DNA from: Terebella lapidaria
Taxonomy: Eukaryota; Annelida; Polychaeta; Terebellida; Terebellidae
DNA length: 64,000 bases
Reading direction: 5' to 3'
NCBI GenBank assembly: GCA_949152475.1
Contig: OX424561.1
Location: 24,732,481 to 24,796,480 of the forward strand
Shown here: piece by piece, positions 1 to 64,000 of the stretch
Numbering within the stretch: position 1 is the first letter of the stretch
How the letters are laid out: every line of letters begins with the position of its first letter
Notes under the pieces: model-generated
Told to the model about the DNA's origin: nothing
The model's input: the letters and a program-made list of their open reading frames with translations, nothing else
Databases searched by the model: none
Made by a program: the position numbers and the translations under genes

Positions 1-243
1 TGAAACTTCAACGTGGTGATTTGGGTCAGAGTATGGGTTGCGCACGTAGTCAAAACCACCTTAGTATCGGCAAACGTACCGGGCGAACCGAATTACAAAT
101 ACATGGAAAACATGAAATGGCCATCACAGGGACAACATATAAGTCCAATACTACTATGTAAGTATCAATCTATTACCACCAATACATCCAGATTTGTTGT
201 CGTTACCATTATTACCTTTTCGCGCATAGCCATGGTCACTTCT

Positions 244-459
244 TCAATGTACACAAGTTTTCATGACCAAATTTCTTACCCATATTTTACACACACAATG
301 TAAACTGTAGTACCGTTGTGCTTTGTCATTCATACGCAAATTATATAGTACATTATTCTCGTCAATGAGGATTTGTTTCGCATTGACATTATAGAGGTGG
401 CCATCTGCATGAGCAACCATTTCAAAGTTGCAAATTCCTTTGTTAAATGCCCAAGACAT
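244..459 (-). CDS. possible first coding exon of an unknown gene
   Basis: This 71-codon reading frame on the minus strand starts with an ATG and has a protein-like composition: charged, mixed residues and no low-complexity runs. It may be one exon of a gene running off the left edge. A GT that could serve as donor follows the codons for HC near position 297. I recognise no domain. It could also be a chance frame, and nothing adjacent confirms it. Confidence 0.25.
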   Translation of the reverse strand: MSWAFNKGICNFEMVAHADGHLYNVNAKQILIDENNVLYNLRMNDKAQRYYSLHCVCKIWVRNLVMKTCVH

Positions 460-902
460 TACTTTTTTTACTATTAGGCTAGTGTTTTCATGTCAGTTAC
501 TTCTGGTAGCAATACTGTTGTGCTGAACACATATACAGTATATATACTGTTCTTGTTGTGGAAGCCTACACAATTCAGACCACTTCCAATAAGTGTAAGG
601 TTTTTTCATGCAGTGTAATTTCATGCACCACATTGATAACTAAATCTTTCATGTGGTCAATACACTATGAAGTGCGATTTGCAGAACGTGCAATGTACTT
701 ACAATTAAAATCAAACTATCATATTATATGAACAAAATTTTTTATTGCTTCACCAAAACAAAAGTAACATAAAATAGTTCAGAAAGCATTGCAATACCTT
801 GCAAGCTTCTCAGCTTACAGAAATGTAATCCAGCTCAAACCTGATTTACATGAGATTTGCTACTTGCAATGAAATTTTCCTCACTTTGCAAATTCTAATA
901 AA
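460..902. other. non-coding stretch, nothing recognised
   Basis: AT-rich sequence between the uncertain minus-strand exon and the HIRAN-like exon. I see no coding frame, no clear repeat and no RNA gene. It ends in a pyrimidine-rich tract and TTTGCAG, which looks like the splice acceptor of the next exon. Confidence 0.4.
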
Positions 903-929
903 ATGTTCCATTCATGCCATATTTGCAGT

Positions 930-1421
930 AACAACATGGATACTCATCTTGGCAATGAGATGAACCCCATAAAGATTGAGTGGACAATCAAAGGATACCA
1001 CATATTTAGAGTGACACCACCAGTGGACAGTGTGCTGTCCGTGGTTCCAGACTGGAATAATAGATTCGACATCCATGCCATGAACGTCATGGTGCCCATG
1101 GAGTGGCGGGGACCTCCCGAGATGGCTGGTCAACAGGTTGGGAGGGTGCCAGCCAACCTGTGCCGGTCCTTCAGATTGCTACAAGCGAGGTCTCTCCTTG
1201 TGTGGGACATCACGGCTACCGTGACGGGTCCTCCAGGATCACCTGCTGATGTCCATCAGCAGCAGCGAATTCAGCACGGGGTGCGTCGCCACCAACAAGG
1301 CGGAGGTGCCGTCATCCCGGCCAAATATTGTCTTACTGTTCTAATGAGGGACTTGCGCAGCACCATGAGGATTCTTGTGGATGAACTTGATCGTGCAGAC
1401 CTAGAGAGATTTTACCTGTAG
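930..1421 (+). CDS. HIRAN-like domain protein, last exon
   Basis: An acceptor (TTTGCAG) precedes the exon near 929, and the frame stays open to a stop at 1421, giving about 160 codons. The N-terminal half carries the HIRAN-like pattern GYHIF, then PDWNNRFD.HAMNV, then VGRVPANLCR about 40 residues later. The C-terminal half is Pro/Gln-rich and ends in a conserved-looking GGGAVIP segment. HIRAN domains are known to bind single-stranded DNA 3' ends in repair and remodelling enzymes such as HLTF. From memory, stand-alone HIRAN-like proteins of this shape are common in marine invertebrate genomes. Upstream exons were not found. It lies 0.8 kb before a decayed DUF6589-like transposase gene on the same strand, so it may belong to the same old element. 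Medium confidence in the domain. Confidence 0.55.
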   Translation, partial: NNMDTHLGNEMNPIKIEWTIKGYHIFRVTPPVDSVLSVVPDWNNRFDIHAMNVMVPMEWRGPPEMAGQQVGRVPANLCRSFRLLQARSLLVWDITATVTGPPGSPADVHQQQRIQHGVRRHQQGGGAVIPAKYCLTVLMRDLRSTMRILVDELDRADLERFYL

Positions 1422-2250
1422 AGAGGAAATAAATGATAAGTGTCATCAAAGAAATAACACGCAGGTATAACATTATAATACCTGTGCCTAAATTGACTTT
1501 TAAAATAAAGTTGACATACCCAGTTTCCAATTCGAGATGCAGTATGCAAATCACATAGTGATGATCAGAAATGATACAGAGTAGCACCAATAGCAGCAAC
1601 ATGTTGATACATGTCATACACTGAGTCAGATATTAGTTGTAATAGTAAAGTTATAACTTACAATATCAGCATAGAGATAAACTGCACACTGAGCCAGTTG
1701 ATTCAATCATTATTAATGACATTGCAATTAACACTAGTGTTGTTTCGAAGATCATTACCTTCAGAAGACACCAACAGCAGATATTAGAATAAAAGTGTTC
1801 TAGGTTGCAATGCGTACAACATGACACTAGCAAAGGATTTATTTCATGCATTCATGCATATATACATGTATACATTCACACACACACAAAGCAGCATTGC
1901 ACATCCTTTACAACGAGCCACACTGTGCTTCCATGGTCCTCCAACGGATCACTTCCTGAAATGACAAAGAATACATGAAATAAGTAGTCGTACATTCAAA
2001 ACTGACAATAAAGCATAACATGTCACTGTTATTGGGTTCACTAATTCAGTAATAAAGAGAAGTTGAGTCACTGCACTCAGTGCTGTGTAAATTGAAATTA
2101 ACGCGAACAGGTGTGACTAGTGCTGAAGGGCAGTCAGTACAGTGTCAGTGACAGTGTGCGCTTATCTACAACTTTATCTAAGGTTATCTGAAGTTACATG
2201 CTTAGAGTAAAATAATACTCCCTTATAAGAGCTATAACTGTGTATTTATG
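1422..2250. other. intergenic stretch, no gene recognised
   Basis: AT-rich sequence with a short CA-rich run near 1875-1890. I see no convincing exon. A splice-acceptor-like GTTTTGAAG just before 2260 probably opens the next gene's exon. Confidence 0.35.
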
Positions 2251-2252
2251 TT

Positions 2253-4421
2253 TTGAAGGTCCTGCGGGTAATTCAATGGTACTGTTTCAGATGTCGGGCA
2301 AGGCATGCTGCTGTCTTAGTCATGCAAAGTGGAGTGATGACACAGGCAACGCTGCTGCACATAACGCTGTCGAAGAAGGTGTCGAAGGCTGTCCACTGCT
2401 ATTTGCTCAGTCCCGGCCTGTGCTCAGCCCGTGGAAGCTACCTGTGCACTGTTTGCGTTGGTGTCGTGCAGCAGAGGCTTGTGCAAGATGAAGCGTCGGA
2501 AGCAGGTTCATCTGTCCAGAAGGAGGTCATGACGCCAGATGAGGTGAAGGAAGCAGTGGACGCAGTCGGTTCTGCAATTGAAGCCGGCATCGTCGATCAA
2601 ATACAGCTGCAGCGATTAGCATCTGCCATTGGGAGATCGCAGGAGAAGAACATCGTTGAAACTGCTCTGGCCTGTACTTCTTCACAACTTTGAGTGGTTT
2701 TGAAGTAACTGCATGGCTGCAGTCCATGAATCCAGTTTTGCTTAGTTTCCTGAGGAGTATAACTGGCATTGAGGGTACAACGTCGTTCCAGAAACTTGTT
2801 TCTTTGTCTCGGGCTGTTGAATTTTTGTTGTTTTGTCGTAATTCAAACATCATCACTCCTTACTCGTTCTCAATTGGTTTAGTTCTTTATTTTCTGTCGG
2901 GTAGTAAGCTAGTGTGCAATGTTTTTTCGTCCAATAGTCATGGACCCTCGTATGATTCTGTGACCTCTTGGATATCTCGTCAATGCCGGTTTCCTATTGT
3001 GTGTCCATCACGAGATGTTTTGGTATTTTTTTTATGATTCCCAGGTCATTGGCCGTAACTGGAAGGTGTCATTCGGCAGTCAAATACCAAACAGCATAAT
3101 CACATCGCTCATGCACATTCAGCCGAAGCCAGCATCGTTATACAATTGCACGCCAATCTGTCTCCGTCTGGCTGGCTCACCTTCGCAACAGATGTCACCC
3201 CTGTCATCAACACAATGACAGAGGAAGAGTCTGGTTACGACGAGGCATTCCGCACAAGGCAGGAACAGTTCATCAAGCGGCAACTTCAGATTGTGCTGAG
3301 TGAGTACCCATGGCGAGGATGGCCCCTCTACAATAGTGACGTACACGATGTCTTCTGAAGGTGTTGATGTGTCATTCAAGAAGCAGAAGCAATCACACGA
3401 TCCAGGCTTCACCATCGATAACTGCCACTCTGATGACCTGCCGGAAATTTCAATGGGGGAGCCCATACTACTGAACCCCAACAGTTATGAGCGTGTGACT
3501 GAGGTATGAGCGTCTGACTGGATGAAATTCGTGAAGGCTCTTTGATGGACGGTCGGAGGTGGTGCATACCTTCTGGCAGCACGTATACAAGGGCGTCCGT
3601 GCCATTGTTCGATGTGCAGGATAGATTTCCCGACAGTTGCGGCTTTTCGAACACACGTGGCAGACAACCACAGTGAATCGGACCATGCTGACAGCAGTGA
3701 AGAAGGCAGTGACCAAGAGGTGTCGTCACACTTGAAGTACAGTGACTTGCTTCTGGTACCGGGCTACGGGCACATGGAAATGGCATTCACGAAGGCACTG
3801 TTCAAACTGGGGTGGGAGCCGATGCTGAAGACCCTTGCGAAGTTGATGGGCTTCCGCACAGAGCGTGCACTTGCGTATTGCCGCTCAGTTAAAGACCACC
3901 ACAAGTCCTGGCAGCTGCTGAGTGTCGTTTTGTACGGGACTGGACTGGAGTTGTTGCGGCCGTATGTGATTCACTGCCAAGAATTGGGTGCACCTGCATG
4001 TGTTGATGGCTTCTTTTCTTGGATGTCTGGTGTCGAGAGTGTGTCCTTCTTGTCTGCTTATGAATTTGTCTTTCGTTATGTTTTGGCTCTGTTCCTGTTT
4101 CGTGATGGTCTTCGCTGCAATAATTCTTCAGTTATTATGATGTGCCGAGCCATTCTCAGCCCTCTGGGATACGTTCTGAACCAACCCAAGTATTGCGAGC
4201 TCGATATCAGGGACCGTATCATGCGCCAACTTGCTCCACCAGATGTGAGACACTATCTGGAGATACACGAGACGTATGCCGATAGCTCCGATAAATCTAG
4301 AGAGGGTGGTGATTTCCGCCTAGAAATCAGGAACAAGCGCCTGAAGCGATGTCTGCCTCCCGGGTTCCCCACCAACAAGCAGTGGACTGAGGCGACCAGA
4401 AGTGTGAACAGGTTGCACAAG
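2253..4421 (+). pseudogene. decayed DUF6589-like putative transposase
   Basis: Successive pieces on the plus strand read as one protein in shifting frames. First is a CxxC...CxxC finger (CFRC to CTVC, 2310-2460). Next comes a helical part ending in PSRDVLVFF with YDSQVIGR straight after it in another frame (about 3000-3060), the position where relatives carry an acidic pair. Then follow a C2H2 finger (CSMC...H....H, 3607-3672), a long open frame (3612 to the donor at 4421) with GYGHMEMAF and DHHKSW, and a last signature GGDFRLEIRNKRLK. This resembles RNase H-like transposases of the DUF6589 type. At least three changes of frame between 2690 and 3520 point to a dead copy, although homopolymer errors in the assembly could explain some, for example the T-run near 3030. 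Two unrelated-length intact relatives lie further right in the window. Confidence 0.6.
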
Positions 4422-4753
4422 GTAATATTCTGCACTTTGAGAACTTCGATTGTGAGAAATGTCCTTCATCATTTCATGGCAGTCGGAACGACTTACGTAT
4501 CTTCTTCGTCTTCTTCTTCCGGTGAAGGCGCATCTACTCTCAGAGTACCAGGCCTGTGGTAGAGTATGGGGTGGGGCGAAGAACAAATTGTAACTCTCAT
4601 GTCACGATTGTCATTGTTTGACATGCAACTAATACAGGTCAAACTTTAGTTGACGTTGCAACAGTCATTGTTATGGTTATAATGAAATATACCATAATCC
4701 TATTAGTGCAGGACAGCATGTGCACTAGTTAGCCTTGTGTGAAGTAGGCATAC

Positions 4754-4932
4754 CTGTGGTCATGGCAATACCACTTTAGATTTATGGAGTCCAGCTCCTT
4801 CTTAGAAATGTGCATGCCAGCACACTTGGCATGGCACCAGTACTGGCAGCGTGCCTCATCGCACTGCAGCCAGACTCCACGGCGTCGATTGGCAGCAGTA
4901 CCATACTTGATGTTGCACTTTGGGCAATCATC
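4754..4932 (-). CDS. PHD-finger exon of an unknown gene
   Basis: Reading the minus strand, an acceptor (GGATTAG) is followed by DDCPKCN, then WLQCDEARC, then CHAKCAGM and finally WYCHDH before a donor (CACAG then GTATGC). The spacing of Cys and His matches a PHD-type zinc finger, a domain that usually reads histone H3 tails. The final pair is C..H instead of C..C. The exon is 179 bp and leaves phase 2, so flanking exons must exist. A hydrophilic open stretch at about 5110-5275 on the same strand, with YYWHNGEEVA near its start, is a likely upstream exon, but I could not match its splice phase. It is antisense to, and just past, the decayed DUF6589-like gene. Confidence 0.5.
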
Positions 4933-5109
4933 CTAATCCGTATGACAATAAATTGATCCCATAATATTGACATATGCCAAAAATATGTTGAAAATAATAT
5001 TAGGGTTCATTTCATTTTAACCAAACCGAGGCAAATTAATCTATAGTTTTGCACTACTGTGACTTAGCAAGAAACAGTACAGATTGATAATCTCAGCATA
5101 GTCCTTTGA

Positions 5110-5275
5110 ACTTGTTTGAGTTTCCTTGCACTCAGTTAGTGCAGCAGTTGCAGGAGTCTGCTCCACCGTATCCGTTGGACCTTCTACATTGGGCACAGTC
5201 GGCCCGTCCCGAGCCACCTCCTCCCCATTGTGCCAATAGTACGAGTCCCCCCTCTCCGACTTGATCCATAGGCTA
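5110..5275 (-). CDS. possible exon upstream of the PHD exon
   Basis: After GATGTTAG, read on the minus strand, an open frame begins LWIKSERGD and continues YYWHNGEEVA, with an acidic, Thr-rich tail. The composition is protein-like. Donor and phase were not resolved, so linkage to the PHD exon at 4754-4932 is inferred only from strand and closeness. Confidence 0.3.
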
Positions 5276-5569
5276 ACATCACTGTTAGTGGATTTGTGTA
5301 GCTCAATTGCCTATATGGAATGAAATGTTGTGCGGCATGTTGTATGAAAATATTTACACCTAGGCATGGAGAACTTGGTTTGAACAATGTTAGTACATGA
5401 GCAATGCAGTTAAGTATTTATCCTTTATTTCATAGACCTTCATTCACTACTGTCAAAAAGGAAAAATTATTGTGTTATTCTAGTGAAGTGTACATTCCAT
5501 GTCCAGATTCGTGAGAAAGTTGCCCCCACCACGGACGATAAGTCGCACATTTGCAGTCATCGTTCATAA

Positions 5570-5752
5570 GACGCAGGAGTTGGCCCCTGGAAGGAGCACC
5601 TCCGCCGCTCTGGGTACCTAAGTGATCCCACCACTAAGGGGCGACTGTGCTCAGTGGACGGTGTCTTCTTGGACCCGTCCCTGAGCAGCATCACCTCCAG
5701 TGCGAAGAAGCGAAAGTGTTATGTGTATAGCAGAATAAAGACTCTGCGATAT
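5570..5752 (+). CDS. short open frame, unidentified
   Basis: About 60 codons open to a TGA at 5752. They include PWKEHLRR and a basic AKKRKC patch that could be a nuclear localisation signal. It could be a terminal exon belonging to the left-hand gene cluster. No family recognised. Confidence 0.25.
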
Positions 5753-6024
5753 TGAATCTGCACTCAAGGTGTGGAAGAGCCCAAGCGAGTAGTGTATTTC
5801 ATCGGTTTTCATTGTGATAGAGGTTATACATATCGCATAGCCATCAGTTTATAGTTGAAATCTGTTATGCAGATGGCGCCGAAACAACCAGTCTAAATCC
5901 TCCCTGAAGACCGCCGTATCGAGGTCCGTACGAACGCGGAGATCAGGGAGGAAATAAACCTTCTGCTTCACCATCTGGACCTAATTAGAGGCGACGTCGG
6001 CGATTTGAGGGCCTCCTTCCAGGC

Positions 6025-6260
6025 AGCCAAGAACAAAGCTGCCCTAATACAAGTGTGGACAGAAGCAGCGGAAATGGACGCTATGCTGTTTGATGAAGAT
6101 GAGTTAGTGAGTAGCCATACAATGGACGTGAAATAAATCTTCAGCCAAGAACAAAGCTGCCCTAATACAAGTGTGGACAGAAGCAGCGGAAATGAACGCT
6201 ATGCTGTTTGATGCAGATGAGGTAGTGAGTAGCCATACAATGGACGTGAAATATATCTTT
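6025..6260. repeat. 118-bp tandem duplication
   Basis: The segment starting AGCCAAGAACAAAGC at 6025 is repeated at 6143 with only a few base differences, a period of 118 bp. The first copy continues a frame rich in charged helical residues from about 5915 (IEVRTNAEIREE). The duplication is recent by its low divergence. Confidence 0.75.
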
Positions 6261-6269
6261 TTGAAAAGG

Positions 6270-8487
6270 GTTCGCTTCCTTTTACATAACATCCGCGAGC
6301 GTTTTCGACCCTTTTCGACTAGCTTCACTTCTCTGCACACTGCTTTTTTCGGTGTAGGTCTGGTTATCTTAACCTGGTCCATTCCTGTAAATGCACAATA
6401 ACTTGAAAAAACCGATAGGGAACATTGTTCTTCTTATAGTCAGTTACTGTATAGAATATAATTCAGGTGCAGTTATCAGCCTGCAGCCTTTCTACATGCA
6501 TCCCTTCAGCATGACTTTTTACTTGTATTTTGAGGTTTTTACTACGATGGTCAATCATAATTTCAGGTCCCGGATCCAGACCAATGATATTTCGTCTGGA
6601 AACCGGAAGGAGGACAGCAACAGGCGAGGTAAAAGTTTTGCAATCCTTATCGAGTGGTTTATTCCCAATTTATTTGATAAAACTGTGTTCATGGCGAAGG
6701 AATTACGTAGTAAGTGGGCTCCAAACATCAGGTATATATTTATGCAGGCTAAAATGTCCCGTTCATTCGGGATTTATCAATTTATCCGGACATGTGAGCA
6801 TTGACTGGTCAACGTTGTCACTGTGGGTTACAATTTGGCCGTCAGATAGTGCCGACTGAGGCCGCGTATGTCGCGTGTTCTCTATTTATACATGGCATGG
6901 GGGTGTTGCCGATTATGTACAACAGGAAGTGGCACTATTAAGGTCCATACTGGCCCCATACGACAGTACGGTCCTATATAGTGGTTCTTCTCAACTGAAA
7001 TCGTGCTTACATATATTTCCCAGGTCGAAGTTGGATGTATCCTTACGCGAGACGTATCTTTGGTCTTGTAGAATCTTGGAATGAGTATAATCCATTGATC
7101 ACACCATATAATCCACTTACTGAATCATACTGAAAGGGACTACAGCAGAAAATGTTCGTAGTACGACACATTACATGTGTTTTGTGAGACCAATTGGTGG
7201 CTGTCATCCTGGGAATATTTCTTTCGGTTGTGAATACCATATTTTGCGATTATGACAATCAGTGGGTTCGTCCAGAAATATGTGCATAATCGAAGACATT
7301 TTAGTTCATAGGCAAAGAATTGTTGTAGATCGGGGAATGACGACCAATGACTTTCACCATGGTGATCTAACCCCCCTCATTGGCTAGATAGGCCCCTACC
7401 ACCAACTCAAATATACCATAGCTCACTAATGTGCTCATACCGCACCTTAATGGGAATGACAAACACTGACAACGTTGTTTCCAGACGATAACTGACATGT
7501 CGCTCACCACGTGAGTTTGTATTCGCTCCAGTGAGGAAGCCGTTGAAATCCGTGTACGGGGTTTTGAGTTCAATGTGAAGAGCGAGACTCACCCTGTCAC
7601 CAGCTGCTTAAGTCCCGTCTCGGTCAGTGATCGCATGGAACCACATGGACAATAATCGAGCACATGTACTGGGGTGGATTATTAACCCTCTTTCGACCCT
7701 TCATGCACATTGGGGGTTCATTCTCAGAAAGAGCGTAATATAATATCATATTTGTTCAGGTACGTACATGTAATTTGAGCGTTCTGTGTATTGAAGAGAT
7801 GTTTCTATCAAAAATGATTAAGTGTCTATACATTATGAGTACATTTTCCATAAGTTCTTGGTTAAATATAGGAATGTCGATAACAAAATGAGACTGTATG
7901 TAGATGTATCTCTCTCTGTGTCTATATGTCAAGAAGCTTAAATTATGTGCACTGATTGGCACAGGTATATGATGTACTTATCAATATGCCGCTATACATG
8001 AGTTATTCATATCACCAACATATATATTTCTCTAGAGCAAGAAGTTTTCTTGATTGTGATATTCCAATGATCAATTCAAGGCAATGTGATTGGTATCAGC
8101 AACAGAATAGAGTGACCATCTGACACCTCAGCCAGAAGACAACCAAGTCTCAACCAGAAGACAGGGAATAGCAGCTCCACACCACTTGAATGATCCCTCA
8201 ATCACAGGCACCCAGGAGCCAATCACTCAGTTGGTCAAGAATAGGGATGTCCAAACATAACAACAATTTGTGCTTTTGAAGTTTGCACCTATATATAAAC
8301 ATTCAAATTAGCGATGTTGGCCATGTGGGACCTGTAATTCTGAAACGCCTGTACAGAATTGCACACTGTATACATGTATTTAACATTTTGGGTATTGTAC
8401 ATTTCGCTGTGACACAATTGCATATATATTTCATACAACAGCAATTTTGGGATTCAATGACCAATTAATAATAATTGATATTTTATT
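6270..8487. other. gene-poor left flank of the young transposon
   Basis: Short frames only, with no domain pattern, tandem array or RNA gene visible. The right edge is the unique flank into which the transposon inserted. The left copy of the 8-bp duplication follows at 8488-8495. Confidence 0.45.
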
Positions 8488-8495
8488 GTTTAACT
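8488..8495. repeat. target-site duplication, left copy
   Basis: GTTTAACT immediately before the left inverted repeat. It is identical to 18065-18072. Confidence 0.93.
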
Positions 8496-8889
8496 TAGTT
8501 CCGATGAAACTGACATTGGTACTGATAGGACGACGTGAGTACCATGTCAGTTTCGTGGCCACTGCATCATCATATGGGCGGGATTGGGGGACACATGTAC
8601 GAGCAAATCATCTGTGGCACTTAACTAACATGCAGGGTATACCCGAAGACTGCCTATGTGATCTACACGAACACAGCTGCACGTAGAAACTGACGATATT
8701 TGCAAATAGTAGGTTCTTATTGGTAATCTTGACTTCCAAACTTTTAGCAACAAATCGAAGCGGACATTTCTGACAGACCTTGTATAGCCATCATTCGCCA
8801 GATGGCGCGCCCGAGCGACTGAGCGATCATTCTCAATCTGCATATTGTGTACGGGAAATAGCAATATTTGTCAATAAATGCACGTGTTC
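8496..8889 (+). repeat. left terminal inverted repeat, 394 bp
   Basis: This is the mirror copy of 17671-18064. It contains the nonamer GAAACTGAC at 8506 and again at about 8688, and its reverse complement at about 8547, so the outer 60 bp form a small internal palindrome. Such repeated words are usual as transposase binding sites; that role is inferred. Open frames of about 79 codons run through it in both copies only because the repeats are identical; they are not genes. Beyond 8889 the two ends diverge but keep a 10-bp palindrome, ATCGTACGAT, at 8954 and 17579. Confidence 0.93.
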
Positions 8890-9358
8890 ATATTACATCA
8901 TGTACACGGTCATAAACATGTTGCAATTGTATTGGTCAGTGTTACTGGCCAAAATCGTACGATGTACCGATGGTCTGTAAGGCGGTAGATCTATCCAAAA
9001 CAGTACTCATGTCCGATTTTAACGTTCTGGGTGAATGAATTAAGCTTTACAAGGGTAGGGGCGTCCTGTAATTTTTAACAGTTAATCAATCTTAATATAC
9101 GGCCGTCGGGAACGGAAAATAACCTTCCCTTCTGATATCATCACCTAAAAGAACATGAACCAGTTTCAATGTGTACAACAACAGTATAATATGTATCATA
9201 CCACACTGCACAGCTTAACACCCCCACTTACTAAGTGCCCATTGATTTCACTTGGGTCGGACCACATCAGTGTGTGTGTGTGCAAAAATCACCTGACTTA
9301 TTCTGCTCCTTATAAATAGAAGTCCAATCTCGATATGTGCTTGTGCACATCAATAAAC

Positions 9359-12300
9359 ATGGAAAAAAATTGTTTAAACTGCGGCGAAAGTTTTAAATGT
9401 CAGAAACATACCAATCACAATCTTCACAAAATAGCATCACCCAGGACAAGAAAATATGTTTTTCCAAACATCGCTCGGAGGGACAAGGGTTTTGTGTGTG
9501 AAAACTGCTTGCAAATTCTAAAAGACAATACAATCCGGAAGAAAAACAGCAACCGAAGGACATTGCAAAGTAACCACATCCAAAACCAGGTGAAGGTGAA
9601 GAAGAGAGCATGTCCTGAAGATTGCGACAGCCATGCAAACCCGAGAAAAACGGTAGTCGTACAAAGTACGTCTACGCAGGAGATCCGGGTGTCCAGCGAC
9701 AAACCACAAGGAGGCTTCACGAACAGGGCTGTGTCGTACATCCAGCACGGCAACTACAAGAAATGCTTCCGCCTGCTGATTCAGCATTCCAGTGCAGCAC
9801 GCCAAGCACTGCAGGACGTTTTCTGCTCCGAGCTCCAACGGGAAGTCAGAACATCTCAACTGACATCTCTACAGGGCGCAGCAAACAGCACAGACCGGAT
9901 TTCTAGTCTGGACTGGTCTGTCGTCGTGGGACAACTGCAACAGAATGCGCCGCTCTTCTGTGATACCGTGCTCAGCATGCTACCGTCAACGTCATCAATG
10001 CAGCGCAAGGTTCAGAAACAGACCAACGGTGTCAGAAGGTTAGTTGAAACTGTCTTCGTAGTTGATTGCAAATTTCAAATGTCACATGCTACTCTATAAT
10101 CCTTATTCCACAGGATATTGAGATAATTATAGTGTTTTGTATGTTTATTTTCAACCATAACCTATCATTCAGATATATTCGCTGCTATAAATTGGTTGTC
10201 AAGGCAACGATCATTGATATATAGGCCTAGTCCATACCGACCATGGTTGCTTTCAGTTTGCTATGACTAACGTGACAAGTTGTGTAAAAATTGTAATATG
10301 GATATGGATGGGTAATATATAATTTGCAACTTTTTCCAAAAACAGTTTGATACTACTTTGATTTATCTCCTAGCAACCATGATTGCTATGGATATCGTCG
10401 CCATGGTCGTCACCTTGCCGATTGGCAACCAATATGGCATATCAGATGCAGATTATTGCTTATGCTATAGCATGGAAACACCAAGGTTGCATCGATATCC
10501 ATTACAATAATGATAAATAAAGTCAGGAAAACTCATTCTCATAGCCAATAATGATGTCCGACAATTATCGGGATACCAATTATCCCGTATCACCAAATTC
10601 ATCAAATCCACATATCTTTGGGAGTGATTGAGCTTTTGATGTGCTATAAAAAACACTAAAGGATCCGGTAAACCTGATCTATCATAGCTTGTTGATTGTG
10701 AGTAATTCTAGGATTGACTTCAGCTGCACTTTAAAGTTTATAGTACTCGCCAAACCTGTTTCCTTAGGCGTATTTGTCATCCATCACTAATGAGTCATTC
10801 AACTTTAAATGTTGCTGCCAAGGTGACCTTTACTCCGTCAGTGTCATGAAATCAAATTGTAATTTAAATTTCAGGACTCTTACACACGGTGGCTAGGCGT
10901 TACGCGTTATTCAGGGAGTGCCGCGTAAAATCGTGAGTATTACGCGTTATTCGTGAGGAAATGGCAGCCTGTGGTTGATCCCTAGCAGGAAAAACATACA
11001 ATTTCGCTAACTATACCGTTTTGAAATGTCGGATTTGGGTTTGCACGGAACATTACACATATTCATGATTGTTGTTGAGAATTTAAATCAAAGAAATAGA
11101 CCAGTGTAGCGAGACCTTCGGCTGCACAATATCTGTCAATGTTGCTTCGACAGCCGCTCTCCCCGGTTTTGGGGTTGAAAATGTTATGTATCGGCATTAA
11201 TGTAGATAGAATGACAGGTCTATGATATTGAAAGCATGGGCTTCACATGTGCCTATCTTCAAAATGTTTCACAATGGTCGCAAGCGGCACGAATCTAGGT
11301 TGAATGTATCATTTGTTTAGTTGCTATACTTTACGCGATTTGAGTGAGGGCATTACGCGTATTTGCATGAGTAAATATTTTTTTGAGGCTGAGATATTTC
11401 TGTTTTTTAATGCGAATTTTTCTCCCGTTTTACTGCTCAATTGATGGAATAAATTCAAGTTCAAAAGATAATCTTTTCACTTGGTGAGCTTCTGTGTAAA
11501 AGACACAAAAAACTCTTAGTATTGCCAAATTCATATTTATGAAGATTGGGAGGAACATATGGAGTATAATGATAAGTGAGAAGTATCGTCAGTACTGGAC
11601 ATTGTGCAGCCTCAAATCATACTTTAAAAATATCTATGTATGCATTATCAGCTCTACTATCCCCGACAACGCTCACATGTTTCCTCATGCTGTAACGCGT
11701 GTGCAGTTTTTCTACCTCAGGCTGATACGCGTAAACCATTAAAAGCTTCTCAGTTAATAGAATACTCGATTAAAACAACTGGTTGCGTTGTGTAACAATA
11801 AAAAAAGATTTCTCCGAGCATTCTATGATTTACAAACATGCGCTTTGTTGGTTTCAATTGATAGCCGATGATATTTCACAAACTAGTCGCAAGCGTGCGG
11901 GTGTTGTCACGAACTGTGTGTCCGTTTTCGTAAATATAACGATGTATACAAGTAATTCATAGTAGCATACGCAATGTTTACTCATTTGGGTGTTCCGGTG
12001 AGGCACCGTGTACAGTTCGAGGTGGCAGAGAACCGAATACCACTACCTACAACAGGAACGGCGGCACAGCAGTTGCCTGCCACGACATTCGTGCCCACGG
12101 AGAAAGACTTCGTCATCCTGAGGGACTACATGACGTATCTTGTGAAGGACATCGTCAAAAAAAACTGTCCCAACGTGCCCATGAGGAAACCTTGTCATCC
12201 TAAACACGACTTCATTGAGATGACGTCCAAGAAGTCACCAGTATGTAACTTAGGAGTGGTACAGGGCAACCCCAGCACCACGCCTGACACCATCAACATC

Positions 12301-14654
12301 ATGCAGCACTTGTCCAAGTACGTGCCTGTGTCGGGCGGGAACCCTGTCGCGGTTGCTGTCCATGGGGACGGAGGGACAGTGGAAACAATCACCAAGGCGA
12401 AGAAAGGTCGCGCTTTGAGCGCATCACCAGTATCTGCGTTCGTCTCCATGAAGGAACTCCCGCAGGAGTTCCACAAGGAAGGAATTCTCATGGAGGTGAC
12501 TTCATATTTGTATGTTGAAAGATATAATTTAACATAAATATTATGATTGTCTGTTTTCTTTGTATTGATTGTTCTTCATCATCCCTTTACTACATCAATA
12601 ACAAAGAACTCAAGATGTCCATGTACATGTATGTCATCACGTTTGTATGGTTTGCAGGACTTAATGCGCGACATGGATTCGTCACAGTCCAGAGCGGACA
12701 AGGGGACGTTGTCACACATGAAAGTGCTCTTTGGACATTATTCTGCCCAGACCCCAGTCATGACACATTTCAAGGACGTATGGAACTTGATATCGGTGAG
12801 AAATCAGAGTTCCCTTTCTGTGCACATTGCTGACAATAATTTTAGGAGCTCAGGATCTCTGAGTACATTTCCCCGAAAATGTACGAACTACATGCATGTA
12901 GGTTTGTAACCCGGATTCTGATTTCCCATTCTTCTAACAGTTGGTCACTGAGGGGCTCGTGTGTGTGATGTTTCTTCGGGAGGCAAACATGGCATCACTG
13001 GACAGTATACCCGAGGGAGACTCCTGTGATGGTGATTGGGTTGACGGTGTAGTTGACAAGATGTTGGATCGGTTGTTTAGGCGTCCTACCCCCGAAGACA
13101 TCCGCTCTGTGTCCGAGGCATATGATGGAGAAGGGAGCTCAGACGAGTCCTTCTCTTTCTGCTTTTGCCGTGAAGGTAGTGTAAACTGCAATCAGCAATA
13201 CTGACACAAACAGATGCACATCATGTCCTTGATGACGTAGTCGCTACTGAGGTACAACACTATCCAGCTGTTCTTTTTCATTGCAGACAAGGCAGAAAGC
13301 ATGGTCCAGTGTTGCAACAGTTTATGTCCCAGAGATTGGATTCATTTTTCTTGTGCCACACCTGAACTGCACACAGCGCCTGAGGACGACTGGTATTGCT
13401 GCTCCGAATGCTCCGATAGCGATGGCTACATATATTGCGTGTGCCAAAAGAGGAAAGGCGGTAGAATGGTCCAGTGCGCCTTGAAAGAGAATTGCCGCCG
13501 CCACGAGTGGTATCACGTCCCGTGTTTGAAGTTGAAGAAACGCCATAGATTTCCAGGTGTGTTCGAATTCCTGCATGCTTAATAATTTGATTTAAAAAAT
13601 TGTTACATCATTCCCTAATATCCGGAAACGTGGACTCATTATGCTATTTTTTTTACAGCTAAGTGGTACTGCAGTGACCAGTGTGCACTGGCAGAAGATG
13701 ACGATGACGGCACACAGCAGTACACACTTTCCCTGCTGTGGCAGTGCCTGAACATCCTTGCCAGGCGGCTCATGGTGAGGCTCGGGGATGGACCATCCAT
13801 GTTGGCAATGTGGCGAATCGACATGATTCAGTTCTGGGCCAAGAAGCACACTCGCTATTTGAGATTGGGTCATCGTCTTTTGGCGAGTGAGTACCAGAAG
13901 GATAATGAATTTGTGGATAACAATGGATCAGTTTTTGTTGGCAAAATTGAAATGTTTATATGGTCAAATCACAACTGTGATATACATATAGGTACTGGAG
14001 GACCTATGTCCGAGGCCGAGACGTTTGAGTTCACTTGGAATCGTGTGGCCAATCTCCGAGGGAAAGAGAACTCGAACATCCCTCTGGACCTGCTCAATGA
14101 ATTTCTTAACAAGGATTTCAAGGGTAACTTTGTACTTCTTCTTTTCACATGTGGTAGTTTGGAGGAGGGGTAATGATGTGTTTGGAGGACGAGACCTTTG
14201 GTAGAAGAATCATAATCCAATGCATAATAATATCATCATTAGATGTCATTAGATGATCATTAATGTACATTATAGACTTCCATATATCTCCACAGACATG
14301 ATCAAGCAAAGTCGTGGGCAGTATACGCCAAAACAAATACAACGCTGTAGCCAGATGGGGGGTGCGTTCCGCTCAGAAATGAGGACTTTGCTGATGGAAG
14401 CAGATGTGGCTGGCGAAGTTGAAGCGATAGGTGCATACGGTTCGAAGTCTCCAAGTACCCGTAAGGCTGTACAAGACTTTGTTGAGGAGTACAGCCCGGT
14501 GGCATTATTTGACTATTGTCCGCCCAGGCAACACAAGTCTTTCTCTGGATATGTACGGCCACCAAATGCCATCAAGTCGCCTCGAAAACTGGGTTCGATG
14601 CTGAAGCAGCTTTCCTGCAACATAGACATGTGGAGAGATATTTCATCGTCCTGA
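9359..14654 (+). CDS. DUF6589-like putative transposase with tandem PHD fingers
   Basis: Exons seen: 9359-10038, 11966 (ATG at 11974)-12495, 12658-12795, 12941-13175, 13287-13556, 13659-13886, 13992-14123 and 14296-14654. From 11974 on, all phases agree and give 627 codons. The first exon has a CxxC finger pair (NCLNC, FVCENC) and the helical SLDWSVVVGQL...APLFCDTVL block typical of the family's N terminus. The second has KSPVCNLG, then HLSKYVP, then VHGDGGTVE, matching the GDQLT block of relatives. Exons 4-6 hold two PHD fingers (CFCR...CSEC; YCVC...WYCSDQC), the second ING-like. Exon 7 ends NIPLDLLNEFLNKDFK, a late catalytic-core signature. The ATG at 9359 has a good context (AACATGG). The part expected between 10038 and 11966, bearing the first acidic residue, was not found. 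Role as the element's transposase is inferred from position. Confidence 0.65.
10039..11965. other. large intron; missing middle of the transposase, ACGCG cluster
   Basis: No exon for the expected middle segment of the DUF6589-like protein was found. The donor before it is phase 2 and the next acceptor needs phase 1, so at least one exon is hidden or lost here. The words ACGCGT/TACGCG recur at about 10907, 10948, 11332, 11354, 11695 and 11723, in both orientations, and may mark a nested insertion of about 0.85 kb. An imperfect palindrome around GATATC lies near 10395-10500. Confidence 0.4.
13160..13705 (+). other. two adjacent PHD fingers across three exons
   Basis: PHD 1 runs from FCFCRE at the end of exon 4 to CCSEC in exon 5. 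PHD 2 runs from YCVCQKRKGG to WYCSDQC at the start of exon 6. Both keep the C4HC3 ligand order. The second has MVQC...C....WYHVPCL, like ING-family fingers that bind methylated H3K4. They sit inside the transposase-like protein, between its GDG block and its NIPLDL block, so the domain is an insertion into the core and not a tail. Confidence 0.75.
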
Positions 14655-15387
14655 ATAGTCCCAGTGCATTCCTCAGTACATTGACAAATATGTTCAGCAT
14701 GTAAACAATCTGTATATACTGATCATTGTCCTTTGGTCTGTATGCATTCCATGACATTGCAAACATTGATTTTTCCATGTCACTAGAGGCGGCTATTTGA
14801 ACCTTGTTTGATATTGTGACCGGGAAGTTTTCCACGAACATGCAGATAATTCTAGCTGTATGTCATGCTTTTGTGTGATTTATGTCTTAAACCATTATTG
14901 CTTTGTATGTGTATTCGTCCAGGCAGAGATGTGTATCTATGGATCTTCACTTACAAGTACCCGGTATTTGCTAGAGGCAATGCGATTTATATGTACATGT
15001 GGATAATACAACCTACATAATTATGTGATTGCATTTCATGTGTAGCATATGACAATGGTTGTTTTGGTATATGAGTAGGCAAATCGTGTCATTTATTGTT
15101 ATGAATCTGTAACATGAACATATATTATGCCCATAAACTACTGAACTCGTGTTTCATACATTTCTTTATTGCGTAAAAAGCTACACCGTTTGCTGTGAGA
15201 CATGTCATACATTATGCTGTGAGACATATATATATATATGTATAGATGACCTGGTGATGCTTATATTACCATAACTCCCGTATCACACAATATTAGTGAG
15301 ATTCAAATCCATGTCAAATTCGTAGTTCTACATAAAATGAATTATAAATTAACCTATAAATACCGTAGCTGAATTATCAAAGAATAT
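14655..15387. other. spacer between the two facing stop codons
   Basis: 733 bp of AT-rich DNA separate the transposase-like stop (14654) from the helicase stop (15388). It contains a short AT microsatellite near 15228-15238 and presumably both 3' UTRs. No gene seen. Confidence 0.5.
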
Positions 15388-17429
15388 TTATTGTTCCATT
15401 GGCTCTGACTGCCTTTCACAGACGGAACAACATCCTGGACCTCCACACATTGATGCCAAAGTATTTTCCGCCATGCAATCCAGCCGGAAATATTTTAGGA
15501 TCTGCAGCCTCAGACAGCTGTCAGTGCTTGTCACGTACTTAAGTATACAGGGCTGACAATATTTCTTGTTAATCGACAAAGGCGGCTTATAGAGGATGGC
15601 CTTGCAGAGTCGACCATCTCGACCTGCCCGGCCCACCTCCTGCCAGTACATGAGGATGTCCTGCGGTGGGCCCCAATGCAGTACGAACTCGATGTCCGGC
15701 ACCTGGATTCCCATGGCAAACGCTACTGTTGTGATCAGTACTCTGAGGTTCGAGTCGGTCAGGAAAAGGGAAGTTATTCTCTTGGAATCTTCCTCTTGGA
15801 GGTTGGCGTGGAACATATCCACGATCCTGGTGTCTCCATCATCAGAGTCAGACTCAACAGAAAGTGCCTTTCCAAGGGCTTGGTAGAACTCTCCGTACAA
15901 ATTGGAGCACATATCAACAGACCTGCGATTGAGACACATGATATCTTTCACTGTCAACATGTATGATGCATCACAGTATTATTAGTAGATATTGGATCTA
16001 TTTTCCATATTGTCCTCGTATTTGTTACGTTACCTCGTGAATATAATTATCTTGGGCATCCTATTCCTAAGAGTCCGTATCATTTCCACTACCCACTGCA
16101 GCGATGCAAAAGAGTCTCCACCACTGGAGATTTCCAGTTTGATGTTTACACTACATATTATAAAAAAAAAACAAAGGTGTAAATTTGGAACGTTGTGATA
16201 ATATTTTGGGGAACACGAACTATAACACCTACAAGTATAAAACAGGACGCACCGATTGGATATCTCGGCAAGAAAGTCATAGTCTTCACGAACTATAGAG
16301 AGATGACTAGCGATCTCCGCGACCATGTGTTGCGTGCAAGTTGCTGTAAGCAACAGCACCTGTGTCTCCGAGAATATGCTCCGTAATCTGTCGAGTTTCT
16401 TGTATTCCGGACGAAATGTCTGTCCCCTACAAATAACAGATGATAAACAAGCACAATGATTGCACTCATCAGTCTAGTCCATATGTATGTACCAAGTATG
16501 CATGGTTACCAGGTGACTGAGGTGTTCAACTGCGGGACCACACTCACATATCAAAGTGGAGGGAGTGGAAATTGTTACATCAACAATGACAAGTACAGAT
16601 CAATAAAGTTACATAAGAAAAATAGATGCTAGAAGGGATTGCAGGGAAGCCAAGGCTTAAAACGTTTCAATTATAAAGTTTCTTTTTCGGAAAGTGGAAA
16701 GGAGCAACTGGCATATATTTATATTATTACATACCACGTGAGCATGCAATGCACCTCGTCATATGCCAGTAGAGCTAGTTTAAATTTTTTATTTCTCCTC
16801 TTCAAGAGACCAAGGAGCGACGCGGTGCACATCATTTCCGGATAGGTCATGAGGAGGTGGAACTGCTCGTTGAGGATTTCTGAATCATGTAATATATTGC
16901 ACATGAATGAAGTTACTCATCGCGGTGGCCTGGAACGAACACTAAGTGTACAAACAGTTCAAAATTTAAGGTACCATTTTTTGTGTCTTCACACAAATCC
17001 TTGGCGCTTGACAGGCAGATCACGCTCAGACCGGTCGTACTCCACCTTTTTCGCTGGTCTTCCAACAGTGTTTTCAACGGGAACACGACGATAACGTAGT
17101 GTGGTTTTCGGCTGGTGTACATCTGTACCGGTACATGAAGGGTCTCATAATGATGTAGGCATGAAGACGTTAATAATAAGAATGACACGGATTATATAGC
17201 CTGATAATGAAGTTTTACTTGCCAGGTTCAGTATTTCTGGGTAGTAAGCGAACACATCACTTTTCCCGTAGTTGGTCGGTAGGATGAGAAACAGAGCCAA
17301 TGTTTCATGTTTTAGAAGATGTTGAAATGCTTGTTTTTGGTGAGTATTGAATTCGTAATTTATGTTATATTTGTCCTTGACTTTCCTAAGTGCAATGGCG
17401 AAATCCATTTGGTTCCAGTTTTCCGTCAA
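15388..17429 (-). CDS. small RecQ-family DNA helicase, six exons
   Basis: Exons, read leftward: 17429-17223, 17122-16975, 16879-16735, 16426-16253, 16150-16034 and 15922-15388. Phases agree throughout and give 1326 nt, 441 aa. Motifs: PTNYGKS (Walker A, residues 51-57), VVFPL..LLEDQ (Ia), DEVH (motif II, about 159-162), LLLTAT (III, about 191-196), IIIFTR (IV), AFAMGIQVPDIEFVLHWGPP (V) and GRAGRDG (VI, about 361-367). A RecQ-type zinc patch (SCLRLQILKYF...C....CCSVC) follows. There is no winged-helix or HRDC domain, so it is much shorter than BLM or WRN. RecQ enzymes unwind DNA 3' to 5'. Oddities: N-Y replaces G-x in Walker A, DEVH replaces DEAH, and intron 1 appears to use a GC donor (GCAAGT). 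It lies just inside the right inverted repeat and is intact, so it is probably an active component of the element. Confidence 0.85.
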
Positions 17430-17670
17430 TCTCCAGCTTGTTATTTTAGATTGAATAATATCACTGTGAGCTATTCATATGTTATATTTACTCTAGGGAG
17501 TGGTGGGTCATACAGTCGTGAAATATCAGGTCATTCTGTGAGCAGGGGATTATGGAATATTATGTGTGAAATCAGTACATCGTACGATGTTTTGATGTAC
17601 TGACCAATAACTGATTGTTGATGGTGAACATGACATGTACATGCACACGTGTAACAATGTGTAAACACAA

Positions 17671-18064
17671 GAACACGTGCATTTATTGACAAATATTGCT
17701 ATTTCCCGTACACAATATGCAGATTGAGAATGATCGCTCAGTCGCTCGGGCGCGCCATCTGGCGAATGATGGCTATACAAGGTCTGTCAGAAATGTCCGC
17801 TTCGATTTGTTGCTAAAAGTTTGGAAGTCAAGATTACCAATAAGAACCTACTATTTGCAAATATCGTCAGTTTCTACGTGCAGCTGTGTTCGTGTAGATC
17901 ACATAGGCAGTCTTCGGGTATACCCTGCATGTTAGTTAAGTGCCACAGATGATTTGCTCGTACATGTGTCCCCCAATCCCGCCCATATGATGATGCAGTG
18001 GCCACGAAACTGACATGGTACTCACGTCGTCCTATCAGTACCAATGTCAGTTTCATCGGAACTA
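17671..18064 (-). repeat. right terminal inverted repeat, 394 bp
   Basis: Reverse complement of 8496-8889, equal in length and by eye without mismatch. The helicase start codon lies 242 bp inside it, so the promoter probably lies between the repeat and 17429 or in the repeat itself. Confidence 0.93.
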
Positions 18065-18072
18065 GTTTAACT
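18065..18072. repeat. target-site duplication, right copy
   Basis: GTTTAACT immediately after the right inverted repeat. It matches the left copy at 8488-8495 exactly. Confidence 0.93.
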
Positions 18073-18840
18073 GGATATATTTCATTGGGTAACATGGCCA
18101 ACGCAATGTATGTTTCAAATTTTGGTATTGATAAAAATGTGTAGGTCCGAAATACATTATGAAATTTTTAATGGCAGTGTATCAATATTGATAAATAATA
18201 ATGATAAATTCCTAACATGTTTGATTGGTATTATAATTGATTTATTTTGTTCTTGTTTCTATGTTCAACTTTTATAAGATAAACATATGTATGACGAGTA
18301 TACTACCAAATGCAATATCCATGATATTTTTTGTCTGGTATGTGTGATATCATACTTTTGATCCATGTATGTCAAAAGATGAAGTGCTTCAATTTATAAT
18401 TCACGAATAGTCATGATGAAATGCTACAATTGTGTAAATTTCTCATCAATTGTGTTGAAACAACCCATGTGCAATAATGATACTTTACTTTCGAATGTAA
18501 CCATGATGCCAATGAAACAAAAACCTGGTGATATTTACATTTACTATGTTATTGGGATCAGTATGTATCCTGTATCTAGCTTGGTTCTGTGCTCTTTGTA
18601 TGCATAGACACAGGCATATACACAATATGGTCAGTGAATACATGCATGTACTGTTAGTTATTTGGTGAACACAAATTGTTATATTAGATGTTATAGTAGA
18701 TGTCACTACCCCAGAAGTTTTAAACTTATATAACATTTATTTGCAGTACGTGTTCATTTCTTCAAGAAAAACCATTTTCGAAAATATTCAATGCGCATCA
18801 CTGACAAAAAAATGGCGAGGGTAACAACCCCTCAAGGACT
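18073..18840. other. AT-rich flank, no gene seen
   Basis: Host flank right of the young transposon. No domain, repeat or RNA gene recognised. Confidence 0.4.
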
Positions 18841-20640
18841 GATTGCACGTAAATTATCAAAATCACCAAGACAATACAATACCCTGACTGAAAATTTGAC
18901 TAGCACACACATATACTCATGGATGATGAACCGAGACATAGTTTCATGAATGATATCACGGAAACTGTGCAATTTGATGATTAGAGAAATCATTTTATAC
19001 GTTTCACCAAAACGAACATTCTTGTGTTCCACTTGACAAACAATGGCTGTTGCGTATATTTATTCTTTGTTGTGGTCAAAATAATAAAAACATCTAGGGC
19101 TATACTTTCTGTGAGATGAATACAATGAACTGAACATTCATAATCCCAAACACCTCGGTGCATCCGAGTGCATTTCACTTGTGAGTTTTACTGGCCTCAC
19201 TAGCTATTTGCTGTAGATGATAATCCTTTCGCTCGCCCTGTTGTGAGTGTATTTTGTATACTGAGAGATAGGTCGGAAAATGACATAATTATGAAAACGA
19301 TGAATTTAACAAATTTAACAGTGTTTAGTAAGAAACGGAGTCTCGGTTAGTAATCCTTGATGGCTAACAATCAGAAAGGCAAAGTTTCACGTTGATTGGA
19401 ATTGTGTAATTTTATGAATTTGTTACCTTTATATTTACATTATAAGTGAATGGACAGCTGGTCGATTCCAGGTTCATGACTATCACCAGCCCAAGCGACG
19501 CGGAGCGCGTCCAAGATGGCCCACAATGGTGCTCCGGACGAAAACAGTAAAATCATCATTATGACTGATTAACGGGCTGTCGCAAAAACTGTTAGTATTG
19601 TATGTATGCTAATATACGAGAGGCCCCCAAATACATATGAGGCCCAAGTATTATATCCTGCGCCTTCCTCTATATTCAATAAGGATTAAAAAGGTGCGAG
19701 ACGGATTAAATGGTATGTTTTCAGTGAACGAGTAGTATTAAGGAGCAGTGTACGGTACTTGGGCCACATATGATAACTCAACTAAATACCTCGATATATT
19801 GCTCAAAAATCCCTCCAAACATCGCTAATCCTTCCTGGCAAAATTTGTGGTCGGTGACTGCCAAGGCTAAAGTCAATGTTTGGAGGGGATTTTCAACAAT
19901 ATTTCGGAGTATCTAAGTGCGTTCTCATACATAAGTTGGGTCCTCTTGTGTATCTGAGTGAATACGAAAAGACAATTTGGTGTGTCAACCCAGATAACTG
20001 TATTAATCGTGATTTGTTTGTTTTCGTCCCGAGCACCAATGTGGGCCATCTTGGACGCGCTCCGCCTTGCTTGGGCTGGACTATCACATGCAATCAATTC
20101 TTAAAACTTCATTGATATGGGTTAGAAGGACAATACTGGTGTCTTAAAAACTATAATGCCATTCAGCTGATGGCTCGGTAGATGTAAAGACTTCGCTCCG
20201 TAGTTGTGATGCATCTGCAGCGAAAATTCAAATACAATTAAAATCTGAGTCAGAGTGTGTGAAGTATCTCAAAGCTTTATATTCTTATTGAACTTCCATG
20301 CCACCTACTTCATTGTTGGAATTCACAGAAACAGTGTTGAGTATTGGTAATGATTTATATGTTCTACATGTATCAATGTCATCACATGAAAACACTTGGT
20401 AGTCAAACAATGTAGAAAAATAATCATTGAGTATTGTTTGGAATTTTTCCAGAGAGTAGTCGATAAGCAGCTGCAGGTGCGAAATCTGTAGCGCGCCATC
20501 AGCCTCTCACGAGATATCCCTTTGACAGCTGACGACTACGTGAAGGCAGCTTTAGATTATGGACTGAGGCCAGCAACAGCAACATTCTTCGAAGGGCAGC
20601 TTAGAAGTTGCAACAGGGAGAATAAAGGTTAATGAGTGAT
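18841..20640 (+). pseudogene. relic of the second transposase-like family
   Basis: 18841-19477 is an inverted copy of 35019-35700, the first large intron and splice edge of the gene at 33427-37967. The copy includes the acceptor (CCAG) and the first codons of the next exon (GTTCATGAC). The exon then breaks at a 592-bp MITE and resumes at 20088 with ATGCAATCAATTCTTAA, as in the paralogue near 34999, before similarity fades. A coding-looking remnant with SRDIPLTADDYVKAALDYG lies at 20455-20635. The relic lacks the rest of the gene. It shows that this family has at least two copies here, in opposite orientation. Confidence 0.6.
19487..20078. mobile_element. 592-bp foldback MITE with 9-bp duplication
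   Basis: Ends are CAGCCCAAGC...GCTTGGGCTG, with inverted repeats of about 65 bp and further inner mirror segments (CCCTCCAAACAT near 19820 and its complement near 19878), so most of it can fold on itself. GACTATCAC flanks both ends (19478-19486, 20079-20087). The uninterrupted paralogue near 35000-35015 shows this word once, which proves the insertion. A 9-bp duplication suggests a Mutator-like source, though the ends are not diagnostic. Confidence 0.85.
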
Positions 20641-21880
20641 AGTGGTTGATTTAACTGTGTTTATCAAGTGTTGTTGAAATTGTAGTTCTGCTAAATATTG
20701 CACGAAATCATATCACAGTTATGTCCCAAACTGTTGCTCATATTTCTAGTTTTATCATGACGCATGTGAACTATTTTCTGTTTTGTACATGTCGGGTCAG
20801 AGATGGACTGTTAAGAACAAATGTGCTGCACTGGGTATATACTTTCGAAGCAAGCAGGCATACAAAACCCCCACGTCTTTGTGTTGTTTAAACATTATCT
20901 TTTTTTACTTTTATTATCTTTTGATTTACATATATCACGGTATATATTCATATATATTCATTTATTTACGGTAATTATCTTTTGATTTGCATATATTAGT
21001 GCAACATATACAAGAAGAGTTGTGAAAAGGATATCGATGGAAACCAATCTTGTTCATGTCATGAAATGTGTTCACAGTAGTATGGTGATTGGAAGTTTTG
21101 GAAGTATGGTGATGGTTTTCCATCACTAAATGTGACTTGACTATGTAGTATGTACATACTGAGTGTTGTCCTGTAAAGTTGTGAGTAAATGTGACATACA
21201 TGTTATGATTAAATGTATGTCGTTCAAACACGGAAAACGAATAAACAAATATAACTACTATCAATTTTTTTTTGATTTCACCATCGTTGCATGGATATCA
21301 TATATTGTTTACAGCTCATATCCTGACTACAGAAACAATTCACTTGAGAAAATCTAGCATGATCGTATTATATTTTATTCCAATAGGCACAAAATCACAT
21401 TGTAATTATAGTCTACCAAAGTTAGGTCAGAATAGCTCATAAGGTAGACATTTGGGTGTCAAAGCTGAATTTTTGCACAGTGACTCTGGAGACCATATGA
21501 ATAACCCACAAAAAAAGTCCCCATAAATCCCATGGGGGGTTTTCTCCAAAATCCAAGATGGCCACCATTTATATGGGAAATAACTTAAAATTGACCTATC
21601 GAGTTATCTACTGTATGTACGTTGGTGATTTTAGTGTCTACCCCCATGTTTTCTGACCTAAGGAAGCTCCCATTTTCCTCATAGACTCGTCGAACGTCAA
21701 TCCAAGATTGGATTCTATATATATTCGTGAGACCAGTAATGATGCCAACGAGACCTAGTTGGGAGCTTTTTCTATGTTATATTTCCTATCTCGACTGGCC
21801 CCTAAAATGGCACAACTGGTCCCTAAAATCAAACTTTTGGCCTAAACTATAGTTGTAGCTTTTTCAGCTTTTTTCAGGCC
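20641..21880. other. no gene recognised
   Basis: AT-rich DNA with short frames only. The part at 21410-21800 has the look of an old dispersed repeat (CCAAGATGGCCACC), but no ends were found. Confidence 0.35.
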
Positions 21881-21957
21881 CCTAACTTGGGAACGTTTGT
21901 CCGGACAGGTTAAGCACCCAAAAGCGTCAGTATGTCAGGTGGAACCATATTCCAAAG

Positions 21958-22097
21958 CCATGGCGGCGGAATTGACAGAGATGGAAAGCGTAATTGTTCC
22001 AACCGTTTTGCCTGAATGGGCGCTGTTTGGCCAAGGTGAAGAGGGATCAAACCCCGATGGTAATGATGACTTTGTTATGGCCGGCTCGTTCTTGGTA
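21958..22097 (+). CDS. possible first exon of an unknown gene
   Basis: ATG in strong context (GCCATGGCGG) opens MAAELTEMESV and an acidic stretch ending ...SFL before a possible donor GTATCG. No acceptor partner or family was recognised. It could be a chance frame. Confidence 0.3.
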
Positions 22098-22159
22098 TCG
22101 ATGAACAGAATAGTTTCTGCAAATTGCGTTCTTGAACTGATCATTTATTTGTACTAACT

Positions 22160-23900
22160 ACGAATGTGCGAGAAAAAAGTTTAAAGGTTTATATAGCATA
22201 CTTGTGTTAATAGGAAATAATGAAATTGTTGTTTGTTACGTTTTTAATGGTCATCATCAAACCTAGCTGTCATAGAGGTAATAGGTTCGTCTGTTCACCT
22301 GTATGAAAATTTCTATACTGTATGGCTTGAGAATGATCTTGGTGTTCGGGAGATGGTAATCTATCGTCCATCATGTTCGATTTGTCCATTAATATCGCTA
22401 ACGAAATACTTGCAATGAATCTTGCGTACGTTTGTCTGATGACTTGATTAGTATATTGTTATACGCCGATGTTGTTTATGGTGAACACGTAGAATTTTGC
22501 AGAATATATTATCAAAACAAGGAACGTAGATCACACTTCACATACTTTTTGTCTTGGAACTGACAATATTGATATTGTATCCAATTAGAAATACCTGCGT
22601 TTTGTGCCAGACTAATTATGATGGATTTTTTTAAATCGGTGTAAATGTTTTAGCCGGTTTGCAGCACGAAGGGTTCTATGAACCATTATTCATAAAGTTA
22701 AATGTAATGAGGATGAAGGGTTTAATACTTCTAGTAAAATGTTTGATGCATGAATTGTCCCTGTTGTGGACTACGGATCTGAGGTAGGGAATGTTATAGG
22801 TTTTTCAAATGTTTTTTTCAAAATAGGTTTTTATTTGGGTGTACACAGATATGCGCCTACTGCGGCGGTGCAGGGGGTATGGGGTGGATTGCACCTAAAT
22901 ATAGACAAATGTACAGTTTACTCAGATATGACTAATAAACGTTGTAGATTCATCTACTAAATATTGTATATCCATCTTAGTACAATTACGATTTGGTATA
23001 CTATCATTAAAGTTAATTTTTCAATTTTGAGTTAGCTTATTTGTGTTTTCATGTTTATAGTCAATTCTATTAAACATTTTCCTTCGTATGATGAGGTACC
23101 AAGAAATGAGGTACCAATATGTATAGGACGGCGAGGAAGATGTACACGTAGCTACTTACTATCACGATAAAAGTGTCTGCAAAACCAGATTGTAGACCTA
23201 AAGAAAATAAACATATATCGTATCTCATGGTGGTGATCTGGACCTCAACTGAACCACGTCACAAACGAGTCGTGACTTGATGAATCCGAACAAACGAAAG
23301 ACAGTGGATAGTTTATCAGTCATGATGCTGTTTTGCATGAAGAACATCATATTTTTTATCACTATAGACCTATGCACTCTGTTACTTACACTTCATTGAT
23401 ATCCGTCTACTGAAGACGATACCTTATTGCACAATGACGAAATTCCATTTTCAATATTCGTAACTGTACTTGAAATTACTAGTTCAGTTTTGCACAATCA
23501 TTGTCGATGTTCAATGGGTTCGATAGGGTACAGCCAACACTTGCCCTGATATAGGTTGACATTTGCAAGAAGAAAATTAAAGTATGTTGTATGACCTCCG
23601 AAGAATTGTGGACTCGGGGGATTTACATGTAATAAGCAAATACGAAGGTTCATGTGATCTTTCCAGACATATTTATACTGTTTACCCACGACCTATTCAT
23701 TTTGTTCCATATATATTTAAAGCAAGTGCCTTCGAAAACAGATACAAATATATTTCATATTAAACATGTGAATTTACTTGAATGAGGCGTACTCACATCA
23801 TATTTATTGACTAAAACCAGTCATTTGGGAAATTTTGCTCATTTGAACAGGCAGTTCATGCGTGAACACAGGAACTGTATCCATCATACGCAGATGTAAA
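22160..23900. other. no gene recognised
   Basis: AT-rich stretch. Open frames are short and show no domain pattern. No inverted or tandem repeat was noticed. Confidence 0.35.
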
Positions 23901-23902
23901 CA

Positions 23903-24514
23903 ATGTATAAAAATGCAAGGACTGACATTTCTACGCACACCTTGGTATTCACCCAGTTCGCGAGGGAAATCCGCAAGCGCGACGAACGGATTGAAATGCT
24001 AGAAAACCGTATTGATCATCTGGAACAATACTCAAGACGTAATCTGATCCGCATCCATGGCATCAGAGAATCCCCAAATACTGACGACACAGCCGAGGTG
24101 AATAAGATACTGGGGAGCAAGTTGAAAATTAAACTCCAGCCTTGGGAAATGCTGGGATGTCATCGAGTGGGCCGCCCTCGTTCCCAGAGTGACAGTGACG
24201 TAGACGTGAATCCTCCCAAACCCAGACAGATCATAGTGAAGTTCAGCACTCACCACACGAAAACTCAAATAGTCCGTGCTCGACGAGCTCTTAAAGGCAG
24301 CGGTATCACTATCTTTGAGGACCTGACTCGAACAAGATCTCGAATCGCCATGAAGGCACGCGAATTAAAAGACAAAAAACATATCAAAGACACCTTGACA
24401 TTCGACGGACGGATTTTCCTGCTTGACTTCCAGGATGAGGTCACAGTAGAAACCATGAAACAGTTGATTACCAAATTCCCAATGTTATTCTTGGATGAAT
24501 CCATATCTAAGTAA
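23903..24514 (+). mobile_element. LINE ORF1 fragment
   Basis: 203 codons read as a coiled-coil start (RIEMLENRIDHLEQYSRR) followed by an RRM-like RNA-binding part (NLIRIHGI, then HRVGRP, then PRQIIVKF, RRALKG, ITIFEDLT). This is the usual layout of the nucleic-acid-chaperone ORF1 protein of CR1/L1-like LINEs. The frame is open for its whole length. No ORF2 follows directly: an oppositely oriented Penelope-like element lies next to it, and ORF2-like pieces appear only at 26.85 kb and 29.19 kb. Confidence 0.7.
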
Positions 24515-25012
24515 TCAAGTATGATCAGATGATGTCAGAATCTGACAGTTCAGTAAAGTAGTGTAGCTTCTACATATGTGTTAAATTTGTGAGCTGAGAT
24601 GAAATCTGTGTTGTGCCAATGTCTCTATGTATAATATTCTAATTATATTAAACTACCATCACTTTTCATCCATAATCAACACGTTTCATTTCATCATTAT
24701 TTCTTGTCACCTAATATATCATTAGTTGAAACCAAACACTGCTTGCAGCCTTTAAACAGTGCAGATACAATAAATTGCTCCAAATATTATCAGCACAATC
24801 TGTTTATAAGCTTCCTGTGGCAAAGTCCTGTGTCACTTTGTCTCCTTTTTATAGTATAAAACACAAAATTGTAACAGTATCCATGTATGTGTATGTCTTG
24901 GAGAGTATAAAAAATGCACTGGCACAAGATAATTGTAAGAGTAACACATAACATAAAACAGTAAAAGCAATAAAAATTCAATGAGCGACATTGAACAAAT
25001 TTTGTTGGATTA

Positions 25013-26400
25013 TTTAAGTTTGCTTCTGACTAAAAGTTCTTTAGGATTTTGATGCTTCTTGTAAGCTGTTGCTATTTTAATATCACCATCAGTATTTTTG
25101 TTGAGTTGTTTCATATGCTTTTTAACAATTTGGAAAGAGTGCCGAAAGAGTGCCGAAAGAGCACCTGTTTTTGAGAAGGGTACTATATACACCAGGTCGA
25201 ATTTATTTTTACTTTTGTTCAAAGGGTCATACTTTGTAAATTTTTGAACGTTGAGGCCATGAGGTTCGAAAGTGCCTAAAGTATCAATCCAACAATATTC
25301 CCTTTCAAGTCGCCATTGTTTGTTTAAAAGTTCATCACCAAGATCGGAAACCTGTTCAATTGGTAAAAGAGAAAAACAATCGATGGAATTTCAGTTTTGC
25401 TGTGAAATTTAGATAGATGACTGTATAATGCATTTTCCTCATTGCAGCTAGTTATTGCAGCACGGTGACGATTGTTTCTGAATTTGAGTGATTTACCGGT
25501 TTCACCTACATATTGTTTTTCGCAAAGCTTACAAGTGTATAGATAAATTATATTTTCTGAGTTGCAATCCAAAGCTGAGTTGATTGAGTAGGTTTGTTCA
25601 AAAACTGATCCTGAGAAATTTTGACAATTTGGAACTAAATGACATGTTTGACATTGTCTATAATTACAAGGTTTTGAGCCAGATGAGCTGGAAGTGGGCA
25701 ATTGAAAATCAGCACCTAGTCTTTCCTCACTGTTTAAAATTCTCAATGAATTTGAACTTGATTGATGCCCTATGAGAATTGAAAATTTCGAGAAACTGGT
25801 GAAATTTGGAAATGCCATGTGGCCAAATGAGGAAAATGTCATCTAAATACCTATAATAGCAATCTGGTTTGAATGGACACTTTTGTAAAGCTTGCTTTTC
25901 AAATTCAGCCATATAAATATCTGCATAATGAGGTGCATATTTCTGACCCATGGCTGTGCCTGAAACTTGTAGGAATGTCTTACCGTCAAATTCAAAGTCA
26001 TTACATTTAAGTGAAATTTCCAATAATTCTATTAATATACCTTTGAATAGTTCATTGTTTGCCAGAGTCGGGAATGCATTTTTAATTGCTTGGATACCTT
26101 CTTCATGATTTATATTAGTATACATACTTTCAACATCTAAAGTGATTAGTAAAGAATTTGGATCTAGTTCAAGCCCTCTAACTTTATCTAAAAAGTCATA
26201 CGTGTTTTTGATATATGACGGATGCTTATTTGCTTGACCTTTTATATATGAATCAATATACATAGCTACTTTTTCAGATTCACTGCTGCAGTCCGAAACA
26301 ATTGGGCGCCCTGGAGGCATTACATTTGGAATTGGCCAGGAGTCTGTGGGTTTATGAATTTTAGGTAGCATATAAAATCTTCTTTGACAAGAACAGTTCT
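25013..26400 (-). mobile_element. Penelope-like element: RT and GIY-YIG endonuclease
   Basis: Reading leftward, the reverse transcriptase shows LPKIHKP, PPGRPIVS, TLDVESMYTNI, GTAMGQKYAP and the catalytic RYLDDIF (26371-25727). A second frame then has a CxxC..H-type knuckle and a GIY-YIG nuclease core, YLYTCKLCEKQYVGETGKS, about 25570-25490. A basic tail lies at 25222-25010. RT plus C-terminal GIY-YIG is diagnostic of Penelope-like elements. The knuckle before the nuclease suggests the Neptune/Poseidon group. The 5' part is missing and the frame is not continuous, so it is an incomplete copy. Confidence 0.8.
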
Positions 26401-26674
26401 GTCGTGCTTCACATGTTGAGTAATTTGTCGTTTTCCCAAGACTGTATTATGAACATACCTATTACTTTATCCTTATGCATGTAACACTCTTCTTTTCTGC
26501 ACCAGTTTCATTTATCCTTTTCCCACTTCTTGTTTTTGTTTCCTTTTTCCTTTACATACATGTTCTCAGGGCGGACGTCGGCGCGACGGTTTTGAGTGGT
26601 TCGGTCATCTGCGGCGGTGGGGGGATGGTCGTCGCCTGGGCTGGCTTGGCCCGGGGCGGGGGCTTCGGTCGTCA

Positions 26675-27060
26675 TGTCCGGGAATAAGATCGGTCTTGAC
26701 CAGGTGGAACAACAATATGCTTTCGATCTTGCTCATCTACTTGAAAACTCAAATCTATCAGATGAAAATGATGACGCTATGTCAGACTTAATTCCCCCTT
26801 GTCAGCCACTGATTGTGAATACTTCTCATTAGAAACGTTCAGAGAAATGACAACTGATAGTCTGCCCTCAGTAAACAACCACTACTCAATTTTTTCTCTA
26901 AATTATCGGGGTTTGAATGCCCACTGGGACGAGTTCAAGCATTAAATAGATGAAACCTCAAGTACAAACCTTCAATTTGATATAATAGGTCTCACTGAAA
27001 ATTTCAAAATCTGCAATAACTTTGATCTGCCGGGCTATCATGATAGTCTAGTGGCCAGAT
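26675..27060 (+). mobile_element. LINE ORF2 start (endonuclease N terminus)
   Basis: A short GC-rich leader is followed by a small frame beginning MSGNKIGLDQVE. After its stop, the start of an APE-type endonuclease reads FSLNYRGLNAHWDEF and FDIIGLTENF...LPGYHDS. The remaining endonuclease is absent: a foldback repeat begins within about 100 bp. Confidence 0.6.
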
Positions 27061-27209
27061 AGGGTCCACGTGCACCCCCTGGAGTTGTTTATGAAACCTG
27101 TATTTTTATATTCCATAATATGTCTTGTAAACAAAAACAGATGTTAACATAGTCAACTCGTGGCCCGCGGGGTTCGTTTGGCGGCCATCTTGGATTACGT
27201 CATCATATA

Positions 27210-29139
27210 TCGCGGAAATCTCACTTTTTGGATGACTTTTTAAACAATCATCTTACAGAGACATGTGACCCCACTTTTCCATGTGAAATGACAACGGTAA
27301 GTCCAATGAAACAGTTATTTCGGTGTTACAAAGCAATTTAATCTCTCAAATGGAATAAAAACAATTTTTATTGGGTCACAGCGAACAATTTTCAAGTTGG
27401 AACCCATAGCACATGTTAGCATTTAAAAGTATCAATTTTCATGCACAAGTATAAAGAACCATGTGTCATAAATCTGACTCCTTAATATGTCTTTCAAACA
27501 AAACAAAAGATGTTAACAAGATCAACTGGTGGCCCTGGGGTTCGTTTGGCGGCCATCTTGGAATACGTCATCAAATATCGCGAAGATCAAATTTTGGGTA
27601 ACTTTTGAACCAATCATCATACAGAGACATGTGACACCACTTTTCCATGTGAATTGAGCATGGTAAGTTCAATGAAACAGCTATTTTGGCGATACAAAGC
27701 AATTTGATGTCTCAAATCCATCAAAACAGTTTTTACTCAGTCATAACAAACAAATTTCAAGTTATATCCAATATCACATGTGTAGTATTCAGAGGTATCA
27801 AATTACATATACGATTGTTATGAGTTACGTGTCATAAACCAGATCAAGGACAGCTTAAGATGTTATGTACTCCCTTAGTGCCACTCCAACAATAACATAT
27901 AAATCTCTTAGAAATTTTGGCTGGGATTGCCGTGCTTTACACCCAATTCTTTCAGCCTAAATATCCACACCAACAACAAGCAGAGAAGATTACCTCAGGT
28001 TGCCATTTATTTCATTTTCGGCATTCAAGGGCATTCAAAAATTGGGGAACGCCAACACATTATTCGCAGCACTCTGCAAGAAACAAGAACATAGCCAATA
28101 CCAGATACACTGTATACACTGTACCTGGTCAAAAACATTTGAGTCATTATATCTACAAAACTGTCAAACAAAGATAAATATACCGGTACTCACAATTATC
28201 ATATCTTTGTCAGCAATATTTTGTCGCGTATCAATCTTGTTTAGATCTGGTACATCGGATACTTGTCCAAAGATGTTCCATACAAATGAGTGAGGCAAGG
28301 ATGTGATTTCAGTACACCCTAGGTTGAGACTTAATGTTTGACGTATTCCCGTAGCGACGGACTGTTTTCATTCATAATGACGTTATTATGACAGACATTA
28401 ATGCAAATGCATCTACAATCACACCTGTAGGGTGACTTCACTGTCTGGTATGGGTTGGCTAACTCAACATGGGGTATCTTTGACCACCCACTACTGTGCA
28501 TATATATCTGAGCCGATAAACATTTAGTTCTAGATGAAACAGACAACAAATATATTGTAAAATTATATATATTATGCAGCCTGTGTTCAATATTTGATAA
28601 TTTCTCATTATTTTTTCCAACTTTTAATGGATTTGAGACATCAAATTGCTTTGTATCGCCAAAATAGCTGTTTCATTGAACTTACCATGCTCAATTCACA
28701 TGGAAAAGTGGGGTCACATATCTGGTGTAGGATGATTGGTTCAAAAGTTACCCAAAATTTGATCTTCGCGATATTTGATGACGTATTCCAAGATGGCCGC
28801 CAAACGAACCCCAGGGCCACCAGTTGATCTTGTTAACATCTTTTGTTTTGTTTGAAAGACATATTAAGGAGTCAGATTTATGACACATGGTTCTTTATAC
28901 TTGTGCATGAAAATTGATACTTTTAAATGCTAACATGTGCTATGGGTTCCAACTTGAAAATTGTTCGCTGTGACCCAATAAAAATTGTTTTTATTCCATT
29001 TGAGAGATTAAATTGCTTTGTAACACCGAAATAACTGTTTCATTGGACTTACCATTGTCATTTCACATGGAAAAATGGGGTCACATGTCTCTGTAAGATG
29101 ATTGTTTAAAAAGTCATCCAAAAAGTGAGATTTCCGCGA
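27210..29139. mobile_element. 1.9-kb foldback element with doubled arms
   Basis: The right half is the mirror of the left about an axis near 28174. The left arm has two related units of about 370 bp (from about 27105 and about 27481), each with GTTCGTTTGGCGGCCATCTT. The right arm carries both in reverse order (28610-28860 and 28860-29139). The outermost match ends at 27210/29139 (CGCGGAAATCTCAC). No target duplication was found. LINE pieces flank both sides, but about 1 kb of LINE between them is missing, so it is not a simple insertion. Confidence 0.75.
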
Positions 29140-29159
29140 ATTTTTGCTTCACTCCTATC

Positions 29160-31070
29160 ATAGCTATTGAGATTGTCTCGACGTCGAATTTGATAAAGCC
29201 CAAATTCTCTTCTGGTGTAGATAATATCCCTACCAAAGTCATGAAAGAAACCATACATATAACAAAAGGTGTCTTGTGCCATGTGTTTAATCTTTCATTG
29301 CAAACGGGGGTAGTGCCAGATCAATTCAAGGTAGCAAAAGTTATACCTGTATACAAAAGCGGCGACAAAAAAATATTCAATAATTATAGACCTATTAGCT
29401 TACTATCAGCATTCTCTAAGTTATTTGAAAAACTGGTTCATAAACAGTTGTATAAATATGTTAATGACGAACAAATACTGTATCAACATCAATATGGTTT
29501 CCGGTCTAAACACTCTACTATTCACCCACTCTTGCATTGACCCTCCTTGGGTCATTGGACGCCTTCCAGACATTGTCTGCCCTCGCCAAGGCTCGGGCAG
29601 ACAATGACTGTCAGGCGTCCAATGGACCAAGTCGGGCCTTCAAACCGCCACACCGCCTGGCAAACCATCGTTATTGTTATAATGTGGGCAAGACTAAATA
29701 TATGCTATTCTCGCCAAACAATAATTTTGTTAAAGGGGACTGACTCGGGCAGACAATGACTGTCAGGCGTCCAATGGACCAAGTCGGGCCTTCAAACCGC
29801 CACACCGCCTGACAAACCATCGTTATTGTTATAATGTGGGCAAGACTAAATATATGCTATTCTCGCCAAACAATAATTTTGTTAAACCAGTGAACCTCAA
29901 ATTAGTCCTAAATGGCAAAGAAATATTGGCATCATCAAAATCTGATTGTATTGGTGGTAATAGATTGATACTTACAATCGTACTTTTCTAGCAGACATTC
30001 TGATAACAGCAGTCCCCTCAAATTTCTTGGGGTTATGCTCGATGATACGCTATGCTGGAAACAACATGTGACTTATATAATTATGTTCTAAAATTTCTAG
30101 AGCTATTTATATAATTAACAAAGTAAAACAAGTATTGCCATACAAAGCGTTAATTTCAATATATTATACCCTTATACACTGTCATTTGAATTATGCAGTT
30201 CTCGCATGGGGCTTTACATCACAATTACTAAAGTTGCAAAAAAGAGTGTTAAGGGTGATAAATAAAACAACTTACAGAGCGCCCACATACCCGTTATTTA
30301 AACATTGCAAAATTCTTAAAATTTATGACATATACAAACTGCAAGCTTCGTTGTTTATACATGATTTTTATGCTAATAAACTCCCATTCTCCTTTACCAA
30401 CTTTTACCCCACCTTTCGACCCACAGTTGTTAACACCAGACAACTCAAATGTATCACCACCAAATGAGCCAGAACAAAATTCTCAAAAAAACTGCCATAC
30501 AAAAACATACCTACCGTTTGGAATTGTATAAGTACTGACCTCAAAACGATAGCAGCAAGAGGTAAATTCAAATATGTGATTAAACAAAACTATATTTCCA
30601 GTTATGGTACACAATAAATGAATAATTGGTTCCTCCTGGTCAAGACAGAGGTCCCGCGGTCTGGTTCTTAGTAATGCGGCTTAATGATCACTCTAGTCTG
30701 TGGGACCTCTTTACAGCCTGTGGTATGTCGATGTTCCCCCCGCCCTGGGGCGGCCTGGCCCTGGTGGCGTCCTGGCCCTCGTCGCGGTACTGGCGTCCTC
30801 TTTTCTCTGCCGCGCCTCCGTATGCTCTCTGAACATGTCTTCACCTACATTTCCCGCCCTTGTGACCAATATTATGACTATCTTTTCGCTTGTACTTTGA
30901 GTTCTTTTATTTTTGTGGTTTCTTGTTGTAACGTAGTATTCTGTTAAAATATTTATTTTTGTGGTCACCAGCCCGATGAGCTTGTCTCTTCTGGTGTCCA
31001 GCATATGTTTCCTTGGTTTTGTTTTGTTAACATATGTGAAATAAATTTTCTTTCTTTCTTTCTTTCTTTG
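29160..31070 (+). mobile_element. LINE ORF2 fragment: reverse transcriptase to 3' end
   Basis: MIKPKFSSGVDNIPTKVMK, then VIPVYKSGDK and NYRPISLLSAFSKLFEKL, identify the RT of a CR1/L2-like LINE. Thumb-region text follows (FLGVMLDDTLCWKQHV; ALISIYYTLIHCHLNYAVLAWG; LQKRVLRVINK). The catalytic region is interrupted around 29520-29890 by a hairpin (29540-29632) and a tandem duplication. The GC-rich 3' part ends in a TTTC microsatellite at 31046-31070, the usual tail position. The copy is defective. Confidence 0.7.
29592..29886. repeat. 152-bp tandem duplication inside the LINE
   Basis: CTCGGGCAGACAATG... at 29592 is repeated at 29744 through GTTAAA at 29886 with almost no change. The first copy also pairs with the preceding 45 bp as a hairpin (GTCATTGGACGCC / GGCGTCCAATGGAC). 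Confidence 0.8.
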
Positions 31071-31507
31071 TGTTTCTCCTTTCCAGTTTCACGGCCCATA
31101 CAGGAAGACAGCTTAGGCTATGTATGGGACCGGGCATATACTGCGAATTTCTTTTTCTTTTTTTTGTGTGTGTAGATTTTTGTCTGTTGTACAGTATTGC
31201 CGAAATAAATTTCAATTCAAAAATTCACTTATTAGTTTTTCATAACTACACTATATATGCAGATACAAACTGGAAAACTCGGTGTGGACTTTGGCATTTG
31301 AAACTTTGGGCATTTGTTTACATTCGAGTTTGATGGATACACTTCATTTGTTTGTATAAAGCCTGGCATAAAGTGTGTGTTAAAACGAATAGAAAGACAA
31401 CTCGGACGGATTGTACTCGACAAAATCAATGTGCACAAGCTTATTTTATCTTGTATTAGATATGTTGCACCAACATTTCTATCTTAGCTTTATAATTTCG
31501 ATTTTAT

Positions 31508-31586
31508 AATTCGAGATCACGACTTTGTAGTTCGAGATCACGACTTTGTAATTCGAGATCACGACTTTGTAATTCGAGATCACGAA
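31508..31586. repeat. short tandem repeat, 24-bp unit
   Basis: The unit TTCGAGATCACGACTTTGTA is repeated about three times with small differences, and a partial copy follows. Confidence 0.8.
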
Positions 31587-31589
31587 ATA

Positions 31590-33426
31590 GACACCTTAAA
31601 TTTTTGACGTACAACCTGGCCCTAATACGTTTTCGTAGGTAAAGGCACCAAGTTTGGCACAGCACGAGTTGAGTACATATATATTGGTTTTAGCTACAAA
31701 TCCAAGCAAGATTTTGCCAGCTTCCAAAAACATGGCCAAAAATCCAAGATGATCGCCATCGCTCATGTTAAAATGGTCATATCTTTCATAACATATCAAG
31801 ACGAATAATGACCTGATTATTGGTGTCAAATGAGGTGTCTATGCTATACTTATAGACCGGGATCTGGGGACCGTTTATTTAAGGTCACTGGCCAAAAAGT
31901 GCGAGGGTTATTTCTAAACCAGATTTTTATGCTGATTTAAAAAAAAACAAATCTTACACAAATCTGACTGGTCGTTTTGTCACAAATTGACTTTGAAATG
32001 AGGTACCGTCACTTGCACGTTTCGTGAACTGGGATCGTTAGAAATCAACGCCATACATTCAAAGTATCCCTGTACCCGCTTTGAATGTGCAAATGCGATA
32101 TATATATGGTATTAACAACAATTGGTGAAGCAATATATATAACATATTAGAAACACAAAACACTTATATTCCATATTCATATATGTAAATAGCACTAATA
32201 GCATGTTATCACTTTAGATTCAAACCGGTATCATATTTAGATCCTTCAAAATCGGGACTTTTTTTCCAATACACCCAGTTTGCATAACACTCATATATTC
32301 ACTCATTAGATAGAATCTATATAGAGCTATTTAAAACATTTTGATACCGCTAACACCCACATAGTTGCAAAACTGGTCAATAATGACGGTATCCATCTGT
32401 AGATCCTGTGCCCTAAACCACGGAAATGAATGAAAATGAACCATACAAATATTGCCGTTTGTGGAGGTGAATACATACTTTATCTTTCTCTTCTGAATAT
32501 TGGCATTTTGACCAAGCTTGCGGTTTGCACCAATCACAGCACAGTTATCGCTTCAAGTATATACTATTATTGGTTGATTTTTTTTGCGACTGGATATACC
32601 ACGAAGCATTATCAACAGATCAAGCACTGTCTAGGCACTTGCATGAAAATTTCAAACTCCACCAATTATATGGAAACTTTGTTATCAGATAGCCCTGAAT
32701 GTTTGAAATACAACACTTTTGGAATTTTGTGAATATCTATAGTAGTTTTCGAGATATTGGAATTTTATTGTTCGGAAATCGATATATTTCGCTCCATACA
32801 AATAAATACGAGAAGAAGTCGAAAATCGTGCAAAATCGCCGTTTATTCCGAAATTTTTTTAAAATTTTAAGATTTTCATTCATAAATAAATTTTCGTGAA
32901 AGAAAAACCATACAAACTATATATGTACGGAATCAGTGGAACAAGGCCCATCATAATATCACAAGATAAAGCTGTTTACATAATAAATGTGTCTATCCTA
33001 TGACAAGGACTACTTGGTATACAGTACCCTAAAAAAAATCTGAGTTCATCCATTTCTTGTGACATTTGTTCAGTACATGTATGTTACTAGAAACTAGACA
33101 TTTACAAGAAACTAGACCTTCTACAATATATTACAAGCTACAAGTTACAAGCAAACATAGAGAAAAAATCATATTGAACATACTTTGCACTGGTTGGTAA
33201 ACCAATAATCGTGGTTTTAGAAATGTTTAGATCCTTTTGCCAGGGCTGCAGTCAATATCTGACACAATATTCTATTCTGACATGAACATTATTATTGTCA
33301 GATGCATCTGTACATTTCACAGAACCGGAACAAGATCACCATACAGTGAATCAACAATAAGGTTACATCTGGTAACATTTTCATCCACTGCCTCATCAGG
33401 GCCTTCATTTACAGTGTAGTATGACA
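31590..33426. other. no gene recognised
   Basis: AT-rich DNA between the tandem repeat and the stop codon of the minus-strand gene. Frames are short, with no domain pattern. Confidence 0.35.
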
Positions 33427-36400
33427 CTACATAGGTACACTTCTTGGGTTTTTTTTTAGTTTAATGGCAGCACCGTGATAAACAACATCAGAACCAACGT
33501 CCTCCAAATACCAATTGTGGAGAAATTTTCTATTGACAAACTCTGCTGGCCTGTTAAATAAAGTTAAGATCAAACTCTCTGATTCCTGTGGGATATCCTT
33601 GAAGAAAGACTTGACTTGATCCAGAGTGACATTCGTGGTCCCTTCCAAGTCCTTTACACACTTCTCCATCTTGCGCCTCTTCGAGTCATCTTTCTTCCGC
33701 GACTTCTGTGTCAGCCTGTTTAAAATGATACAAACTTCATGTAATGACGACCTTTTTTATGGTACTTCCTAGACTCAATATATTGATACAAATATTAACA
33801 ATGAATGATATGCAGACAATACCTCTTCATGAGTTCTGCTTCCATTTCTTTTTGTCGGCTTTTCTTCAGACCTGTCACTTTTGATGCTTCCTTTGCTGCA
33901 TGCTGGATGGTCCTCTTCTGCTCTTCGCTTGTCTGCTTCCCCAACCAGCCTAGTGTGTCGTTAGCTTTCGCCTTCACTTTTGCCTCTGCAAGACCCAATA
34001 GAATCAGTGTATGAAATTGAGCAAGAGATGAATGAAATATTTTCTCACATTGTAAGCATTGTTCTCAGAAAATATTGACCAATTTGACTTCACTATTTGA
34101 TGCTTGTTATCTGGTGATCAATGTTTGTTGTTATATATTTATTGTTGTTATTGTTGTTACTTATGACCTTGTTATGTCATCATTTATGAAGGTGTTGTTG
34201 TTAATTCGATTGTTACATTGACACACATATTTACATATTCATCAAAAACATTGAATCATGCACTGTATTTGTTCCAAATGTATCTTACCAATGAAATCAA
34301 GACAAGCATTCGGTGCTCTATGCATCTGGGAGTCGGTCATCGCCATAATTCTCTCACTTTGCATATTGTGTGTTGGGGCTAGTCTGGCATCTTCCTTCTG
34401 TTGAGGAGTGAATGCATCTGCGAGGTAGTTTTTTAGTTGTCGGCTGCAAACTTCCAGGAAGGCTGTGCAGAGACCTTCCACAGTTGTGAGATACAAATTG
34501 TCAACATCGTGTAGGGATGATAGAACGGGTACTGCCAAATCTAGTGACCGACCAAACACATCTCCAGTTCTTGTCAATAGACTGCCTGGCTCCTTTTGGA
34601 GCTCTTCTAATGCTGATACACACTTCTTTAGGTATGGTACCATATCCAAGTTGCAGCCTTGCTCCGTGTAGAAAATGTTCATCCATGGGCCCGTCAGAAT
34701 CTTCCCAAAGAGTCCTAGAATTCGGAGTTGCATCAGTATCTGGGGGCTTCGCAGGTCTTTTGCCAGTGCTGCCGTCAAACCACCTCTGGGTGAACAGAAC
34801 TTGGTCAGGAACACCAACATTTGCTCGCGAAGATGAACGTGCTAAGTGAAAGAGTATGTGTAGGCGGTTGCCCACATACCGTGGGAAAAGTTTTAACGGA
34901 ATACACCGATCTCTACAGAAGGTTTTGAAGCTGGAAGGATCTCCTTTTCCTGCTTTGTACCTCATTTTGGACATGCCTTGCACAAAGTTAAGGATTGATT
35001 GCATGTGATCGTCATGAACCTGGCAGTGACCAGCTGTCCATTCACTTATAATGTAAATATAAAGGTAACAAGTTCAAGAATTTACACACTTCCAACCAAC
35101 GTGAAACTTTGCCTTTCTGATTGTTAGCCATCAGGATTACTAACCGAGACTCTGTTTCTTACTAAGCAATGTTAAATTTGTTAAATTCATCGTTTTCATA
35201 TGTCATTTTCCGACCTATTTCTCAGTCTACAAAATACACTCACAACAATGCGAGCGAAAGGATTATGCTGTGCAGCAAATAGCTAGTGAGGCCAGTAAAA
35301 CTCACAGGTGATATGCACTCGGGTGCACCAAGGTGTTTGGGATTATGAATGTTCAGCTCATTGTATTCATCTCACAGAAAGTATAGCCCTAGATATTCTC
35401 ATTATTTTGACGACAACAAGGAATAAATATATGCAACAGCCAGTGCTTGTCAAGCAAATCACTCGAATCTTCGTTTTGGTGAAACGTATAAAATGATTTA
35501 TCTAATCATCAAATTGCACAGCTTTCGTGATATCATTTATGAAACCATGTCTCGGTTCATCATCCATGCGTATTTGTGTGTGTGCTAGCCAAGTTTTAGG
35601 TCAGGGGATTGTATTGTTTTGGTGATTTTGTTACCTTTACTTTCACATTATAAGTCAATGAAAAGTGCCTCAGTGCAGTCACCGGTAAGTTACGTGCAAT
35701 CACACCTTAACAGCAGCACTTTCTTTTCCAAAACAAGAACCAGTGACGCCGGTGGCCTTCAACACGGATCTAGATTTGATAGCCAGTGAATCCAATGGAT
35801 GCAGTTTGCAATTGAGTTCGACTAGGTTCGGTGAGAGCTCATCTTTCAGTTTTTCAGCGACACAGTGATTAACTGCTACCCTGTCTGATATGCAGCTTGT
35901 TATGTTTGCTTTGATTTTAGAAAGTACTGCTGATGGTTGGTCTTCCGACCATCCAGCGTATGTCTGAGCAGCATCTTCGAGAGCAACTCCAATATGTTTG
36001 GTGTAGTCATCCGTTTTTCCCCCAGCTAGCTGTGCCACACCAAGGCTTACGTAGTCACGTGCACTAGTGCCAGTGCCAGATGTAGCAACATGTACCTCAT
36101 TAATATGACGACCGTCAACCTCCGTGGCATCCCAAGCTATGTTACATTTGGAACTACTTGCGAGGGCTTCACCAGCTTGGATGTCCGATAAAAAACCCAT
36201 TTCACGTGCCATTCTTGTCACTGTCGTTGAATGTGGAAGTGCCTCGATACGTTTTCCTGTGAATTGCTCCACCACATACCCAACAAGTCCAGCTGCGTGA
36301 TCCACAGGACACTGACATGCCAAGGCGCGATAGGTACATTTTCTGACCGTTGCGCTATACATGACACCCTCCTTTGTTGGAATTGTCGTTTCTTGGCATA

Positions 36401-37967
36401 CTGTGCACACTGAACTGCTCATCTGACACTGCGAAAGTTCATCTTCCAAGTAAGACACTCTTTCTCTCAAAGCTCCTAACTTCGCTTCACATGCTTCATG
36501 GCGAGTGTCACTGATTTCTTTCTTCCATGCCTGACCTAACTGTTTTCGATAATAGTGCCGTTGCGAGGCAATGATAGATTTAAGTTTGTCAATTTCTTTC
36601 CTGAGATCCTCGTCAGTGAGCAGCTTCTGTTTTGAGCGGAGTTGTCTCCTGACGTCCTGGTACTTGCGTTTCCACAATTCTACTCGACGACATTATCTGT
36701 TCAATTCTTGACTAGGTCTATTTGTCGTTTTCGTGCTTGTTTCCACTCTAGCGTTGAATTCAAGTTCCCGTTTCAGTATGGTATTCTCTTCTTGCAGTCG
36801 AGAACAATCAGACAGAAGTGAATCATACATCCTCTTGTAGACTCCTGCAGCGTCATTGTTGTCAGTTTCCTGAACCAAGGAGGAATCTACCGAATTTCTT
36901 GGTCTTCTTTGAGATGGAGGGGTCCTCGGTGGTGATAACAGAGAAGGAAGTAATGGGAATTGTTGCGAAAGGTAAGTGGCAAGGGCTTGATGATCTCGTC
37001 GGTTCTTCATCAATTTCTGTCTTTTTTCTTTCACATCTGTAGCAAAGAATATACATACCTATAATCATAACAATGTCATATATGTTATAAAGTCAAGGTT
37101 TGTATTATTGAATCACAAATTCTTAATATGTGTAAATTAACTTTTTTCTCTCGAGTATATTCTTTACAGGAATATGAAATCATATATGTGCGCAATAAGG
37201 TTCCTACTGGACATTGTATGTTCAATAGGATGATACAGTAATGTTTCATTATTATTACCGTATTGGTCCTGATAGTAGCATGTTCCCCCAATAGTAGCAC
37301 GCCCCTCTTTCCCCCAAAAATGTTCGCTTTACATATTGATCCTTGTATTTCACTTCATGTTTCTAATAAAATCTTGTGAGTGTTTCAATTCACATACTTA
37401 TCATTTGAATCAAAATAAATGGAATGTAAGGCTACAGCCTACAGGTATGTTATTCAGTATGTTTCCTAAATTTGACCTCAAGTTCCAAAGATACTATTAG
37501 GACCAATACGGTACTAGCAATATATCTGTGGTATATCAGTCATTTACATGTCCCCTATTGGATTCATTACTGTCATCCTTACTGGACTCATATTGTTATG
37601 CGATTGCCTCGTTTTGGACTGTTTTATTTTTTACATGTATAATAACCTGATTTACAAATCATTGTATTATGTCAAGATGCATGCAGTAGTGTATTTTTAC
37701 TCCTAAATTAATTTCAGCATTCAAGATCACCATTAAATTGCTATTACAAGGAGGAATATACCTGATTTGTTGTTGATGTTGTATTAAAAACTTACATTTA
37801 CATGCTGCAGCAAGCCGTGCAGCATTTAATTGGCAGTGAAGAACGTCAGATATGTGTGCTGCTGCTGCCGCCCAGCCACTACCAGAAGCCGACACTGTGG
37901 TGAAGAGTTTGTATGCAACTGCATTCGAGAAGTTTCCCACACATACATTTCCGAATGAGAAATTGAG
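33427..37967 (-). pseudogene. second transposase-like (RNase H-fold-like) gene, decayed
   Basis: Read leftward, exons fit in phase: 37967-37796, 37045-35701, 35019 to about 34282, about 33986-33833 and about 33719-33427. Order of parts: an N-terminal helical segment; a long coiled coil (LLSDCSRLQEEN; LRKEIDKLKSII); a CxxC (CTVC); then a DDE-like core with CNIAWDATEVDGRHINEVH, SDRVAVNHCV and LNCKLHPLDS; then KMRYKAGKGDP, RYVGNRLHILFHL and LTGPWMNIFY; then HNMQSERIMAMTDSQMHRAP; and a Lys-rich tail. D in WDA and in SDR are candidate catalytic acids. I know this shape from many marine invertebrate genomes but not its formal name. One in-frame stop at 36695 and one frame change near 34830 suggest a dead copy, unless these are assembly errors. 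Confidence 0.6.
35020..35700. repeat. intron shared with the relic at 18.8-19.5 kb (inverted)
   Basis: This intron of the minus-strand gene is the mirror of 18841-19477 with scattered differences. The relic lacks about 55 bp near its start (35645-35690 here). The pair is an inverted repeat about 16 kb apart. Confidence 0.8.
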
Positions 37968-38239
37968 CTGAAAAAACAAACAAAACAGGATACTGTAATC
38001 AAGAGAGTAAACAAATTTTATCACATGAAACTGTGTTTAACCGTGGCATAAAGCCATTGCATATATTTCATATTTAACATGTGTAATAAAGCGGAACGGA
38101 ACCATGGAGAAATGACGTCATTACGCAAAACGTACATTGGAAAACCTGCATGGACCAAGGCACAAAAACTGCAGCAAGCACTATGAAATCCTATATAATA
38201 CCAGTAAATATACAGTAAAAGCACCATATAGTGTTCCGT

Positions 38240-38405
38240 GTGATAAATAGAATCTTAAGTGTGTACCCATTTGATATCAAATTCATTAAACTCGCCAAGA
38301 ACTGTTGTTTTTGCTCGCCAAGGCTCGCAAAAAGCAAAAGTTCTTTGGCTCGTTTAATAAATTTGATATCAAATGGGTACTCATTTAAGATCCTCTATTA
38401 CTCAC
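38240..38405. mobile_element. 166-bp palindromic MITE, copy 1
   Basis: The arms contain CCATTTGATATCAAATT and its mirror around a loop with GCTCGCCAAGGCTCGC. The outer ends read GTGATAAATAGAATCTT / AAGATCCTCTATTACTCAC. A second copy lies at 53652-53792, just after the second DUF6589-like gene. Confidence 0.75.
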
Positions 38406-38770
38406 AGTCATGAACAAGAGTCATTTGTGCATTTACATTGAAAAAAATGTGAAAGCAATGTGATTTCGCCACAAATAACATGAACAATGTATTTATGATG
38501 CTGGTAAAATTGCAGTCCAGCAAATAAAATGATGCGTAAAGTCCAATAAAATGCACTGAGTGGGCATGAAAGACGACGAGGGTGGTCTATGAGGAACTGA
38601 ATATCTAGTTGGTATGGCCTTTTACTGCACGTGGACTTGCTTACAAACATTGCGCAACTATTCATGAATATTTAATTAGCCCCGTGTCCCATACATCCGA
38701 TAGGAGTTTACACTCAACTGATACACTTGACTTGGTTTTGAAAATCGAATTCCAACCAGTCGTGTCATCG

Positions 38771-39225
38771 TGAAATATCAGGCCAGCTTGCCTGCCAGAT
38801 ATTTTATAATTCACGTAGTTTTGTTCATAAGAGTGGATGGTCAATATTATCAAAGATTAAGCGAGATTGCCATCGCAATGTGAAATCAGTCGAATCGTAC
38901 GATATGGGGCGGACATCACTCCTGAAGTTTGCAAATATCTTTCAAAATAATCATTGGAGCATAGAAATTTTCATCACAGGGTTTCTTTATATATTTTTCT
39001 TGATATATGTCTTTTCAATTTCACCCGATGGCCTTTTTGCATAAGGATTTATCGCGGATTGTGCGATGATTACAGTCGCTGCGTTTCGTGAGCGCCGCCA
39101 TTGCGGCATTTCCCGGCTGCACGCTGCGCTTCGAAAACACACACGCAACCCCCTCATTTTGCGCACGTCATTGCTTGAAATAGCTACGGTGTATAGCCAC
39201 ATATTTAGTATCATCGGAATCAGGA
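38771..39225. mobile_element. diverged right end resembling the young transposon's
   Basis: CGTGAAATATCAGG, TGTGAAATCAGT and ATCGTACGAT occur in the same order and orientation as at 17515-17588 inside the right end of the young element. About 320 bp further on stands AGTATCATCGGAATCA (39210-39225), close to its terminal AGTTTCATCGGAACTA. The sequence between has drifted. It looks like the right terminus of a related older element lying to the left. No matching left end was found. Confidence 0.45.
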
Positions 39226-40849
39226 ATGACCATACATATATCTAGAACAATTTTTAAAATTATACAAGTGATTTTACGTTGTGTTATTGGGGCCTACTTC
39301 CTCACCTGTTTTGTGTTTGCTTCCTCCATCATGATGCCGGCATACTTCCACACAAAAAAAACACGTGGTACTTCCGCTTATTCTTATTGGTCGAAAAATT
39401 AGGTTACATTTGCATTTGGTTAATTTGCATGAATTTCATGAATGGATTTATAAACAGTGCCTCTGTTGATGCCGAGCAACGATCGCACAAAAAGAAGCGT
39501 AAAAAACGTCACCAAGACCGATGACGTTTTGTGCGTGGTTATGCAAGTGCCTACACTGTCATGCAAAAATTTACATTACGGGGTCGCGACCATATCCCGG
39601 ACAGAACCAATGCCGGACACCTACATAGGGTCAGGAATGTTGGTCGGTGAGCGGGTTTTTTCCACTTGACATTTCATCAATATTTGACGCATTCCGGTGA
39701 AAATTGACAGAATAGCTAGTTTACAACCGGCCAATAAGGCATAAATCATCAAGTTGGAATGATATTGGATGCGGAGCAAAAATGGTGGTACTGTAAAATG
39801 TGGTCGTTTGAGTAGAAGACCGCCGCTGAACGCCGACCGCCGACGCATTAGTGTAGATTACGTTATGACGTTTTATTGTTTTGTACTACTGTAGGCCAAA
39901 CAGCATGGTTTTTCCCCCACATTATTACACCTTTCTGCTCACATAAATAAAAGTATATAGGGAATTTGACAACAAATACGGTGATTATGAAATCACTTTC
40001 CCGCCACTTTCTTTTTTTTATCAAGAAATATGAATTATTGACTACTGCTCACAGATTATTGACACCAACTAGTGTACACTAATATTTTAACCCATGTGGT
40101 AATTTGTAAAGATGGGAGATGAATTATATAACCATGTAACCATGTGAATGTTATGACGTAATAAAGTGGTCCTATGTACAACGTTTGTTTTTGTTTTGAT
40201 TTTGTGATAAATAAATTTGTCTGAGTGTACAAAAATTTCCACAATACTCCAACAATGGCCGAGAACTCAGGTGAGAATATCACATCGTGTGAATTATATC
40301 AGAATTGAAAAATATTTGAACTATGTTGTATCAGATTTGTTACATAATTAAAAGCTCCGCACATCACCTTTACCGTACGTGAATATATGTTATCGTTGTT
40401 ATAACTGTACTATTGTAATCGTCATTCATTATACTGTCAGACTGCAGGAAATACAGATCTGATGCAAACATGATTTAAATATTATCACACTTGCGATTAA
40501 TATACCACGTCTACTCAGGAATAACTCAACAAGTGGCAGTCTGAAACGTGTTTATCAAGTTGATAATGTATTATAACATGGCTGGCCACTGTTGTCTTAT
40601 ACACACTAGTTTGCAGAGGATGACGTTTGTCAGACAACAATGGCCGGGAAAAACTCTCTTTCCACACAATAACCACGTGGTTATATTATAACCACGTGGT
40701 TTTCTCTGCAATGCCTGGGAAACGACTTTTTTCCCGGGCTTTGCGGTCCTACAACACGCTCGTTCTCGCTCGGTTTTTTCCCCCAAAACCAAACGCTCGC
40801 ATCACCCGCACTGAATCTTGGGATAGCAGTGAAAAGTAGTCCCACCACC
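39226..40849. other. upstream region of the second DUF6589-like gene
   Basis: No coding exon recognised. The last 180 bp before the ATG are GC-richer, carry two AACCACGTGGTT palindromes (40671-40682, 40690-40701) and probably hold the promoter. Confidence 0.4.
40671..40701. promoter_or_regulatory. paired E-box palindromes upstream of the transposase start
   Basis: AACCACGTGGTT occurs twice, 19 bp apart, 150-180 bp before the start codon of the second DUF6589-like gene. The core CACGTG is the E-box bound by bHLH-zip factors such as MYC/MAX and USF. Role inferred from position. Confidence 0.4.
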
Positions 40850-43800
40850 ATGGCGACCTTCACGCCAACAAAAACAGTACAAGAAATAGTGAGTAGTTGG
40901 TTATTTATGTATGTATGGGTATCTAATATATATATACCGATGTTTGAGTGAAAAGCATAACACAGGGGTGAATATGTAATACCATAAAATAGCTGGAAAG
41001 CATTTGAACCAAGAATGTTTGTTGAAAGAGTACTGTATTCTTTCATTATCGCTCACATAGAAAATTTGACGAGCGCTGACTGCGGCTGAGCGGTCATTCT
41101 AGACCCAGGTGTCCCACTCTCGAACGCCGGAGGCGTGAGTGGCACCTCCGGCGTTCGAGAGAGTGGGACACCTGGGTCTAGGTCATTCATACTCGTGGAC
41201 AAATTACGTATTTCGGGAATAGCTGCTGAGGACTTATAGATCTATAGGTATAGATCTAGGCCTAAAAGTACACACCCACTGTTTGTTTAGGTCGTTCACT
41301 GTTTCACTCCCTTGACCATCACGGGCACGTTCATGGTCACAGTGACCAACGGTGACTGAGGAGTACGATACGGTGATGCCGCCACTATACTTATTGAGTA
41401 CGGTAGCGCCGTCACTGTGCTTACCAGCAATTGAGAAAAAAAAAACACGGAACTGCCTCATAGACGTAAGTTCTATTTGTGGAGTAATTTCACAGTTCAA
41501 TGAAATCTCTGACATTTAGACTGTGCTCCTCAGTCACCGTGACTATATTATTATATTAGTTATTATGATACTGAATACTTTATTTACTCAGAGTTTACAA
41601 TGTACCACATCACCCTCCTTTTAACATAGTGAATACCAGTGATAGACTTCCTCAAATTCCAACAATACAACCAACTTGTGGATCACAAATGAAATTCCAC
41701 AAAATATTGTCTATATAGTGTATATTATTATTCCTATTAATATCTTTTTTCAGGAATATGCAACAGTGGGAGCATGTTCAGAAACACCAGTGAAAAGTTA
41801 TGTTAAAGGTACCGATATTGGTATTATATGTATTAGGTATTGCACGCTACTAGTATGAAATTTTTTCTAAAAAGTGTGATTATCTTAGTTGTCACATTAT
41901 TAGTCAAAATTGCAAATTGGAATTTAAAATGAAAATCAATTGATTAATTCATATTTTCGCAGGGTTATTTATAATCATGCAAATTTATTTATTTTTCAGT
42001 ATCCTGCATTTGCATTTTATGCGGAAAATCATCCGGGTTAACTGGTTTGAAGTGCCTATTCCCATATCATCGAAATGTTCTGATCAGTAGTTTGAGACTA
42101 AATGAAAATAACCCCGTCCTGGATTTATTCAAATCAACTCTTGGACTAGACCTGTCCTTTCTACAAGCAAATGTTAAGTATTGCAACACGTGCTTCAGGG
42201 CAGCGGTACAAATTGATAGTATTAAGAAACATTTGGATCATGGAGGAAGTTCTGCAGGAGTGGTCACTACAGAGACAATACAAATTAAAAGGATGGCCAA
42301 GGACTCCCCTTTGATTCCAAGAAAAAAACCTGAATATAAAAAAAAATTGTGCCTCAGTACTGATGAAAACACATGCAAAGAAGACATCGAACATTCATAC
42401 AGCAGGAAAAACACTATGAATGAAGAAGTGATGAAAGATTTCACATCAAAAAAGAATGAAGTTTATCAAGAAATTGACAAGCACCAACACATACTGGATT
42501 TGAACATGGCATGTGATGCACTCTGCGGTAAAATAAACCCCAGTGTTTTGCGTAAAAAAATGAACATTAAATCTCTTACGGACAAGGAGTTCATCTATAA
42601 GATATTGAAGGAAATGAAGGATCGACTACCTTTGGCATTTGAGGTGATGGCAACCATAGCATCTCCTGTACATGGTACTGAGATCTCGCTGAACGTACTT
42701 TCGACAGTTGCATGTGCTTACAGCATGTTGATGTATTGTCGCAACAATGAATTGTCTGGACTGCAGAAACTCTTCACATGTTTGGTTATACATTATAATG
42801 GTGGGAATGCCATGCAGACAACATTGCAGAAAGTTGGCCTCACAATGTCTGTTGGAAGTAAAATGAGACTTCTTGATTCGATGGCTGATCTAAATCAGAG
42901 TGCAATTGTACACAGTTTGACATCCGGACGTGAGGGCAAGCTGACAGCTGACAACATCGATGGCCGTTTGCAGCAGTCGGAAATTCGCAAAGGGGACAAG
43001 GAACTCGAGTACCATTATTGTGCTGCTACATATCTTCCTGACCGGTAAATAAATATTTTAGTAATGTCAGTGTTGTAAATATTGTGAAATATCATTATTC
43101 TGATATCATCATGAATTTGATAACACATTACTTATTGGCGTTTGAATTAAGGCATTTCAGCAGAAATGCCTTTATGGTTTTGTCAAAAAAATTTTTTTTA
43201 CAGAAACATTGAAATCAATGTTTCTGGTTTCCGCACAATACATGTAACTCAAAAAAGTATTATGGCAATGACTGTGGAACTTTGCATGGAGGTTCATATA
43301 TCACCAGGGAAGAAGGGTATTGATTTTGAGGTCGATTCGTCAAACGACCTTTGACCTAGGGCTCGAAATAGTTTTAGCTGAGTCATTCCTGAGGCGCTCA
43401 TGCATATCTCGGAAACATTGCGTCATAGAGCAAAACGGACGTTATTTTCGGACTCGTCGCCCTAGACAAACATGTCTTAAGGGTATTAGGGATGACCTAG
43501 GGATGACGTTTGACCTTGACCTTAAATTTTTTCGCTGAGTCGGCATTTTTCGTTTTCGTCGATATCTCGGAAACGGCACGTCGTAGAGTGAAACGGACTT
43601 TATTTTCGGACTCGTGACCCTAGACAAACATGTCTTAAGAGTATTAGGGAGGACCTTTCACCTTGACCTTAAATCTTTTTGCCGAGTCGTCATTTTTCGT
43701 TTTCGTCGATATCTCGGAAACGGACGTTATTTTCGGACTCGTGGCCCTACACAAACATGTCTTAAGGGTATTACGGATGACTTTTGACCTTGACCTTACA

Positions 43801-46800
43801 TTTTTTCGCCGAGTCGGCATTTTTCGTTTTCGTCGATATATCGGAAACGGTGTGTCGTAGAGCGAAACGGACGCTATTTTCGGACTCGTGGCCCTAGACA
43901 AACATGTTTTAAAGGTATTATGGATGACCTTTGACCTTGACCTTAAATTTTATCCCTGAATTGGCATTTTTAGTTTTCGTCGATATCTCGGAAACGTTGC
44001 GTCGTAGAGCAAAACGGACGTTATTTTCGGACTCGTCGCCCTAGGCAAACATGTATTAAGGGTATTGGGGATGACCTAGGGATAACGTTTGACCTTGACC
44101 TTAAATTGTTTCGCTGATTCAGCATTTTTCGTTTTCGTCGATATCTCAGAAACGGTGTGTCGTACAGCGAAACGGACGTTATTTTTGGACTCGTCGCCCT
44201 GGACAAACAAGCCTTAAGGGTATTAGGAATGACTTTGACCTGAATTTTTTTGCTGAGTCGGCATTTTTCGTTCTTGTCGATATCTCGGAAATGGTGCATC
44301 GTAGACTCGGACTCGTGGCCCTAGACAAACATGTCTGAGGGGTATTAGGGAGGAACTTTGACATTGACCTGAAATTTTTTCGCCGAGTCGGCATTTTTCA
44401 TTGTCATCGATACCTCGGAAACAGTGTGACCTAGAGCAAAACAGACATTAGACATATAGTCTTAGGGCTATAAAGTTTGTCCTTCACATACAGTACATGT
44501 AATTGCACAAATGTTTTATAGGTCTAATTAGGAGCTTCATCATGTTTTTGCTGAGTAAGCATTTTGTTTTTAGGTTACCGGACCTATGGTCCGATAACCT
44601 ATTGGCATGGCGTTGCGTCCGTCGTCGTCCGTCGTCGTCCGTCGTCGTCGTCGTCCACATTTTTATCTTTTTTGTTTACAGGCGAATTTTTCTGAAATTT
44701 TGCACAAAAATACCTAAAAATAATTCAAGAAGGAAGTATTTTTAATTTTTTTGATTTTCTCATTTTTTTCAAAATGGCGGCCGTTTTCGACGAAAAATGC
44801 CTGATTTTGGACTTTGGTGGCCATTTTCTCAAAATCTGTTCAGTAACTTTTTTTCTTTTTGATAAATAACACTCCTCATATGTACTCCTATGATGTCTAT
44901 AAATTTCGTTGCGCTTGAATCGCTCGAAGTGGGCCATTTTGGCCCAAACTCGGCTCAAATGGGACTTTCCCATGTTAAATTCTCCTATGCTTTATAATGG
45001 GACACATTATGCCTAATATCTCACTTGATATTGAGATTAGAGACTAGGAATCAATTGTGGACCTATAGGAAATGATATATGCTGAATATTCTCGTGACCT
45101 TGAATTTGACCTCTGACCTCACTTTCAAGGTCAGAGCACAAAATGGCTTATATCTCGCTTATTATCGACTCTACAGCTTAGGAATCAATTGTGGAGATAT
45201 AGGAAATGATATATTCTGAATATTCTCGTAACCTTGAATTTGACCTCTGACCTCAGTTTCAAGGTCAGAGCACAAAATGGCTTATATCTCGCTTATTATC
45301 GACTCTACAGCTTAGGAATCAATTGTGGACATATAGGAAATGATATATGCTGAATATTCTGATGACCTTGAATTTGACCTTCGACCTCATTTTCAAGGTC
45401 ACAGGACAAAATGGCTAATATCTCGCTTGTTATCGACTTTACAGCTTAGCAATCAATTATGAACATATAGGAAATGATATATGCAAATTATTGTCATGAC
45501 CTTGAATTTGACCTTTGACCTCATTTTCAAGGTCACAGGACAAAATTGCTAATATCTCACTTATTATCGATTTTACAGCTTAGGAATCAATTGTGGACAT
45601 ATAGGAAATGATATATGCTGAATATTCTCGTGACCTTGAATTTGACCTCTGACCTCATTTCCAAGGTCCAAGGACAAACTGGCTCATATCTTGCTCCTCT
45701 ATTGACTGTATGGCTTGGGAATCAATTGTGGACATGATATGCATGATATAGAAAATGATATACACTGAATATTTTGATGACCTTGAATTTGATCTTTGCC
45801 CTTTCATTTTCAAGGCTACAGCATAAAATTGTTAATATCTCTCTGATTATTGAACTTACAGCTTAGCAATCAACTGTGGACATGATATATGCTTAATGTT
45901 ATATATGCTGAATATTCTCTTGACCTTGAATTCAACCAGTGACCTGGCTAACACTTAAAATATTAAACATTGTCCGGTAACCTATCTTTGGCCCTTGGCC
46001 TAATTTTTTTCATGCTTCACCCTGAAATGCCTCCAAGGCCTTTAGGCCTTGACGTCTAGTTGATTTAATAATTTATAGACATCATTTATGCATCAATATA
46101 CATTTCTGTTGGCAGTGAGACATTTGATGACCTGCCAAGTACTCCCATGGGTGACATCAAAACAACGAAAGCTAATTTCTTCTATTTGACAGATGAGCAG
46201 GAAGAGGTGCTTAAAAGTAAGTAATTTTGCAAATGTGTTTGCAGGTTCAATGTTTCCACTCTCATTCGTTTTACTTATCATGCAATATAGGATATGATAT
46301 ACATGTGCATGATGTGATAAATGGATTGAATCTATTTATTAATCAGATGCATATGGTGTCCATGTTGCCCGCATTTTAAAACAACACTGCCCAGAGCTGC
46401 ATTGGTTCAACCCTCCTGACCACATTCCTCACTCTATGGAACATGTCATGCGTCGGAAATCTGAGGTGTATCCACTAAAAGTGAGTTTTCACATATATGT
46501 CCTTTATCAATCTTGATGAGACAAAATTTGTAGAACTGAGTTTATGATAATTTCAAATAATGTTAATAATTACCATAAATATGTATACATACATGTGTCG
46601 CCCATACTTTCTGGCAAAATTACAGGTTAGCCTTGATGATACCAAATATCATGGCGAATGTGTGCTCGTTCTTCAAGAAATTTCAAACTTCATGAAAACT
46701 TGCTATGAAAAAGCTGGTACACTGTTCAGAAGTAACATGCGTTCATATGTTTTCCTTTTCCATTGATAATTTTGATTGATAAGGAATCTATTATTCCGAA

Positions 46801-49800
46801 GACATTTCGAAAGATATGCTTCATGGTTTTAAAAGAATTGGTTGTTTTTGTTATTTCTACTATTTACTGCATAACTTCATGTATCATATATCATGCACAA
46901 TGCATGCCATGTATCATCAAGTAATAGATGAGCATTTCATAAATTATTATTAGCGATATATTGACAAGTAATAACTATGAAAAAAATAAAAATATATAAA
47001 TAGTAGTTATCCAAAATGGCTGATTGGATTTTGATTTACACAGGAATATATATACACATAAATACTTCATTCATATTTGTTCAACAAGATATATGACATG
47101 TCCATCTATATATACTTTGCCATTATACATGTTATAATGCTATCTACAGGTATGAACTTTGATGCTGCATACATCCCCATTGGTGGAGACCAGCTGACAA
47201 GAGTGAATTTCGATATTGCCAAGACACTACGAAAGGGTTCCCACACCAGAGAGGAACAGTTAGGGCACTTGAGTCCAGTCATTACAGAGATGTTTCACGT
47301 TCTCCAAGACTTCTTGGAAGTGAGTAACGGGTACATCCTTTTGGCTTGGCATACAGCAAGCATACTCCTCTAAGTTTCGTTTGCCTTATCTGTGTCACAA
47401 CTATCCATGCATATCCTGCAACACTTTTCTTTGATCCTGTCTGGATCAATATCAAAGCCAAGGTGTCTGAGCAATATCTCCCGTATGCATTTGCCGGACT
47501 TGCACATATTTATCAGACTGTCGGTGATACCTGGTCGATTTTTTCTTACGTCGGTATTGTTCCAGTAGAGAATCGCTTGGGCTGGTTCACCATCACGACC
47601 TGCACGGCCCGTCTCTTGCATGTACCTGTCCAAATTTGTTGGAGGCTTATAATGTATGATGCGACGAATGTGCGGTGCATTCATACCCATCCCAAGGGCA
47701 ATAGTAGCGAAAACAAGACGCACATAAGGTTTATCCATGCGAAGTTCTTCAACAACTTTATTTTTCATTCTTTCTGTTGCAACATTATGGTATTGATGGT
47801 ATCTCATTTTTTCAGCATCACAGCAGCCCATGATGTGCTCCATGTAGGACATACAGTAGCTTATCACACTGTAGTCTGTGTAGAATATGGTGAGGGGAAA
47901 GTTGTCCTCCTGGTGTTTCAGCTCTCCTGCCAGCTTATTCAACATGTTCAACACTTCATCCAAATGGTCCTGTTGATTTATTGAGGCTGCGCGTATCCTG
48001 ACATCATAGAATAAGTTTGGTCTGTCTGGATTTTCTGTCACGAAAGTTGGATTTTTCAGCTCCAGAATGGACACCAGTTCCTTTCTTGTTTCCGTATTGG
48101 CTGTGGCAGTTAAGGTTATGCAGGTGGCCTTGGGGCATTTGATCAATATTTCTTTTATCCTGCCGAAATCCTTCCGGAAATCAGGTCCCCTGAAAAAATT
48201 TAAATACATGTTAATGCTCCTACATATAATTAAGGCATTTCGGCAGAAATGCCTTTATGGTTTTAGCAGAATTCTTTTTTTTTTCTTCTTCCGCCACTTT
48301 TGATTTCCGGACGATAACTTTAGATTGCCTTGACGGATCCTTGTCAAATTTTCACCGCAACTCAGAAATGATATGTGGAAGAACCCTATTCTTTTTGAGC
48401 CGGATCCGAGGTCCGTGAGGTCCGTGAGGATGAAATCAATGCTAATTTTAAGACTTGTTTTCCGGACGATAACTGGAAAAATATTTATGCAATAGTTGCA
48501 GAACTCTGCATGGAGGTTCATATGCCACCAGGGAAGAACCCTATTGATTTCGGGATCGATCCGTCAAACGACCTTTGACCTAGAGGTCAAAATAATTTTT
48601 TGCTGATTCATCCTTGAGGCTTCCTGCATATCTCGGAAACCGTGCGTCGTAGAGCGAAACGGACGTTATTTTCGGACTCGTCGCCCTAGAGGATGAAATC
48701 GAGGAACTTGGTTTCCGGACGATAACTCAAAAAATATTCAGGCAATAGTTGCAGAAATTTGCACGGAGGTCGAAATAATTTTTTGCTGAGTCATCCTTGA
48801 GGCATTTGCGATAAATTCTTACGGAAGTTCACCTGCAACGTTCATAGACATTGATTTGTGTCTATTTGTTTAAGTATCAGTCGATATTTTATTTTCATCT
48901 GTCATCCACTATCATCCACTCGTCGTACTTTATATAATGTAGCTGTCATTACATGTATCAATATTTCTACGTAATTTCTACTGTATATATTCATTTATTA
49001 TACTGTAGTATTCATAGTCCTCTTGGGAACTTTTTAAGCGCAGTCACAGGTTTGTAGGCCTTGGAGTCGGTGGTAAGGCGTATGGACTTGCCCATCGATG
49101 CTCTGGGGCCCTCACGGGTTCTGGTAGATTCGCGTTGCTGCCTGTTCGTCAAATGATTCGGCTTCCTGTAGCCCCTGCGTTGGGTAAGTCTGTTGACAAT
49201 ATAAACAAGGGGGTGACGGCTAAGAAGGATGTTGCTCGTAAGGAGTCAACATTCCCGACTAACCATGTACGACCTGAGTCGATCGACCTATCGGACTTTG
49301 TGGAGTCTGAAGGGGGTCATCAGACTTCCGTCCCTGTCGAATACCCTAACCTTCACCTGCTTCCCGGAAGCAGGGCACGGTCTGGTCTGCCTATTTAATG
49401 AAGGCCAGCATTATTTACTGGCAGACGCTGGCTTATCAGTTAATGTGTCAACTCTCGTTGCCGGATCACCTGCTGATTTGGAGAAGGGTAGTCGCGCAAG
49501 TATTCATGCAGCGCTTGGTGTTTTGGCCGCATTGGTGCATGCTGCTGAGCGTGACAGTGTGCATATAAACAAGCAGGGCGGCACGTGTTCGAGGCAGCTC
49601 TGCTTGAAAGCCGAGTGTCTGATCAGGTTTGCCTTCAAGTGTCGTCTGTTCATCAGGGCACGGCATCTATCTCAGATTGTTCTCAAAAACTGTCTGACCA
49701 GTTTTGAGATTTTTGTTTCAAAACATTCCTCTCATGTACCTTTATGACATGTATAAGTTTCGTTGCCCTTGAATCGCCGCTCTGCGTGTGGTGGCCATTT

Positions 49801-52800
49801 TGATTTTTTGACGGGTTAGCGAAAAAAAATTTTTTTGTCCCAAATCAAGTCACTATTGATTTGCAGCAAAACATTTCCAGCAAAACAAAAATATTCTGCA
49901 TTTCTCATGATTGCCGGTAAGCTACAGCACCCTTGGTGCTATGTTTCCTTCATAATGGGAGCTGTGTGGAGTATACTCATAGAACATGTCAAAATAGAGC
50001 CTAAGTATAGCACATTCAAATGGGAAATCATATACTAGTATTGCAGTTTGAGTGGTGACCTTGAGTTTGACCTTCAATGACCTTGGAAGGTGTCCATTTT
50101 CTCGAAATCTAATCAGACAATATCCTCAAAATGCATAACATTCTACTTATGTACCTTTGTGATGTGTAAAAGTTTTGTGGCCTTTGAACATGTTGAATCG
50201 ACAGTCTGTGAATATATGTTAATAACGAAAAATATCTTCCGAGATGTAACTTGATCTCTTATTAAAGTCCATACAGAAAATGTGTTTCCGGCAACATTTA
50301 CAAACATGTTTTGACAATAGAGTTTAAGATCAGTGTAACAATTTATATGTTGGAAAATCAATACTCTGTGCAATTCTCATGATTGCCGGGAAGCTACAAC
50401 ACCCTTGGTGCTATGTTTACATTTCAGAAGGCATACAAAGCTCTCTACGACAAGAACTCAGCACGTGACACAGGCTCGCTGGCGCATCTACGTGTCCTCA
50501 TCGACAGGAAGAATGTGAACGGCCAAGTGAAGGGAAAGTATGAGCCACACCTCGACTTCCTCATAACCATCACAGAGGCTCTGATATTACAAGAGTCCTT
50601 ACTAGAGCTTGGTATGTACATGATGTAGTATAAGTTTTGTTGCCTTTGAATCGACGGTCTGTTAAAATTGGTCATTAACGAAAAAAATATTTCAAGATTA
50701 AGTTGATTTCGTATTATAGTCCATACAGAAAATGTTTTTCTAGGAACATTTACAAACATGTTTCATATAAAATAGATTTTAACATCAGTATAATTTTGGT
50801 CTTTGATATCTTAGAAATTAGAAATTGGCACTTTCAAATGGGAAGTCATATATGGCGACTTGTGTGGTGACCTTGAATGTGACCTTTGATGACCTTGAAA
50901 GGTCAAAAAAGCCATTTTGGGGTAGAAAAAAATGCACAGATTTGTCTCAACAGATGAAATGCTTGTTGATGAAAAGAAGTCATGTATTTATAGCAAATCT
51001 GTTGGAGACCTTGAATTTGCCCTTATATATGACCTTGAAATCCAAATCTCACAACCTTGCCTGACCTGACATGTGTAAATTGGCCTCTACAGACAAAATA
51101 CTTGTTGATAGAGCTTATATGTTTGTAACACGAACATATATGAAGTCATATGCAGCATACCTAATGGTTATATAACATTTCACAAAGATGACCTTGATTA
51201 GTAAATCTCAAAGTCATATGTCACTTGCAATGCTTAACGCCAAAAATGTCCGGTAACCTATCTTAGCCCTTGGGCAAATTTTTCTATTGAGTCAGCATTT
51301 TGTTTGTTTGTTTGGTATCGAAGTATGGCATATCATAGAGCAAAACGTAAGTCATTTGTGTCAAACATGTTATAGGTTAGTCTCCACACCCAAATGCCTC
51401 CAAGGCATCTTTAGGCCTTGACGTCTAGTTTTGATTTATGGGCATACATTGTACTATACACAGGAATGTCATCCCTTGATGATGCACCAACCACTGTCCA
51501 GCTGCCAGAGAACATTAGCAAACAGCATCACAAAAACAGAACCAAAATGATGAACAGTTTGACCAGACGGATTGTTGATAGGATATTCATCGCATTCACA
51601 CCTCCTCCAGATCCAGCAACTGTACAATTCCAGGTATCCACGTCCCAATTATGTCAGCATCAATTAAATGGACCATTAAATTGCATCCAGATAATTATAG
51701 ATTTGTAATCCATACAACACTGGGCAATATTTCCTCAAAGGAGGACTTCCTATCAAATTCAAACGCAATTTGATAATATATTACAGTACAAGGAAAGCAA
51801 AATGCACCGATTTGCTAGCCTTGATTTATAGCATTTTGCAAATGCTAGCATCTGCCATTAGGTGCTAGCATTGGACTAGCATCAGTTTTGGGCAGGCTAG
51901 CATGATTTGGCATGAAAAAAAACTATATGTCATAAAATGCCAAGCATCTGTTGCTAGCATTTTTGAGCATCTGAAAAAAGTTTGAAATTAAATGTCATGA
52001 CTATAATACTACATTATCACCCATCAACAAGATCACGGTCAACATCGTCAATATTTTTTTTGTTCTTTGTTATAACATTCTTAGATTAGTATGAGTAAGC
52101 AAGAATATAAGCTGACCTCCCACATGGATGGTTGGCAAATGCTAGCAAAAAGCTGATGCTAGGAAATGCTAGAAATAGGATATGTCTGATTCTGCTAGCA
52201 AGGAAAAATGAAATGCTATCCATGATAGCATGAGTTGAGCATTTTATTTCCAGCAATATAGCATGATGCTATAGCTCATAGCAAATGCTAGCATGGGTGG
52301 TGCATTTTGCTATCATAGTACTGTAGTTTCATGCACGAGAAGTATTCATTCAGATGACTTCAAAATTGAAGAAATTATATATTTAAAACTGATATTGAAT
52401 GTAAAATCGAAGAGTCACGCTCTCCAACTGGGAAAATGAATGAGTAGCAACTGATGACGTCATTGTTTTGATGATGCCCGAGCAAAGGAGCACTGCCAGC
52501 ATCTATGGTTTCAGTGGAAAGAACCGCCTGCTGAGGCATATCTCAAACCAATGACGTCACAGAATGTTATGTCATCTATGATAATTGATCTTTGAGAATT
52601 TTACGTCATCTTTCATATGTGAAGGAAGCTTAGAGTCTTCTCCATTCAAATGCATTGAAATATATTTGCTATAATGGAATTTTCAACTGTAAATTCATGG
52701 GTCGAAGCCAAAACACATTGATATGAAGTCCTCCTTTAACATTGTTTAAACAAGTGTACATTTACATGATTCATTTATTCGTGCTTTGTTCGTGCACCTC

Positions 52801-53624
52801 AGATCCAAGGGCCAGATGGCACGCTGAACTACCAGATCAATAGTACCGCTTTCGAGGATGGACCAGTACCTGTACAACTCCCAATAGGTGGACAACTAGT
52901 TGAAATCAAGCTTCCTGTGCCACAACAGCTTCAGGAACCAAAAGGCCCGCCTGACGATGTATTCAACTATCAGCGACAGTTGCTTCAGTGGGGCTTTCAT
53001 GTTGTGGAGTTTTTGGACATGATTGCTGAGGGGGATATTGACCGTCTGAAGATAGACCTACGTCGTATGCTCCCTTTCTTCTACGGGTGGTCACCTCGAT
53101 CAAAGTACTTGACCGAGTGCATCGACTACATCCTCAAAACTGAAATTCTCCTCCCACAGAGACTTTCGATGCGCGTACAGGTGGGGAGCTTTGTTAACCC
53201 AGATGGAAGGCCAGGTCGCAACAAAGCTGCCGACATGCAACAAGAGAACAATGTCAAAAAAACAAAAGCTGCAATACGGAATTTAGGGGCGAGTAAAACT
53301 GAGACAGCCATCAACAGAGCAACAGCATCAGCCCCTGTTGTGGCGGATTGTGTCGAGGGACTTCAAAACATGCTGAACGTTGACATACATGCAAGAGGAC
53401 ACTCGCATAAAGCCAGGAGTGGGGATGTGCGTGAGCTGCTTGAACATTTCCAAGAACAGAATTTATGTATCGTCAGTGATGGCAGAACCATGTCAAAGTT
53501 CAAAAATGTTTCACAAAGTCCATTCCACAGTGTAAAAAAAAGGAAATACAATGAGCAAATTGAAAAACTGATTGATAGAAGGAGTCATGGAATCCTGTTC
53601 CCCACATTTGAAGAAGATGATTAA
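40850..53624 (+). CDS. intact DUF6589-like putative transposase, ten exons
   Basis: Exons: 40850-40888, 41754-41808, 42000-43044, 46116-46216, 46347-46480, 46626-46716, 47150-47319, 50428-50611, 51464-51633 and 52803-53624. All have GT-AG borders, all phases match, and they sum to 2811 nt, 936 aa. The ATG has an excellent context (ACCACCATGG). Parts: a CxxC...CxxC finger (CILC, YCNTC; residues 34-90), a basic linker, a helical block (PLAFEVMATIAS...TCLVIHYNGG), ADNIDGR (D349-D352), IPIGGDQLT (D502), TGSLAHLRVL, EGDIDRL, and the late signature NKAADMQQENNVKKTK (D807, E811) with a basic tail. D349, D502 and E811 are candidate catalytic residues of an RNase H-like core. The gene interlocks with an antisense RecQ helicase. 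It shows no break. Transposase function is inferred from the family. Confidence 0.8.
41100..41180. mobile_element. 81-bp miniature inverted-repeat element with 8-bp duplication
   Basis: Arms of about 36 bp start TAGACCCAGGTGTCCCAC and mirror each other except for one extra CT. GGTCATTC flanks both sides (41092-41099, 41181-41188). It sits in intron 1 of the second DUF6589-like gene. The TAG...CTA ends and 8-bp duplication match the format of the young transposon at 8496-18064. Confidence 0.85.
43320..44460. repeat. tandem array, unit about 120-160 bp
   Basis: Seven units marked by GACAAACATG or variants at about 43464, 43622, 43752, 43897, 44045, 44201 and 44322. Each contains TCGATATCTCGGAAACG and GACCTTGACCTTAAAT. 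Related units stand at 48590-48690 and, inverted, at 62620-62980. Apparent open frames in it are by-products of the repeat. Confidence 0.85.
44572..46003. mobile_element. AGGTTACCGG-family repeat with TGACCT arrays, copy 1
   Basis: Starts AGGTTACCGGAC and ends GTCCGGTAACCT, an inverted pair, followed by TTGGCCCTTGGCCTAA. Inside, from about 45000 to 45930, a unit of about 115-120 bp is repeated seven or eight times, each with TGACCTTGAATTTGACCT and further TGACCT words. It is inserted between GCATTTTG and CATGCTTC of the surrounding Helitron-like repeat. Other copies: 54068-54857, 60898-62491, and ends at 51250 and 59210. Confidence 0.7.
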
Positions 53625-55951
53625 TACTACTGCCAAATTCCCTCTACATATATATAGAGGATCTTAAATGAGTCCCAATTTGATATCAAATTTATTAAAC
53701 GAGCTGAAAAACTTTTGCTTGAAATTAAAGTTCTTGGCGAGTTTAATAAATTTGATATCAAATGGGCATGATTTTGAGATTTTATTTATCACATGAAACG
53801 TCCTGTGGTCATTTAACTGCATTTTTACAGAATTTACATAGGATTTTGCAATGGTTTTGCACATGATTTGGCTCCGTGCAAGGCCATGTATTTACGTTAT
53901 TTTAACGTGGTTATGTTACGCTATATTACACGTGTTGAATATGAAATTTATGCAATGGGTTTATGCCACTGGAAAACAGCATGTGATAAAACTATATATA
54001 TGATTTGTCTGATTTTCAATGCATTTTGGCATAAATGCATTCATGGGTTTTTCATAATTTTTTTTTTAGGTTACCGGACCTATGGTCCGATAACCTATTG
54101 GCATGGCGTACTGCCAAATTCTCGCGACATATATAATTAGGTATATGATTTGTCTGTTTTTTCAATGCATTTTGGCATAAATATTGCAGTTTGAATGGTG
54201 ACCTTGAATTTAAACTCAATGACCTTTGAAAGTCAAAATAACCTTTTTTTCAGCGAGTAAAACGATGTTGTCTTTGACAGCAATTTTCTCATAATCTTTA
54301 CAGGCAATTGTCCTCAAAATTTATAAGATTCTCCCTTTGAACCTTTCTGATGTGTATATGTCTTGTTGCCAAGAAATTGTGTTACCAGACCTTTGGTCCG
54401 ATAACCTATTGGCATGGCATTGTGTCTGGCGTAAGTCGTCAGTCCACCTTTTTATCTTTAAAATTTATTGTGGAATCTTTATGGAATTTTGCACAAAAAT
54501 AGCTAAAAATATTCCCAGGAAATGTTTATTTAGGTTTTTTCTATTTTCTAATTTTCCTCGAAATAGCGGCCATTTTCGTTGAAAAATGCACAATTTTTTT
54601 ACTTTGATGGTCATTTTATCAAAAAATGTTCAGACAATTTGAGATTTTTGTTTCAAAAGATCCCCTTTAAAATTATACTGTGATGTGTCCTTGAATCGCC
54701 GGTCTGTGTGTGGCGGCCATTTTTAATTTTTTTCTGGATCGACGAAAAAAAATCCACACGTCATATGTTCACACTGATAACCTTGAATGGTAAATCTCAG
54801 GATCTGTTACCTGTCATTATCCAAATTGTCCAGTAACCTATCTTAGCCTTTAGGCTATTTTTTTTTTGTATTATACATTTGTAGTCCATGCATAAAATGT
54901 GTGTATACAGAAAATGTGTGTCCATACACATGATACAGAAAATGTATCATACTCTGACAACAGTGTAAAAAAAGTGTAAAAAGCCATTACAATGTGTCTC
55001 AAACATAGAATCAAATATTCTTTGGAAATTGTCATTCGTGCCCATAAATAGGATGTGTATTTGTATATCATTTTATCATAGCGCCTGTAAAAAGTTTGTG
55101 TATCTGGCATGCCAGTGTCAGATTGATTCATCGTTTTGCAAGTGTTGATTCATCATTATATTGTGAAATTGTAATTATTTTCGTCAATGTCTCGGGGCAT
55201 TGAAATTGAACTTCGTCCTTGACTTGACTTACATACCTGCTGGTACTGGTACTGAAATACTGTTTGCCTTGTGCCGTGTGTCACTCAATTGAGAAAATGC
55301 TTAATTGTTACTGATACAGTAATCATACTAATAAAAACTCAGCAACTAACTGGCTCAAACTCACCATTCACACACCATGTGTGCTTCATCTACCGCTATG
55401 CAGTAGGTGGTGGCAGACAATGATTTGAGAATTTTTTTGCCAACATTTGTGGACAAAAAAGCCTCTGGATGAGAGTATACCAGATTGTACTCATGTATGT
55501 TTTCGACATTTATTTCCATATCCAGTAGGTCATCGATGGTATCTTGATTGTCATCACTTTCTTCAGAGTATTCATCATCTTCATGATCCTTTTTTAATAC
55601 ATAAGTATGGCCATGTCTGCCAACCATATCAATGTAGCAACTCTTGATGCCCCTTTCACTCAAGTATTTAACTTGGTCCTTCATCAGAGCATTCAATGGG
55701 CTAAGAATAACTGTTGTACATTTCACAGGATGCCCAAATTTTAAAGGCCCGTATAAATATGCATGCTGGATGAATGGGGTCAACTGATATATAAGTGATT
55801 TTCCACCCCCTGTCGGCATCATTACTAGACAATCTTTTTTGTCAAAAAAACTTCGTAGAGCCTCCTTTTGACATGGTCTAAGAGGTTGTGATATCAAATT
55901 AGTAACGCCAAGTGCATTGTCCAAACATTCCTCAAAACTTGCAGACGCCAT
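47370..55951 (-). CDS. intact RecQ-family helicase, two exons, interlocked locus
   Basis: Exon 1 is 55951-55365 and exon 2 is 48189-47370, with a 7.2-kb intron. The junction restores the RecQ text exactly: VDEAHMVCE, W (split codon), GPDFRKDF. Total 1407 nt, 468 aa, no break. Motifs: PTGGGKS (46-52), ILSPLNALMKDQ (Ia), DEAH (188-191), ITLTATA (III), TIFYTDYS (IV), ATIALGMGMNAPHIRRIIHY (V), GRAGRDG (390-396). A zinc patch follows (CIREILLRHLGF...CCRICMDSC). Winged-helix and HRDC domains are absent. Unlike its partner at 15.4 kb it keeps canonical Walker A and DEAH. The intron contains the last three exons of the antisense DUF6589-like gene, and exon 2 lies in that gene's intron 7, only 50 bp from its donor. 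RecQ enzymes unwind DNA 3' to 5'; a role in transposition is inferred. Confidence 0.88.
48231..51427 (+). mobile_element. Helitron-like composite repeat, copy C
   Basis: Begins AAGGCATTTCGGCAGAAATGCC and ends GGCATCTTTAGGCCTTGACGTCTAG, like copy A. It contains units of the tandem array (48540-48700), a GC-richer unidentified block (49020-49700), AGGTTACCGG-type sequence (to 51260) and, strikingly, exon 8 of the DUF6589-like gene at 50428-50611. It probably consists of more than one insertion. Confidence 0.5.
49020..49720 (+). other. GC-richer block with open frames, unidentified
   Basis: Two overlapping plus-strand frames (to 49398 and to 49747) and no recognised domain. One has LPVRQMIRLPVAPALGKSVDN; the other CFPEAGHGLVCLFNEGQHY. 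Base composition differs from the surrounding repeats, which suggests a separate insertion. Confidence 0.3.
51737..52737. mobile_element. 1-kb foldback element around a nested MITE
   Basis: AAAGGAGGACTTC.TATCAA at 51737 is mirrored at about 52713-52737. It encloses a complete smaller MITE at 51784-52323. All lies in intron 9 of the DUF6589-like gene. No duplication of the outer target was seen. Confidence 0.5.
51784..52323. mobile_element. 540-bp MITE with CAGTAC ends and TA duplication
   Basis: Ends CAGTAC...AGCAAAATGCACC and the mirror GGTGCATTTTGCTA...GTACTG, flanked by TA on both sides. CAGT ends with TA duplication fit the Tc1/mariner group. The inside is packed with GCTAGC, TAGCAT and ATGCTA words in both orientations. 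Confidence 0.7.
53652..53792. mobile_element. palindromic MITE, copy 2
   Basis: Same family as 38240-38405: GAGGATCTTAAATGAG, TTTGATATCAAAT arms, and a TTATTTATCAC end. It starts 28 bp after the DUF6589-like stop codon and may supply 3' UTR sequence. Confidence 0.7.
54068..54857. mobile_element. AGGTTACCGG-family repeat, copy 2
   Basis: Starts AGGTTACCGGACCTATGG and ends GTCCAGTAACCTATCTTAGCC. A second start-like piece (TTACCAGACCTTTGGTCC) at 54383 suggests one copy inside another or a partial duplication. Lies in the RecQ intron. Confidence 0.6.
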
Positions 55952-57070
55952 ACTTCGTTCTTCTTTGTTTACACGGTGAACATGTACATGGTTACTGACT
56001 AGCTAATTGGATATCGCTCACTTTCAAGCGGACATAATTTCGTACATCTTCTTTTTATTTACCATCTAAAACCATATGTTTCCAGGAAGTAAATAAATAA
56101 ATACATTGAAACGTGTCATCGTACAGTGTTTTCCGTCAATACAATTACTTCCTTTAAGTGGTTTATGCCAGAACTTCTTCATGCGTAAGCACAAAATCTG
56201 AGGACATCATAAGGCGGTAATTCGTTCCTACGCCTCTGAAATTTCAGGAGTGATGCGGTTGATATGAGGCATTGAACTAAAAGAAGACTGGAATGGCCAA
56301 TCAGCATGTTTTCTCTAGGCGATGACGTGATTTCCGGCGGCCATATTGGAACATTGAACATGCATAGTAAACAAAGCCACGTGCATCTGTCAAATAAATC
56401 TTTGAAGTGTTCTGCCAATGCACGCATACATCTCAATATGGAAGTTATGGTATACATCAACAAAATATGTCAAATTTGGTCGATCAAACCTGTATTACGA
56501 CCCAATACAGGCAGGTAGTTTGATTTAGGCGTGGCCTGTCCACGGAGATTGATACATGTAAACATTGGTTGTGATCGGCATTGACATGTCAAAAGATCGG
56601 CTCACTGTCCAGTATCAGCCTCCGAGAGATAGTTCTGTTTTTGATAACTGGTGAGGTAATTTTTTGTACACCATTGAGTCAGTGTTTCATTTTGAATTCG
56701 TAATAGAGCAATCATGGGGACTCGCATATCTGTAAATCTTGAGTGTCCTTTTGAAAAAATGCGAGTCCCTCATGTTTTTCGAAGAATTTGAACTGAAGTG
56801 TGACATACAGTATTTATAATGCGAGTCGAAGTACCTCTTTAACCATTTTTTGAATAATTTGAACTGTTTCACGGACTTATTTTTTATGCTATTTATTATT
56901 ATCAATAATTATTTCGATATCTATTTCAGACCTACAATTTAGGCATGATATAATTTATGCTAAAAGTCTTATACAATGAGATAATGACATGAGATCAGAT
57001 GTACTAGTAGTATTGCATTAAAATGTGTTTGTTTTCTCTGAGTTTGATTAATGTATGTAGTTCTAGTGTT
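55952..57070. other. upstream region of the helicase, no gene recognised
   Basis: Probable promoter side of the minus-strand helicase. I looked for inverted repeats matching the region before 40850 and found none that convinced me. Confidence 0.35.
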
Positions 57071-57076
57071 TTCTCG

Positions 57077-57223
57077 ATGCGTCCCGAGGACTCGCATGTT
57101 GTATTTTATTGCATCCTTCAGAATTTTATTGCGTCAATGATGCAGGACGCCGGAGTAAATGAAGCACTTATTGAGACATTTACTACGAAGTGCAGATCAG
57201 CTAAGCCTATAAAACAAGTCTAG
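57077..57223 (+). CDS. possible short terminal exon, unidentified
   Basis: MRPEDSHVVFYC...QDAGVNEALIETFTTKC is protein-like and ends at a stop at 57223. It may be an exon of an unknown gene. No family recognised. Confidence 0.25.
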   Translation: MRPEDSHVVFYCILQNFIASMMQDAGVNEALIETFTTKCRSAKPIKQV

Positions 57224-58145
57224 AACAAAATTCAATTACCTTTCAAGCAAAGATTTATTTCCACCACAGTGAGATTTATTTAAATATTTTATTTTTGCTT
57301 CAAGCACTGACCACCCTCCCCATTATGAAAAGGTTATATCGCTTTCTTGTCTAATATTGTATTTCTCTGGTAAATAAGTTACCAATCTTCGCCCTCACCG
57401 TGATCAAAATAGAGATTTTCCCTTTGAATTTTTTGGACTCAATATTAAATTCAAAATCTTTTTTTTCCATGGGTATATTAATTTATGGGGGAGAGAATTG
57501 TTTATAATATTTGGTCCACTGAAAATGATGCTATTTCCTTCCATTCGTAAGGCTTGCCCACAGACTTGACTAACTGCTTGATTTCATTGATGAATCAATG
57601 AACGAACATAATGTCAACAGATTGTGCAGTTGTTAAATGTTTATTGTTATTTATCATACTACAGGATTCATCCAATGAAAAATCACTTGCATTTACAAAG
57701 ATTATAAAAAAAATTTTCTCTGTAGCATACACATCTTTACTAATTAAATTTTAAATACAGAATATGGCAAAACATATCAAGATCATGCTGAAGTGTTCAT
57801 CGGATTAGTTTAAACTGATATATTGATCACATTTTTTTACTCATTCCATTCTGATACATTCATGTGTTGATACATGTACATACTAGTATATGGTACAGCT
57901 TTACAATTTTGATCGTTAGTATTTAACCCAGTCGTATACATGTACCTACATTTCGACTAAAAGACCTTTGCGATATCAGATCATGTATACATACCAATCA
58001 TGACGAACTTAAAACAAAATTTCGTCAGACATACAAGGTAATGAACACACTAGGCCACAGCAACACGTGGAATACTAATATTCAATGTCCCATCAGAAGC
58101 TAATTGGATTTGTGGATTGGTGACAAACAATTTTGGCATGGAGCT
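57224..58145. other. no gene recognised
   Basis: AT-rich, with short frames only. Confidence 0.35.
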
Positions 58146-58625
58146 TCAAGTTGTAAGTCTGATGTTATGATGCTGTCTCAAGTCATCGAAGATCTGTGTG
58201 ATCAGCCTGATCACAGTGAGACGGAGATCTTGGCTGTCCTGCATGTGATCGGCCATCAAGAATATGTCCTGGTCCCCCAGTTCAGCCATAACTTGACTGT
58301 TGAGATGGATCACTGTGATGCTCGGCTGACAACTGTCTGCGGTGATGTTCTGTGGACACCAGCATGGCAACAACACCTTTATTGGGCTGACCAACCCACT
58401 ATTGTTCATCACTGGCAAGTACACATATAAGTGGCAGCCAGGGCGTTGACTGGCACGGTGGGCAGGTGATCTCTCTGTAGGTCGTCGTGGATTGATACCT
58501 GGTTGCCCGTCTTTGCTGCACTCAGTGCGCCACACCTCGTAATCCATTGACAGGAAGCATCCCGATGAAATGCCCGATGTTGTGGCCCGATGTTGTGGTT
58601 GCTTTGCCACCCATCTGCTGAGGAA
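58146..58625 (-). CDS. unidentified open exon bordered by repeats
   Basis: About 155 codons open on the minus strand, preceded by an acceptor-like TTTCCTCAG at about 58625 and ending at a stop at 58146. The right flank is the repeat text ...CACCCTTGGTGCTATGTTT, the same text that precedes exon 8 of the DUF6589-like gene. The protein is hydrophobic in places (CHLYVYLPVMNN; DIFLMADHMQD). No family recognised; it could be a captured exon. Confidence 0.3.
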   Translation of the reverse strand, partial: FLSRWVAKQPQHRATTSGISSGCFLSMDYEVWRTECSKDGQPGINPRRPTERSPAHRASQRPGCHLYVYLPVMNNSGLVSPIKVLLPCWCPQNITADSCQPSITVIHLNSQVMAELGDQDIFLMADHMQDSQDLRLTVIRLITQIFDDLRQHHNIRLTT

Positions 58626-60615
58626 ATATTAAAAATTGTTGCAATTATTTATTTTTTAAACATAGCACCAAGGGTGACGTAGCTTACCGGCAAACATGCT
58701 ACATGTAACCTATAATATTGAAAGCATTCGGAAGTCAAGGTCACCAACAGTTCCACCATATACAAATGTATGGTTCCCTATATGCCCGTAAACAACCATA
58801 ACATCTGTAAGCATTTTGTCTGCAATCCAGTGTACACATTTCAGGTCAGATGTCACCTTCGGATTTATTATTCCTTGTCATCTGAGGTGAACCTCAAGGT
58901 CACTTAAAGAAGCACGTTCAAGCACGATATGACTTCCTATATGTTTATAATGGCATCCTAAGCTATGTGTGCAAGAGGCCTTAGAGGCCTATTTACATAT
59001 TTGGTATCAGATGTGACATTGATATTTATTACTCATGTCATTTTAGGTCAAATTCAAGGTCACGAAAACATGTGCTATAGATATGATTTCCTATATAAAT
59101 GCTCCTACCCCGGTAATATATGTGGCCCAGTAAGCTAAAAATTATTCCAAGGGCTATAAGTTTAGTGGTGGCAGCTCCCACTGGAAGGAAAAAATTAGCC
59201 CAAAGGCTAAGACAGGTTACCGGACAATTTTGGTTTGGATAATAGCAGGTAACAGACCTTGAGATTTACCAATCAAGGTTATCAGTGTGAATATATAACC
59301 TTGCGATTTACCAATCAAGGTCATCCATATGAACTTCAATGTCACCATTACATGTACGTGTGCGATATTCGATTTCCTATATGTTCATATTACAAAGATA
59401 CATCTGGGTGCAAGCGTATAGGCCGCTCAGGCCAATTTACACATTCTGAGTCAAACGTTTGGCACTCAAGGTCATCCGAGGTCAAATTCAAGGTCATTAT
59501 TAGCTGTGCCATATATGTCTTCCAATATGTTCATAATGCAAACATAAGCCCTATCTGCAAGCATTTCATCTACTGTAAAACCACAAATTATTCGCGACCT
59601 TTTATTTTCGCGAATTTCGTGAATCCAGAAAATCGTGAAATTCAATGAACGCAAAACATTTCTGATGCCAACCCACATTGTTATGAAAAATTCAAAACAG
59701 GCCAAACTGCGAAATTAAATGACCGCGAACCTGGCTTGATCGCAAAAACACGAAAATTTGTGGCAGCAAACTTAAATGGCTTTACAGTATAGAGGCAAAT
59801 CTGGGCATTTTGACCCAAAAATGGCTGTTTTGACCTTTCAAGGTCATCGAAGGTCAAATTCAAGGTCATCACACATGTCGCCATATATGACTTCCCATTT
59901 GAAAGTGCCAATTTCTAAGCTCTACTGTAAAACGACTAATTTTGGCGACTACTCAATTTGGTGCTTGTGATCCCCACATTGTTTGGCGGAGATTTAATTT
60001 GGCGGTTTCAAAACCACATATATTTCTTATCATATATCTAGTTAATTTGGGGGATGATTTAATATTTGGCGGTTTTTCCCCTACCGCCAAATCTGCCAAA
60101 TAATTCGTCTGCCAAAATTAGTCGTTTTACAGTATCTTCAGGCGTTACTAGTATTTGAGTACAGTTCTGGAGGCTCCCATTATGAAGGGAAAAATTGCTC
60201 AAAATTTTCCACGTCAAAATTTTTTTTCAAAGGGTGAAAATTTTGTTTTTAACGGAAATGGCCCAAAATGGATAATAATGCTATTTTTTGTTTCGAAGAA
60301 ATTTTTTTTTCGCTGACTCATCAAAAACTAGACATCAAGGCTTAAAGGCCTTGGAGGCATTTCAGAGTGAAGCATGAAAAACACAAAATGCTGACTCAGC
60401 AAAAACAGGATGAAGCTCCTAATGAGACCTATAAGAAATTTGTGCAATTACATGTATGTGAAGGACAAACTTGATACCCCTAAGACTATCTGCTATCTGT
60501 CTAATTTTTGTTTTGCTCTAGGTCGCACCGTTTCCGAGGTATCGATGAAAATGAAAAATGACATCGCGAAAAATTTTCAGGTCAAGGTCAAAGTTCATCC
60601 CTAATACCCCTCAGG

Positions 60616-62612
60616 CCATAGTTATTTAATTCGTTGGTTTACGGATCCCCCCGACCCTATTTTTTTCAAAATGGAAAATAGATATAACTGGTTCCAAAGT
60701 ACCAAATTATTTATTTTGCAACCGACCGTAGTGTCCAACTAAAAAAATATGAGAATAATCTAGTGCTGTCATGCTGTATATAGATTATCTAGCACTGGCA
60801 AGCCTTAAGAGAATCTAAAGCTTTTAGATTCTTGAAAGATGATCGAAAATAATATTCATTTGGGGGCGACCGACTGAAGTGTCAAATTACTTTTTTTAGG
60901 TTACCGGACCTTTGGTCCGATAACCTATTGCCGTGGCGTTGCGTCCGTCGTCGTCGTCCGTCTACATTTTTATCTTTAAAGTTTACGATCAAATCTTTCT
61001 GAAATTTTGCACAAAAATGCCTAAAAATATTTCGAGAGGGAGGTATTTTTTAGTTTTTTTATTTTCGCTATTATTTCAAAATGGCGGCCGTTTTCGTCGA
61101 AAAATCGTTGCCCTTGAATCGTTCGAAGTGGGCCATTTTGGGCCCAAACTCGGCCCAAATGGGACTTTCCCATGTTAAATTCTCCTATGCTTTATAATGG
61201 GACACATTAAGCCTAATATCTCACTTAATATTGAGATTAGAGACTAGAAATCAATTGTGGACATATAGGAAATGATATATGCTGAATATTGTCATGACCT
61301 TGAATTTGACCTTTGACCTCATTTTCAAGGTCACAGGACAAAATGGCTAATATCTCGCATATTATCGACTTTACAGCTTAGGATTCAATTGTGAACATAT
61401 AGGAAATGATATATGCTGAATATTCTCATGACCTTGAATTTGACCTTTGACCTCATTTTCAAGGTCACATGACAAAATGGCTAATATCTCGCTTATTATC
61501 GACTTTACAGCTTAGGAATACATTGTGAACATATAGGAAACTAGACATAAAAGCCTATAGGCTTTGTGGCATCCCCCATTTTGTTCTTATCATTTCAAAT
61601 GGTCATACTGGACTGAGAAAAAAGGATACATAGGCCATTGTATGTGGGTAAGAGTGAGAGCTCATCAGACAGTTTCTTACCAGAACTGCTTTTTATCATC
61701 TTGACAACTTGGCCCACCAGACATTTGCCACCCCAAATGAATGGACAATTACCCAGCCAATATTATTCAGCGTACTAGTATATTTAATCAGAATGTTCGT
61801 GATATTAAGCCGAGAAAGTTGAAGATCAAATTCAAGGTGACCACTGAAATCGCCATATCTCTAACCTTGAAAATGGGATCAAAGGTTAAATTCTAGATCA
61901 CCAAACTATTCAGCATACACCATTTCCTATATGTTCACTATGGACCCCTAAGCTGTAAATTTGATAATAAGCGAGATATAAGCCATTTTGTAATCTGATT
62001 TTGAAAATAAAATGACTGACCTTGAAATTTAGGTCAAAGATATATGCTGAATATTTTTGTGACCTTGAATTTGACCTTTGACCTCATTTCCAAGGTCGCA
62101 GGACAAAATTGCTAATATCTCGCTTATTATCGACTTTACAGCTTAAGAATCAATTGTGAACATATAGGAAATGATATATGCTGAATATTCTCGTGGCCTT
62201 GAATTTGTCGCTTATTATCATCTTTACAGCTTAGGAATCAATTGCGAATATAGAGGAATGATATATACTGAATCTTTTCATGAACTTGAACTTTGACCTC
62301 ATTTTCTAGGTCACATCACCGATCACAGAATGGCTAATATCTCACTTATTATCGACTTTACAGCTTAGGAATTTATTGTGGACATACTAGAAGTGATATA
62401 TTTGTTGAAAAATTATTTTCAAGGTCACTGGACAAAAGGCTAATATCTAATATGTATATTGTCCGGTAACCTTTCTTAGCCCTTGGGCTAATTTTTTTAC
62501 ATTTATTTACTTTTATTTTCAAACTATCAAATTAAATTTATTTTTATATTCCGACCCCCGACCCAAAATTTTTGGTTGAAAATCCGTAAACCAACGAATC
62601 AAATAACTATGG
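60616..62612. mobile_element. 2-kb inverted-repeat element with 7-bp duplication
   Basis: Ends CCATAGTTATTTAATTCG and its mirror, about 30 of 31 bp matching, flanked by CCTCAGG at 60609-60615 and 62613-62619. It interrupts the array of the Helitron-like repeat. It contains a whole AGGTTACCGG-family copy (60898-62491), which itself contains another Helitron-like 3' end at 61541. Confidence 0.8.
60898..62491. mobile_element. AGGTTACCGG-family repeat with TGACCT arrays, copy 3
   Basis: Starts AGGTTACCGGACC and ends GTCCGGTAACCTTTCTTAGCC plus the palindrome TTAGCCCTTGGGCTAA. It holds several units with TGACCTTTGACCTC. It is broken by a reversed Helitron-like piece from 61541 (CTAG, then hairpin AAAGCC TATA GGCTTT) to about 62035. 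Confidence 0.7.
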
Positions 62613-63040
62613 CCTCAGGTATGTTTGTCTAGGGCAACGAGTCCGAAAATAACTTCCGTTTCGCTCTACGACGCACCGTTTCCGAGATATCGACAAAAAC
62701 GGGAAAAATGCCGACTCGGCAGAAAAATTTAAGGTCAAGGTCAAAGGTCATGCCTACCACCCGTAAGACATGTTTGTCTAGGGCGACGAGTCCGAAAATA
62801 ACGTCCGTTTCGCTCTATCATACACCGTTTCCGAGATATCGATGGAAACGAAAAATGCCGACTCGGCAGGAAAATTTCGGGTCAAGGTCAAAGTTCATCC
62901 ATATGCCCCCAGACATGTTTGTATTGGGTGACGAGTCCAAAAATAACATCCGTTTCGCTCTACAACGTACCGTTTCTTAGATATGCAGGAAGCCTAAACC
63001 TGGATGAATCAGCAAAAATTTATTTCGACCTCTACACAGT

Positions 63041-64000
63041 AAAAATTATTATCTTATTTTCAGACTATTAGAAAATAAAACACAATTGAAGATTTTTATT
63101 CTTGTCTGTTACTATGCTGAACCCGTTATCTAAAAATGGGAGTGGTTTGCTTGTAATTTTCTCAAAGCAAGATAGCACAGATATTCTGTCTAAATTCTGG
63201 ATTGATAATCTTGATTTATCGAGAAAAATGATAATATTCAAGAAAGTGTGATATCTTGAATCTATATACCCACAGAACAGTATATATACCACGTACATTC
63301 AGATGTATATGCATGCATGCATGCATTATTGGATATTGTACGTGTACTTGAAGTACGTTCCCTAAATGCCATCTATTTTTCAGGCCAAGTGCTTTCTTTC
63401 ATATCAACCACTACGCCTGCTTGCATTATAACTACACCGGAACCCTATATAGTGAACAAATTCTATTACACGTCATTCAGTTCTATATACATGTATTGTA
63501 ATTCGGTTGGTTTCTGTATAACACCATTGCATGGTTTGTTGTAATTTTATTCATTTCTGTTCTGCATTTGTGATTCCAGTGTGAATATATCCTGGACACT
63601 AATTGATACACTTAATCGTATTACTCTAGTGTCATATTTACTTTGTTTCTTCTTTGTATGTCTTCGTTTGTCCTACCCTGTTTGTATGCGAAATATCCAA
63701 GGGAATATTATATATTGTCGTGTACCAAGTATTCTCTTCAGTAATTGAAAGTACCTTTTCAAAATAACCATATTTCCATATGTAGATTCAAGTTGAGATG
63801 TATACTGAGCAGTATATTGTATACTAGTAACCAGACTGAAAGACAATAAATTTTGGTTTTGAATATTTATTAGCACAATGTATGTATACATGTGACAAAA
63901 TTCGGAGAATATCTCAACAAATACAGGGAGCTTGCATGTGTACAACATCATGCTTAAGATTCAGAAATACCCACCATTTTTTTGTGTAGCACAGTAAATA
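63041..64000. other. right edge, no gene recognised
   Basis: AT-rich sequence with short frames only and no visible repeat ends. Confidence 0.35.

Follow-up and report, generated by a model that had tools for sequence, protein, structure and literature searches.

The window analysed here, a stretch of 64,000 nucleotides, includes a 9,569-bp element (positions 8496-18064) that is probably an AcademH-like cut-and-paste DNA transposon, recently inserted into an animal genome. The element carries a DUF6589 gene on the forward strand and a spliced RecQ-family helicase gene on the reverse strand, which face each other. Rather than a new class, it seems to be one more variant of a described kind of transposon.

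Ends and target-site duplication

The ends of the element are made up of the following features:

8488-8495, no strand: left target-site duplication, GTTTAACT
8496-8889, forward: left terminal inverted repeat, 394 bp, starting 5'-TAGTTCCGATGAAAC, 0/394 mismatches to the right arm
8505-8555, forward: subterminal palindrome within the left repeat, with its mirror image in the right one (single-stranded DNA folding)
17671-18064, reverse: right terminal inverted repeat, 394 bp
18065-18072, no strand: right target-site duplication, GTTTAACT

A first-pass annotation of this DNA had described mismatch-free 394-bp repeats, a perfect 8-bp duplication and, from these, a young-looking DNA transposon, and all of this was borne out. 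The identity of the two arms stops abruptly, agreement breaking down from base 395; the inverted-repeat scan itself gives 400 nt, as it extends into the flanking duplications. The duplication is flush with the repeat ends on both sides. As judged by base composition, an 8-bp match at fixed places has a chance probability of ~2.2e-5, and 5 of 200,000 random pairs matched. Alternative element boundaries, for which the flanks were read by eye, produced no 9- or 10-bp duplication.

Within the window, the first 19 bp of the repeat, allowing at most 3 mismatches, match the two element ends only (0.00 matches expected from 100 shuffles), and no further copy with the same ends was found there by this search. 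Comparison of the joined flanks with the window revealed no empty site; besides the flanks themselves, the only match was part of the right flank, repeated at 35414-35633. Folded as single-stranded DNA, positions 8496-8575 gave -15.3 kcal/mol (z = -3.24, none of 200 shuffles being equally stable), and 8505-8555 is the paired part of the centroid fold. The repeat end had no match in a collection of viral contigs, where a miss says little, and the window had no Rfam match at the gathering threshold.

The two genes of the element

The claim that a DUF6589-like gene and a RecQ-family helicase gene are the only genes inside is supported by the Pfam and TIGR00614 matches given below, and all six open reading frames of at least 120 aa listed for 8400-18200 overlap the exons of one or the other. 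The DUF6589 gene was modelled as follows:

9359-10038, forward: exon 1, upstream of the Pfam domain (an alternative donor places its end at 10028)
10039-11965, forward: long first intron or gap, the expected site of an exon with the first catalytic D; none recognised
12003-12495, forward: exon holding the proposed second D (..HGDGGTVETI..); its 5' end is uncertain
12658-12795, forward: exon
12941-13175, forward: exon
13287-13556, forward: exon with a Cys/His-rich insertion
13659-13886, forward: exon
13992-14123, forward: exon with the proposed catalytic E (NIPLDLLNEFLNKDFK)
14296-14654, forward: last exon, stop included

The predicted protein matches Pfam PF20231 (E = 5.7e-26, profile positions 5-395 of 410), the only Pfam family in this gene, and no NCBIfam family was found for it. 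At the 5' end of the 12003-12495 exon, the frame is kept when 12003 is paired with donor 10038, or 12029 with 10028, and not by 12016, and the open frame of this exon runs upstream to about 11966. Two PHD-like patterns can be read by eye in the Cys/His-rich insertion, which has no Pfam match. Reading by eye and alignment with a second DUF6589 gene in the window (see below) suggested the second D and the E, and we infer that the protein is a DDD/E transposase of Academ type, with the D in ..HGDGGTVET.. and the E in ..LLNEFLNKDFK... DUF6589, which we take to be the Academ transposase, was unmentioned in the literature searched. Pattern searches with the protein gave no stretch in viral contigs and 10 stretches in prokaryotic genome contigs, none confirmed in either; a miss in such viral or prokaryotic collections says little.

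A putative first D can be read in the second DUF6589 gene (LTADNIDGR, near 42.9 kb). In the first element no such segment was recognised, either in the reading frames of the long intron or by splice-aware alignment of this intron with the first-D segment of the second gene. The whole segment scored 50.7, as compared with a mean of 43.4 and a maximum of 55.4 in 25 shuffles, and with a maximum of 54.1 in 40 shuffles (z = 1.3); the short core scored 25.0 (z = -0.2, shuffle maximum 37.0). A positive control with known exons scored 83.4 (z = 5.3, shuffle maximum 59.0) and recovered one of two introns exactly (12796-12940), the other being misplaced. As the control stretch lies within the better conserved Pfam domain, the alignment may detect the first-D stretch less readily. 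By eye, a candidate 20-codon exon can be read near 10873-10931; it is unproven, and the alignment of the whole segment did not select it. Since the first-D segment was not found, this copy may have relied on an outside source of transposase, and its autonomy is doubtful.

The exons of the helicase gene are, in coding order:

17223-17408, reverse: exon 1, with the ATG and motif I (PTNYGKS); the intron after it is GC-AG
16975-17122, reverse: exon 2
16735-16879, reverse: exon 3 (motif II DEVH)
16253-16426, reverse: exon 4
16034-16150, reverse: exon 5
15388-15922, reverse: last exon, with the C-terminal helicase motifs, a Cys-containing tail and the stop

This model is an open spliced frame of 434 aa with matching phases, four GT-AG introns and one GC-AG intron. 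The first automatic models, which had exon 2 in the wrong frame, were rejected in its favour. The helicase had also been called intact, and that description holds for its model; it does not extend to the transposase, whose model has no recognisable first-D segment.

The predicted helicase contains the Pfam domains DEAD (1.5e-17) and Helicase_C (1.8e-14) in the arrangement required of the RecQ family, and its Cys-containing tail weakly resembles RecQ_Zn_bind (0.12). It matches TIGR00614 (recQ_fam) at 8.8e-53 and 179.7 bits, a score below the curated cut-off of that model (219.8). Among solved structures, it matches RecQ4 (3.6e-33), RecQ1 (1.8e-31) and BLM (5.1e-31), and PTNYGKS, DEVH, LTATC and QEVGRAGRDG are readable as motifs in its sequence. 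Four pattern stretches were found in viral contigs and none was confirmed; again, a miss in a viral collection says little.

A second, diverged gene pair

A second DUF6589 and RecQ pair, very diverged, is present in the window 24 kb beyond the first element (41975-56002), and the pairing thus recurs:

41975-53624, forward: second DUF6589 gene, 8-exon model, 918 aa, 5' end undefined
47370-56002, reverse: second helicase gene of the RecQ family, 468 aa, its exons lying within 55365-56002 and 47370-48189

These two genes are interleaved on opposite strands. In the second DUF6589 gene, the proposed second D lies within 47150-47319 and the proposed E within 52803-53624. Its C-terminal exon matches Pfam at 2.1e-21, two further exons match below the cut-off (4.4e-4 and 0.0012) and the first exon has no Pfam match; the Pfam search took in 14 of the 18 listed open reading frames, 10 directly and 4 as exons of the first element. 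The best solved relative of the second helicase is 1oyw (3.7e-42), the RecQ structures 1oyw and 4tmu leading together with WRN, and RecQ4 is a weaker match (1.5e-22). Nothing convincing was found as terminal inverted repeats or outer ends of this pair when 36500-41990 was compared with 55990-64000, as judged without shuffles.

The two helicases are 21.8% identical to each other. Both helicase genes have an intron at the same position and in the same phase (after ..TW or ..EW, phase 2), and this shared intron could have been inherited from host RecQ genes. A phase-0 intron following the FH......E stretch is likewise common to both DUF6589 genes. Of the two DUF6589 proteins, the first has the Cys-rich insertion, which the model of the second lacks.

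Classification and proposed movement

The first-pass annotation suggested that the group may not be described. This was not supported: in excerpts of the sources, RecQ is already reported in Academ ('RecQ Helicase in Academ', PMC3627910) and in KolobokH (PMC9587614), and AcademH is reported with 9-10-bp duplications (PMC10045372, PMC10799480). AcademH is, as excerpted, a published helicase-encoding Academ lineage (PMC10045372, PMC10799480, PMC12210899, PMC8290104), from animals and fungi according to the title of Kojima 2020, Mob DNA 11:15 (via PMC10799480). Like AcademH, the first element encodes a helicase besides its putative transposase, here the RecQ-family gene at 15388-17408 on the reverse strand, and it has terminal inverted repeats. 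Its duplication, GTTTAACT, is 8 bp in one insertion, as compared with 9-10 bp given for AcademH in the excerpted text of PMC10045372. Hence it is called AcademH-like and not a proven member. With 9,569 bp it is also longer than the mean of 5,565 bp that an excerpt of PMC10294476 gives for curated bivalve Academ elements.

The 8-bp duplication would also fit a separate DUF6589 and RecQ lineage outside AcademH with its own helicase capture. The low identity of the two helicases in the window, their different best solved relatives (RecQ4 as opposed to 1oyw/4tmu RecQ and WRN) and the Cys-rich insertion confined to the first protein point the same way. However, a single insertion is a poor sample of duplication length, differences in best hits at ~20% identity are weak phylogenetic evidence, and the intron positions common to both genes of both pairs fit a common two-gene ancestor; a separate lineage of this sort seems improbable. 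A broader proposal, tentative and on balance unlikely, is that transposons with DUF6589, RecQ and 8-bp duplications are a lineage distinct from AcademH in which RecQ was recruited or replaced more than once, given a RecQ4-like and a RecQ/WRN-like helicase in the same 64-kb window, and one pair interleaved on opposite strands. It is very improbable that the structure is instead a product of chance or assembly, namely host genes enclosed by an inverted segmental duplication: one copy and no empty site in the window would agree with this, but not the flush, perfect 8-bp duplication, the sharp loss of identity beyond 394 bp or the same gene pair elsewhere in the window.

A KolobokH-like element, with a RecQ helicase, a Kolobok transposase and a TTAA duplication, is similarly very improbable. 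KolobokH is a second precedent after AcademH for a DDD/E transposon with a RecQ helicase, which in Kolobok-1_CCri lies on the complementary strand as it does here (excerpts of PMC9587614), and TTAA is contained in GTTTAACT. Kolobok elements have 4-bp TTAA duplications and 5'-RR ends, whereas the duplication here is 8 bp and flush with perfect repeats, and with TTAA the ends would be 5'-CT and 5'-AC; the TTAA reading was rejected on these ends. The C/DxxH signature (KolobokH, hAT, P, MuDR, Dada) was scored as a pattern rather than by alignment to real members. Between the proposed second D and the E it has two matches in the first protein (DWIH and CRRH), both inside the Cys-rich insertion, and none in the second protein, and DUF6589 is the only Pfam match.

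The same signature is described for hAT and P in an excerpt of PMC9587614. The first element resembles these two groups in its 8-bp duplication and differs from them in its RecQ helicase and in DUF6589 as sole Pfam family of the transposase-like gene; C/DxxH strings were seen in it only inside the insertion. hAT and P elements make 8-bp duplications and, to our knowledge, normally lack a RecQ helicase. Helitrons, which encode Rep and a Pif1-type helicase and are not known to have terminal inverted repeats or target-site duplications, share with the element only that a helicase is carried; the RecQ type, the long repeats and the duplication set it apart from them.

For the AcademH-like transposon, the DUF6589 transposase would bind the element ends, perhaps at the subterminal palindrome, excise the element and, with a stagger of 8 bp, join it to the target. 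As an accessory factor, the RecQ helicase would act on DNA structures made during transposition, and might open ends or palindromes, disassemble the strand-transfer complex or steer gap repair. Given that no first-D exon was found, this copy probably either relied on transposase acting in trans for its movement or lost the exon after insertion. With its well-defined ends, the clean and seemingly recent copy offers exact substrates for probing what a RecQ helicase does in a cut-and-paste transposon, a question that also concerns AcademH and KolobokH. The 8-bp duplication further bears on the suggestion, made in an excerpt of PMC10045372, that the length of the duplication in Academ is associated with the accessory enzyme.

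Ends, genes and classification of the first element

The first-pass annotation had proposed a two-gene transposon at this site, and the first element (8496-18064) proved to be real, with the bounds claimed. Its inverted-repeat arms, at 8496-8889 and 17671-18064, show no mismatches over their 394 bp, identity stopping at the base after position 394, and the 8-bp duplication GTTTAACT lies flush outside both ends (8488-8495 and 18065-18072). Chance alone would produce an 8-bp identity at fixed places about 2 times per 100,000. The mismatch-free arms suggest a recent insertion; gene conversion between the arms could also have produced their identity. Each arm starts with TAGTTCCGA, which is followed by a near-perfect palindrome (8505-8555), likely a protein-binding site. 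Single-strand folding of 8496-8575 gave z=-3.24, with equal stability in 0 of 200 shuffles. With up to 3 mismatches allowed over 19 bases, no further copies of the element end were found in the window.

The DUF6589 gene (+ strand) was modelled with 8 exons encoding 844 aa, the longest frame-consistent model, in which the exon 1/exon 2 junction is uncertain. Residues 249-755 align to PF20231 (DUF6589) across positions 5-395 of the 410-position profile (E=5.7e-26). A Cys/His-rich insertion between the proposed second D and E includes two PHD-like patterns as judged by eye, and returned no matches in a Pfam search. The word DUF6589 was not mentioned in the literature searched; we take the family to be the Academ transposase.

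The helicase gene (- strand) has 6 exons encoding 434 aa, with matching splice phases and one GC-AG intron. The protein matches DEAD and Helicase_C in Pfam and recQ_fam at 8.8e-53, yet under the curated cut-off of that model, and among the best 60 of 80 distinct sequences it matches solved RecQ4, RecQ1, BLM and WRN helicases. The motifs PTNYGKS, DEVH, LTATC and QEVGRAGRDG are visible. By Pfam, no winged-helix or HRDC part was detected, and the RecQ zinc-binding family gave a weak match (0.12).

The transposon model has as its observed basis the ends, the duplication, the gene content and the recurring gene pair. DUF6589 would act as a DDD/E transposase, cutting and joining at the element ends with an 8-bp stagger, and the RecQ helicase may aid transposition in one of several ways (opening up DNA structures, taking them apart, or steering repair), which are indistinguishable from sequence.

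The suggestion that this helicase-assisted group may be undescribed was not supported, as DNA transposons encoding both a transposase and a RecQ-type helicase are an already described kind (PMC3627910, PMC10799480, PMC9587614). 'RecQ Helicase in Academ' is listed as one of the non-transposase proteins that transposons encode, with reference to Kapitonov et al. (PMC3627910), AcademH and KolobokH are named as sources of helicase domains (PMC10799480), and a RecQ helicase is given for KolobokH, with a complementary-strand one in Kolobok-1_CCri, along with TTAA duplications, 5'-RR ends and a C/DxxH signature (PMC9587614). A further source reports duplications of 9 or 10 bp for AcademH and 3 or 4 bp for AcademX, and relates this difference to the helicase and nuclease (PMC10045372). 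Given that the kind is described and that what was measured to differ from published AcademH elements is the duplication, 8 bp at one insertion, the first element is filed as AcademH-like. According to PMC10294476, Academ is amplified in bivalves, where curated elements average 5,565 bp. The host here is presumably an animal, given the introns and the neighbouring elements.

Search for the first catalytic D

The segment LTADNIDGR of the second DUF6589 protein, encoded upstream of the first Pfam-matching exon of its gene, probably contains the first catalytic D. Other DUF6589 proteins have 'DN' at this place. Its counterpart in the first element should lie within 10039-11965. GC content is 0.33-0.42 in the six 300-base windows of 10100-11899, against 0.48-0.50 in the two preceding and 0.48-0.54 in the two subsequent windows, and the longest + strand frame in 10039-11965 is 80 aa, the frame ends of the neighbouring exons excepted. 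Splice-aware alignment to 10039-11965 (40 shuffles; an earlier run used 25) was not significant for the whole first-D segment (z=1.3) or for its core (z=-0.2); as a positive control, other exons of the first DUF6589 gene were recovered with z=5.3, one of two introns being misplaced. Because of the low GC, the short frames and the non-significant alignment, the first-D exon is either absent or diverged beyond recognition. Since this exon was not seen, the first element was most likely moved by the transposase of another copy, or lost the exon later.

An 830-bp part of the first element's long intron (10902-11727) holds 6 of the 13 + strand occurrences of ACGCG in the window, perhaps an insert or putative binding sites.

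The second gene pair and its probable kinship with the first

The gene pair recurs: a very diverged pair is present at 41975-56002, around which no convincing inverted repeats were found.

Genes of the second pair
41975-53624, + strand, second DUF6589 gene (918 aa; 8 exons in this model, which is one among 8 that keep the frame)
47370-56002, - strand, second RecQ-family helicase gene (2 exons, 468 aa)

The C-terminal exon of the second DUF6589 gene matches PF20231 at 2.1e-21, and two more exons match at 4.4e-4 and 0.0012, both below the cut-off; a Pfam search with the first exon gave no matches. The best solved match of the second helicase is 1oyw (3.7e-42), presumably E. coli RecQ.

The C-terminal exon of the second helicase lies within an intron of the DUF6589 gene, the C-terminal exons of which lie within the long intron of the helicase gene, and the pair is therefore read as interleaved on opposite strands. 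GT-AG splice sites underlie this reading; alternatively, the arrangement would reflect a block rearrangement. Pairwise identity is 21.8% between the two helicases of the window (about 402 residues, E=5e-23) and 20% between the two DUF6589 proteins (about 236 residues, E=5.7e-9), both from two-sequence comparisons. A phase-2 intron stands right behind the W after DEVH/DEAH in both helicase genes, and the two DUF6589 genes each carry one of phase 0 past the FH......E stretch. Because these positions and phases are common to both, the pairs are likely of common descent, unless the helicase intron is one that host RecQ genes themselves have. Separate recruitment of the two helicases is conceivable, given their differing closest solved relatives, RecQ4 for the first versus RecQ and WRN for the second, which matches RecQ4 more weakly.

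Other elements in the window

A 338-aa ORF at 3546-4562 (+) has a weak DUF6589 match below the cut-off (E=0.0055). The helicase of the first element had no match with E<2 in bases 1-8487, and the ORF at 873-1421 had no Pfam match at 0.1. Inverted repeats at 27210-27726 and 28622-29139 (518 bp aligned, 98.5% identity, 1.9 kb overall) form a small element of foldback or MITE-like type that looks young. Inverted copies also occur at 18855-19486 and 35005-35633 (634 aligned columns, 90% identity), the latter overlapping ORFs at 34242-36692 (-) that look transposase-like by eye; the two of these ORFs that were compared with Pfam matched no family above its cut-off. A reverse transcriptase ORF at 25324-26446 (-) matches RVT_1 at 6.9e-12, and the ORF after it, judged by eye, resembles the GIY-YIG portion of a Penelope-like element. 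Tandemly repeated GACCTTGACCT-like units form satellite arrays at 43433-44450, 45045-45932, 61213-61540 and 62621-62984, which are in part common to different places.
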